Notes under the pieces: generated by a model
Told to the model about the DNA's origin: nothing
What the model saw: the letters and a program-made list of their open reading frames with translations, nothing else
Database searches by the model: none
Program-made: the position numbers and the translations under genes
Part shown: in pieces, positions 1 through 64,000 of the stretch
Position numbering within the stretch: the stretch's first letter is position 1
Layout: each line of letters opens with the position of its first letter
Assembly: GCA_905160935.1 (NCBI GenBank)
Contig: CAJHZI010000744.1
Location: 464,501 to 528,500, forward strand
DNA from: Enchytraeus crypticus
Taxonomy: Eukaryota; Annelida; Clitellata; Enchytraeida; Enchytraeidae
Direction: 5' to 3'
Length of the DNA: 64,000 nucleotides

Positions 1-403
1 TTACAGTAGAATGGACGGGATAACTCAGAACGGATAATTCACGAGGCAGAGGAATGCAGCCGCTGGTTGATGAGTGACTAACGCTAACACGCCCTCTGGG
101 TTAGTGTGGGTGTTAAGTTTCAGGCGCGAATGTAAAGCGGACTTTTGCACTGCGCGTTTTGCACGACTAAGATATCACTGGGAGATCGGCTTGCCTGCAG
201 AGACTAAGAAAATATTAAAGAGGACGGGATTCGGGGAGGGGGTGGTTTGACCCCTTTCGTAGTGTTAGGATATTTCAGTTTAGGAAAATTTGTAAGGAAA
301 TTATAAATATTATATTTTGTTGTTGATATTGTTTTTTAAATTTTATATTGTAGTTGAATTGTAAAATTGAAGGATACATTTGAAGTAATTATGACAGTTA
401 TGT

Positions 404-406
404 GAG

Positions 407-469
<63 letters not shown>
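404..469 (+). repeat. GA microsatellite
   Basis: About 32 GA units. No LINE-F end is evident beside it. Confidence 0.95.
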
Positions 470-473
<4 letters not shown>

Positions 474-1097
474 AGGAGTGCTGATGTGAGTGAAATAATT
501 AGCAGTGACTTAAAAGGGAGTCGAGAACAAAAGTGGATGAGGCATTTAGAGAGAAATTGGAGTTCATGACCAGAGTACTGCTTTAATTGGAATGTCTTCT
601 ACTGACTTGAGCGACGGGAACAATAGCGAGAAGAAATTAACGAAACTTGTTAAATTATTCTTCTTCTTTCATCTTCTTCTTTTACTTTCATATCCGAGCC
701 AACCATAGAAAGTCTATTTGCCACTTATTAGAATTCACCGTTTTTAAAATTCTATACCATTCTCAGACCTGTCACAGTTCCTGTATGTTCGCTTATTCTC
801 ATTATTCCCCAAATAAAAGCGTTAGTGATCGCTTGCGCACTAGTGACAGAATTTGCCATAACTCAGCATCATTGATTTAGTGGCGAACATGTGTTCAATC
901 TTTTTCATTTCCGCTATGAATTTATTCTTCTGACAGCTTCAGCATCTGTTGCTCTGCAGCAGCCGTAATAAAATCTGTAACAAAACGATTTAAAGATTTA
1001 TACTCTTCGTATTTCAGAATTTAAAGAAATTCACATTTGCCGATGTTCACATTAAATTCATCACTTTCTGATTAGTTATCAGCCGCCCAAAACGCTA

Positions 1098-1206
1098 ACT
1101 GGCTGGAGCCAGTGGCGATGACGGTAAGATATTCAACAACAACAACAACAGAATTAGAGTGCTACTGTCGTCAGTGACAACATTGAGCACTGTGGTACCA
1201 AATCAA
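1098..1206 (+). repeat. SINE-A head joined to a family-D repeat
   Basis: GGCTGGAGCCAGTGGCGATG and ACGGTAAGATATTCAAC is the SINE-A head (1098-1137). It runs into AAC trinucleotides and then GAATTAGAGTGCTACTGTCG of family D (1150-1206). Confidence 0.55.
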
Positions 1207-1355
1207 TCCGATAAGCAGAGTGTGGGGTCCAAAAACGGTGCGATCCAAAATCCGGAAGTTCGGTCCGAGGAAGGGTACTAGTGGAATGGAGGATTACGTG
1301 TTGGTCTCAGTTCATGTGCAGTGGTTGAACATGAGTGGTCAAAAAGAAAAGCCTT

Positions 1356-1585
1356 CAACCGTCTATGAAACTGTTCATCTGAAAGGAAAGGATGATCAGC
1401 AGAATATGAGGGGTGCATAAAGTGAAAGGAAGAGAATTCCAGATTTCAGGAGCAGTGTGCTGGAAGGAGCGCTTGGAGAGCTTACTGTGAGAAGGGATGC
1501 TGGGACGCTCTAAAGTGATTAACTTAGAGGACCTAGTGGATGACTGAATGGAGGAAGGCTGTCTCACTTGTTTTAAGTGGGACAT
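1356..1585 (-). mobile_element. LINE reverse-transcriptase C-terminus relic (L2/CR1-like)
   Basis: The minus-strand frame contains KRSFQHTAPEIWNSLPF, matching the widespread LINE C-terminal motif RSFxxxAPxxWNSLP that follows the reverse transcriptase in CR1/L2-type elements. Only about 75 codons remain. Confidence 0.65.
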
Positions 1586-1596
1586 GTAACCTTTGC

Positions 1597-1705
1597 CCAG
1601 AGTGGTGATAGACTTATATTAGACCGCGGATCAGTATGTGCGGGTTTCAAAACCTGGTCTCGCCCGTCGCTGACATCGCTTTCGAGTTAGAAAACTGACA
1701 TTAAA
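1597..1705 (+). repeat. SINE-A copy (tRNA-derived), degenerate
   Basis: ACCGCGGATCAGTATGTGCG followed by a B-box-like GGTTTCAAAACC and CGCTGACATCGCTTTCGAG. Confidence 0.65.
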
Positions 1706-1934
1706 ATTATCTTTTTAAGATTTGAACTAAACTAAAATTATATATCATTAAATAGTTGTTAATTTCTATAAGTTAAGCATTAGATGCTGCTACTATGCTA
1801 CCATGATAAAATCAATCCATCACGTACCATATATATAACGAGTCGGAATCTTTAAACTTAAATAAATAATTATTATTACATACATTAACTTCTCTCATCA
1901 CACAGACGTGCCAGAGCAGTACACGAGGTTTTGC

Positions 1935-2262
<328 letters not shown>

Positions 2263-3524
2263 ATGCGTGGGTTAACGGTATATTATTGTTATTATTGTAA
2301 GTCTTTAACTTTGGACTGATTTTCTGGATTTTATAGACTTTATTTCAGCAAAATATGGTAGATTAAAACAAATTTGTTATTTGCACCGTTTTGGACCTTC
2401 CTCTTGGTCATCTACGTCGATTTGACTCAATAGTGCTCTGTGTTGTCATGGACGACAGTATAAATCTGATAGTTATTATGTTATGTTATACATGATGTTT
2501 AATTGCATGTACATTTATATACTATGGTATGTATGCTTATGTATTGTACTGAAGTGCATCCTTTCTGATATAATGTCGCTATAACAAATCCTAATTATGT
2601 AGCCTACTCATAAATTATAATGCGAATTCATGTATAGAATATTAGATTTAGCAAATTACTGTCGTCGCTTTTGTTCAAATTGCGAATAAAACTGCACAGA
2701 TATGTGTTACTATTTCTGTCAACAATTGACGCGATACAAAACGAATTCCAACTTCAAAATCATATGGGACACTTGAAGCGAAGAACTTGTTCGTTCGATT
2801 TGATAGTCCGAAATAGTCTTCAAACACTATTTGACGGCTCACTCGTTCGTATATATATAATAGCTTTACTTTAATATACTCATCCCACTTCAGATAGCAT
2901 TCATGGGGTTATAACATTTATCTTCTTACCCGTCTTTCAGGATATAAATGATTAGAAAACCGACGTTAAAAGTAGCGATATATAGCCTTTTATAATTTTT
3001 ATTATTATGGAGAGATATTAAGTAAATACTAGACGATATCATGTGGCTCAAAGTAAAAAGTGTATAACATAGGATCTAGAAAAAAATTAACTTATTTTTT
3101 TAAGTGAAACAACAGCAGCAATACTTACAAAAAAGTTCCATTTGACAACAGTTCCGTTTTTCTGACAAAATGAAAGTATCGCTTAGCAAAGCGGTGACCT
3201 ATTGCTAGCCCCAGGGTGTTAGATTTAACTTAGAGGGCATTCTTTCTCCACAGTATGGCTTAACTTTTAAGTTTAAAGTAAGGATGTTTGGCGTTATCTC
3301 TCTCGTGCTTCTTTAAGCTCTTTGCTATTCTCAGAGCTACATGACAGCAGGATATCACTGAAGTGCTCTTCAACAACTTTACTAAACGGTTACTCCTTCG
3401 CGCTTCATTTACTCGGCTTGAATCCTAATCTGGAGTTAAGTTGGAGATTTATCAAGCAAAAACCTATTGGAAAGACATATTTTATGTATCTTATCTTTCT
3501 TGTATCGAAAACCTGTTTTTGAAA

Positions 3525-3590
3525 ACCTGCCAGTGACGGAAGAGCAAGTGATTTGAACCCTGCACCTACTTAATAAATTGCGTCGCCAAA
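3525..3590 (-). repeat. SINE-A fragment, old
   Basis: GCCAGTGACGGAAGAGCAAG and TGATTTGAACCCTGCACC resemble the antisense B-box half of SINE-A. Confidence 0.35.
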
Positions 3591-4372
3591 ACTTTTAAGT
3601 TTGAGGTAAACACATGATGCTGTCGTCTTAGTGACAAAAAAGATGTAGAAACTTAAGAGGATTGAATTGAAAATCAGTAGGCAAGATCTGAAGTTCTCAT
3701 TTTTTAATGCTGAGCTAAGCTAAAAGTTTGAGAGAGTTTAACGTCAAAGTCAGAAGCTCTCTTTTTGTCTACGCAACATTGTCATGACCTCTACTGGCTG
3801 AAAAAAAAAATTTAAGCATCCTTTTAACGCACTTATATGCTCTCGTTAAACCTCTGAACAGTGTATACAAGTATTTCATTTTACTATCTTACACCAGATG
3901 TCAATGTAGTAATACCTATCTATATATTGTATGCCATCTGGCGAGTAAAATTTATTTAACGAAATGAGTTTTAAATCATATTGTTTTAGAATGTAGATGG
4001 AAAGCAACTGTATTTTGAATTGAATTTGATATTAATGCTAAGTACTCCAGTGCCTTTTAAGAGTGGCACATTCTGCAGGCCAACGGCCGTAACAGAAAAT
4101 TTGCAACAAAATGTTGAATTGAAGACGTTCCATCAGCTCCAGAGAAATATGTAATAAAAAATATAGACCGTATGAAAATATAACGAAATAAAAAATATAT
4201 AAAATTTTACAAATACAGATTATATACATGTGGATCAATTCATGTAGCGGTAAAAGCAACTTCAAAGCAATAAATCAAAGTGTAAGTACATAGTTTAAGT
4301 GCTATATTTCATTAGTAGTTTAGGTGCTAAATTGAATTATCGATATTATTTTTAATATAGCACTACTGGTGT

Positions 4373-4490
4373 TGTGTTCGGGTTGCAGAAGCATAGACAC
4401 TTACAGTCCAACCGTGGACTGTAAGTGTCGTAAAAGGCGACAAAGCACTAAGATGCAAACCAATGTCAGAAATATCATACGGTTGGTGAG
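4373..4490 (-). repeat. Repeat family C 3' fragment containing a perfect hairpin
   Basis: Antisense match to the 43961-44055 copy (CGTAAAAGGCGACAAAGCAC shared). In this copy the centre has become a 15-bp perfect inverted repeat, 4396-4410 with 4415-4429 and a 4-base loop. Confidence 0.5.
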
Positions 4491-4655
4491 CGCCTAGGCT
4501 CCTGAAATTGCTACAAAATTGTCTGTAACCTGAGCTTAGTTAAACTTGGAGGATGATCTTTAAGGGAATCTTTAAGATCTTTAAGGGAAGATGACGATGA
4601 TGCTGATGATGATGACTATAATAAGTATAGCACTGCGTGTGTTATTTTTTTGCAG

Positions 4656-5363
4656 CTGTTCAAAGAGGCAGAGTGACCCAACCATCAGTTCAGCAACCTC
4701 CGGGGTACCCAGGGTCGATGCAGGTGCCCGGCTACAACGGCACCAGCGCTCCATCCGGCCCCCCTAACGGCTCACACGGGGGAATAGGCTCAAACCCTCA
4801 TCATCAGATGTCCCAGCACTCGTCCAGCGTCCATCCAGCCCTATCTCATCATCCTCAACAACATCCAGCAATCACGGGTCACAGCAACAGCTATCTATCC
4901 AGTAATTTTATATCAATGTTACTTCGGGCGGAACCCTATCCCACATCTCGATATAGTAACGGACAGTGTCAGTCCTCGTTGCCTCCCCCTCACGCCGCTC
5001 CGTCACCCGTCATGGGCATAGACAACATCTGTGAGCTAGCCGCCAGGCTTCTCTTCAGCGCCGTGGAGTGGGCTCGAAACATTCCCTTCTTTCCAGATCT
5101 TCAGGTCACCGACCAGGTGGCTCTGCTCAGACTGAGCTGGTCAGAACTGTTTGTGCTCAACGCCGCTCAGTGCTCCATGCCGCTCCACGTGGCTCCGCTC
5201 CTGGCGGCTGCTGGGCTCCATTCGAACATGATGGGAGCGGATAGGGTGGTGGCCTATATGGATCATATTCAGGTTTTCCAGGAACAGGTGGAACGGTTGC
5301 GAAGGCTTCATGTGGACTCAGCGGAGTTTAGCTGTCTCAAAGCCATCGTCCTCTTCAGCTCCG
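4656..5363 (+). CDS. NR2F: NR2F exon: hinge and first half of ligand-binding domain
   Basis: The acceptor follows a T-rich tract ending in TTTTTTTGCAG. The donor is TCCG|GTATAG. The exon encodes about 236 residues. The first third is the low-complexity hinge; the rest is ligand-binding domain up to LKAIVLFSS. The leftover G joins AC of the next exon to give Asp (SSDATG). Confidence 0.96.
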
Positions 5364-6310
5364 GTATAGTTCTTATTTATTAAATTTACTAAGTCTGTGC
5401 TGACATATTTACACAAGCTGTAGCATAGCATAAAGCTAAAAAAGCTTAAAAAAAAGCTAATGTTAACGTCAGTTTCCTCACTCGAAAGCGATGTCAGTGA
5501 CGGGCGAGCCCAGGATTTGAACCCCGCACATACTGATCCGCAGTCGAATATCATCGCCACTGGATCCAGCCATAAGAACAATTAGGGTGCCCCTGTGGTC
5601 CGTTACAACATCGAACACTACTGAGACAAATACGAGTCTATGAATAGGGTCACTGATGAAATATATCACTTTTGTCACGAGCCACAAAATGTCCTATGTT
5701 TCTACTGTGAGTCAATTTCGTTTTTCATGTTTTCAATATTCTGAATGTCCGCGATTCTGTGACTATCTCACCCAGAAATCTATCCCTCAACCTCAGAAAA
5801 AGTTTTTTAAAACTGGCGTTGTTAGATACTAAACTCCCTAAGCTAAGTTCGGCATTCTAAACTATAGTCAGTAGAATCCAGCTGATTGAAATCTATCATT
5901 CAGTTTCGGCTCTACTATTTGTCAGCAGTAATTGTGATGAATTAATTGTTTACAACTGTGCTCTTTACTAGCTTTACTTGGACCGGCTTTCGTTTAGGAC
6001 CTTACTTCTCCTCAGCACATTTCTTTGCAGATTGATTTGGGTGAATTGATCTGTAGTGATGTGTGCTGTGAGGAAGTCCCTGACATCATCTTAGGATGAG
6101 GGAACTGGCGTTAAACCTTTATTTATTTATTATTATTATTATTAATATTACTATTATTATTGTATACTCAACGTTCGCCAAGTGGCAGGTCCGGAGTATA
6201 ATTCCACTGCTCTGTTTTCACCTTGTCGCTCTCGTTTACGAGCGACAATCCGCATGTATACCAAGAAATCATTTGACAAGAAATTGATTGATTTTAAAAA
6301 TATAATTATA

Positions 6311-6402
<92 letters not shown>

Positions 6403-8745
6403 GTAATTATTTCATAAAAAATAAAAACAGACAATTATATAATTATTCCGATACAAAAGAAAAAGTTAAATGAGAAATTATATGTCTACATTCTTGAAAC
6501 ATTGTTTTTTCTTGCTTGCAAACTACCTCTGCAGATAAATCACAATCCAGTAACACTCGCTGTTACCAGGGTGAGATTAAATGTATTTTACGTGTTTCTT
6601 TCGACTTTCTTTAGGTCAATTTTTCGTTGATCTATATGTTGTCTAAATTTCTTAGTTCTTTCTATGCATGTATATGTGAAACTTTAATAGACATAATGTT
6701 TTAATAGCGTATGCAAAAATTTGTATCTTTAGTGGTTGTTAATCTACATGTAGATTAGGTTAATTGAAGTGATAGTAAGTATAGTTCATGTGTTATAAGC
6801 GTAAAAAATATTCAACCTAAGTGAAATACTCTATCATTTATTGAATATCACGCAATACCTCTGTATAGTAACACTTTTCTGCTAGAAAGTTCAGATTAGA
6901 TGTGTACGTAATGTCATAAACGGTACACGGTCATTTACTGTAAATATTATGTTGCCTATATTTTATAAGCCTAGACATTTGCACTAAAATTTAATATGAA
7001 ACACATCACTTCTATTTCGAAATCTTAACAGTTATTTTTACTTTTTGTTGCAAAATTAGTTAAATTGCTAGATTATTTGTAGGCCTACAATAGTGGAATT
7101 TCGTTGAACGACGTTCGTTCCATAATCAGTAATTAATCACCTACTCTATAATTTTATGATCTGCTATTATAGTTTTTATTTATTTTTTATTTAGTTAATT
7201 TTATTGTTAACAAACCACGTAATGAACATTGTTGAATTTTCTATCTAGTTTACTAATTATACTGGTGGTTTTAGAATATGTTCTTAACTGAAATAAATTA
7301 TTAAAAAGTGTAAATTTGAAAGTGCAAATCGTGTAAATTAAAACTAAATTAAAACAAAAAGTAGATTAAATTAAAATAATTAAAACGTGTAAATTAGATA
7401 AAGCTTTGCAAATAGTGGTAAAGTCTGTAGGCCTAACTTTTCTTTACTTCAGCTATAGACACATAAGCCTTTACTATGGAACACTGCTTAATAAATTCAT
7501 TTATCCAATTGCATCGAATATCCTACAAATATTAGTAGTTACTGAATGTATTTAACGATGTGTGTTTGACTTTTGCTGCTTCTTAATTCTGAACTATTGA
7601 ATGAGTTGCATTCGATAAAAATCACAAATTAAGATTTTAGAAACGAGTAGAAAAAGTTAACTCATTTACTTCAGTTTAAACTTGCTCAAATTTAAAATCA
7701 GTCAACTCATTTGGGTTGAACTAATTAGTTGCTAACTCAAAAAATTTATTTATTGCTCATCACGGCTTATTTCAGGCGAAAATATTTGGTGTCGAATTCA
7801 ACATTTTGTAACTTTTTGTTTCAATTAAATGAGCTACAAAGACATTCAATGACATTCACTGTTATTTTATGTTCTAATTGATTGACTGGTAATCAGGATC
7901 CGATACGATTTTGAAGAAACGTCTACATATTTTCCCTGATTCGTTGCAGAAGGGCCTTAATTAAATTAATTATTAAAATTGCGATTGCAGCTTGACAACT
8001 ACTGTAATTCTCTGTAAATTTTAGCCAGTTTGAAAATGAATTTAGACGACGACTAAATTCAGATTCAAGCTACCCTACCAGAATATTCCATTAGCATGGC
8101 ATTTAGCTGACATGTGATAATTCGTTGGCACATTTATTCATCAAGGAGCAAAAGAAATTGAGCACAACATAGGACGAAAACGCAGATGTAAAATTTTATA
8201 GCCAGCAAACTAGTGGCATCTGGCGAAAGATGAACATTATAGACCAGTGACATCTGGAGAAGAATGAACATATCAACTCGATGATATTTACTATTAAATT
8301 TAAAATTTTAATGGTCAAATAATATCTGGTGCAAGGAAGAATACATAAGACGAAATATCGTCAAGCTTGTGTTGCTATTAATTCTTTATAAACCCTAACT
8401 AATTCCTATAGATCTTAGTTTATACCTTTCTTCAAAGTTAAAACAAAATTCATATAATTTATTGTTACAGACGCAACAGGAATTACGGACTGGGTCTACA
8501 TAGAAAGTCTGCAGGAGAAATCCCAGTGTGCTCTGGAGGAGTACGTGAGGAGTCAGTACCCTAACCAGCCGACGAGGTTCGGCAAGCTACTGCTCAGACT
8601 TCCCTCTCTAAGGACGGTCTCTGCCCAGGTCATCGAGCAGCTCTTCTTCGTCAGGCTGGTGGGCAAGACGCCCATAGAGACACTCATCAGGGACATGCTG
8701 CTCAGTGGAGGCTCCTTCAGCTGGCCCTACATGCCGATGCAATAG
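4656..8745 (+). CDS. NR2F: COUP-TF/seven-up nuclear receptor (NR2F), last two coding exons (5' partial)
   Basis: Orphan nuclear receptor of the COUP-TF family, a nuclear transcription factor acting in neural and mesodermal patterning. Two exons join in frame: 4656-5363 (enters in phase 1, leaves in phase 1) and 8471-8745 (ends in TAG). The first begins AVQRGR, the point where vertebrate COUP-TF genes have the intron after the DNA-binding domain. A long hinge rich in Q, H, P, S and G follows, then [11 protein letters not shown] and the ligand-binding domain ([39 protein letters not shown]). The second exon carries [31 protein letters not shown] and the AF-2 helix region [13 protein letters not shown]. 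The two-zinc-finger domain is not in the 4.65 kb upstream, so it lies outside the window. The ligand-binding domain is almost unchanged from the family, while the hinge is longer and unrelated to vertebrate hinges. Identification is very secure; which paralogue cannot be decided. Confidence 0.97.
5434..5573 (-). repeat. SINE-A copy, near full length
   Basis: Antisense. Contains AGCCCAGGATTTGAACCCCG (B box) and the CCACTGGATCCAGCCA head, with GCTTAAAAAAAAGCTAATG at the tail. Confidence 0.75.
5574..5640 (+). repeat. Repeat family D fragment
   Basis: AACAATTAGGGTGCCCCTGT followed by CGTTACAACATCGAACACTA. Related pieces: 1150-1206, 2405-2475 (antisense), 21765-21830 and 61290-61350 (antisense, running into a TA array). 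Confidence 0.45.
6030..6150 (+). repeat. Repeat family G 3' end
   Basis: TGATCTGTAGTGATGTGTGC and GTCCCTGACATCATC, then GGCGTTAAACC and ATT repeats. Related pieces: 12598-12685 (antisense), 22192-22275, 49495-49570, 55385-55435 and 56945-57010. All end near GGACGTTAAA. Probably a SINE or LINE 3' end. Confidence 0.5.
6307..6397 (+). repeat. TA microsatellite with central CTGTATA
   Basis: TA repeat interrupted by ATACTGTATA, the same interruption as in the 1936-2262 array. Confidence 0.95.
8471..8745 (+). CDS. NR2F: NR2F terminal exon: C-terminal half of ligand-binding domain
   Basis: The acceptor is TTATTGTTACAG. The exon encodes the end of the ligand-binding domain through AF-2 and terminates [10 protein letters not shown] then TAG, matching the family's usual C-terminus. 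Confidence 0.97.
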
Positions 8746-8755
8746 CGATAATACT

Positions 8756-8817
8756 AATAAAAAGTAGCATCAGGGGCTAAATATCTATTAGGTAATTCCG
8801 ATGTAATTTTAAATAAA
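8756..8817 (+). promoter_or_regulatory. Candidate NR2F poly(A) signals
   Basis: AATAAA hexamers at 8756-8761 and 8812-8817, just after the NR2F stop codon. The second is followed by T/A-rich DNA and is the better candidate for the 3' end. Confidence 0.5.
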
Positions 8818-8866
8818 TTAGCATTTAAGCGAATGGAAAAGTTTCAAAGAGGCGATTGACTGATGG

Positions 8867-8954
8867 ATGATATGATGTAGGACAGAGAGGATTTGAGACA
8901 GTCTATTCGTATCCCAACCAACTGGGATTCAAGGGAAGATGATGATGATGATGA
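8867..8954 (+). mobile_element. LINE-E 3' end
   Basis: Ends CTGGGATTCAAGGGAAGATG followed by a GATGATGAT tail, the same terminus as the minus-strand copies at 19325 and 26138. Confidence 0.6.
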
Positions 8955-11900
8955 ATGTAGAATTGCGATGAATATTATTAAATCATTAAAGATAGAAAGT
9001 TTGAGATTTAACGCCAAGGGTAGTTAAGTACTAGGCACTATTAAGAAATTTCAGCTTCAGCTTGAATTAAATTTTGAGTTAAATAATCTGGGATGAAAAG
9101 GGATATCTATTAAAGTTGGTAAATCCGCTTAAAGGAGCCAAAGTTTATCGCTTCATGTGATATTTGAAATTAAAGTCACTGGATTCCAAGTAAGAAGCTT
9201 TAAGTTCTACACCAGCAACATCTATTTTTACTTATTATTGTTACTTATTGTTCTAAGAATCCGATAGCCTAAATTAATGCCTATGAAAATATAGGCCTAA
9301 TCAATCAACTTAATCTTAATTAATTTATGAAATGTAATTATGAAATGTAGAGAAATAACCGTTTCTAGAGTATATTAACTTTTAAGGATCGATTTTCATC
9401 AAACAATTAATTTTATACTAATGAAAGCGTATTGTTAATTTTACATTAACATCACCTCTAATATGACTGCGAGTATTAAATAATTTATAAGCGCACTAAT
9501 GCAATCCTTTATTGCGCTTTAATGAAGTGTAACGATATGAACTATTGCAAAAATGATATTTGTACGTTTTTTTGTTAATGTTTTGACCTAAACGATTCGA
9601 TTACTAATACAATCATACTAACGCAAACAAACGGTAAACTTCTTTTATTGTAATTATATGCGTTAAAATTTATCCGATAGCTCTAAACACAAGGTCTACA
9701 AAACATTGCCATCTTTGAACACAGTAGGAGTTAAAGATGAATGTAACGTTAGTTCCGTGATCTGAAGGCTTCGTCAGCAACGAGTTGGGACGGGAGCCGA
9801 GTATCAATGGTATCTGGTAGGAGCGCACTACCAAAGCATTACTGTATCGACTGACAATAGTAATAGAAATATTATTATAGAGAAATCGACCCAATCTCTT
9901 GAAGAGTTACTTTTACAAAATGTCTTTAATAAGAATCAATCTCAACATCCAGCGTGTCCAATCACTGAACACTTGTCGAACTATTCTAAACTATTACAGC
10001 AAACACAAACTGTTAGGAACATGTGTACGTTTACTTAGCGTCAACGTTCAGAAGCACAAGCCTCGTTCACTAATGGCCAATTTTATGACACTCCAATAGT
10101 AAGCTATCGACGGCTTTATCGAAGGGATAGTTACTTTTGAATTTTATGAACACTTGTTGACTCGCTAGTTAGCGGATGACTTGTCGTCCCATATTTCACC
10201 GATTAAGCTTGTCGCTTGTTCGCTAAATTCAAACGGCTCTGAGAACTTTTTCTGGGACATTTTAAGCGCGGAGATCGCACTAGCCAATGGCATAGCTCAA
10301 TTATCTTCAATCGCTTTGAATTCTTGGAAATCTAGTTAGGCTGAAGTTGTGATCGAGATAGTTTCATAAAACCCAAAAAGCAAATATTAAGTTATCAGGG
10401 AAACTAAGACCTAATCGACAACTAGTTCAAAGTTTGTTTTATCGCTTGCCCATAAAATGGGTCATAGGAGTCGGCGCATTCGAGCAACGTTACGCTCCAA
10501 GTGACAAACAAAACTATCAATTTAAGTCGTAATGCCATCAAACAGTGAAATATACATGTAGACCCGACCGCAAACGTTATAAGATTAATAGATAAAAGGT
10601 ATCAAGCAGATAACATACAAAGTAATACTCATGTTTGCAACAGTTCTTTGTCAGCAATATTACACAGACACATGTTAAGCAGTAGATAAACATTAACAAG
10701 TACTTAAGATGCACATCTGCAGTTTTTGCACACGCGGTGTCTACAAGTATTTAGAAGTCCAGTGTTTGAAGTTAACACATTGGATGGGGGGGGGGGGTTA
10801 AATATATAATTTAGATAATCAGACTAAATTTTTATTAGATCACTCATCCATTCACGGCCTAAAATTGGAATATTTTCTGATCCCACAAAAATTAATTTTT
10901 TTATCAGATAGGCTACCTAAGCACATGAATAGGCACATATTCAAACAGATACCTAAACACACAAATAGGCACACATGCACACAGACACCTAGAAACACAA
11001 AAGGGCAGAAGTGCAATTATTAAATGACCTTTTGCATCTCATTAATATAGGCATAGCCTACATGCATTGCATACAATTCAATCTACTTGCAGTTCAATTC
11101 AATCTACTTGCAGTTCAATACCGGTTCTTCAACAAACAATTAGAATAGAAAATACATGATTTAACATAATTGACAGAAGGGCACGAACAATCAGGGTTAA
11201 CAACACAATGCATTGAAATAAAGAAATGAGCTTAGTTAATTACATGTAATCTACTAGTATGACCAGCAGAGGCAAAATTTCAGGAAATTATATATGTTTA
11301 ATGCCTGTTATCCTATCGTAAGGGATAAAATCCCTGTGCAACGATACTTCAATGGCAACAGCTTTGTAAATACAAGTGTGTTCAGGAAGTTATAGATCAC
11401 TAAAATATGGTGATCCGACTGTTCCCGGTTCAAACTAAACAAACAAATCTTTACCTTTATCTTAATATATATTTTAGTTAATATGCCAAATTATTTGCTT
11501 TAAAGAAGCCAAATACTGGACCCTTGCTTTGCCGTCTACTGCAATAAACAGAACTTAACGTGATGAGTGTAATTTCTTTCGTTTTTAGACAAAAGCGAGT
11601 TCAGAACCTGGGAAAAAGTTAACTAGGTATGTGGAGATTTCATTATGTTTATCTTTAGTATTCTCTCTATATGTTTAGCAGCTACTCTTGTTTCTGTTCT
11701 CTGGATGCGATGTCATCACTTCAGTGCTCTACTTGACTGATCGCAAAAGAATATTTTTACATTCATTTGAAAAATGCTCGTAGACAAACCAGACGTAATT
11801 ATTGTGATTTATGCAGCAGAATTTGAAATAAGTCGCAATAAACGCGACTTTTCTGTAGCGTTCAAATACTACTTGCAGAGCAATCTATTTAAATATAAAA

Positions 11901-11960
11901 GTAAAATATATTACATAAATCTAAGTGAAACACATTATGATAAAATGAACCAGATATCAG

Positions 11961-12090
11961 TAGCATGAACCAATAGAAATCTACGTATCAGCAGCATAAA
12001 CCAATAGAAATCTATGTATCAGCAGCATGAACCAATAGAAATCTACGTATCAGCAGCATGAACCAATAGAAATCTACGTATATCTAGCAT
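11961..12090 (+). repeat. 31-bp minisatellite, four copies
   Basis: The unit contains CCAATAGAAATCTACGTATC and AGCAGCATGAA; CCAAT recurs at 11970, 12001, 12032 and 12063, exactly 31 apart. Confidence 0.9.
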
Positions 12091-13599
12091 GTCCCAATGA
12101 AGATCTTCTTACATCATTAACAAAAATTCTTAAGGCGTTCCAAAGTTTTCATATATGTCGCTAAATTACAATGCGTAAGTCTTATGTAGGTTAACGTCAG
12201 GTAAAGTACATAGGCCCCTACAAAAATATATGTAGAAAATGTATATGCAAGCGCTTCCCTAAGATAACCAACGCCTACTGGTATACCATACAGCAGGATC
12301 GAACTAGGTGGGTAATAATGATATCACAACTAATGTGTCATATCCGCCAGTATTGTTGGCAGGAAGATATTTATCTGAACAGACTGAAATTCATTTGACA
12401 AAATGTAAAAGTTGGACTGATCTCAAAATCAATAGGCCTAATCTTTTAAAAAATTAGTTACAATATTCTGTGCAAGAAGCAAATGAAATTTAGACCTTTA
12501 ATAACTTGATTCAAACTGACAAAATTTCTAAGACTATGCATTTATAGACGTAGGCATTGAGCAAGTGTCTATCTGGTTCAGCTTCATATAATAATAGTAA
12601 TAGTAATAATAATAATGAAGGTTTCCTCATCAATGGATGATGTCAGGGACGTCCCCACAGCACACATCACTACAGATCAATAATGAAAGTCGTATAGTAC
12701 AATAATGATAATGAAAGTAGTATAATAAAATAATGATAATGAAAGTCGGGTTCGGAAAACAACTGAAAGCCATAAAGACCCTCAAACCAGACACAAGCCA
12801 CCTGGTCACACGTGTAATTCAATGTTTGCGCAATAGTAATGGTAATGTTTATTAGTACTATAATGAGTTAATTAAATTTATCATAAGCAAAATTGGATAT
12901 GTATCTGTATACATGTAAATCTGTATATATGTAACTATCTGGATCAGTAAGATAAACTGCAGAAATTAAATAATTTTATTGCTTACCTCAACATTTCAAA
13001 TAAAAACAAAAATCACATTTTGCTAAATTTTCTTAAAGAGCTACGTTTTTGTTAGTATCATGTAAGTAGAACTTTTAATCGTACACTATAATTACTGTAA
13101 GTTTTGCTGAAACTATTCGTTCTTAAATTTTATCTCACTAAATAATTTGTTAAACTAATTACAATTTATTCATACAATAGCAATACAGCAATATTATAAT
13201 TTACTTTGTACGAAACAAATGACTTCCTGATTCACTAATAAAAAAATAGGTCCATCGATATGATACAGTTCATAACCTAGAGCTTTAAAATTCAGGTACT
13301 GAATTAAGATATCAATTCTCTTCAAAAAAGAATTTATTCATAACAGATACCAATTAAACCAAGATCGAAAAGGTAAATATCTTGACTCTAAAGTAGCAAC
13401 CCACATCACATTTTCACAACGGAGAAGTTTCTAGCGAATATAGAAGAATAATGAAATTTAGGAAGAATTAAGTAAATGCTCAAGTTAAAATTTAACGCAA
13501 TTTCAGAGATAGCATCAAATGTGTTAAAACGCTACAGCGGAACGAAAATCGAATACGAAAAAATCCATTCTGCATCTCAAGCAACAGTCCTTTTACAAA

Positions 13600-13634
13600 A
13601 ATATATATATATATATATATATGTATGTATATAT

Positions 13635-13724
<90 letters not shown>
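13600..13724 (+). repeat. TA microsatellite
   Basis: Interrupted TA repeat. Confidence 0.95.
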
Positions 13725-14057
13725 TACAAAAGAATTATTTAAAATAGATACACAAAGCCATCAGCTGCAGCAGAAACTCTCTTTTACAGAAATTTCCAAT
13801 AGAATACTTGATTGGCTTTCAGTCTTTGAAGTAGAACAACACAGAGTTAATACTATATCAGGCATTTAACACAAGCTTAATTAATATAAACACTCATTAT
13901 GCACATAACTAAAGCAAATCTCGGAATGTGCATACTTTTAAAGCACAATCACTTTAAGCATGCACTTTCAAAATGCATATTAATAATTAATATATACAGT
14001 TGTTAAGCACATTTTTTAATGCATAAGCTATCATTCATTAAAAATCAACCACTTTCT

Positions 14058-14063
14058 ACACAC

Positions 14064-14155
<92 letters not shown>
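14058..14155 (+). repeat. CA microsatellite
   Basis: Nearly pure CA repeat, about 48 units; low-complexity reading frames over it are artefacts. Confidence 0.95.
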
Positions 14156-14158
<3 letters not shown>

Positions 14159-14369
14159 AGCTCTTAACGTAAGCTGGCTCAGTTCACACAATCGGTACAA
14201 GAAAGACAATATACTGAAACGTTTATCACAATGTAGTAACAAATACATCTCAAAATTTGGCGTTATCTATCCACACTGACTTTCTTCAGTATATCTTGAA
14301 GTTGGTGAATATTCAAATTATCAATATTTGTACACATATTAAGCTATTTGAGGACGAGCTGAAATTACC

Positions 14370-14675
14370 ATTAGACAAATTCACCATTAGAAAACTTGCT
14401 TTAGACAAATGGATCTTTTCAGCTAATGCATATTTTAGACAATTGCATCGCTGCAATGAAAAACTGCACACTCTAATTAATTATATATAATTAATGATCC
14501 ATAGACACCTTTGTACACCTTATTGGACAACTGCACTACTTAAATAGGCAATTGTACATTTTAATTGTAAAAATTGTACACTTTACTTGTAGAAAATTGT
14601 ACACTTTAACTCTAGACAATTGAACACTATAACTGAAGACAACTGTACACTTTAACTGTAGACAATTGTACACTT
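14370..14675 (+). repeat. Degenerate ~27-bp minisatellite
   Basis: Variants of TAGACAATTGTACACTTTAA recur from about 14374 and become regular over 14520-14670. Confidence 0.7.
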
Positions 14676-15215
14676 GATTAGTACCCAATCATTAAAAAAT
14701 GGTCTTAAATATATAATAGTGGTTGCTATCAATTCAAATGCCACTGTCAGTTGGTTGCTTTTTACAAGGATATAAAATAATTTCAGATCTGACTATTCAC
14801 AAGGTATGGCTGGTAAATTTTAAAATTTTGAAGACACATTTTCTATCACCAAATATGAATAAAATGTAACCCTTGACGATATCTGCCTCTACAGTCACCC
14901 AACATCTTTCGTAGATTTCGCTCCCTGAAAAGTAGGCGGCGTAAAATTTGTTGCCATGAATCTGCCTCCTTGCAGCTTTTAGTCAAATTCTGTTATGTAG
15001 GTGGTGGCCTGGTCCTTGACATGACCTTCAGATGGTTTACTCTAACCTTGAGGATACTGGCTTAGCTCTTGAGGATTCAGGTTCTAGCCAATGCCTGAAG
15101 GTTAGCATCGCCGATTGCAAAGACGAGTCATACCTTCAGGCAGCCATAGTTCATAATACATCCACCTGATCTGATCGTAGATAGATAACTCCAAACATTC
15201 AATGCAGCTACTGTC

Positions 15216-15221
15216 TTTATT
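15216..15221 (-). promoter_or_regulatory. SLC25A36 poly(A) signal
   Basis: AATAAA on the minus strand, about 28 bases past the stop codon. It is the nearest canonical hexamer. Confidence 0.55.
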
Positions 15222-15248
15222 CTTCATACTAATTTCAAACTCTAACTA

Positions 15249-15454
15249 CTATGAGCAGAAGTGTTTATAGTAGAGGTAAACCACCGCCTCGTACGTTGCC
15301 ATCATGATGGCAGTGTTTGGTATTTGCCTCACAAGCTGTGTGCCCAGTCCCCTATAGACCCCTCTAAAGCCTTCCTCGTGGTAAACCAGAAACAACGTCT
15401 GCCAGAATGTTCTGTATCGACTTCCCTCCTCGCGCAATCTAGTCCGCGCCACCT
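15249..15454 (-). CDS. SLC25A36: SLC25A36 terminal coding exon 7
   Basis: Acceptor AATGTTGCAG. Encodes [18 protein letters not shown] through [20 protein letters not shown] and stops after YYKHFCS with TAG. Confidence 0.96.
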
Positions 15455-18400
15455 CTGCAACATTAAAGTAAAAAGAAATTTTTAGTTCAAGTTCACACTG
15501 GCATTGAATACATTACAGAAATTGATACACAATTTTATAAGAAGCAAAGAAACGTCAAGATCCATTCCTAGCAAAACTGGGATTCAAGGGAAGATGATGA
15601 TGTTAATAGTAATGCAGTAGAATTGAATATAAATGCGAGAGAATAGAGCAATATCAGGACCTGCAACAACACAGGCTGCATACAGCTATCAATATAATCC
15701 CATCGACAGAGCAACCTAATGTTTTGCAGTTTAAATCTATTCAGAGAAGTATTATATTAGCTTTACTAGTTTTTCTACCAATGTTTCCTTTAAAATTATC
15801 ATAGATAATGATTTCATACCAAAAAAAATTATCAGCATCTTAAGAAGAGAAACGATCAAAATTTGGCACAGGTAAAATAAACTAAAATAACACTGATAAC
15901 ACTTCTAAATGTGATCACAAACCGTGCGGGTAGGCTACACAAGTAGCGATGGTCTTAGATGTGGCACCGGCTCCCATATATTCAAAGAACTGAAAGAATG
16001 ATCTTTCATCATCATCATCTATGCATCGACCTCGAGCTTCGCGAATGAAAAGCTTGATTTCCTCGTAGACGACGAAATGCAAAATGGTCTCCGAGAGCCC
16101 GTAGTACGAGGCCGTGATGCCCTTGTAAAAGCCGGGAATGCCGTTCTCTCGGTAGATCATTCGAGCACACTGGAACGCTGTCATACGACTGTTAACTCTG
16201 CAGAAGAATATAGCAAAATCAATAGTAATAAAATAAAAAGTGATAATCAAACATCATCAACATTATCTTCCCTTAAATCCCAGTTTAACCAGGGTCAGGA
16301 TACGAATAGACTTTTAAAAGGAAATAATCAAACACAATAAAGAAACTACAAAGTATACCAACAAAAACAGAACTCTGATGTGTAAAATTCTGTGATTGTG
16401 TAAAAATACGAACTACTTTTATCACTACCATTCTCTCTATCTCTGTAGTGTTTAGCCTAGCGGCAGGTTTAAAGTACAAATTCCCACTCATAAGTTATTT
16501 TCACGCTCCATAAAGAGCACTCCATAGTTAAACAAGGTAATCCCTACACAAAGACTGTCTATCAACACCATAATATAGACTATAGACTGAGAATAATAGC
16601 TGTGTGGTTTTTCTTTTCCTTCCTCAGTTCTTGCTCAGTCGCCTCTTACGAAACGTGCAGTTTACGATTGGTCTATAGTTCAGTGTCCCGTACACAACAT
16701 CGGGGACTGAGGAAATATACTATAGTCATCATCACCATCTTCTTCCCTTGAATCCCAGTTTAACTAGAGTCGGAATACCAATAGACTATAAAAATATATA
16801 GTAATTAACAAACAAAAAATATGTAGAAAGATACAATCACTAAAAGGAGCTTGGAGAATGTAATCCGAAAGATTTCGATATTCATATATCATCCCTATAG
16901 TCTATTAAAAGAGGTCATAGAAGGTAGTATGGAAGGAAATAGAGGCAGATGCAGGCCGAGATTAGGTATGTTAGATGATTTAAAGACCCACCCATAAGCG
17001 AGCATTAAGAGGAAGGCGGAAGACAGAGACGAGTGGAGGAGTTACAGACCATGGATCTGCCAGTAGGCAGTGCACTGAGAAAGAGATGTCATTCCTGACA
17101 GTCCCAGGTAGGGAACAAGACATTACATCTTTTCATTGATTGATTGATTAATCATTAGAATAGCACTACTACTAATTATCGACACCACCACTGGCTGCAG
17201 CCAGTGACCATGTTGGTAAGATATCCGATCTCGGATCAGCATGTGTGGAGTTCAAATCCTGGGCTCTCCCGTCGCTGATATCGCTTTCGAAGTTAAAGTC
17301 GGCTGTAAAGCTTTTATGGCAGAGATTCATGGAAAAATTTGCATACCAGATCTAACTATAAAAAACTACACTGTTACTTAATACTATTAATGGTAATAAT
17401 TATTAATAATTTATCATATGTTATAAAAAATTATTATTATTATTACTACATTATTATATCTGCACACAACCTGACCTGCTGGATATTAATGTTTATAGAT
17501 TGAGAAGCGAACAGCATCAAGTAATTTCAATGTGCAGATGAGAAGCTTTCAGAGGGTTTTATGCTAAACATTACAATACAGCTAGAAAGTAATAAATTGT
17601 TCACACGGCCTTGAAGACCATTGACACGCATGAAATTGTCCCAGTCTACGAGAGTGTAGTAAAAGTGTATCAATGATCTAACGTCAGCATGAAATACTTC
17701 CTATTGTATTGCACATTATATAGACAAAGAAAGTTATGCCGCAAGCAACATACTTATCTGATACGTTTCTTCTATATCTGATATTCCAAAATGACAACAG
17801 TGGTCGATTTTCAAAACAGTCAAATTAAAAACTAAAAAGAAAAAGAAAACATTTGTTTGAATTTTTGTGTATCATTTCTAATGTTTCCAACGCAACACTT
17901 CCATAGTCGGGTCAGCAAAGTATTCGATCAAGAGGCTTCTGGCTTATTAGGCAGATGTGCTAACCAACTAGCCATCGCACTCATGCAAACCTCTCACGTT
18001 ATCATATCAAAACTATAAATGTCAGTTTAAGATTGATTTCCTAATCCATCAGAAATTCGAATAGCGTCATAATTTTATACTACAAAAATAATGGGCATCG
18101 TTTTGGTCTACAACATACAGTAGATCACCCGATTACCAATCGAAACTATTGCAACAGAAGTCACAGTAGGCCTAAACTATACATAGAACTAATAGGACAA
18201 ACTATTCAAGTAAGCAGTTGAAATTACCTTTGGTCCAATTGTAACCGAGTCTTGATAAACCAGATAGGATTTGTACACGTTGAAGACGAAAATCCTGCAA
18301 TATATAAAATTACACACATGATATCATTGAACCTACACATTCTGATCTGCGAGCCGATATCTTACCGACATCACCACGGGCTCCAGTTAAGAAATAAACA

Positions 18401-20178
18401 AGAGTACATATAGAAAATTATAAAAAGTAAAAATAATATAGCATCTTCTGTCCAAGCTCACACCAAGGTCACCACTCTACATCTCCAAGGTCATCGTCTT
18501 GCAGATGTACTTTAACGTTAAAACACGTAAGATCTAAATTTAGACGCATTTCGTCAGCCCCTAGAAGTGAATTTAAAATATCAATACAGGTTTTGAGGCT
18601 GATTCTAGAGTAATCAAGCGATTTGGATAGATTCATAACTAATACTATTTACTATGCTATTGAAGAACTAAAACAAAATATATTAGTTTTTAAGCTAATA
18701 AAGGCAAAAAGAAAGCTAAACACATTGCTCACATTTCAATTTGAAATAAGTAACGATATTTAAATTCCGGTTGGTTCTTTTTATGTACCAAGCCACCACA
18801 GACGAGGTCTACGCAGAACAGTTTCTGTTTTTTCAAGAACTTGATAAGTTTCTATTAAGTTACAATTTACAATGACTTTCAGCTACAGCTTCGTGCTAAT
18901 TAATTTAAGATTTGATTTGTATTTCACCTCAGATTTTACTCTTTATCTTTCAGCTTCCCTTTTAATCAGACAAAACTCTGCTTCGTTCACTATTAGATGA
19001 ACAAAGTACAACTAATCATGCGATAAGAGGACGCTACAACAAATCTGCAAAACACGTTATATGAGGAATTAAAAAGAGTTTAAAATAATGTTGACTGTAT
19101 TAAACAATCGAAAGTATAATATAGCCTGAAAACCTGCTGAGGCAGCTGCGAATATATGGACGATTGGTGAATCAGGCTGCACAAAACCAGAATTGTTGAG
19201 AGCTCGTTTTGACTGGGAGTAGGCCCAAAAATAGATTGCTCTGCAAAATAAAACAAGAAACAAATAAATACTAGACTCAACTGTGTTTTATATTTTTTAT
19301 TTGTAATGTGTTTTTACTTAATAATTATCATCATCTTCCCTTAAATCCCAGTTTAACTATGGTCGGGATACCAATAGACCTTCTCAAATCCTCTCCGTCT
19401 CATACCATATTGTCAGTAAATCCGCTATTTTTCATGTCCTTCTTAATCACCGCATCCCACATCAGCTGTGGTCGACCTCTCTCTTGCTTAACATCCAGCT
19501 CTTCAGCTATATTTTTACTTATGAATAATTTTTAATAAATATCTAACCATTGCTTTACTTAGTTGCAACTTCAATCAATATATCGTTAAAATTTGAAAAT
19601 ATTTATTAAAATCTAAAAGCCCTCGTTACGCTTTTCATATGTCGTACTTAGTAGATAAACACAACAATATAAACGGGTCACAAGGTGCGACTCTTAGCAG
19701 AACTAAGCAGGACATTGAGCCAATGAAGCATTTATACTTTACACATCAACAGGTTCATTGTCCTTCACCGTATGACGTCATCAAAAGTGCTCGATATTAT
19801 GCACAGTTTGATCTAATAAAAGAGAAAACTACCGCATAGTACAACTGTCTAGTAAACATCACGTAGGACAAAATTTTGACAACTGAATTGCTAAAACTCA
19901 TTTATTTCGCTAATGAGGCAAACAACACACATTCAGTACACAGTGAAACAAAATCAAAGAAGCAAAATGCAAATACTGCAAGAAAATCAAATGAAAGACA
20001 ATAAACAAAACACATACAAGGAAAAGTATGCTGTGCACAAACCGTTCTCTTAGTCATTATGCAGGTATATTAACCCTCACAATTTCTAAATACGAGTGTT
20101 TATTATTAGGTTTCTATAGTTTTTCTTCAACACGATCATCGTATCACTAATAAACATATTTGCCAATTATATACAGAG

Positions 20179-20243
<65 letters not shown>

Positions 20244-23200
20244 ATCTCTTGATCTACTAGAACTATTTTAGGACAAAGATAAATGAAATTCATCATCGCT
20301 TAACTGATATACTAAACCACATGTAAGAGAAGACTTCAAAATCAATAAATTTATCTTGCAATTAATAATATTTACTGGTTTAATAACCCGAGATAAGAAG
20401 AGGGATTAACAATACCAATAGGCCTATTTCATTTCGTTATGCAAAGGATCTACTGAACCACAGGTAAAAAAGGGCTTAACACGTCCGAATGGCTTAATTA
20501 AAACTCATAGAAGCTAGGCCTGTTACAGTAATAAATTAGAGCTGGTTAATCAGATTTCACTAAAAGTTAACATCTACGACAGACGAATTGACATCTATGA
20601 CAGATCACCGGCTCGGTGATAATAAAAAAACCGTCAGGCAAGATGACAGAAATCTATGGCGGGAAGAAATGTGTTTTCAACTCACAACGGAAAGTGGAAG
20701 TAGTAGAATATGAGCGAAGATCAAGAGGCAGAGTTCCAAACAGTAGGAGCTGAAAAAGAAAATGACCGTCTACCTAAGGAAGTGAGAATATTAGGAATTT
20801 TGAGCAATTTGGCATCGGAAGAACGAAGCTTACGAGAAGTTTGTTATTGGATTAAGAGATTGGAAAGGTAAGAAGGTTTACCAAAGTAAGTGTTTTGAAA
20901 GTTAACAAAGCGATTTTATATTTAATTCTTTGAACCACAGGAGAACTATAACAAGAAGCAATAAAATTTAGCCCGTTACAGGGTTTCATAACAAAATAAA
21001 ACAACCTTTATTCTCTGGTTAAGTAGAATTCAAAAGGAAACCATCTCAAAAGCTAATTTTCACAACCTAATGGCAAGTTTAAGTCTTCTAAATTATTCTC
21101 TTGTGATTGATAAGCTTTTTGATAAATGGAGTGTTCTTACTTAGCGCGAGAGCAAATATTGAGTAAGAATATGAACCTAGGATCTGCCAATTAGAAAACA
21201 CATACAGACAGAAATAGATTTCAAGCGCTCTCTAGTGAGACTGTTAAAAATAACCGTTGGCACATTCTGCACTGTGCTCTCCAATGAGTAAGTCAAACTA
21301 TAATTAACAGTAGAGTAACTGCAGCAGAGAGGAATTTATACTATTAGAGTCCCCGTGTGAAGTAGCCGTCTATAGTACAAATACTAGAACTTGTTATATA
21401 AAGGTAAAAGTTAAAGCTAAGGTTAACGTCAGTTTGCTCACTCGAAAGCGATGTCAGTGACGAGAGAGCCCAGGATTTGAACCCCGCATATACTGATCCC
21501 GGTCAAGTCTCTTACTGATTTCGCCACTGGCTCCAGCCAAAATAATGAACGGGTTAAAACACTTCAGCTTGAACAAGACTACAAACTTAAAGAAACCGCA
21601 AACATAACTCGAATTATACAGTAAATAATTCTGCCGGAGAAATCCTGTTAATGTAAGTAACTGGATAGATCCAGTTTTTTACGTTTCCTTCAAACTCCAG
21701 AAACATAAAAACTGTTTACATACACATAAGTATCTTATAATTTCCCTTTGGAAACATAACATAAAAACAATTAGAATGCTACTGTCATCCATGACAACTT
21801 CGTGCGCTATTAACATCAATCCAAGCCGGTGATCATAGATAAGGTCTAAAACTGTGCAAGCTAGAGATTCTGTTTTTTGTAATAGTAGGTACTAGGTAAG
21901 TTCTAGAATTAAATACCACATTTTAAATTCTCAACTAACTTCGCTAACTATACATGTTTCACAAATATTTTAGCTTTATAGCTAACACATTTTTCCATGT
22001 TTCAAGATAAATCTATTTCGAAAGAAACTGGATAAAAAGGGCATATGAAAAGACACAAAAACCATCTCTTTCCGACATAGGTCAGCATTCTGACCCACCT
22101 ATCTTAGAAATTTGACTTGCACTGTTTTTGATCTAATTTTCTCTTGTGTTCTTGTATACTCAGCCGTCATCATATGGTGCCTTGGCGTCTGTTAATGCAG
22201 AGTCTGCTTGAGACGTCCCTGACAATGCTTTATGGCCAGGATCCGGACGCTAACTTCTAATTGGTTCATTGATTTATTGACATAGCAATAAAAACTGGCT
22301 CTATGACAGCAATGATAGCCATAGTGTCAAAACGTCACTTTCACGTTAACTCCTTCTTACAAGCTACAAAACAGCAACAAATATATTTGCAACGAAATTT
22401 GGAATGGATTCACGCTGACTATAAAAATAAAATTATATTTAAAACGTGTTTAGAAATAGAGGCAAATTCACAAAATTATTCTTTGATTCCAAGCGGTAAG
22501 AGTTTTAAAAGTTATTCGTAAAGCTAACGCTAATGTTAACGTCAATTTCCTCACTCGAGATCGATGTCAGTTACGGGCAAGCGCAGAATTTGAACCCCGT
22601 ACATACTAATCCCCGGTCGAATATCTTACCGGCATCGCCACTGGCTGCAGCCAGTATTCGACGATTTTATATTTAGAATTGGACTTTATTGCGAAATTCG
22701 GTAGCATGAAAGTCACAAGATATACCATACATGGCGTCACATGCAGAGGAATTTCATGCCATTCCATAAAACAGAACACAAGACGGCCAGTGAACTTGAA
22801 ACAAGTTTTTACCAAACACGCTAATAACCCATAGCCACAACAAAACTATTAAACTCTACAGGTACATAGGTCACTAGAATGTTTCGACTCTAACACACAA
22901 AGTACGCGAGAAACATATTCAACATTTAGTGTTTCGCTGAATAGAGCGGCACTAAAAAGAGCATTTACGATCGACGCTCCTACGAAGCTAAAAGACCAAT
23001 AAGCTAATGGCTTTCTACAATAATTCAAAAACGAGCAAAATTTTAACATTATGATTCCACTTACAGATTTAAGATTAAACATTGTTTCTGGTTATGCAAC
23101 ATCCTTACATTAATTTTTAATATGACTAAAGTTTCAACCCTTACGCAAGAAAACTATAAGGAAATGAATATGTAACAGATGGTTAACTTTCCAACAAGGG

Positions 23201-25548
23201 GTTTAAATCTTAGTAAATCTCGACAAAACATTTAGACTTGTTGGCGAGTATAGTGATTGCAATGACGTCAATAACAATACAGGTTAAATGTATCTTATTA
23301 TAATCACTGAACGAGAATCAGTGCACTGAACGAGATTCAGTGAACTGAACGAGAATCAGTGTACTGAACGAGAATCAGTGAACAGAACGAGATTCAGTGA
23401 ACTGAACGAGAATCAGTGTACTGAACGTGATTCAGTGAACTGAACGAGAATCAGTGAACTGAACGAGATTCAGTGAACTGAACGAGAATCAGTGCACTGA
23501 ACGAGATTCAGTGAACTGAACGAGAATCAGTGCACTGAACGAGATTCAGTGAACTGAACGAGAATCAGTGCACTGAACGAGATTCAGTGCACTGAATTTT
23601 ATTATATATAATTATGCAGGCCTAACAAGTTTGTAGCAATCAAATAAAAGATCACTTTGACTCGTATGTTGCGTCTATGTGGCTTTGATGTGTGCACAAT
23701 GGTATATATGTATATTTTAATATATCTTTACTTTGCAAAATTGTTATATGATGATAAACGATAATACGACGACTGGCATTACAAGTCTCCATTGCTTCCT
23801 GAACCAGTATAATTAAGTTAAGATACATTTATTTCGAATTACTTAAAATTGTGCATAGTTGAGCTACATGCAGACACTGCCCAGATGAGCACAGTAAGCA
23901 ACTTTAAACACTCTACCTCTGAAGAGCCCAAGACACTAAAAATGTCTTGTATATTCTATAATTGTTGTTGACCTTTATTTTTTTTAAAAAGCTTTCCTAA
24001 GTCCTATACAAACTCATCAAAATAGAATAAATCACGGTAGGCATCTAATACCTAAGCTTCAGTTCTGAACAGCTTAACAAGCAACTAAAGCAGTTTTTTG
24101 TTGCAGTTAGAGGTGCTAACTTGAGAGGAAACTTGAGACAACATCATACAATCGTATCTCCTCTAACACTAGTATACATCACAAGAGACTATTGGAAAAA
24201 TTGAACAATACCTTGAAGGAGCAACCCCGACTAGATTAGGTCCAAGACCCTTGAATAAAGCCTTCGAGCCTTCTGTCTGTATAATTAATCTGCAACACAA
24301 CAACGACAGTACATCAGTTACTAAGTGAGTTTACTTTACAGATTTATAATAATTTTATAATAAAATACACTTTTCATCAATGGAAAAGCTTCGCATTTCT
24401 AGACCTGAGCACTTCAAGTGTAATTTTTCTTGCATAATTTTCTGTTGCAGTTAGCCGTTACATACCTTTCTTGAAAATTCACAGAGTAGATACAAGACTA
24501 CGTTAGCCCCACGGCACACACCTGAAGCTTTACTGTCTAAAGGATTGAACCGAGAAACCAATCACGGCCAAGCATAAATCGAAATTCATACGGCTAATTG
24601 AAACTACACCATATGACTTCTCAAGAAATGAGGTATCAGCTCTGAAGTTTTACCTTTTACATCTCAAGTTTTCTACTTGAATATTTGAGTCATAAATATA
24701 CCAAGTTGTACGGCATCGTTGATTATAATAAACTCATGGGCTAACACATAAACCTATAAAAATATCATTTTCCTCAATTCTTCTTTAAATAGGTATCTGA
24801 ATAACTAATAGCTCACTGTGGAAATAGCTTAGTGTGGAAGTGCGCCAAATAACGTCGTTAAATTTAAAATGGCTCAACCGAGGCTATTACCGAGGTTCTG
24901 GGCTCAATTTCTGATGGAGTTGATCAGAGGGTAACATCTCAGACATTCATTCATGAGCTTGATAAGTTGATAACAAGGATACTTGACTAAACTGCCTAAT
25001 GGTTAAGCATTTAATGTTATTAAAGTGATAGATATCATTGGAGATGATCAATTCACTATAAAGTGTGCCTTATTAGTAATTAAATTCTATGTCAAGCAGT
25101 AGTAGGTTACTATTATCTCGCTTTCTTATGGCTACAGTTTGTCCACAAAATAAAAAGAATCCATTCAACAAACATTACAATATTAACTTAAACCATGAAA
25201 CGATGAAAATTCTTAATTTTCATCCTTGGTGTAATTTTGCAGATTTAGTACGAAAATAATATCAGCCTATTAAATTATCAAAATTAATACAGAATGCAGT
25301 GTCGGGGACAATGAAGAATAGATAAACCGTTAACCGCACGTATCGTACGAGATGACTAAGTAAGAACTGAAGGAGACTAGCTCAGAAGCAACATTTTCCC
25401 AATATTATAGGCTTTATAGCCTACATATGGTATGGGTATGGCATGCATTATAGCCTTTTATGAATTTGTTTATCTGTGGAGTGCTTTATGAAGATTGAGA
25501 GCAAACTGTGAGTGTGAATATGCGCCTTGACCTGCCGTTAAACAGAAC

Positions 25549-25594
<46 letters not shown>

Positions 25595-28500
25595 ACAACA
25601 GAATAATCTCTTCAAATTTATATTCAATAACCCTGTATAGTTTGAAAAAGGATCAGCAAGTAAGTCTTGTTGATCGATATAGATTGCTTTAGTTGTATAT
25701 AGCTAAAAATTAACTCAACGATAGACAGCAAGGTTTAGAAATAGGACACACTAGTGAGACTTGTTAGAAGTAGATCACAATATACACGTAGTAGTGTAGA
25801 GTAGAAGCAATGACTTGGTCTTTTCGTTCATAAGATTATTATAATAACCACCTTCACAGACAAGACATTTTATCTTTTTCATTACGATCTCTCTATGGCT
25901 CGATTTATACTACTGCTGCTCTATTAGCCATGAAGTTCGCCAGTATCGCACGACTAATAAAATTCTTAATCACATTAAGGACACCTACGAATTTTAAAAA
26001 ATAGTTTAAAATAATAATATTTAGTAATTATAATATTTTTAATATATTTAATATTAATAATATTTATGAATAATAATGAGAGTAATATATTTACTTGATT
26101 CTCGTACAGCATTAATCTTATCATTACTCCTATCATTATCATCATCATCTTCTTCCCTTGAATCCTAGTTCAGCAAAGGTAGGGATACAAATACAGTTTC
26201 TCCACCTCTTTTTGTCCCATACCATATCATCAGACAATTCCCTATTTTTCATGTACTTCTTAATAATCGCATCCCACGTCAGTTATGGTCTACATCTCTC
26301 TAGCTTAACATCCCGCTCTTCCCTCCAAACTCTCTTCACTACATCCTCATCTGCCTTTCTCACTGTGTGACCATACCATCTCAATCTCGACAGCATTATC
26401 GAATAGAATTATCGAATCGTCTTATCGAATAGAATTCATTATAGACGCTCCAGAAGACCATAAATAGTACTAGCTATACTCCAAAAATTCAGTTTAAAAT
26501 GCTTGAACTTACAACAAACCATGTAGAATAACGTATAAAATTTAACTTGGCAAAAGAAGGCTGGGGTAATATTTAATGAGCTCAGAGTAATGGAAGTTGT
26601 TACACCTGATGCCTAAAATCAATACCATATTGTCTGGCCTACTTTATCTTCCCAGGTCATTTACTCATTTCATTTCAGTTTAGCTCCTCTTGCCATCAAA
26701 GAGTCAGATCTATGATGCTTTTATCATCTGTAGATTAAAATTAGATAATTTAACCAAGAGCTATATGGATATGAAAGAAATCTGTGAGCTTGAAAGCTTC
26801 AAGTTTAGCTGACCTAAATTGGAATTCAGAGTAGCACACTTATATCAATATAATTTATTAGCACAACTAATTCTTGTTGTGGTTAGCCCCAGCTTGCTAG
26901 TGCTCCACATCTGGGACTCTAAGAAACGCAGCAATAAACTACCGTAGGGATTTTCCACGTTTACCGCCTGGAACACGGTATAGGCCCACAACTTTTGTTT
27001 TGCACCATCTACCGACAACTCTAAGCGACTTACTTATGTAATAACTATCTACATTTAGGCCCTACCTTTACTAAAGTTGTATAATATCAACAACACCACA
27101 GAGCGGTTACTCAGTAATACGCTGACGGAACCCAAGCAAAAATTTATAACTACATTTTAAAAAAAGAAATGTTTGTACAAGGCTAGTGAACCGTGCGGTA
27201 GCGTTGCCAGTGACGTGTCTACATGGAGATATATTCATCACGCATTACTTTACTAGAAAATTTCTATTTTAGAGAAATTTTCTATTTCTATTTTTTATTA
27301 AACTTCTTTTATCATGATAATACTACAAGCTTAAGCTTATGACTTAAATCAGCTTGACATCTATAATTTTAAACAGTGCTCATATTTTTCTATCTCATTT
27401 AATAATAAAAATTTAGACAAACCATAATTTTTTAATTGTCAAAATCTGATGTCAAGTTGTTGAGATTTTAAATTTAATTTAAGTGAAGTATTAAAATCAT
27501 ATAAATTAATCCAATGAACTATAAGCGATGCAAAAAGGTAATCTATATCTGAACTATGGTAGCTTCAGATCTCTGTTTTTGCTGATAAAGCCAGAAATGA
27601 AGACAGGTCTTTTAATTGGTCTAAGCTGTCAAACTTTATTTCAGTCTATCAAAAAAAGACAACTACGAAACTGTGAACGTCATTGAACACTCTGCAGCAA
27701 GGCATATTATAATGGTGCTGATTTTTTTCTTAAGACAATCTCATACCACAATCTCGCAAGTCATGAAAGCACACATGACCTATATTAGACTAGTATAGTA
27801 GTACTTAAAAGTAGCTTCAGCATTTACCTTCTTTCCTGTGGGTATCGCCTTTGCTATTTAACAGTAATATTATTCATGTTACATGCTAAGAAATTATAAC
27901 ATCACAGAGTGTTTGTATTTTTAAAAGTTATTTTCACACCAAAACGTAACTATTGGTTGTAATATATGCTTTCAAAAATTGACCTAAATTAGTAAAAAGT
28001 GTTACTGCAATATTTAAACATCATGCTCCTTAGGCAAGTAAGCCTATATATATTTTTAGTGAAAAACTTATATTTATATTTATCAAAAATTTAAAAAATT
28101 CAGAATTTCAAAAGGTTAATCCAAAAATATATAATATATTAATAACCATTAATGGCATATATCGATTTAATGAATGATATCAATCGATTTATATTAATTA
28201 ATAATAAAAGTAATTTTATTAAAATCCAAAATATATCATTCACACTGGTAGAAAAATCATTTCGTCTCAATAAATAAAAAATAATATTAATAAATAATAA
28301 TAAATAGTAATGACAGTCTTAATAGCATAGGGGTAATGTCATGAAGTTTTAAATGACAGATGCTGATGTAAATTGAACCCTTGTTGGTTTGAATCTCAGC
28401 CGCGCTGATATGAGAGTAAAATCTCAGAAATTCACTGGACTGATATACGGAAAATGGTCTAAATTGCCTAACGGTTTAAACATGTGGTATTAAAATGATA

Positions 28501-30430
28501 GATATCAACATAGTTGATCATTTCACTAGAATGCGTGTTTACTTTTTAAAATTTACTTTTTTGTCATTGGGACTTTGTTTATATATTCTTTTTCAATACC
28601 TTGAATTAATTTCTAAATACATAATTTCTTCTGCAAAAACAGCAGACTAGATATACCAGCAACAGAATTCAGCCAGACTTACTTTAGATACTGGAACAGA
28701 CTGAGAGAAGGTCGGGAGCGTGATATCATCATGGACTCGGCTTCTCCGGCTGAAGCCGCTGCCGCACTGACCGGAGAGGTGGCCGAGGCGTACGAAAGGC
28801 TGCGCACATAGGAAGTGGATAGTCGAGAGTTAGACGCAGAAGTGCCAGCCGCGAGACCTGCTGAGGAAGACTGAAGCCGAGTCTTAACCACTTCTAGAGG
28901 GCAGGTTAACACTGCGCCGGCAGTACCTCCAGCACTACAAAAACACATACAGGCACACATACATGTACACATACATACATGTAGTGTACACATATACACA
29001 AGCATACGTACAGACATGAATCGGATTGAATCCAGAGTTGTTCATCTAATAATTATAATATTGTATATATATAACTGATATTTATTTAATATGATTTATA
29101 TTTTAATTTATTTTTTATTTATATATTATTTTCAATTATTTATAGACAATTGGAGTAGTTACTAATTTCTAATTATTTATAAACAGTGCTCAGGAATAGT
29201 TACTGTTATCTATAATTATTTACAGTAAGTGCTGTTAGAAATTTTATAGTAGAGAACATTGGTATCTTTGAAACAAATTTCTTCTGAGAATTTTTTGAAA
29301 ATTGGGACTTTTCAAAAATGGCATCGCATACAGAGCAACATTCTTGTGCACTCAGTTTACAAATATGGTCGACAGAACTTTTAATTCTACTTGATTAAGT
29401 TCTAACTTCTTGAAGTCCTCAAGGTTAATGATAGGTCAGAGCGATGGAATAGCATACCATACTAATACTAATAAGTAAGTACTAGCCGTAATCAAGAAAT
29501 CTAATAATCTGAAGTCGTAACCCAAAAGCTAAAGCTAACAGCTAATGTTAACGTCAGTTTCCTCACTCGAAAGCAATGTCAGTGACGGGCGAGCCCAGGA
29601 TTTGAACCCCGCACATACTGATTTGCGGTCGAGTGTCTTACCGACTTCGCCACTGGCTCCAGCCAAGCACCAATTAAGTATATAACCAAAAATCTGTGAA
29701 CGTTCAGCACAAGACAGTATCTAAATTAACCGGTATCTAAATACCAGTATTAATTAACCATGTGCATTGTGCACCAATTTTGAGTAGTCAAGGTCAGAAT
29801 CAAGGCCGTCCACTCCTCAGGGACAAACGGGAACTTTTACCCTGGTACTTTGAAACGAGCCGGAAAAGAGTATGGTTTATCATGCTTCGCATTTGCGGGT
29901 ACTGTCGCATGTATATTTTATTTTAACGTTTGAAAATATCGTTGCCCGATACTCAAAATGAAAAACCCTAGGTCAGAATCACAACCCTTTTCTTCACAGC
30001 ATTCAAAAAGAAGTTGAACGTCAGTCAAAAGTGCTATTTTATAGTAACTATCCCTCTATACAGTACAGGTTAGTTTATAAGCTCACTCGTCAAGCATAAA
30101 TAGAGAGAGCAACAGAACTCTACATGTTCTTTAAGTTAAGATAAAATTTGTATTAATTTTTCGTTATTAGGTGAGTTTTCAACAAAAATACTACAGAAAT
30201 CTAGGATCTGATACCAATATGCAGCAGTATATTTGCCTCAATGATAACAATTTAATTAAATATCAGCATATTCAAACCAATTTTTAATAACAAGTAAAAG
30301 TAATTAAAGCATAAATTTATTGCAAGGTCACTAGCATTATATTTATAATTTTGTTAAACGGAAAACTTCGAATAGAATAAAAATATGACACTTACGCTCC
30401 AGCAAGAAAATGAATGGCCCCCGCATCCAT
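15249..30430 (-). CDS. SLC25A36: Mitochondrial pyrimidine nucleotide carrier, SLC25A36/SLC25A33 (Rim2/PNC) type, complete, 7 exons
   Basis: Inner-membrane carrier of the SLC25 family; the PNC/Rim2 branch exchanges pyrimidine nucleotides across the mitochondrial inner membrane. Coding exons in order: 30430-30396, 28934-28683, 24289-24212, 19240-19134, 18294-18228, 16197-15923 and 15454-15249. Together they make 1020 nt, 339 aa, with all phases closing. The three carrier repeats show CPLEVVKTR (about residue 23), NPIWFIKTR (about 166) and YPHEVARTR (about 269). The tryptophan in the second motif is typical of this branch. Other landmarks are [34 protein letters not shown] and [13 protein letters not shown]. 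The first-repeat matrix loop carries a long Ser/Ala-rich insert. The C-terminus resembles SLC25A36 slightly more than SLC25A33; the gene may predate that split. Confidence 0.96.
15571..15603 (+). mobile_element. LINE-E extreme 3' end
   Basis: AACTGGGATTCAAGGGAAGA plus GATGATG only; a short 5'-truncated insertion. Confidence 0.5.
15923..16197 (-). CDS. SLC25A36: SLC25A36 coding exon 6
   Basis: Acceptor TTCTGCAG, donor CACG|GTTTGT. Encodes [38 protein letters not shown] and, after an acidic DDDDE stretch, [14 protein letters not shown] at the head of repeat 3. Confidence 0.95.
16247..16312 (-). mobile_element. LINE-E 3' end
   Basis: Antisense ATCATCAACATTATCTTCCC followed by TTAAATCCCAGTTTAACC; truncated copy. 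Confidence 0.5.
16440..16705 (+). repeat. Repeat family C copy
   Basis: Shares CGGCAGGTT, GCTCCATAAAGAGCACTCC, TTCTTGCTCAGTCGCCTCTTA and CAACATCGGGG with the copy at 62405. Confidence 0.55.
16723..16790 (-). mobile_element. LINE-E 3' end
   Basis: Antisense CATCTTCTTCCCTTGAATCC and CAGTTTAACTAGAGTCGGAA; truncated copy. Confidence 0.5.
16905..17100 (+). mobile_element. LINE-F (RTE-like) ORF2 C-terminus
   Basis: Reads [18 protein letters not shown] and DDLKTHP, then after a stop [15 protein letters not shown], the conserved end of RTE-like ORF2 (RGRPRxGMLDDLK). The shared 3' end ATCTGCCAGTAGGCAGTGCA follows. Confidence 0.7.
17188..17315 (+). repeat. SINE-A copy
   Basis: Sense. ACTGGCTGCAGCCAGTGACC head, B box GAGTTCAAATCCTGGG, and CGCTTTCGAAG. 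Confidence 0.75.
18228..18294 (-). CDS. SLC25A36: SLC25A36 coding exon 5 (67 nt)
   Basis: Acceptor TTGCAG, donor CCAAAG|GTAATT. Encodes [20 protein letters not shown], the second carrier signature. Identified by the signature and by exact phase agreement with both neighbours. Confidence 0.94.
18339..18392 (-). repeat. SINE-A head fragment
   Basis: Antisense GATATCTTACCGACATCACC and ACGGGCTCCAG. Confidence 0.4.
19134..19240 (-). CDS. SLC25A36: SLC25A36 coding exon 4
   Basis: Acceptor ATTTTGCAG, donor TCAGCAG|GTTTTC. Encodes [20 protein letters not shown] through HIFAAASAG, at the start of repeat 2. Confidence 0.94.
19325..19500 (-). mobile_element. LINE-E ORF2 C-terminus
   Basis: The minus strand reads [19 protein letters not shown], a TGA where other copies have Trp, then [12 protein letters not shown] and a stop, with GATGAT tail. 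The GRPQxxWDxxIKKDMK motif is a LINE C-terminal hallmark. Confidence 0.7.
20179..20240 (+). repeat. CA/TA microsatellite
   Basis: CA repeat changing to TA. Confidence 0.95.
20658..20695 (+). promoter_or_regulatory. E2F/ETS-like promoter motifs ahead of the candidate micro-gene
   Basis: GGCGGGAA at 20658-20665 matches the E2F consensus. CGGAAAGTGGAAGT follows at about 20688 and resembles ETS-type sites. No transcript evidence is available. Confidence 0.25.
20710..20971 (+). CDS. Candidate 62-aa two-exon micro-gene nested in SLC25A36 intron 3 (function unknown)
   Basis: I do not recognise this protein. Exon 1 (20710-20867) starts [20 protein letters not shown] and continues with a charged, leucine-rich stretch containing [20 protein letters not shown]. 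It ends exactly at a strong donor, GAAAG|GTAAGAAG. A 73-base intron (20868-20940) with a T-rich end and CCACAG acceptor leads in phase to 20941-20971, which adds nine codons and TAG. An AATAAA at 20960-20965 overlaps the end of the frame. An in-frame TAG precedes the ATG. A GGCGGGAA motif, like an E2F site, lies about 45 bases upstream, next to CGGAAAGTGGAAGT. A frame of this length can arise by chance in AT-rich DNA. The balanced composition, donor and upstream motifs are why I list it. Confidence 0.33.
21411..21540 (-). repeat. SINE-A copy
   Basis: Antisense. CCAGGATTTGAACCCCGCAT B box and GCCACTGGCTCCAGCC head. Confidence 0.75.
22522..22655 (-). repeat. SINE-A copy
   Basis: Antisense. GCAGAATTTGAACCCCGTAC B box and GCCACTGGCTGCAGCCAG head. 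Confidence 0.75.
23306..23596 (+). repeat. 19-bp self-complementary minisatellite, about 15 copies
   Basis: Units alternate between ACTGAACGAGATTCAGTGA and ACTGAACGAGAATCAGTGC. In the first type CACTGAA and TTCAGTG are reverse complements, so units can fold into hairpins or pair with each other. Confidence 0.93.
24212..24289 (-). CDS. SLC25A36: SLC25A36 coding exon 3
   Basis: Acceptor TGTTGCAG, donor TTCAAG|GTATTG. Encodes the end of repeat 1, including [20 protein letters not shown]. Too short to stand out as a long reading frame; found by family match and phase. Confidence 0.95.
24893..25070 (+). repeat. SINE-B copy, degenerate
   Basis: Retains ACATCTCAGACATTCATT, AAACTGCCTAATGGTTAAGC and TTAAAGTGATAGATATCATT of the family body. 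Confidence 0.5.
26138..26396 (-). mobile_element. LINE-E ORF2 C-terminus, longest copy
   Basis: The minus strand reads [20 protein letters not shown], then a GRP-like CRP motif with an in-frame [16 protein letters not shown] and [10 protein letters not shown], ending in a GATGATGAT tail. LRWYGH is typical of LINE C-termini. Confidence 0.75.
28312..28543 (+). repeat. SINE-B copy (tRNA-derived)
   Basis: A-box-like TAGCATAGGGGTAATGTCAT, a weak B box at TTGGTTTGAATCTCAG, then the body with TGAGAGTAAAATCTCAGAAA and ATGGTCTAAATTGCCTAACG, ending near AATGCGTGTTTAC and a T run. Confidence 0.7.
28683..28934 (-). CDS. SLC25A36: SLC25A36 coding exon 2
   Basis: Acceptor TTTTTGTAG, donor CTAAA|GTAAGT. 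Encodes [20 protein letters not shown] followed by a Ser/Ala-rich loop of about 50 residues, longer than in vertebrate relatives, ending LFQYLK. Confidence 0.95.
28935..30395 (-). other. SLC25A36 intron 1
   Basis: Contains a SINE-A copy (29526-29665). Otherwise AT-rich sequence without a recognisable exon. Confidence 0.7.
29526..29665 (-). repeat. SINE-A copy, near full length
   Basis: Antisense. AGCCCAGGATTTGAACCCCG and GCCACTGGCTCCAGCC. The tail is AAAGCTAAAGCTAACAGC. Confidence 0.78.
30396..30430 (-). CDS. SLC25A36: SLC25A36 coding exon 1
   Basis: Encodes [12 protein letters not shown] with donor GGAGC|GTAAGTG. It is short, as in vertebrate SLC25A36, whose first exon also stops just after the LFAG motif. 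The ATG sits in the context TTATCATGG. Confidence 0.88.
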
Positions 30431-32979
30431 GATAACAGAGACAAAATCCTTTTTAGAAGTCAAATCACATGTGCTTATTGATTCTATTTATACTGAAATA
30501 GTAGTGATGTAATATCGTGTTACCTCCAATGTTTGGCAATTTATAACGTTTAAACAATTTTCAGTCACTCTTTTTATAACTCTACATCTGTTTCAGCTGC
30601 CTAAATACAAACAAAATAGTATTGACAATACATAAAGACAATAAGCTCAGAGCAAATACGTATTAATTACAATACATAAAGTGGCACTTACTTGCACTAC
30701 ATTGCGCCATAAATAAAACACACACACAGAGTGATATAAACACGCATACATGGCGATACAGGCAGAGCAACATAACAACATACTAGGCCATCCAAGCAGA
30801 GCAGGCTGTAGTGTTTTGAATTAGAAACTAGTCTGGCGGCGTTGAGATACCATTTGTGTTATTTTAGCGATTTGCGTGATGGAAATTTTGTGGCTGAGTC
30901 ATCGCAATTTTAAGAGACTAATCTTGTAAATGTCTACTCCTTTATTGATCTGAAAAGTCATCTTAATTTAAATGATAGAATAGCTTTGTGCTTTGAGCCT
31001 CTGGACACGTTTTGAAATATTAAATTAACTATTCAAGGATGCATGAAATATATGTTAGATATCCACAAGAACTGATTCTAGAATTAAATCTTTACAATCA
31101 CTTCAACAGTGAATGATTAATATGATAAGCGCCTAATTGTCATCAGTTGCAACGTGGGATGCAGAAGTGATAGATAGGGTCAATTAAGCACAAAATGTAT
31201 GTAATTTTATTTGGAACGCCTTCTTGCTAACAAGGTGTTCCAGATAACCATCAACTTATTTCTACGTTAGGATATAATATTATTTTAACCAAGAAAACAT
31301 TTAGGCCCACAATTATAAAAAAATTCACTCATAGATTAATATATATATAATATATATATATATATAATATTATATTATATATAATTATCAATAAAGAAAA
31401 TTGCAAGTTAATTTATAGACTCTACTTCGAAAATCTCGAATGGTGCTCATTCGAAACACTTAAACAACATTGTTAGTGAAAGATTTTATCTCCAGTTCTA
31501 TAGTTATTTGTTAAATTTAACCAAATGTTACAATCAACTTTACAAGGCCTAAATTCTTTAAGAATCTTAACTACATCTATAGGATTTCCCATAACTCGTC
31601 TCTCCTTTAGAGATCCAATCTAATCTATATTAAACAAATTCCACTATATTTTAGGCGATTTTTTGGTATCATAATTTCTTACAATCCGTCGACAATCTTA
31701 TCACTCTAGCCTGCCTGAGTCTACTCCAGTTAATCTACATCCTTTTTAAGATAGCGATAATAACTTGAACAAAATACATTTGTCTAACCAACGCCTTACT
31801 CAATTATGGTAATTCAACCATTACATGATTTATATCTTATCTTTTGCTATTCATATTTTTTTAAATATTATCTAATATTATTTAATATTATCTATCTAAC
31901 AGTATTGGCGCCATTAGCTACTTAATTTACATATATCCTAAATTTTAATGAATTATCTGCTAGACAAATGCATCTAAATCTGTTTCAGTACTGGTAGCCT
32001 TGAGTATAATTGTGCGGTTCAGCATTTCAACTATTGTTGCCTAAGTGCAATGTTTCATTTCTTATCTAGGCCCTCCTTGTCGAGACTGTCGAATACATAA
32101 AAGGGACGCACTTTAATAGAAAGTTAACTATAGAGTTTTAACCTTCTACGACTAACTTCTTTTTCCATCATTCTAGGACTTGCTAATAAGCGATTAATAG
32201 CCGCCATGGTTGACTTCTACTTTCAAACCGCCATCCCAGATAAAAAACGATTATCAATGGATGGTAACGCTGTTGATGCACAACTCTCCTAGGCCAATGG
32301 CTTCAGAACACTAGACCTACGAGGCCTAGGAGCTCTGGCTGAATTGTGCAGGTTGTATTACACTGTGGAATGTGCTCAAAATGAAATATTTTGATTTATA
32401 CGAAATTTTCAGCAATAGTCAAGAGCACAATTAAACATAATTCATATCTCTCAAACTAGACCAAAGATTTTTTTGCACTTCTAATTATAGTATAAAATTG
32501 CAATGATAATTCTAAGTATGCATTGGCTACGCAAGTACTTCATAGAGACATACTTGGTCTTAGCCTAAATAAGCGATGTCCGACTGAAGTAATGAGGTAA
32601 TATTTATTCTGACCATTTGCAGATTGTAAATACAAACAATTACTTTAATCCGCTAGTACTAGCGGCTAGTTTGGTAGTCCAATTTTTCCATGGTAAAATT
32701 TGCTATCAGCCAGGAGTCGTTTACTGGAACACTCTAAGAGCACGTGCCTACACAAATCCTATTGGCTGTTCTCAATATACGGGAAATCTTGATTGGCAGA
32801 TGGTTTGTGCTAAATTTTGCCAAAGGTCACAGTATTATGTGGACCTTGAAGAACTCCAAAAAATTGGGAGTTCCCAATCCGTGTGTCGCGGAACGTTTAG
32901 TTTCTAATGGATCGCAATGTTTAGAGTCCATTTCCTCAATGAATTGAAATATAAAGAAGACCCCTACAGCACAAATCAC

Positions 32980-34430
32980 TAGAGATGGGAATCGAACCGA
33001 ACCCGAACCGAACCCTAAAATCTAGAATTTTGACCGAACCGAACCCGAACCCAGACCCGGCCGAACCCGAACCCAGACTCAGGCTGAACCCGAACCGAAT
33101 CCGAACCCAGACTTCGTCCGAACTGAACTGAACCAAACTCTTGTAGTTCCTTTCTTCTTCACCAGCCATTATATAAAACATTAAATAAAGATAGTAAGAA
33201 CAATACAAATATACATGTATATTAGTTTTTGCATTTACATGTCTTACAGTATCTAACAGCATATATTCAGGTAAGGCTGGTTCCGATACAAATTTTAAAA
33301 TGGTAGCGGTACAAAGGAATGGTAGCGGGAAGCGAATGGATAGTCTGAATGAGACGGCATTGAAATATGTAATGCAGTTTAATGTCAGAGACAAAAGTGA
33401 TGGGAGTATTCCATAAAAATCCGACAATGCTTGACTCAATCTAGGTGGATTTGTTCTTGTTAAATTCAAATTATGATTTTTTTCTAATTTTAGTGTGCTA
33501 CCTTAATATTTTTTGCAGCCAGATTTACAAATACATGTAACTATATATGACATTCTATAAGTGTTAGGACTATCTGGAGTAATTAATTTTGCACCATAAC
33601 AATTCAATAATTTAATAAATATTTTCGTAACTTCATAATTAATCTGAGAGTTTCAAATTTGAAACCCTAAGGTAAATTATGAAGCTTATTACTTGTCAGT
33701 TGATAGCAAACGGTGTATATTATGATCATTTTTCTATGGAAGTACATGTGTTTACCAAATCATCTTTATTTGACCTTTTATGCTACTAAATTGCACTTTG
33801 TCTCTGAAATATTTGATAAAATTTTAGCCAAGACATTTCCACTTAATTATAAACGTATCTAATATATAGGCCTATAGTGACAAAAAAAATTTAAAAATTG
33901 ATGAAGCATTCTATTTGCTTGTTATAATCAAGGAGAATATTTCAGATACAATAATAAAGCCAAATATCTATATTATGAACATTTGTTGGTCAACTTACAA
34001 TATTTTAAGAAATTTCCAGGAATAAATACCACTTCTCTCCTTTTTTCATTGTCATATTTTTACCCAGGTGAAAAAATGTGGCAGCTATTATGACTTAATG
34101 AATATTTAAGCATATTTACCATAAACCATTTTAAACATGTTTGTCATAACCATGATTATTATAAGTAAAGTTAAACAATTGCAACATTATCCAAACCATA
34201 TCATTTCGAAATCAAATCGAACTCTTGCGAGTTGGAAAGCAAGCCGAACCCGAACCGAACCCGAACCCTTGTTAGAACCGAACCCGAACCGAACCGAACT
34301 TTCATTTTCAGCGAACTGAACCGAACCGAACTCTCAAATTGTCAACTGCTAACCGAACCGAACCGAACTTTCATTTTCAAGGAACCGAACAGAACCCGAA
34401 CTCTGCAAATTCATAAAATTCCCATCTCTA
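32980..34430. mobile_element. Non-autonomous hAT transposon, 1451 bp
   Basis: Perfect 13-bp terminal inverted repeats (TAGAGATGGGAAT at the left, ATTCCCATCTCTA at the right) are flanked by an exact 8-bp direct repeat, CAAATCAC, at 32972-32979 and 34431-34438. An 8-bp target duplication and a TAGAGATG-type terminus are hallmarks of the hAT superfamily. Both ends inside the inverted repeats carry GAACC/GAACCG hexamer-like direct repeats (32992-33130 and 34246-34405), the sort of subterminal repeats hAT transposases bind. No transposase frame is visible in between. The insertion target resembles a family-G repeat. Confidence 0.87.
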
Positions 34431-34739
34431 CAAATCACATCCAACCTGGATTAACGTAACAGTGGCCATACATGATCAGTTTTGCCATCAAACTTATCTG
34501 TTCAGATACCTGAACAGATATATTTGATCGTGTGTTAAATATGATAAATAAGTGTGTCTCGACAAAAGCTGATGTTTGAAAAGAAATTTGGCAAACACTG
34601 CTGACTCCGTGGTTCTTTCTATTATAATGATTATAATGGCTCTGAGTCTGTGGCCAATAAAGATAAAATTCCTCTATGACAAAAATCTGTTTACGACAGG
34701 ACATGACGATGGGCTGTGTCGAAACAATGATCTTATCCA

Positions 34740-34787
34740 GGGGGCGTCCATCCCCTCTAGAGCAACGACACAGGCACGGACGCCCCC
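34740..34787. repeat. GC-rich inverted repeat, possible transposon terminus
   Basis: GGGGGCGTCC at 34740-34749 and GGACGCCCCC at 34778-34787 form 10-bp arms in otherwise AT-rich DNA; could be a collapsed DNA transposon. Confidence 0.45.
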
Positions 34788-35234
34788 CTCCCGCCTAATT
34801 CACGATGCGTAATCACTTTCTCCATCTTTTTAAAGCTAGCTTAGTATACTGTACTACTTCATCCGTATTTTTCAACTAAACAACTTGCGTCTTTGATAAT
34901 TTAATTTAGCATCTTGTAGACGACCCTGGTTTATCACTGCACGAGTTTTACTCTATGGCTAATATTGGCTATCCTCTGTGGCAAGCAATGACCCGTGAAC
35001 TGATTACTTTAGAGTTTTCTAAACTAAAAGTTTAACTAGTAACTAGACCTATACAATCCATACTATGTATACATGTGTAACACTTAGGCTACAGTGAGAG
35101 TTTAGAACAATTAAAAAAAGCTAATTAATTTCAGCATTTTTAGTTTGAAATGGAAACTAGTTATCTGAGCATTTTTAGTTATAGTAATAGGCCTAGTTGA
35201 CAAAAAGATCAAATGCTTCTTCTAGTTAGCAGTT

Positions 35235-35236
<2 letters not shown>

Positions 35237-35298
<62 letters not shown>

Positions 35299-35301
35299 GT
35301 C

Positions 35302-35350
<49 letters not shown>

Positions 35351-35490
35351 GTGCACTGCCTACTGGCAGGTGCATGGTATATAACGCCTCCATTCTTCTC
35401 TGTCTTCCTCTTTCCTCTTCATTTCCATATAAGAGTCGTTCTTTAAATCGTGTAACATACCTAATCGCGGCCTGCTAGAGGAGTTTAACT
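35237..35490 (-). mobile_element. LINE-F 3' end with long GA (CT) tail
   Basis: On the minus strand RPRLGMLHDLKNDSYMEM and REEWRRYIPCTCQ lead into CTGCCAGTAGGCAGTGCACT and then about 110 bases of AG repeats (CT on the plus strand, 35237-35348). The microsatellite is therefore the tail of a LINE insertion. Confidence 0.72.
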
Positions 35491-36138
35491 CAGTTAGGCT
35501 AACCCTTTTAATTTTAAGAAAAGCCAATCACTGCTGCTTTTTCTTAATTGAAAATAAATGTATAGGGCCTACTCAACAAATTATTATTCACAATTTATTC
35601 TAAATTCATTATTAGCCAGAATATAAATTGGCTACAATGTTAATGGTCTTCAAGCCTGAGATCAGCCGCGTTGCCATGCTCTTGTGATTGTTTTGAGATG
35701 TTTAAGCAACCCAATTTCTGAAAAGTGACACAAGCAAATCTTTTAAATCCGGCCACTTTTTAATAGGTATGCTAGTCTGTCATTGTTCGTTTCCTGCAAG
35801 TGATATGCACCTAGTAGTTGCACGTATATGACAGTAGTCATATAGGCTAGGATGGTCTAATGTTTGTAAGAATGAGTCAGATAGGTTTTTACAAGAAAAA
35901 ACCTCTATCAGTGCTAATACCGATGTTGATAACCATCATAATTTTTCCATAACCCCTATAGATATGGGATGGGATCTAGCTTAGACACTCCCCGAGATAG
36001 TTAATGGCCCAAATTTCATAACCCAACTCATAAGAGCACTGACCAGGCCAACTTTAAATCCAACCCAGCCAGCCCACCGAAAGTGCAGCCAAACTCAATC
36101 AAACCAAACCCTATTAACCGTGCATGAGAAGTAATCAG

Positions 36139-36190
36139 CATCATATTCTTCCCATTAAATCCAGTTTTAGCTATGGTCAGAATACGATAT
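36139..36190 (-). mobile_element. LINE-E 3' end
   Basis: Antisense ATCAGCATCATATTCTTCCC with TTAAATCCAGTTTTAGC; truncated copy upstream of SHB. Confidence 0.45.
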
Positions 36191-36951
36191 ATATATAGAC
36201 AACCATTCATCTCTGTGGAGTTAGGAACTTTCCCATTTGTCTTAGAAGAGAGTTGTTGCTATTTTGAAGGTCTATTAGACCTCCATTCCCCTAATACGTA
36301 TACATACCCTTAATCATTGGACTGAATTCTTTGATTTTGGATTGCATCGTTTATTAGACCCCGCACGCCATTCGTTGGCTAGATTAGTCTTTATTGTGCT
36401 TATTATAATGTTGTTGTGGACTGTTGATAGGTTTCACACTTTGAGGAAAGAATTACTAAATTAAACTTGAATAAAAGATATTTTGTAATTTTTGTTGTTG
36501 TTGCTTTAAAATTGCATCGCAGGTAAAGGAAAACCGAGTTGTGAGCATGACATATTTTCAATGTCTATGATGATTGAACAACAAAAACATAAAATATATA
36601 AAATTATTTGGAAAAATCAGAAATTATGAAATCTTATAAGAGTTTTGTGGATATATTTTTGTTTGAGTTTATTTATAAACTGATGAATGGACAAACATCT
36701 TGATTTACCGAGTCCCACGTTCTTTTAGCTCATAATGTAAGTTGTTGACGTTTAAGACGTTCTAGTCTAGTTTTGCCTATCCGGCATGTCGCGATCGCTA
36801 CCAACAACTTTTCGGTAGTCTACTAATAAAATATTTTCTTGCTGATCTAGAATTTTAATTTAATCCGTTGGCATTCAAGGGGATATAGAGTAAGCACTTC
36901 TTAAAACAAAAAGCCCATCGAGAAGTAATAAGTTATACTGATAGCGAAACC

Positions 36952-37482
36952 ATGGCCAAACTTTTCAAACATTTTGGTATAGGAGGCGGTGTAAAGAAGT
37001 CAGGCCAAGATAGTCAAGATCCACTTCAGTGTAAGGCGGCTGCAGGAGTCTGCTGTGCACACGATTTTTCACACGGAAGCTCTCATAAGCGAAGTAGCGT
37101 GCTAGTAACAGCACATTCACCTCCTGATCACCACAAATCGACAGCGGGCAGATCCAGCGCTGGTTGTGTTTCAAGCACCGATCTCGATATTCGTCGGCAT
37201 TCAGATGCTTCCAATATAAACAGTCTGAGACGTACGAAAACAGCATATTCTGACTGGTCACCATTGCATGTTTCTGGACGAGGAAAGGATTCAAGGGGGT
37301 TCAGTGTTAGTGGTATGGGATCTAAGCGCTATAGAGGCGGTGATGATCCTCGATTTGCTGGAAAATCTAGTGGCTGTTCGACTAGATACTGTCAGAGATG
37401 TGAAGAAAGCAGAAATATTCCAGAACGAGCCTCGTCGGTTACCTCGTTGACATTGCCAAAGCATGGGACCAGTGTAGCTGAA
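36952..37482 (+). CDS. SHB: SHB coding exon 1
   Basis: 177 codons ending VAE, phase 0, donor GAA|GTAAGT. Mostly low-conservation Ser/His/Arg-rich sequence after the conserved MAKLFKHF start. Contains YSDW, a possible tyrosine site. Confidence 0.9.
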
Positions 37483-37509
37483 GTAAGTAAAATTATGTGT
37501 TTGTTGCCA

Positions 37510-37545
<36 letters not shown>

Positions 37546-40500
37546 GCATTATAGTGAAATGATCAACTATGTTGATATCTATCACTTTTAATACCACATG
37601 TTTAAACCGTCAGGCAATTTAGACCATTTTCCGTGTAACCAGTCCAGTGAATGTCCGAGATTTTACTCTCAGATCAGCACGGCTGGGATTTGAACCCATG
37701 CGGGTTCAATTCACCTAAGGATCTGTCATTTAAAGCTTCATGACGTAACCCCTACGCTATTAAGACATTCAATAATAGGATATCATCATGCCCTTTTGTG
37801 GTTTCTGTTGATCTGTATGTTACTGATTAGATAGTCATTTTGTGTAGATTTTTTTTATTTAGCCGAGCTAGCGACGCAGTGTTTCAGCAGTATTTTTTTG
37901 CTTATTGTCTTGGTTTTTTTGACATTTAACTTTATTCATGAATATATCTAAATTAGCTGTTGACATTAGTTATTTACTGGCTGGAGCCAGTGGCATTGTC
38001 GGTAAGGTACTTGACTGCGGATCAGTATGTGCGGGGTTCAAATCTTGGGCTCGCCCGTCACTGACATCGCTTTCGAGTGAGGAAACTGACGTTAACATTA
38101 GCTTTTAGCTTTTTGCTTTTTATCACTATTTGTCATTGTAATGCCTAGTATTAGATTCATGGCATGCAACACTTACATATAGTTATGTGTTTACAGGATG
38201 ATTAATAATATATCTTGGAAAGGAAGAACTAAGGAGATGAAAACTAGCAATTGAACAAGAATACTCTATAGCTTGTGCTCTATGTCATGTGTAAAATTAG
38301 ATCAATGAAAGAAATAATAAAGTAAGCCATCAATGCCAGTGCACTAGCCTCATGGAATTACTCGACCAATAGCATTGCATAAGTGTTCTTTTAGAAAAGA
38401 AACATTAATTATGTCTAACATAGGGCTAATCAAGGGAACATAAGACTAATCAAGAGAACATAAGACTAATCAAGAGAACATAAGACTAATCTAGAAAACA
38501 TAAGACTAATCTAGAAAACATAAGACTAATCAAGAGAACATTAGACTAATCAAGAGAACATAAGACTAATCAAAAGAACATATGACTAATCAAGAGATCA
38601 TAAGACTAATCAAGAGAACATTAGACTAATCAAGAAAATATAAGACTAATCAAGAGAACATAAGACTAATCAAGAGAACATAAGACTAATCAAGAAAACA
38701 TGAGACTAATCTAGAGAACATAAGACTAATCAAGAGGACTTGAGATTAATCAAGAGATCATAAGACTAATCAAGAGAACATAAGACTAATCAAAAAAACA
38801 TGAGACTAATCAAGAGAACATAAGACTAATCAAGAGAACATAAGACTAATCAAGAGATCTCTTGATGGACCAGTTGAAGAGAAGATTTAAATCCTGAACT
38901 TCTTCTCTCTTTTCAGTATTCAGTTCTCGTCTTCATTCTTCTTATCCGAAAGCAGAGTCATAGTATTTACTCCTTTGAACATCATTTGTTCGAAACTCAT
39001 GTAGTGAAGATATATTGATTAAAACTAAGTTTAATGTCTGTTGCTGTATCATAGTGGAACTGTCAGAGGTGGTCTAGTTGGAATTTGAACTGATAGTCTC
39101 GTGCTTATCTGGCTAGCATGCTATTCCTTCAGCTGATATAAATATTTGTAATTGTTATTATTTTCAGCCGCTACTGAGAAGTGACTACTGTGATCCGTTT
39201 GATTTGAAGCTTGACCCGGAAGCAAGTGACCTACCTCCACCAGTGAGTGGTGGTGGCACTGGAGATGAAGGCATGCCAGAGAACTCTGAACACATTTCTT
39301 CACCTGCTCGTGTCGATGATGAGTATTCGATACCATATGATGTCAAGATGAAAGGTTTGTTTGCTAGTTCCTGTAGTTTTGGTATCAGATTAAATACTTG
39401 AAGGGCATCAGTTGGTTGTAACAATTGATACTTTTTGTTTATATCTTTAATATTACATAAGATGATTAGGCTACATCCGTTGATGTGAATTTAGCTATTA
39501 TATGAAGTACTTATGACAGAGTTTAGCCTGGGGCCCGATTGGTTAGAGTTGCTAATGAGAATGGTCATGTTTTTGTTCTTGGTACTGCCCTTGAGAAATA
39601 TTCTTTTGTAATTAACACTGACATTATTCTTTCTATTAGTCAGTGTTCTCTCTTATTCAATTATTGCTTAACAATACTTGTGATATTGATACACACGATG
39701 TTTGATAATGTTTTGTAAAGAGATCTGAAATAAATTTAAGGGATATCAAAGATTATCCCGATGAAAGATATAAGAAAAAATGAATATGAAATGAATTACA
39801 CTTTTCTTGATTAAATATTTTAGACATAAAACCACCAGAGCCCGGTGATAATAATGAAGCCACAGTTGTTGGACTAGAGTCCACTGCCAACGACTCTGAC
39901 ACATACGCTGAACCCTACGAATGTAGCCAACCTAACACGTTAACGGGTAAAATAGATAAACTACGCCACCACAATTCAGAAATATCGCACGAGCAGGAAG
40001 AATCAGGTGATGAGCTATTGAAGAAGAAGAATGCAAACCCAGATACAGAGAAAACCGATGTGATAAGTGATTGCACGACTGATGAAACATTGAACCTGGT
40101 GGCCAGAGATCCTGCTGAAGACGCTGCTGAGCAGCTACCTGACGCTGCAGAGCTACCCAGCAACGCCGCTGACGACAGCTGCCGGACTTACGATGAGCCG
40201 TGGGACTTGTACGCAACCAGACGCGGCATCGAGAGCAAACTGCGAGAAGCTTCAAAGCACTGGGACGGGCACTCTGGTTGCCGTGACGATGAGAGGACAG
40301 GTTGTTGTCATCAACCCGTTCACTCGAGTCTGCGAGGAGTTTCGCTGGAGGGCTCGGCAGACCTGCAGGAATACGACGAACCTTGGGACAGGAAGGCCCG
40401 GGACATCGAGAGGAATCTGATTGTCGCTAAATCGGCCAAGGAGGCTGCACGAATGTTGAGGGAGCCAGTGGGAGGTGGAGGGGTTGGGAGTGATGCCCCC

Positions 40501-43500
40501 TCTAGTAATAGAAACTGTAGGATTGATGAGAGGACGTTGGAAGAATATGAAGCCAGGCTTGATGAACTAAGGCTGACAGCTTCTAAATATTCTGGTTTGT
40601 GAAGTCCTGAAATTGTGTTTTAAATTGTTTGCATGATTAAGTTAATAAATAATTATGTTAATAAAATGTGTATTGTCATAGTTATGTTTTAAACTGTATA
40701 TTGCTGCACAAAATGTTTGATATATTGATACACATAATTTTTGATAACATTTGCCACAATTATATTTGTAATTAAGTGATCTTTGTAAATAAATTTACTA
40801 CATAACGAGAAAGATATATAGGATATTATGTAAAGTATGTATTATCTCTAGAAAATTGTCTAGATAATTTATCTTATATTTATCTGCTATAGTAAAGAAA
40901 GTCTAGTATATACTCGGTAAGAAAATTCGTTTCTATGCACTTTTTGCGATATTTTAGTCCTTTCATCCGAAGTAGTGGAAATATAGTTTGCATCGGAACA
41001 ACAGGATACTGTGGCCTATTTATCCCATATGACCCTGATATAATCCTAAGAAATTTGTATGACATTATATTTTAGTGTGTACTGAAAATTAACTTACAAA
41101 TTACAAATGTTAACATAATTTTGAAATCTTACAACTAATGTTAAGCTCTTTATGTCAATTTTATTAGCCTTGAATTTTTCAAAATATCCAAATACAAATA
41201 CTACTACTATTATACTAATTATTAGATTAGAATATTAAATTTTAATAATATTGGAGTGATTGATTTTAATGAAACTCTTTTCATACAACATTGACCCATT
41301 TTAATATTTTACACTACGGCTTGATGTCTTAGCTGAGATGGCCTATTGTTGTGTAGTAAATTGCATTGTTTCGTTATAATAAATTTGTAATTATGATTAA
41401 TATAAAGTAGTATATATCAAAAATAAATATATGTGCGATTTAAGCGAAGTTATGTATGATTAAAATAACGTTTTTTAAATGAAGCTGTTGTTTAAATTGT
41501 GTTAAGTGTAAAAAAAAAAAAAAAAGAGAGCTAATGGAACTGAGTTACGCTGAGCTTCGCCCACCTCTTTAGCAAAGAGGTGGGCATTTTTTCGGTATTT
41601 TCCTTTCAAATATGTCCATTTGTCCTATTGGCATGAAATAAGCATTCGACCTACTTAAGCCTATGATGAAATAACTATTTTTATCTAATCTGTGGCTGCT
41701 CAGTTATTCTATTCTGTGGCTCTAGTCCACTCATGCGGTTAGACTGTTTTAAAATGTTTTAAATAAAGGTGTTTTGTGATGATGTATTTGATCAGGAGCA
41801 GGCAGGTGTGAGTCATGCCTGAGCCACTCGTCCTCTACATCGTTGTCAGCAGTCACAGGGGCTGGCGGAGGAAACACGCCACTCTGCGACAATCATTCGC
41901 CGAAGCGTAACAAGTGGAACATTTCGTCCACCTCGTCGCCGTGGACTGTCCAGTGCGAGTGGGTGGATACGACTGTGCCGCTGGAAAAACAAGGGTAGGA
42001 TTTGTCATCAGTTTGAAGTTCTAATGGGTCAGTGGTAGATGTACAGTAAATAAATTAATTTCGCTTACCGGTGTGTTTTATAGCTTGGGATAAAACTAAA
42101 AAGCTAGTGTTAACGTCGTCAGTTTGCTCACTCAAAAGCGATGTCAGTGACGAGCGAGCCCAGGATTTGAACCCCGCACATACTGATCCGCAATCGAGCA
42201 TCTTACCGATAGCGCCACTGGCTTCAGCCAACAGGATACTGGCTTATGATTGGTTGATTGTAGATGATTTCTCAGATACGTCAGTAGAGTAGAGGTGGAG
42301 TCATTGCTGAGAAAAGACATATGATTGGTTGATTGTAGATAGTTTCAGGGATCAGTCAGTAGAGGCGGAGTCATTACGGAGAATAGACTAATGATTGGTT
42401 GATTGTAGGAGGTTTCACGGATCAATCAGTAGAGTGGTGGCGGAGTCATTACTGAGAGTAGACTTATAATTGGTTGATAGTAGGTGGTTTCACGGATCAA
42501 TCAGTAGTGGAGGCGGAGTCATTGCTGAGAGTGGACTTATGATTGGTTGATTGTAGATAGTTTCAGTGATCAGTCAGTAGAGGCAGGGTCATTGCTAAGT
42601 GTAGACTTGTGATTGGTTGATTGTAGGTGGTTTCATGGATCAATCAGTAGAGTGGAGGTGGAGTCGTCACTGAGAGTAGACTTATGATTGGTTTATTGTA
42701 GGTGGTTTCACGGATCAATCAGTAGGGTGGAGGCGGAGTCATTGCTGAGAGTACACAAGGACGGTAGCTACCTGGTTAGAACCAGTGAGAGTAATAAATC
42801 AGATTTCTCTCTGTCATTGAAGTAAGTGTAGCCTACAATAGTTTACCACTATTTTCTATTGACATTTCAAAGAAATACTAAACCTATCAATGTGCACTGG
42901 TTTTGTAAACGTAATGTGATAGAAATAAAAGTTAGTTCACTATTGGTAAAGAAATTTCACCTCACTGAGGTAAAATTTAAATAAAAGTATGGGCTCATAG
43001 CACATCCATTACATTTGACTGTATCTAATAGTGTCATGTGTGTGAGCAATTGTGCAATTGTTTTTTTCAGTTGTTGTATTTTGCACACTATGACATAATT
43101 AATAAACTCAAATATAGATTGTTGATATTTGGTTTGGCTGCGTATTAAATACATGTAAAATGTACATGTAAAATGTGCTGCATGTAAAATGATTTTGTAA
43201 CTTTGTCTTGATGTGTATGTAGTATTTGCATATTTATTTGACTGCATATATACGCTTACAGTGAATTTGCACATTTGTGTGTATCTGTATGTATGCCTGT
43301 GTGTGTGAGAGAGAGAGGGAGAGAGAGAGAGAGAGAGAGAGTGAACTATGTTTTATTTCAAAAATACACTCAATACACTGTGTGTACAATTATCTACTGT
43401 AGGAGCTCACGTGGTTTCATGCACATGAAGATCGTGAAGCGAGATGGTCAGCTGATACTGGGACAGTTTAGTCAGCCGTTTGATGACATCCCGCAGATGA

Positions 43501-43586
43501 TCAGCTTCTTCACGACCAACAAACTTCCTATCCAGGGCGCTGAGCACATGTATCTTCTCTTTCCTGTTCACAACGAACTCTTGTAG
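36952..43586 (+). CDS. SHB: SH2 adaptor protein of the SHB/SHD/SHE/SHF family, complete, 6 exons
   Basis: Cytoplasmic adaptor linking tyrosine kinases to downstream partners through phosphotyrosine motifs and a C-terminal SH2 domain. Exons: 36952-37482, 39168-39354, 39824-40594, 41796-41994, 42702-42821 and 43403-43586. They total 1992 nt, 663 aa, with every phase closing. The N-terminus MAKLFKHFGIG resembles the family's MAKW start. Family tyrosine motifs: YCDPFD (184), YSIPYD (230), YAEPYE (267) and YDEPWD (362 and 423). VPLEKQG leads into the SH2 domain at residue 564: WFHGSISRVEAESLL, then YLVRTSES with the phosphotyrosine-binding Arg, SLSLKSSRGFMHMK, KLPIQGAEHM and a YPVH-like end. The start is supported by Kozak context AAACCATGG and an in-frame TAA 24 bases upstream. 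It may be an invertebrate ancestor of all four vertebrate paralogues. Confidence 0.94.
37545..37771 (-). repeat. SINE-B copy, SHB intron 1
   Basis: Antisense. Contains GGGATTTGAACCCATGCGGG (B box) and the CCCCTACGCTATTAAGAC head. Confidence 0.7.
37976..38122 (+). repeat. SINE-A copy, near full length, SHB intron 1
   Basis: Sense. CTGGCTGGAGCCAGTGGCAT head with A-box-like sequence, GCGGGGTTCAAATCTTGGGC B box, and tail ACGTTAACATTAGCTTTTAG. Confidence 0.8.
38421..38857 (+). repeat. 20-bp minisatellite, about 22 copies, SHB intron 1
   Basis: Unit TAAGACTAATCAAGAGAACA with scattered substitutions. The array ends in an 18-bp perfect palindrome, ATCAAGAGATCTCTTGAT, at 38849-38866. Confidence 0.95.
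39168..39354 (+). CDS. SHB: SHB coding exon 2
   Basis: Acceptor TTATTTTCAG, donor AAAG|GTTTGT. Encodes PLLRSDYCDPFDLKLD and ends DEYSIPYDVKMK; YxDPFD is a family hallmark. Confidence 0.92.
39824..40594 (+). CDS. SHB: SHB coding exon 3
   Basis: Acceptor AATATTTTAG, donor TTCTG|GTTTGT. About 257 codons, acidic, with YAEPYE and two YDEPWD motifs followed by similar segments (ATRRGIESKL and KARDIERNL). This suggests an internal duplication of the motif block. Confidence 0.93.
40644..40665 (+). promoter_or_regulatory. Candidate intronic poly(A) signals in SHB intron 3
   Basis: Two AATAAA hexamers (40644-40649, 40660-40665) lie soon after an in-frame TGA at 40600-40602 that would be used if exon 3 is not spliced. 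A T/G-rich stretch follows. Use would give a protein ending SKYSGL without the SH2 domain. Confidence 0.35.
41559..41592 (+). other. Perfect 12-bp hairpin followed by T-run, SHB intron 3
   Basis: GCCCACCTCTTT (41559-41570), loop AGC, AAAGAGGTGGGC (41574-41585), then ATTTTTTCGG. Preceded at 41509-41525 by a run of about 17 A. Confidence 0.85.
41796..41994 (+). CDS. SHB: SHB coding exon 4
   Basis: Acceptor TTGATCAG, donor CAAGG|GTAGGA. Encodes a Ser/Gly-rich linker and then CEWVDTTVPLEKQG, the segment immediately before the SH2 domain. Found by the VPLEKQ match and phase. Slightly different acceptor choices nearby are possible. Confidence 0.86.
42091..42231 (-). repeat. SINE-A copy, SHB intron 4
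   Basis: Antisense. GCCCAGGATTTGAACCCCGC and CACTGGCTTCAGCC. Ends about 15 bases before the splice-acceptor minisatellite begins. Confidence 0.78.
42246..42760 (+). repeat. ~75-bp minisatellite made of the SHB exon 5 splice acceptor and SH2 exon start
   Basis: Seven units starting near 42246, 42322, 42392, 42467, 42540, 42610 and 42685. Each has TGATTGGTTGATTGTAG or a close variant, then a version of GTGGTTTCACGGATCAATCA, then a version of GTGGAGGCGGAGTCATTGCT. The last unit is the true intron end and exon 5. Two subtypes exist (GTGGTTTCAC and ATAGTTTCAG), in an order suggesting that a three-unit block was duplicated. Confidence 0.93.
42702..42821 (+). CDS. SHB: SHB coding exon 5, N-terminal half of SH2 domain
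   Basis: Acceptor GATTGGTTTATTGTAG, donor TTGAA|GTAAGT. Encodes WFHGSISRVEAESLLRVHKD, then GSYLVRTSESNKSDFSLSLK, including the alpha-A arginine (ISR) and the FLVR-type arginine (YLVR). The intron end plus the first ~60 bases of this exon are tandemly repeated just upstream; only this last copy continues into a full exon. Confidence 0.93.
43403..43586 (+). CDS. SHB: SHB terminal coding exon 6, C-terminal half of SH2 domain
   Basis: Acceptor ATCTACTGTAG. Encodes SSRGFMHMKIVKRDGQLILG, PFDDIP, TTNKLPIQGAEHM and LLFPVHNELL, then TAG. Confidence 0.95.
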
Positions 43587-43796
43587 CGGTGCAACCATCC
43601 ATCGGCGTGCTTCGTGCAACGATAGCGTTCAGGTTGTTTGCTTCCAGAGGTTGTACAGTTTCAGATCGCGTCTGAATTTATATTTGATCAAATTGGAAGA
43701 AATTTGTAGCTTTATGTTGTTTTTAATGTAGACGAATGTTTGCGCCTTAGTCCGTGTAAATCTGATAAGGCTCTATTCGAGGAATGCAACGATTTA

Positions 43797-43802
43797 AATA
43801 AA
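43797..43802 (+). promoter_or_regulatory. SHB poly(A) signal
   Basis: AATAAA about 210 bases after the stop codon, the first canonical hexamer downstream. Confidence 0.5.
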
Positions 43803-43854
43803 ATTGCAACTATCTGAGTACTTAAATTAATTTGTTAATAACTAATTAATTATT

Positions 43855-43925
43855 CATCATCATCATCATCTTCCCTTGAATGCTAGTTTAACTATTGTAG
43901 GGATTTGAAAAAATTGTAGGAATAT
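43855..43925 (-). mobile_element. LINE-E 3' end
   Basis: CATCATCATCATCATCTTCC then CTTGAATGCTAGTTTAAC; truncated copy just past SHB. Confidence 0.5.
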
Positions 43926-43960
43926 CTTTAGCCTAGGTGTTCATCAACCGAATTCCCTTT

Positions 43961-44055
43961 TTGAAGTTGGTTTAGATCTTAGTGCTTTGTCGCCTTTTAC
44001 GATACGAGCAATCCACGGTTGGTCTGTTCTTCAACAACCCGGACGTAACACGGGT
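43961..44055 (+). repeat. Repeat family C 3' fragment
   Basis: AGTGCTTTGTCGCCTTTTAC through CCGGACGTAACACGGG matches the 3' part of family C. It directly follows a LINE-E tail. Confidence 0.45.
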
Positions 44056-44611
44056 AAATAAAAATTAATTATTAATCTGTATGAATCGCTATTTTTTTGT
44101 TTAGCTTCAATATTGTAAGAGTTTATTTTTAGCTGGTTTTAGTTTTTTATTGACTTGTTCAACCGTATGCTGGTCTAGTGTAGACTGTGTTATAATGCAG
44201 GCATAATTAACTAAGTTCTGAACGATTCTGATACGTGTTCATTGTATTTCTTTTTGCATCATTCTATATATTATCTATATTATCTCTCATTTCTCTTTAT
44301 GATATATTATTATTTTGTACAACAAATATCTGAAAACTATGTAAAATACGTTACTATGCAGAAATATTAATTAGTCATTATTGCATTTTACTTTTATGGT
44401 ATTTTGTGTTGTATATAATTTTGTTTGTAGAAGCAATAGAAGCAGTTTCTGAAGTTTAAGGCTTTGTTAGGTTTTGGTTTGGTTCAGGCCTTTGCGATAA
44501 TATTAACTAGTTGATCGATAGCGTGCTCTTCACTGAGTTCAAACGTTCATAGTAACTAGGACTAAGTAACCCTGTCTTACTAGACAGCACTAGCGAGCGT
44601 GAAAGAGAGAA

Positions 44612-44649
<38 letters not shown>

Positions 44650-45453
44650 GGGGAGAGAGCATGCGATAATTGATTATTGTAATTATTTAAAATAATTTCA
44701 TTATTCAGAGTTTTGTTTCTCTTCACAGTGGATGTGTTAGTCAATCGTTTCATGTTGCTGTCTAAATGACGAGAGAAGCATTTTAATTATGATTATCAGT
44801 ATCTGTTTCTTTTATATCAATATGCAATCAGTTTACATGTCATTTTATGCAAAACTTTAGTGTGTAATTAAAATTAATTAATCATCTTCGGATGGAAGAA
44901 TCAATTATCAATAATCAATATGTTTATAGTGTCATCAGTGAAACAGCCTTGTGTTGAAACGTAATTGAATATTTGTCAATACTGGAATAGATGAGTCTGT
45001 AGTCATGCCATTAATGAGCACTTTACAATCTGGTATTGTACCTATGCAACAGAATCTTATTGAATGTATGTTGTTAAAATACTGTGGTTTAATCCTAATT
45101 ATTTCTAGATGTGGCAACAATTTACAATTAATATTACATACATTTTCTCTTGAAAGCTGAGTGATGCTAAATATGTTTGATGTCTATATTCAACATAATA
45201 ATTTATGCAGCTTAGTATCTTTACGTATGCAGTAGATGACAGGTATACTGCTGGAAATGATTCCTCTTGTTGTTTCTTTGTTAACGTCTGGGACTCCATC
45301 TGCTATCATGCATCCATACTAGTCCTTTAGGCTCCCTACTTGTTCAACACTGTTTGGCATTGCTGCTGATTAAACGTGGTAAATAGTTATATGAAATATC
45401 GTAGACACCTTCAATTTGAAAGTATATTTTTTATATTATTACGATTACTGTAA

Positions 45454-45487
<34 letters not shown>

Positions 45488-48400
45488 TTTCTTTTAATGC
45501 CCTGGGCTGTATAGGGCCCTGGGCTAAAAAATAAGATAAAAGAAAGACGTTATTTATTTAAAGGAAAAATGAAAAATGAATTTGTTATTATTGTTTTTAA
45601 TGTAATTGCCCTGGCTCCAGAGGACGTTGGGATAAAGAGATAAAGAGCTTTATTTATTTAGTTAAAAGTCTAAAAAACATTTGTTAATATCGTCATTATT
45701 ATTTTATCTTAGTTAACAGGCCTCGTTGTACATGTTTAGATCTAAGTGAATCTAAACTGAGCGTCTCAGTGTAGCCGATATACAATTATTATAATCAAGC
45801 TTGGTCATAACCTACAATGCTACGATTCTTTTGCTTGGCACTGATGATGCCTTTGTAATTAGTGAAAGCGATATTGAACTAAAATTCCATCAATCTTTAC
45901 ATTATTTTGTTTTCTGTTTAGCTTGCAGCGGAATCTTAGCCAACCTATGAGGCTGCGCCTTAAATAAAAATGGCTTTTGAATTACTGGCCTGTCGTAGTG
46001 TTCAAAATAACATTCTCTGAGTTTTAATATTATTATTTCATATAGTTACACACATCTCATATGCATGTACTGTAGAGTTTCCTTTCTTAGTGTTGCTGTT
46101 TTTGTAGTTTCTTTACTTTCTCTGAAGTCTGTGCATGCTATATGTATATTTATTCCATATCTCTTGTATTGAACTGGGTGCATTAATCTGAGTTGTTAAG
46201 ATTCTCCCTATTTGACAACTTTATAAGATGATACTGAAATGAATTTATCACTTTGACTATTATGCTGATATTTAGAGACTTATTCAATTGATTTTAGGTT
46301 AATGAGCAGATATTATGTACTGCCTCTATTTATACTTTTATTTGTGTTTTGGTTTGCCTCAAGACATCTACAGTAGATTTTTCTGCTAGTCATTGACTAA
46401 TTGCAGATTGCTAATTGCTGGGTTTTTAGCCATGATTGATGTGACTAACTGTTTTAAATCACGAATCAGTCGTTAAATTCTGTTTAATACTTGGTGTATA
46501 TTGTCATTGAATGTTAATGAATCGTGTATAATGTATGTTGCACACGTGATTATGCAAGTGTATGTGTCTACAAGTGTATGTGTATCTTTGCACACTTAAT
46601 AGAGCAAATCTTTAAATACACATGGATCATTCAATCAACATTTCTTCAACAACTCTCTGGTTTCTCTACGATATGGATTCAGCCTATTGTATTACAGGAA
46701 TAATGCATAATGTGGATTAATGTCTAATACTACTACTGCCACTACTAATCGATGTTCAATTTTTATATTTACATGGTTATGCAGAACTCCAAACGTATTT
46801 GAATGATGAAGGGTAAAACAGATGGTTCATTGTAGGCCATCCAACCAATGAGGAAAGGTTGAATTTGAGAACCTGTTGAAGTATGAGAGACACTTTACAG
46901 TATCAGCTTTTGCTATATCTAAGTGAAGTATGTAATTTTGTGTGGATGTTATGTAATCTGAACACTATGTTTACATTGATCTTAGATATATCCAGACAGC
47001 ATGCTACACTTCATGTTGCTGACAATTTATCGGTGCTTTACTGTTAATGAATAATTTAAGAGTTTGTCATGTTTTAAGGTTAGTTTCAGATATATTTAGA
47101 CGAATTAGAAAGTTTTAACATTAGTTTTCTTAAGTTTCTAAGTTGTGTCGTTTTCTTCACCCGATAAGATTCAAGTTTTTTAATGAGACGATATGACTTC
47201 ATATTTGAACTGCAGAACCATAAACTAGACTTCGAAATCAAGAGTTTTTAAAGTTCAAACTGTTATATTTTATTCTTAGTACAGATGCGAACAAATAACT
47301 TAGTGGTTAAGTGAATAAATAGACAAGTAATATAAAAGTGGTACACATGAAAGAGCTTAAGCTCCACGAGGTAATACCATACTACAATAAATTGTTGATA
47401 GTAAGAGTGAATTATTAAGTCTGAAATATTAAACTTCTTTTATAGCATGGGGTAGTAATATGCCACCATCTTTGGTTACCATGCAATTTAAGGATTTGCA
47501 TTGTCAGCAGTGATATATGAAAATCAATTTAAGAGCGATTTTCAAGACTAAACTGAGTAAGAATGTGATGCTTTCAAGGAGAGTAAGGTTTTTTAAAATA
47601 TTGGAGAAAATCCGTTTCAGTTTGTAGAATTGTGATTTAGTATTGTTGTGTCGTCTTATATGCTGCTTCAGACTTACTTTTAAGATGCATGCTTGCAATA
47701 TTATTAGGTGAGCTTTGAAATAAAATAACTATAACATATTTGTTGTGAAGATATAATAGATTGATGCCTAGGTTCAATCATTTGCATGACTTCTAGTTTC
47801 AGTATTTTTGTTTGCATTATCAGTGGTTTAGTCAGTTTTTATTGCTATAGTGTTTTCCCTTAAGATCTGTTGTAATCCAAGTTCTATTATAGTTAATTAT
47901 TAATTATGATGGATCGAAAGAATGCAATCTTATTGAATCGTTTACTCTTTCAATCAATGAATTTGTTTAAATAATTATATCTTGTAATTAACTGTGTAAT
48001 TTGATTTTAAAGCTTTATTAAGGAAAGTCGGTTGATTGCGTGATTGCGCGTGGAGTTTTATTTAACGATTTTGGTTGCATATCACTTCTATGTGCAGGTG
48101 TGTTAGATGATTATGAATAATTATTTTAGTTTTCCGCAGTCACTTACGTAGTCTCTTCATTTGATTAGTTTAATGATAATATCAGCTGATATTTAGTATG
48201 ATATGTAATTTATTTTACGTGCATTTTGATGTATTAGTGCTTGATGTAGTACAGCATTGTAATGAGACTTCTATTTTCATCGTAAACGCTTACGATGCAG
48301 TAATTTCTGTGCATTTTTTACTTTTAATTACCAAAATTTCTATAACTTCATAAACTTATGAGGTCATTTTGTATGTTGATTTGCTTTAATTAATTGAATT

Positions 48401-49070
48401 TATTTGAATTTTTTAGTCTTCACTTATTGTACTCCCATATTCTAGAGTAATACTTGTGCGCCAAACTGTGTTCCACTGAATTTAGATACTTAGACAGGCT
48501 GGTATGTTTTGTCTTTTAGAATGAAACTAAAAAATTATTTTTGTGGTTTTGTTGAATAAAACCTGAAAATCTTGGACTGAGTACTGATTAGTAGTAGACT
48601 AATAATAATTTGCATCAGCGGAATTAAATGTGGTATCTGTTGTAGTAGATTTTTGGCAGTGATACGACGAGAAGTTATATACCACACTTAATTTAGATTT
48701 AAAACTAACTAAACATACTGATATCGATTGAATCTAAATCTGAATTAATTATGTGAAGCGGCATACCACAGTAATTGGAAAATGTTATATTAAATATGAT
48801 TGAATCTCCTTATTTTATATTTTTGAGCATGTTTTTAACTTGTGCATTTAGAACATAACAGAGAATCTTGGTAATTAAATCTGTTATTCGTTTTATTGAC
48901 CTCCATATGTGTATGTATACCTCAGCGTAGTTTATCTTGAATGTTCATGCACAATATCTAATGTAAAAGCAAAATGACCTCATGGTTTTCAGTTCTGAAA
49001 TTTACTTCTGTATTAAAAGATGTTTATGTGTAATGCAAACTTGAGGAGCTAATAGTATGGTTTAAATACA

Positions 49071-49435
49071 ATGATGTGAAGCTATGTGAACATGATGACG
49101 TAGAGATGATGATGTGAATCTATATGAACATGATGACGTAAAGATGATCTGACTATGTGAACATGATGACGTTGAGATGATGTGAAGTTATGTGAACATG
49201 ATGACGTAGAAATGATGTGAAGCTATGTGAACATGATGACGTAGAGATGATGTGAAGCTATGTGAACATGATGACGTTGAGATGATGTGAAACTATGTGA
49301 ACATGTTGACGTAGAGATGATGTGAAGCTATGTGAACATGATGACGTAGAGATGATGTAACTATGTGAACATGATGACGTAGAGATGATGTGACTATGTG
49401 AACATGATGACGTAGAGATGATGTGTCTATGTGAA
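49071..49435 (+). repeat. 35-bp minisatellite with TGACGTA motifs
   Basis: The unit contains GATGATGTGAAGCTATGTGA and ACATGATGACGTAGA; about ten copies with small deletions. Each has one TGACGTA or TGACGTT half-site. Confidence 0.93.
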
Positions 49436-49829
49436 GTAAGACATCTTCTGTGCCATGTTATAATTGTCATCTGAACGAAGCCTATACGAGAGTGAAATGT
49501 CAGTAATCAAATTTTAATGTCTGGATGCGACGTCGAAAGAAGAACCGGACGTTAAACCTCATTGATTATTTTTTGTATTGCTTTTATAATTGCAGTTCGG
49601 CCCATATAACAGAGTTGTATCGCTATTATTTGTATTAGTGTGCACGAGGATTGATGGCTGTGCATACATGTGCTTATACCTCTATCCAGACAGTAGATGA
49701 TGCTATTTCTGTAGTAAATTATTCTCGTAAGTGATCACTTTTGTGCTACTATGCAATCTCTTATGCAGATTTATTGCTCAGTTTAGCGGAAACTTGCACA
49801 ACTTGATGACTATTGGGCCCGTGTCAGAA

Positions 49830-50071
49830 GTACTCTCGACTTCTGTGACGTCATGATGACGTATACGAGGTACTCTCGATCTTCTTTGACGTCATGATGA
49901 CGTATACGAGGTGCTCTCGATCTTCTATGACGTCATTATGACGTATACGAGGTGCTCTCGGTTTTCTGTGACGTCATGATGACGTAAACGAGGTGCTCTC
50001 GGTCTTCTGTGACGTCATTATGACGTATGCGAGGTACTCTCGGTCTTCTGTGACTTTATGATGATGTATAG
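49830..50071 (+). repeat. 41-bp minisatellite with CRE palindromes
   Basis: Six units. TGACGTCA occurs at 49846, 49887, 49928, 49969 and 50010, exactly 41 apart, each followed by a TGACGTA half-site. The sixth unit is mutated at both. Confidence 0.95.
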
Positions 50072-50992
50072 AAGCGAATTTTTAGTTTGAACGTCTGCGT
50101 ACATAATAATCTCAGTTCGTTACAGTCAATGCGAACTAAATGTTCTGCGTTATGTGTTCTCTATGTATATTTTAATTGGGTTTCGTTACTTGTACGTTGC
50201 TGTTAATTATGTTACTAATTTTATTGCCGTGTACAGTTTCTTCCTGACAGTATATTGGTGCATCTCTAATCCTCTTGAGCAAATTGATTTGATTTAACGC
50301 AATGCCACTGACTATTCACTGCTTCCCTTCTGCTTCTTCAAATGGATAGATTAATTCCAGCGCCAGTGGTTGTGGCAATTGTTGAATTGTGTTCAAATTA
50401 ATTAACTAATTAATTGAAGACCAAGTGCAAGGAAGCTGAATGTCGCAATCGGTTTAAAGTCGGTTGAACGATGCACTATGCAGAGGACATAAAGTAATTA
50501 TATATTATCTGTTAATATTTGTACATTTCGTTGTAATTGATTTTAAACGATGTTCTCGAGTTTGCAATTGCTTACAAGTATAATTAATTACTGGTAAGAA
50601 CCTGTTATATTAATTCGTGAATGATTGAATTTGCATTTACATCTTTCTCCGTTGTTCATCGTTTGTATTTGCATACAGAATTTAGAACCTAAAATTAGAC
50701 CAATAAGAACTGCCTGTATCATGTAAAACGTTCTCGATATCATTGTGATATAAGGTGAGCGTTAAAGTGGCAGATATGTTATTGTGGTTAATGTTACCAT
50801 TTTGATGATTTACGTGACTATATTCCTGACTGTATAATAAGCTAATAGTTTAATAGCAAGACTGTCATGTCATAGTCACAAAATGCCTCTCTCTGTATGT
50901 GGGCGACACTCGTTAGCCTTTTGATCTGGAACCATTAAGTTACAAACTGATGAGACGTGATTTTAAACTTTCACGAGCCGTAACGTTAAGTT

Positions 50993-51236
50993 TGAATGTC
51001 TCGGTAGCGTAGGGGTAACATCATGAACGTTTCAATGACAGATCCTGAGGTGAATTGAACCCTCGTGGGTTCGAATCACAATCGCGCTGATCTGAGAGTA
51101 AAATCTCGGACATTCACTGGACTATTTATACGGAAAATGGTCTAAATTGCCTAGTGGTTTAAACATGTGGTATTAAAAGTGATAGATATCAACATACGTG
51201 TAGTTAATCATTTCACAATAATGCATGTTTACTTTT
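50993..51236 (+). repeat. SINE-B copy, best preserved
   Basis: TCGGTAGCGTAGGGGTAACA (A box), GTGGGTTCGAATCACAATCG (B box), then TAAAATCTCGGACATTCACT and a poly-T/A end. Confidence 0.75.
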
Positions 51237-51315
51237 TTTTAATATCTCGTACTGTTGTACTCCAAACCCAAACCGTGATATCTACTTAAATATACGCGTA
51301 TATTCATTAGTCGTC

Positions 51316-51400
51316 ATAATCATCATCATCTTCTCTTTAATTCCAGTTTAACTATGGGGATAACATTAGACCTTCTCCACTCCTCTCTACCGTACCAGAG
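51316..51400 (-). mobile_element. LINE-E 3' end
   Basis: ATCATCATCTTCTCTTTAAT and TCCAGTTTAACTATGG, directly downstream of a SINE-B copy. Confidence 0.45.
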
Positions 51401-53146
51401 CTAACGAAAGAAAGATTGACAAATTAAGTTAATATTAAAACAGGACGAAATTTATTTGCTTTTATTTGCTCAACGGCCTGGCCCTACAGTGTATTAGAGA
51501 GAAAGAATCGTATGATTAGATCTTGAGCTGTTGGTGATCCTGCTCACTGTTAACTCTTAGTCACAACAGCTTGTTAACTCTACTTTCTGCTTCTTGTTTC
51601 ATTAATCTCCTTTTCTGTTTTACATGGTAGCCCAGGAGCCCAGGAAATGGCTCTTTTAAGGAAAATTTGGATATTTTTTGCCTGGTCAGATTTCGCTTTT
51701 ATTTTTGAAATCAGTTAGACAAATACCTGCATATATTTTGTCCAAGTTCAGTGTTAATAAAAATTTTTAACTGCCGAGAGTGGCCACTGTTTGAGTTTCA
51801 AAAACTTAAAAATCATATTAGATAATTCCTCTATTTTTATACTAAAATGTTGATAAATGTCTACACGAGGCAAACCCGAATCAAAACTAGTTCATTGTTA
51901 ACAAAGTTATCACCTTATTTCTCGCTATTAAATATCACTATTAGCTTGCAAATATTTCAGTATTATTGCTATAATTATATCAAGTTTTCTGCATATTTGC
52001 ATTTCGACTGCATGTTTTGAATTGTAACTATAACAGAGACTGCGTTCATTAATCAACTCAACTATGTAGTGTATATGGTTGACTATATTCCAGAAGTGCG
52101 GGTCCGAGCTAAATCAATGTCAACGCCTTGTCAAGACAGCAAAATTGATATTGAACCCGACGAAATATTGTATTGTGCTATCTATCAGTTGGAGAAGTTA
52201 TAAACCCCGGCCCTATAAATCGCCTTGGTGCCGCTAAATAAACATTAGAAGATAATCTAGATTTCTCTAGCTATTAATTGCTTGGTGTTTCTTGTATCTG
52301 CTAATGTTTTTCTTGATGTTAACTTATATCGTTTAGTTGTAAGCGTCTAGTAGATTCATAGCTCTAGATGCAATTGATGAATTGTATTTGTCAGTAATAA
52401 TAATTATAGGATTGTAGAGTTGCTAGCCATTCAAATGGCGAACTGGCAAAGGATGCCTGTATTTGGATGCACATTTATTAAGAATAATTAAAATTAATAG
52501 GGCAAAATAACAGCACTACTAAAGAAGTTCTGATCATGTTTTATTAGTTTAGTTAGAATACAAAGACAAAGTCAAGTTCAACGTCATTTTCCTGCTTGAC
52601 AGCATGTCATTGGCGGGAATGAACTGTATTTTAACTTTGCACCTTTTTATTAAAGTTCTTTCACATTGAAGAAGTGATAGAAGTTAGATTACTCAGTTCC
52701 AGAAGTAATTTCGATTCTGAATAGTTGATTTACATATTAGTAATTGAAAAAAAAACATCTGCTGTATGAAGCATAATGTAAAGGTATTGTAAATTATAAT
52801 TATTTTGTTATTCAATAAGTGTTTCAAGTTTTTCTGTAATAATAATAAATTACTAGGTTTAATAAAGAAATTTAAAATTTAAACAAATATACTTCAACAA
52901 TAAAGGTTTGTTTCAGCATTCAAGAATGCCGTAAGAAACGACACCGCAGTATAAAGTAAAAAGATACCCATAAGCATCGGTTTAAAGAAGAGAAACCAGT
53001 AGACTCCTTAACGAAACCAGTCGGCTCCTTTAAAATTATTCATGTAGTAAATATATTACAGATGGGGCATCTAAATACAGACATCAGCAGTTCAGACTTA
53101 ATGTTATAATTGTTACTCTTATTGTTACTGTTCATAAACTCAAGCA

Positions 53147-53328
53147 CTAGTCTCCAGAAGTCCTTGAGGCTTCCTGCGCTGAGCCCAGGCGAGATGGGTC
53201 CTGACTGGGGTAGTGAATGCCTCCAGGAGGAGGCATGAGGGGCGGGCGAGGAGGCAGTAGTCCAAAGAATCCCATTCCTGGTCGCATCGGAGGAGGTCTC
53301 AGGAATGGAGGAGGTGGCATTCTCATGT
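53147..53328 (-). CDS. RBM22: RBM22 terminal coding exon 9
   Basis: Acceptor TGTTTTTAG. Encodes [39 protein letters not shown], then [15 protein letters not shown] and TAG. The IHYPSQDP block is the family's C-terminal signature. Confidence 0.95.
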
Positions 53329-56300
53329 CTAAAAACAGTTACAAAATAATAATAATTACGATAATTTTAAATTTGATGATTCCGAATATAAAAATAAAGC
53401 TAATGTTAACGTTAGTTTCCTCACTCGAAAGCGATGTCAGTGACGGGCGAGCCCAGGATTTGAATCCCGCACTTACTGACCCGCGGTCGAGTATCTTACC
53501 GACATCACCACTGACTCACGCCAATAGCCATGCAGCGATTCAACACGTTTCTGTGCTTTACATGCTTTTAGTGGATAAAAAGTTAACCGTAATACTTAAT
53601 GATTCTAGCAAAATAATGATAACAATATCAAAAGTTATAAACATTTAATGAAAAAATCTCTATCTCTTTAGCTCAGGGTCCCCTACAGCCCATCATATTT
53701 AAAAATTGGTGATATTGTTAATAGCAATCCTGACTAAGCCTTCCAAACGTCTAAATGCATCATAGTAAAATAGTAAATAGTAAAATAATTTAATCATGGT
53801 TAGAAAACAATTCTTATGTATTCTTTATTGTCTTCAAATTATGATCGCTTGTGAATGGTAAACGATATAGTATAAAGGACTGCACTAGTCTTAAACATCA
53901 ACGTATAGTATAAGAATACACTTTTATAAACAATTATTAAAATTGCCGCTGCGCAATACAAACAACAGGAACTGTAGTGGTCAATGTTATCATTAACTTT
54001 CAGTATAAAATAAGCCATACAATTCGAGTTTCAAACTAATAAGAAGCAACTCCTGTAGTAGATACTCATAATTAATATACATGTATCTTAAATTACAGTT
54101 GACATCTTTTGACTAATATCACTTTGAAATACTGGTTTAAAGTTCATTTAAGATTACAAACCAGGTCTGAATTGTCCCGGAGGTCCATGCCTAGGCCCCA
54201 TACCTCCCATGTGAGGCGGGGGCATGGGAGGGGCCATCAAATGAGGCGGGGGGGCACCTAGGTTGAAGAAATCAGGTGCAGCTGGTAACTCTGTGTTCAT
54301 AGAAAATACAGAATAACACAGTAATTAGAATACACATAAAGATAATAACACTAAGATAAACCACAGATAGCAAACAATAATAATTAACATTAAGATAAAG
54401 CGATAGCTGACAAATAATAACACAGAGATAAAGCACCGATAGCTGACAACAATAACAGTAAGATAAAGCACATATAACAAACAATAATACTAAGATAAAA
54501 CACAGCAAACAATAATAATTAAGACAAAGCACAGAGAGCAGACAATAATAACACAAGATAAAGCACATATAGCTGACAACAGTAAAACTAAGATAAAGCA
54601 CATATAGCTGACAATAATAACACTAAGATAAAGCAGATAGCAGACAATAAAACTAAGATAAAGCACAGATTGCTAACAATAAAGCCATAGAAGAGATGTT
54701 AACGTCAGTATCATCTCTCAAAAGCGGTATCAGCGATAGGTGCGCCCAGGATTTGAACCCACACATTTTGATCACGTATTTGATATCTTAACATCATCGC
54801 CACTAACTCTAGTCAATTATAAATATTAAACATGATATGACATGGGAGCCATAGTCATAGTAATAAATAAATAAGAACTTAAGGCTGATCCTTGGTGTAC
54901 GTACTTCAGTTGCAACCTTAAAACTCTCTAAGCGATCACTCTCCACTACCACACTAGTCCTCACTCTGCTGTACATATCTTTCATTAACTCAACATACCT
55001 CCTATTCACTTTCCTCTTCTTCATAACTTCCCACACCATTTCTCTCGGAACCATATTACGCACAAGCTCCAGGTCCACAAATACCAGCTGCATCTCTTCC
55101 TCATTCTCTTTTTCTTCTGCACCAATTGCCTCAACATAAAGATCGGTTCTGTTGTCGACCTTCCAGGCATAAGCCAAAACTAGTTCCCCTATATGATTTG
55201 TTGAACCTCTCAACACACTCTCTCCCACATCTTTATTGTACGACTCAACAGCTAAATACCTCTATAATTCTTACACACTTGAATGTCCCCTTTCCCCTTA
55301 AATATCAGCACTAAACAACTCCATTCTTCTGGCATCCTTTCCCCCATGTCATCTATTCAAACAGGCATGCAACTCAACCACCCCCTGATATTGACTTATA
55401 GCGAGGAACTGGACGTTAAATTCTTACTGATTGACTTCACCGCTCTCGCACCTAATATCTTTCACACATCCACCGGAATGCCATACAACCCCATTGCTTT
55501 ACTTATATGCATTTTTTCTTTGATGCCCTTCAACCTCTTTAAATGTTACATTGTGTACTTTCATACCCTCAAATCCTTCGCTTCCCACTTCATCTTCACC
55601 GATTAAATTAAATGGATCAAATAGATAGTTTAAAATATTATTACATTAATATCCATTTTCATAGAACCAGAAATGAAGGTTTTGAGACGGACAGATAATT
55701 AATAGAAGTGATAGAAATAGAAAGAATATCTGGACATTGATTATCTGGATTTGAAAAAAGCTGCAAGACAGAGCGAGAGAGATTTGTATTAAAAAGGAAG
55801 CTGTAATTAAATTCATAAAAACAACAAGAGTTACATACGTCCAGGCAGGCCAGGTACAGGCTTGTACTGCTTGTTGGTCGTTGACACCTGGTCAGGATCA
55901 TCAGTCTTATTCGAGGCAACCGAACCCGTAGCGGCTGTAGACTTGCCCCACTTTACATTGAGGCGTCGTCCGTTTATGATCAGCTTATTAAAGGTCTTCT
56001 CTGCTGCCATTTCTGCAGCAGATCTCAATGTGAATTGTATGAACGCGCACTGCTGCCTGGCTACCATTGATATGCTTCGTATCTCGCCAAACTGATAGAA
56101 GTTATTTCTGTTCAACAACACAAATAAATAGAACAATAAAATTTCAATAGGCATATCAGGATTACATAGGCAGTAAATTAGTGGAATTGTATCCGTTTAC
56201 TAAAGTGCACGGAAACATCAGCACAAATGAAATACTTAACAGTAATGAAATACCACAGCTAAATGAAATACTTAACAGTAAGCAAATTATTTAATGGTAA

Positions 56301-59300
56301 ATACTGCAAATTGTAAAGAGCACTTGAATAATAAAGAGCTGCTGGTAGTTGCAATGATGATTTTAGGATTATTAATAGTATAAATGAAACATAAAAAATT
56401 ACTCGTCATCTTCCCTAGAATCCCAATGTAAATATTGTCGAGATTAGAAAATTTTGTAGCCTTCTCTGACACTGGTTTCGAAATTAGTGCTCTGAAACCT
56501 TTTATTCGTCTATTCTTCAGCAACACAGATTCAACACCGTATTTATAATGACAAATTAACATAACACATTTTCCTAACAAAGTTACTGTTAAATCCAATG
56601 TCACGCAAATCCACGACAAATCACGATTACAAACCTGAGATCTTGTTCGTTAACGGTGTCCCCTAGATTACCAACGTACAGAGTGGTGATCGTCTTGTCT
56701 TCTGGGACGTCCAGCGCAGGTAGGCTCTTGTAACGATTCAGCAGCTTATCAGCCACCGGATCATTGATCCCATAGAACCTGTCCTTGATGTTCTGAGTGG
56801 AGAGAGGATCATCTGGATCACTCGGTCGCTCGTGTCTGCATCAATCAATCAAACCAAAGACTGAACCAAAAATCTCTCTTTGATGATCTACACTCTGTCT
56901 ATAGGAACAAGCCACTAGGATTAGTTTTCAGATGATAGAGCTACTTTGATGACGTCCCTGAAACTGCCTTATGGTGAGGAACTGGACGTTAAATTCTTAT
57001 TGCTGGATTGATGATCTACATTCTGTCTATAGGAACAAGCCACTAGGATTAATTTGAAATAATTTTAATTAAAGAAAGGAAGCAACGATTTGTTTGACGT
57101 GTTTCTCAACACTAGACAAGCCAATTTGACATAAATAAACGATAATTTCTAGTCTCTAAATCTAGTAGTATAACAACTTTAAAAAGACCAGAGAGTTTTA
57201 AAATGAAGGTGCTGTATAGGACCTCTCAGTGATGAGCAATAACAACAACAATCTATCGTAAGATTGTTAATGGCACTCAGCATGCTTTTCCTTCAAGAAG
57301 TTACTTTCAATTTTGCTTTGGAATTTAGTACATTTGTAAATAAAATTATGTTTTAACTGACTATATATTTGCAGGAACAGTGAGAGATAAAAGGCAACGA
57401 AATCTGTGATTACTTTCTTATCTTAAAAACTTCAATTATATTCTCAGATGTTCATTCTTCAAAGATAGATTCTTCTACATAGAGATTTGTCATTCCACGT
57501 CAATTCGTTGAAAAACAATTATCTTTATTACCACCATATCACCGTATTCCATTACACGAGACAAAGCAAAAACTCAACAATTTACACTACTTTAATTGAA
57601 AAAATGAATTTAGAGTTAAGCCTAAAGATTAAAAATATCAATTACTATTTAACTATACCAATATTTAATTTGATTTTCTGTTCAAATCTGTTCAATCTGT
57701 TCAAATAATAACAGAAACCGTAAAGACAAACCTGTATGGGCATTCTTCACCCCTTCTACACTCGCCTTTTACCCAGAATGAGCAGATATGTGGTCTGTTC
57801 CTCTTATAGTAAGGAGTTGTTCGTGCTAATTTCAATAGCATATCACTCGGGGCTTGTGCCTTGCCAAGAGATCCAACAGTCGTTGTACCGTCAGTATTGG
57901 CTAGCTGAAACAGTAACAAACAGCATGTTTATGAATCATACGTAATAAACAGCATGTTTATGAATCATACGTAATAAACAGCATGTTTATGAATCATACG
58001 TAATAAACAGCATGTTTATGAATCATACGTAACAAACAGCATGTTTATGAATCATACGTAATAAACAGCATGTTTATGAATCATACGTAATAAACAGCAT
58101 GTTTATGAATCATACGTAATAAACAGCATGTTTATGAATCATACGTAATAAACAGCATGTTTATGAATCATACGTAATAAACAGCATGTTTATGAATCAT
58201 ACGTAATAAACAGCATGTTTATGAATCGTACGTAATAAACAGCATGTTTATGAATCATACATAATAAACAGCATGTTAAAAATAACAAATAGAAGAGATG
58301 TTTTGATTGAGACCAGTGATTCTGATTTTTCAAAACACTAGGAATCTGTGACTTACAACAGAATAAACTATATTTTATTAGTAAGAAAATCTAACCTCTT
58401 TCTCCACTTGCTGTGTGTAGTACTCTTTACCAACGTCTGAAACTGGCATTTCATCCTGTATCTTAAGCGCTGTATCCCTAACCTGCACCGGCAAACCTAC
58501 ACAAAAATAGAAATAATTGAAATCGTCAGCACTCGCATTTATTAGTTATGATATCCCAATATTTCTCTCTCCCTCTCTTAGTGCACTGCCTACTAGCAGG
58601 TCCATGACATATAATGCCTCCACTCATTTCTAAGTAACAACAAATTATTCTATTCGTCAGCAACAACTAATCAATCTACATGCAATAATACATTTAATAA
58701 TCTTTTTTTCAGTTTGCTTTAGACTAATTCAATCTATTCTTTGATTTTTTAAATGTTATTTTATTCAAGATAACAAGAGAATCACGATAACACCACCAAA
58801 ATGATAAGGAATAAAAGGTTTCTTTTCATTTACAAAATAAAGAAACCATTCGCACCTTAATAATTAAATCGATTGGCTACCATCGGATTGACATAGAACA
58901 GACCACCGTCCCATTATGGTTGCTAGTTAAAAAAAATATTAAAGTAGATTAGATTGCAACACATTTTATTACCCACTGGGTCTGTATTGATTTTCAGTTT
59001 ACTACCTCGATTTATTAAAATACAAATCTTTAAAGTAATGAGCACAACAACAAGAGGTCACCGGCAGTGGGAGATACCAAGATAAGATTCCTGTCATATT
59101 ATACTAAGTATAATAAGACAGGAATCACAGGATACTGCAGCTGACATCCACTAGCATTACAAAACTCTAGTTATATAAATACAAACCATATTCTAGATCG
59201 AGCAGACAAGTTTGGCAGATGTTCTTCATCTTGGCGCACGTCTGACAGACCTCCGTCTTCTTGAACCTCATGCGGGCACCGGGGCACCATCTGAATACTG

Positions 59301-60007
59301 TGAAGGGTCTTGCGCAAGTTTTACATTCCTTGCCATGTTTCTCCTTAGTCTATAGAACACATAGGAACAAACAATATCACTATAGAAATATAATATATTA
59401 GTATATAGCAATCTTCACTCTCATGAAATACTTCATAGGCTCATTTTAGAGTTTAATTTAAATATTTTAAATTATAATGTGTCAAAATAAAATAAATTTA
59501 AATTAACATTTCGAATAGTTTTAATTTAACTAAACAAAGGCATGTAGTGAAATGTTCTGTAATGAGTCTATAGACAGGTTCCTACTAGAGGCCGCTATAT
59601 CCAATATTGTAACAATTCAGATATTGGACACTACAAAAAGATAATTATATATAGTAAACACATTCTACAGAAACAAAAGTTGAAGATTGCTAGAGCATTT
59701 TCAAAAAATCTTAATAGCAATATTATTACTCGATTTCTATAGGATTATGTATTAGACTTCACTTAAATTATAAATTAGTCAATCAAAATTTAAATGTAGA
59801 TAGAAGTTAACACTTAGTTTGTGCTTTTTCCTGTTGCATTCACTTTTTTGTATTTTTGTGAACTCTACAGGGTTGAATGACCCTTTTTGGGGTCTTATTA
59901 AATTGAATAGCAGTTTAAGTTATGAATTCTAATCGATGTACCCAATGATACACTTAAATATGGCATATCTCTCAAGTGCTCTGCCAAGCGGCAGGTCCAA
60001 GGCACAT

Positions 60008-60096
<89 letters not shown>

Positions 60097-60864
60097 CTGA
60101 AAATAAAGTAGATAAACTTACCATTCGTATGTAAGGATTGTCACCAAGGCATGTCTGACATAGAATTGGAAATTCCTGAAAATTCACCATAAAATAAAAA
60201 CAAATGAATAAAAAGTACAACTATTTTAGAATTTCAAAAAGCAACATCTAAGTAAATTTCTAATATTTCTCTAATTAACTGCACAATTCTCTCTCTCTCA
60301 CCCTCTATTTCTCTCTAGTAGTCGGACAAGTGGCAGTTTTAATTTAAGTTCTATATTCCTATTCACATTCAGTTCTAATGCTCCGTATAATAGTGAGTAA
60401 TCTATTTCTAAACTAGTTAATCCTTTAACAAAACGCTATGCCGTATTCACATCTTAATGTAGCCCATAGGTCGTTAAAAATGCCGCTTCAACGATAGATT
60501 CTCTGCCTTCGTCAGTTCTTGTTCAGTCGTTATGAGAGAAGTGCTGCTTACGAGTGTTCTATCCTTAATAGTGGCCCAAATACAACATAACATATCACGG
60601 AAAGTCTAATACTATCCTAATTCAATGGTTTATAGTTTATTATAAATTTCCGATTATATTTACAATAGTTGTAACACTATTAGAAATTACTAGTATCCAT
60701 TTTTAAGTACGCCGGCCTAATATTCGACTAATTAAATAAATGCCCATCTCGGTATACACATCTATGTAAGAACATCACTTTTAATTACTAAATATGTCAA
60801 CTTAACATACCGCTTCTTCCCAATTCTGCCTATTGTAACAATTGGCACTTTTCGATAGAGCCAT
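53147..60864 (-). CDS. RBM22: Pre-mRNA-splicing factor RBM22 (yeast Cwc2 homologue), complete, 9 exons
   Basis: Spliceosome component that contacts U6 snRNA and the intron in the activated spliceosome. Exons: 60864-60811, 60175-60122, 59349-59187, 58496-58396, 57904-57732, 56835-56635, 56107-55839, 54290-54162 and 53328-53147. They make 1326 nt, 441 aa, with all phases closing. Landmarks: YNRQNWEEA at the N-terminus; an N-terminal cysteine-rich zinc module (CQTC at 24-27, [27 protein letters not shown]); a CCCH finger CX7CX5CX3H at 165-183; and an RRM at about 231-304 with RNP2 LYVGNL and RNP1 QCAFIQF, ending [11 protein letters not shown]. The Pro/Gly/Met-rich tail ends [14 protein letters not shown], as in vertebrates. 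The length is close to the human protein (about 420 aa), with extra residues mainly in the tail. Confidence 0.98.
53329..54161 (-). other. RBM22 intron 8
   Basis: Contains a SINE-A copy (53394-53524) and a short family-H fragment near 53650-53700 (also seen at 45486-45660). No exon seen. Confidence 0.8.
53394..53524 (-). repeat. SINE-A copy, RBM22 intron 8
   Basis: Antisense with respect to the plus strand, so sense to RBM22. GCCCAGGATTTGAATCCCGC and a mutated CCACTGACTCACGCC head. Confidence 0.75.
54162..54290 (-). CDS. RBM22: RBM22 coding exon 8, Pro/Met-rich tail
   Basis: Acceptor GAACACAG, donor GACCTG|GTTTGT. Encodes [20 protein letters not shown] and then a Gly/Pro/His/Met-rich stretch. 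The alternative acceptor two bases on would give an early stop. A minisatellite lies immediately upstream. Confidence 0.92.
54341..54685 (-). repeat. ~36-bp minisatellite upstream of RBM22 exon 8 acceptor
   Basis: On the transcribed minus strand, units read GCTTTATCTTAGTGTTATTA then TTGTCAGCTATATGT, each with TTAG and CAG acceptor-like ends. About ten irregular copies. Confidence 0.85.
54692..54817 (-). repeat. SINE-A copy, diverged, RBM22 intron 7
   Basis: GCCCAGGATTTGAACCCACA and CATCGCCACTAACTCTAGTC; more diverged than the others. Confidence 0.6.
54868..55600 (-). mobile_element. LINE reverse-transcriptase relic in RBM22 intron 7
   Basis: The minus-strand frame includes [20 protein letters not shown] followed by [20 protein letters not shown], the region around reverse-transcriptase motif A (usual form VDLExAxDxVPRE). 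The catalytic-motif aspartate that normally follows is changed to RN. Upstream pieces in shifted frames resemble the KAxGxDGIPVEVWK and KGKGDxxxCxNYRGI segments of RTE-like elements. Frameshifts, stops and a nested repeat show it is dead. Confidence 0.7.
55839..56107 (-). CDS. RBM22: RBM22 coding exon 7, rest of RRM
   Basis: Acceptor TTGAACAG, donor GGAC|GTATGT. Encodes [25 protein letters not shown] and [14 protein letters not shown], then a Thr/Asp/Lys linker ending PVPGLPG. Confidence 0.97.
56635..56835 (-). CDS. RBM22: RBM22 coding exon 6, start of RRM
   Basis: Acceptor TTGATGCAG, donor CTCAG|GTTTGT. Encodes [34 protein letters not shown] and [20 protein letters not shown]. Confidence 0.97.
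57732..57904 (-). CDS. RBM22: RBM22 coding exon 5, CCCH zinc finger
   Basis: Acceptor TTACTGTTTCAG, donor CATACAG|GTTTGT. Encodes [19 protein letters not shown] and [14 protein letters not shown] 29-bp minisatellite begins within about 20 bases upstream of the acceptor. Confidence 0.97.
57907..58276 (-). repeat. 29-bp minisatellite abutting RBM22 exon 5 acceptor
   Basis: The plus-strand unit contains AATAAACAGCATGTTTATGA and ATCATACGT; 12 nearly identical copies (CAGCATG at 57921, 57950 and onward, 29 apart). No CT on the plus strand, hence no AG on the RBM22 strand. Confidence 0.96.
58396..58496 (-). CDS. RBM22: RBM22 coding exon 4
   Basis: Acceptor TTTGTGTAG, donor GAAAGAG|GTTAGA. Encodes [18 protein letters not shown] and [15 protein letters not shown]. 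Confidence 0.96.
58568..58640 (-). mobile_element. LINE-F 3' end fragment in an RBM22 intron
   Basis: TTAGTGCACTGCCTACTAGC followed by AGGTCCATGA matches the antisense of the LINE-F 3' end, with a short CT-rich tail. Confidence 0.6.
59187..59349 (-). CDS. RBM22: RBM22 coding exon 3
   Basis: Acceptor GTTCTATAG, donor GAATATG|GTTTGT. Encodes [39 protein letters not shown] and [14 protein letters not shown], the remainder of the N-terminal cysteine-rich module. Confidence 0.97.
60010..60094 (+). repeat. TA microsatellite in RBM22 intron 2
   Basis: About 42 TA units, starting directly after a GGCAGGTCCAAGGCACATGG repeat end. It lies about 28 bases downstream (minus strand) of the exon 2 donor. 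Confidence 0.95.
60122..60175 (-). CDS. RBM22: RBM22 coding exon 2
   Basis: Encodes [18 protein letters not shown] between acceptor AATTTTCAG and donor ATG|GTAAGT. It is followed at once by intron sequence that soon becomes a TA microsatellite. Confidence 0.96.
60315..60600 (+). repeat. Repeat family C copy, degenerate
   Basis: CAAGTGGCAG near the start and TTCTTGTTCAGTCG with a GCTTACGAG block near the end identify it. Confidence 0.45.
60811..60864 (-). CDS. RBM22: RBM22 coding exon 1
   Basis: Encodes [18 protein letters not shown], phase 0, donor GAAGCG|GTATGT. The Met is the family's usual start, a few residues before YNRQNWE. Confidence 0.95.
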
Positions 60865-61354
60865 CGTCCAATGACACTTGTTAACTACAACTTTTGCTTA
60901 CTAGTGGTTATTACTATTAAATTATTAAATTTTTATTACTATTATATTGCTATAGCATTATTCCTAGATTTTTGCTATTTCATTAGACTCAACTCACTAA
61001 ACGCTGAATTCACGATCCTAAAACATCAACAAAGATGCCGGATGTAGAAATAAGATAAACAATGTTGCCAACATCTAAGCAAAAATATTGTTGTCCCAGC
61101 ATTGTCAAAGCAAAATCAAAGTCTTTCTGTGACAAAATATTTAGCATTCATTAAATTCTACATGCTTATATTCCATGATTTAAATCGCTATAGTCCATTT
61201 AACAAATTATTCGTGTTACTGGGCAGATAACATGTGATATTTTCTGAATTTTGGAACTTGAACCTTTTTTGGAACTTCTTTTTGTTCGCCGGCTTGATTT
61301 TGTTTCAACAGTGCTCGATGTTGTCATTAATGACTGTGCTAACACCCTAATCGT

Positions 61355-61356
<2 letters not shown>

Positions 61357-61401
<45 letters not shown>
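61357..61401 (+). repeat. TA microsatellite
   Basis: TA repeat at the end of a family-D fragment. Confidence 0.93.
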
Positions 61402-61404
<3 letters not shown>

Positions 61405-61982
61405 TAACCTAACCATTCCTTGCAATTTTCCCAAAAGGGAACATCGACAAAAAAGTGACCTTACACTTACTCTTTTTATTTATTATATCACATTCTTTAA
61501 TACTATTTGATGAGGTCCGTAATCGTTGCCTACTTTTCTGAAAGATAAGTTTTAAAATAAATATCTTTTCTACAGTCTACTGTCTATTTGAAGCCGATAG
61601 TAATTGTGGTAAATATAATCTTTATGTATGCTATATCTTATCGAATATGCATAAATATATCAAATTTTTGGTTTCCATTCAATAATATCGTGATATCTAA
61701 AAAACAATACCATTTAGTTACCTAATAACTTGATTTGAATCTAAACTTATTGGCGTAAATGTCATGTTCCCATTTTGGAACGTTGCCTGGCGAACAGCAT
61801 TGAATGGCATTTACTTTATCTGGACGAATCAACATGCAATAATTTGTAATTATTATTAGTGAGGTTTTGTTAATTTTTAAAGCTATTATTTGAAATTCTG
61901 TAATATAGAAGCACGAAAATTCTTAAAATACTTAATAGATTTACCTATTTAGCTTTAAAAATACATTATACAGTAAATTATA

Positions 61983-62180
61983 AAGCGGCCTTTGGTGATA
62001 GGAAAGAACTTTTAGCAAAAAGTCTTAAGAAAGACACAAAGATAAAGCTAGTGAAAACTTTGGTTTAGACCACGCCATATTGTATGGATGTGAAACATGG
62101 ACCTTAAGGAAGGAAGGTATTAAGAAACTGGAGGCATTGGAAATATGGATTTGGAAAAGAACCGCGAGGATTAGCTGCAG
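61983..62180 (+). mobile_element. LINE ORF2 relic (RTE-like), region after the reverse transcriptase
   Basis: Contains KSLKKDTKIKLVKTLV in one frame and, after a shift, YGCETWTLRKEGIKKLEALE then IWIWKRTARIS. LYGCETWTLRK is the well-known segment downstream of the reverse transcriptase in these elements. It breaks off abruptly at a GGGGCGGATCC-type insertion. Confidence 0.7.
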
Positions 62181-62181
62181 G

Positions 62182-63276
62182 GGCGGATCCAGGAATTTTT
62201 TAAGGAGGGGCCCGAAATTTTTTTGGAGAGTACACATTTTATGCTTACGCCCCGTCTTCTTCGGGATATGTGACGCAACCAGAAAATGCGAGGGGGGCTC
62301 GATATTTTTTCACTACTGAATTCGACTCATAGAGTGAGTATATCCCCGTATCTTACCCCCTCCCACAATCATACTCATACTAAAGTTAGAGGAAAACCTC
62401 CTTCTTCAGTGCACTGCCAAGTGGCAGGTTCAAGGTACATATTCATACTCAAAGTCTGTTTTCTCGCTCCATAAGAGCACTCCCCAGATCAACAAGTTAA
62501 TCCCTTCAAAAAATCTATGCCTTTTCCATACCTTATGAAGCCTATAGCTTGGGAAAAGTATGGCTTCTGAGGTGGTTTCCTGTTGCCTTCCTCAGTTAGA
62601 TGGATTAATTACAATTTAATCCTGGGGGAAAATATTTCATAGTGAGGTGGGTCCCCTCTTGTCATCCTCGGCTCCTGCCTTTAGTCACCTCTTACGTACA
62701 CGCGGCAGATTGTTTGCGGTTGCCCTATTCTGCAGTGGTCCAACCACACCCTAGCACAACACGGGGAGAACCAATCATCGGGGAAAACCTAAAATGCCTA
62801 AAATCCTACATTTGTTTTTGAAAAATTTAGGTTAATTTTTTCACCTCTGAAGAAACTGCGGATCTGGATGAATTGCAAAGTTACCAAAATTTTGGCGGTA
62901 GGGAGGGGGGTTTAAGCTCCTCCCAGCCAAGGCTATTTGCACGACTGATCTGGGACATATTTCACGTTTTTTACTTGCACCCTTTTTCCTCTAATACAGG
63001 CGTTAAAGTGAAAATTGAGAGCTAGTGAAACGGTCAACATTTTTCGGGCCCCCCCTTCTATTATACTGAACTCCTAGTATATCAAATATGGGCCCCTAGT
63101 GGGGCCAATCTTTTGAAAATAATCGAGCTAATGAGAACTGAGTTCCCTCTCGTACCACCCCCCCCCCAACCACTGCCCTTACAAGCATATTTACACGTCG
63201 AAATTTCCATAGAAACAATTAAAATAAAGTTGTATAAAATTATCGTCGGGCTTAAGAGGGAGACCCGGGCCCCCTG
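62182..63276. mobile_element. Possible hAT-like element with CAGGGGC ends, carrying a nested repeat
   Basis: Begins CAGGGGCGGATCCAGG, a terminus common in animal hAT elements, and appears to end GGCCCCTG just before LINE-F sequence resumes. Runs of G or C sit near both ends. A family-C repeat (62405-62775) lies inside. I could not find an 8-bp target duplication, so the boundaries are uncertain. Confidence 0.4.
62405..62775 (+). repeat. Repeat family C, near full-length copy
   Basis: Runs from GCACTGCCAAGTGGCAGG to CCCTAGCACAACACGGGG. Related copies: 16440-16705, 60315-60600, the 3' part at 43961-44055, the antisense 3' part at 4373-4490, and perhaps 56450-56540. Shared blocks include CTCCATAAGAGCACTCC, CAGTCGCCTCTTACG and the GGTTGGTCT/CAACAACCC end. 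Probably a SINE or a LINE 3' region; class not determined. Confidence 0.55.
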
Positions 63277-63433
63277 GGCCCCTGGAATGGAAGGGAAACG
63301 TTGCAGGGGTAGGCCGAGATTAGGTATGTTAATTGATTTGAAGACCCACGCATATGTGGAAATGAAGAGGAAAGTGTAAGAAAGAGAAGAGTGGAGGCGT
63401 TATATAAAATGGACCTGCCAGTAGGCAGTGCAC

Positions 63434-63477
<44 letters not shown>
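63270..63477 (+). mobile_element. LINE-F 3' end with GA tail
   Basis: Reads MEGKRCRGRPRLGMLIDLK and, beyond a stop, EWRRYIKWTC, then CCAGTAGGCAGTGCACTAAG and a GA tract (63436-63477). Confidence 0.72.
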
Positions 63478-63480
<3 letters not shown>

Positions 63481-63600
63481 ATTATTTGAGACTAGGCCTA
63501 CTGGATTTTCAGAAAATATTAGAGAAATAATTGAGTATTAAATATTAGAGCATAATTGGTAATTTGCTTCAATCAACCAGTTATGGAACCCAATTAAACT

Positions 63601-63635
63601 GTTATTGCAGCTAATTGCCAATTAGCTGCAATAAC
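63601..63635. repeat. Perfect 17-bp-arm palindrome with single-base centre
   Basis: GTTATTGCAGCTAATTG and CAATTAGCTGCAATAAC flank one C. CAATT/AATTG motifs continue on both sides into the piggyBac relic. Confidence 0.92.
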
Positions 63636-63726
63636 ATCAATTAGTTGATACAACAACTAATTGCTGTACAAACGACCAATTGGAGAACAGCAATCAACCA
63701 ATGAGAGAAGACCTTACCCTTTTTAG

Positions 63727-63900
63727 GAATAATAAAGTGGCGAAGATTTCACCTCTTTATAACGCTCTGAACAATAACATGGTTCAACTGCGTGTTTTCC
63801 ACAAGAATCTGAGCATAGATGAATCAATGGTGCCGTACTTTGGAAAGTTTTGAATAAAGATATTCATAAAGGGAAAACAGTAACTGTGACCGGGAGATGG
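63727..63900 (+). mobile_element. piggyBac-like transposase relic
   Basis: The frame AATAATAAAGTGGCG onward reads NNKVAKISPLYNALNNN, then QLRVFHKNLSIDESMVPYFG before a TGA. A short in-frame piece, IKIFIKGK, follows. LSIDESMVPYFG is the segment holding the first catalytic Asp of piggyBac transposases, normally followed by the KGKPIRFGYK motif. That is interrupted here by a stop and then diverges. The remainder is either lost or beyond the window edge. Confidence 0.75.
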
Positions 63901-64000
63901 TATATTATCATTAATTGGGTCTAATTGTTATGCACCTAATGTAATTATTAAAGTATGCCAATTATCAAGTATTAATTAATGGAATTTAATTATTTTTTTA

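Follow-up and report, generated by a model that had tools for sequence, protein, structure and literature searches.

A Tandem Array Spanning an Intron–Exon Boundary of an SHB-like SH2 Adaptor Gene and Its Likeness to the Mirages of Amphioxus

Introduction

Minisatellite-like duplications of intron–exon boundaries, called mirages, have been described in amphioxus, in the globin genes BflGb6 and BflGb9 together with Adh3, TnC and PGBD5 (PMC3087553, PMC3902484). The repeats of lancelet PGBD5 span splice sites, and TnC is mentioned in the same paper (PMC3902484). For BflGb6, a unit identity of 81–100% with AG/GT signals in many units was reported, and 6 and 3 units in two haplotypes, for which RT-PCR suggested regular splicing (PMC3087553).

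Here, we analyzed a 64-kb window, that is, the whole stretch of DNA under study. The original prediction was that an intron–exon boundary of an SHB-type SH2 gene had been amplified into a minisatellite, and TRF, a repeat finder and the joined gene model all bear this out. We consider it probable that the array is of the mirage type: a neutral by-product of replication slippage or unequal exchange, with silent decoy acceptors, in a genome that is probably lophotrochozoan.

Results and Discussion

Host Gene and Its Family

The predicted gene lies on the forward (+) strand and has six exons and GT-AG introns, and the in-frame join of the exons gives 663 codons and a stop. Exon 1 (36952..37482) starts with ATG, ends in phase 0 at a GT donor and joins in frame, as does exon 2 (39168..39354; GT-AG borders), in which SDYCDPFDLK matches DEYSDPFDLK of a Ridgeia protein weakly (E = 0.010). 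Exon 3 (39824..40594), also joined in frame, carries YDEPWD motifs that align with the Ridgeia protein and with protein P0013. Exon 4 (41796..41994) has an open frame to VPLEKQ and ends in phase 2 at the donor GTAGGA, in phase with exon 5 (42702..42821). The latter contains the SH2 start and the SYLVR motif, has the donor GTAAGT, and shows 85% identity to the Ridgeia protein over 40 aa (tblastn). Exon 6 (43403..43586), joined in frame, encodes the rest of the SH2 domain up to the stop TAG (69% identity to the Ridgeia protein over 61 aa). Coding and homology evidence, not cDNA, places the exon 5 start at 42702.

Pfam SH2 was found at residues 564–638 of the joined 663-aa protein (E = 1.2 × 10−16), and the family motifs EPWD and DPFD lie upstream of it. 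A single alignment to the Ridgeia protein covers residues 178–663 with 33% identity, and names among the matches listed include SH2 domain-containing adapter protein B, D, E and F. By its C-terminal SH2 domain and its upstream motifs, the predicted protein is classed in the SHB/SHD/SHE/SHF adaptor family.

The homologue search gave 161 proteins at E-values up to 0.001 among 291 candidates, and the best 120 of the 161 were listed. Among the matches listed, identity over the SH2 region was 70% for Ridgeia piscesae and Tubulanus polymorphus, 69% for Lineus longissimus, 68% for Owenia fusiformis, and also 69% for several tick and Limulus proteins. The highest summed whole-protein scores among the best 120 of 161 belonged to P0013, Ridgeia and Lingula. 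In an SH2 tree of 29 rows, none of them from a lancelet, the protein groups with Ridgeia, Lineus, Tubulanus, Owenia, Lingula and three further rows; the support of 89/95 is moderate, below the star of the tool, and the group is without internal resolution. Measured by path length, arthropod-like rows are closest. Neither a lancelet nor a near-identical relative appears among the matches listed for SHB (120 of 161, best 70%) or for COUP-TF (120 of 1863). As annotated lancelet genomes are public, these listings speak against a lancelet origin, which the mirage literature brings to mind and which is not favoured. The COUP-TF homologues did not single out a taxon. On these sequence comparisons, the likeliest lineage would be lophotrochozoan, perhaps annelid.

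Structure of the Array

We found a tandem array of seven units of 70–77 bp at 42243–42757, which straddles the intron 4/exon 5 boundary. TRF places it at 42243–42753 (period 75, 7.0 copies, score 644) and gives a higher-order period of 218 bp at 42243–42757 (score 763); an ungapped repeat finder returned six copies of a 77-nt reference and missed unit 4. The first 21 nt or so of each unit are intron end (commonest form CTTATGATTGGTTGATTGTAG), and the next 50–55 nt or so match the exon 5 start. The array is present as it was first described, except that it starts at 42243 and not 42246, with the intron part of this length and an exon part of about 55 nt and not 60.

All units are on the + strand. 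Unit 1 (42243..42317) has its decoy acceptor at 42263/42264, unit 2 (42318..42387) at 42338/42339, unit 3 (42388..42462) at 42408/42409, unit 4 (42463..42535) at 42483/42484 with an extra AG at −5/−4, unit 5 (42536..42605) at 42556/42557, and unit 6 (42606..42680) at 42626/42627. Unit 7 (42681..42757) is the functional copy with the intron end and the exon 5 start. The unit lengths are 75, 70, 75, 73, 70, 75 and 77 nt, the end of unit 7 being set by choice. A complete in-frame SH2 exon follows on from unit 7 and from no other unit, in agreement with the proposal of about seven copies of which the last is the functional exon.

Pairwise unit identity ranges from 0.79 to 0.96 over the first 72 alignment columns of the seven units, and the closest to unit 7 are unit 4 (0.96) and unit 3 (0.92). 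Units 1, 2, 3, 5 and 6 carry the 17-nt core TGATTGGTTGATTGTAG unaltered; unit 4 departs from it by two changes and unit 7 by one. The ungapped repeat finder showed a 218-nt block present twice with 89% identity (42288–42505 and 42506–42723), so the duplication of a three-unit block that had been proposed is found. The proposed B-A-A-B-A-A order of subtypes fits units 2–7 if B is the 70-nt subtype, but it leaves out unit 1, which is extra and more divergent. Units 2 and 5 have a 5-nt gap and an ATAG start in common, which fits a duplication running from the middle of unit 1 to the middle of unit 4. The repeated block suggests that the array was unstable in length in the past.

Unit 7 had a top match score of 117 in the upstream intron. 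Dinucleotide shuffles scored at most 30 (0 of 500 reached 117); the array is far above chance expectation. It accounts for 459 of the 707 nt of intron 4. No further degenerate unit was detected in the rest of this intron (41995–42242), where the best score (17) does not reach the median of 300 shuffles (18).

In principle, a shorter repeat could have been expanded, or a longer one collapsed, by mistake during assembly, since the draft genome reportedly contains an aberrant assembly of the BflGb6 mirage of haplotype 1 (PMC3087553). However, the units differ by 4–21% and carry unit-specific indels, and they are therefore not simple assembly copies, though the copy number may be off. We regard such an artefact as very unlikely.

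Consequences of Decoy Acceptors

Unit 3 codes for RFHGSISRVVAESLLRVDL and unit 6 for WFHGSISRVEVESSLRVDL, each followed by a stop; these are exactly the peptides quoted in the original prediction. Unit 4 encodes WFHGSIS before a frameshift and a stop. When exon 4, which ends in phase 2, is joined to unit 1, 2 or 5, the first codon is a stop, the W codon being TGA, TAG and TAG, respectively. The joins to units 3, 4 and 6 give GRFHGSISRVVAESLLRVDL, GWFHGSISSGGGVIAESGLMIG and GWFHGSISRVEVESSLRVDL, each then ending in a stop. All six decoys thus yield a premature stop, at codons 564–585. The arginine of SYLVR, which we take by motif to be the counterpart of the SH2 FLVR arginine, is residue 589 and lies past every one of these stops, as had been anticipated in the claim that decoy use truncates the protein before the phosphotyrosine pocket.

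By the usual rule, a stop located more than 50–55 nt upstream of an exon junction makes an mRNA a target of nonsense-mediated decay (NMD). Because the decoy stops lie 137–557 nt upstream of the exon 5/6 junction, the decoy mRNAs would be NMD targets under this rule.

Splice-Site Choice

Acceptors were scored with a rough, general acceptor matrix, for AGs from base 30 of intron 4 onwards. On this rough scale, the true acceptor in unit 7 has the highest score of 73 AGs (4.57), the second-best AG is at 42084, outside the array (2.30), and the six decoys score 0.10 to 2.08 (ranks 3, 4, 5, 6, 8 and 10). Position −8 is G in all six decoys and T in unit 7 alone. The YTNAY match 18 nt upstream is absent in units 2 and 6, the branch-site-like CTTAT being CTTGT in unit 6.

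Splicing would most likely run to the last copy. Two features should favour this copy: its acceptor is the best one (with T at −8, G at +1 and the branch-site-like CTTAT 18 nt upstream), and it is nearest to the exon 5 donor GTAAGT. However, two of the four other acceptors of the SHB-like gene, at 39824 and 41796, score 0.87 and −0.01 with the same rough matrix, as low as the decoys. Since the gene evidently splices at weak sites, the decoys may be usable as well.

Divergence and Selection

Among the six decoys, the pairwise difference was 8% for the intron part but 20% for the exon part. Of 75 overlapping circular windows, three share the lowest value, and the intron part is one of them. Variable columns numbered 5 of 21 in the intron part and 24 of 54 in the exon part, a contrast that is not significant (Fisher’s test, p = 0.12). 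The result is suggestive only, and we do not claim selection on the intron part of the decoys. By codon position, differences to unit 7 were most frequent at third positions (17/97), with 8/100 and 11/97 at the others, for units that share ancestry.

These data bear on a functional reading, in which the decoys would act as a ladder of poison acceptors: they would be used, less SHB-like protein would be made through unproductive splicing and NMD, and output would depend on array length. The AG kept in six of six decoys, the 17-nt core exact in five of them, the branch-site-like match 18 nt upstream in four and the NMD-type stops from all six are in its favour, and so is the lower divergence of the intron part, tied lowest among the circular windows. 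But the variable-column contrast falls short of significance, and any drifting copy readily acquires stops. In addition, the amphioxus mirages are reported to leave splicing undisturbed (PMC3087553, PMC3902484), which argues against regulatory use and speaks for silent decoys. We think that the functional reading is unlikely.

Neighbouring Features

An interspersed repeat, probably a tRNA-derived SINE, is located at 42098..42231 on the reverse (−) strand and ends about 11 nt upstream of unit 1. Self-BLAST of the 64-kb window found eight other copies of at least 92 nt with 80–88% identity, and three weaker or shorter matches. The other copies of this family of about 130 bp are at 37978–38106, 29530–29666, 21413–21540, 5451–5572, 53388–53527, 22526–22653, 1626–1717 and 17192–17290. 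The assignment as a probable tRNA-derived SINE is based on a box B-like GGTTCAAATC motif judged by eye; ARAGORN found no tRNA. No Rfam family reached the gathering threshold in the window, the one match around the array having 13.6 against 53.5 bits.

Two other minisatellites were observed. The first, of 20 bp × 22, is at 38417–38857 in intron 1 of the SHB-like gene. The second, of 29 bp × 12.6, is at 57913–58277; with 98% matches it is very homogeneous, likely young and perhaps length-variable.

Several other genes are represented in the window. Two ligand-binding-domain exons of a COUP-TF/NR2F-type nuclear receptor lie at 4871–5362 and 8471–8742 (+), each with 79–85% identity to three mollusc proteins among the matches listed, and the domain has a proline- and histidine-containing insertion at its start. 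Mitochondrial carrier exons (Pfam Mito_carr) are at 15915–16250 (−) and 28679–29017 (−), and we presume that they perhaps belong to one SLC25A33/36-type gene. An RRM fragment at 55831–56154 (−) is just under the Pfam cut-off (20.3 vs. 20.7 bits) and may be RBM22, which it looks like. Pfam searches with five further ORFs found nothing.

Origin of the Array

We looked for similar boundary duplications at 11 other exon edges (exon 1 left out; the edge at 43586 is a stop codon, that at 8742 an alignment end, and the COUP-TF acceptor was tested at 8473 for 8471). None stands out, with scores of 16–22 and null 95% values of 19–23; four edges exceed the null 95% value by one point, but this sets the better of two flanks against a one-flank null.

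From 75 TRF rows, those with a period of at least 15 and a score of at least 150 were kept and overlapping rows were merged, which gave nine minisatellites in 64 kb with periods of 19–75 bp and a total of 2832 bp. Under random placement over the ten SHB boundaries, the mean was 0.37 arrays, with at least one in 32% of trials; with the two COUP-TF boundaries included, the mean was 0.46 and at least one array occurred in 38% of trials. These figures are lower bounds, the boundaries of the other genes in the window being outside the annotation. No special cause is needed for the boundary array, because about one third of such windows would have one by chance.

The probable mirage-type origin may be explained as follows. 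A short segment across the intron 4/exon 5 junction would have been tandemly duplicated through replication slippage or unequal exchange, and the array may later have grown by duplication of the three-unit (218-nt) block. As the copies lay upstream of the authentic junction, they would have become part of intron 4. There they may have drifted and gained stops and indels, while the last copy was kept under coding constraint. Occasional use of a decoy, if it occurs, would lead to a premature stop and probably to mRNA decay. However, the intron part of the decoys is more alike than the exon part, and simple drift does not predict this.

The array might instead be an intermediate in exon duplication or intron gain, in which AG|GT unit borders would later act as exon or intron ends. 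AG|GT is found at the junction in units 4, 6 and 7, and the model has been proposed for amphioxus globins (PMC3087553). But every decoy has stops, and about 55 nt of the exon start are all that is repeated, so there is no complete extra exon. Furthermore, GTGGTT fits the usual donor consensus poorly. By analogy with the globins the idea may be entertained, and we hold it to be extremely improbable here.

Finally, two readings may be joined: mirages, instead of being peculiar to lancelets, could be a kind of mutation that recurs in animal genomes rich in minisatellites, and the SHB-like array could in addition be a length-variable poison-acceptor ladder that tunes a signalling adaptor via NMD. 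For the two together we see very little chance.

Comparison with Known Systems

The human gene 6-16 (IFI6) has a minisatellite with multiple splice donor sites beside an exon; the sites are donors and not acceptors as in the SHB-like array. Human segmentally duplicated genes show minisatellite expansion at exon–intron boundaries that affects gene structure, and internal tandem repeats are described as able to create novel introns and thereby alternative splicing in primate paralogs (PMC2812944). The SHB-like array would most likely have no such outcome. The earthworm metallothionein gene is an annelid case: it has minisatellites in intron 1, and one clone has duplicated exon-4 copies that are absent from the transcript, but the excerpt does not describe a splice boundary as the minisatellite unit (PMC12783039).

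The original prediction knew of no described example of an SH2 exon-boundary minisatellite. Among the literature matches listed, in a search not queried for SH2 or SHB, there was no counterexample, but the kind is known from amphioxus mirages (PMC3087553, PMC3902484). Among the matches listed from open-licence PMC papers, no structure called a mirage was found outside lancelets. Hence the kind itself, a boundary minisatellite, is rare but already described; the gene is new as far as searched, and the lineage is probably new.

Seven near-identical acceptors that differ at few defined bases make a natural test of how the spliceosome chooses a 3′ splice site. Gene predictors and short-read assemblers are likely to be misled by the array, and through boundary arrays a gene could come to acquire introns or unproductive splicing.

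The likeness to the amphioxus mirages is close in structure. The SHB-like unit spans the intron–exon junction, similar units stand head to tail, and the duplicates lie beside the authentic boundary, as judged from a single DNA sequence. In BflGb6, too, the 3′ end of an intron and the 5′ part of an exon are repeated beside the authentic, transcribed copy (PMC3087553). The reported unit length is 150–160 bp in BflGb6, 157 bp in BflGb9 and 10–72 bp in Adh3, compared with 70–77 bp in the SHB-like array (PMC3087553). The present array differs from the amphioxus mirages in its gene, which is SHB-like, and in its lineage, which is probably lophotrochozoan. If this lineage holds, boundary arrays occur beyond lancelets, and the class would be wider than the mirage papers describe.
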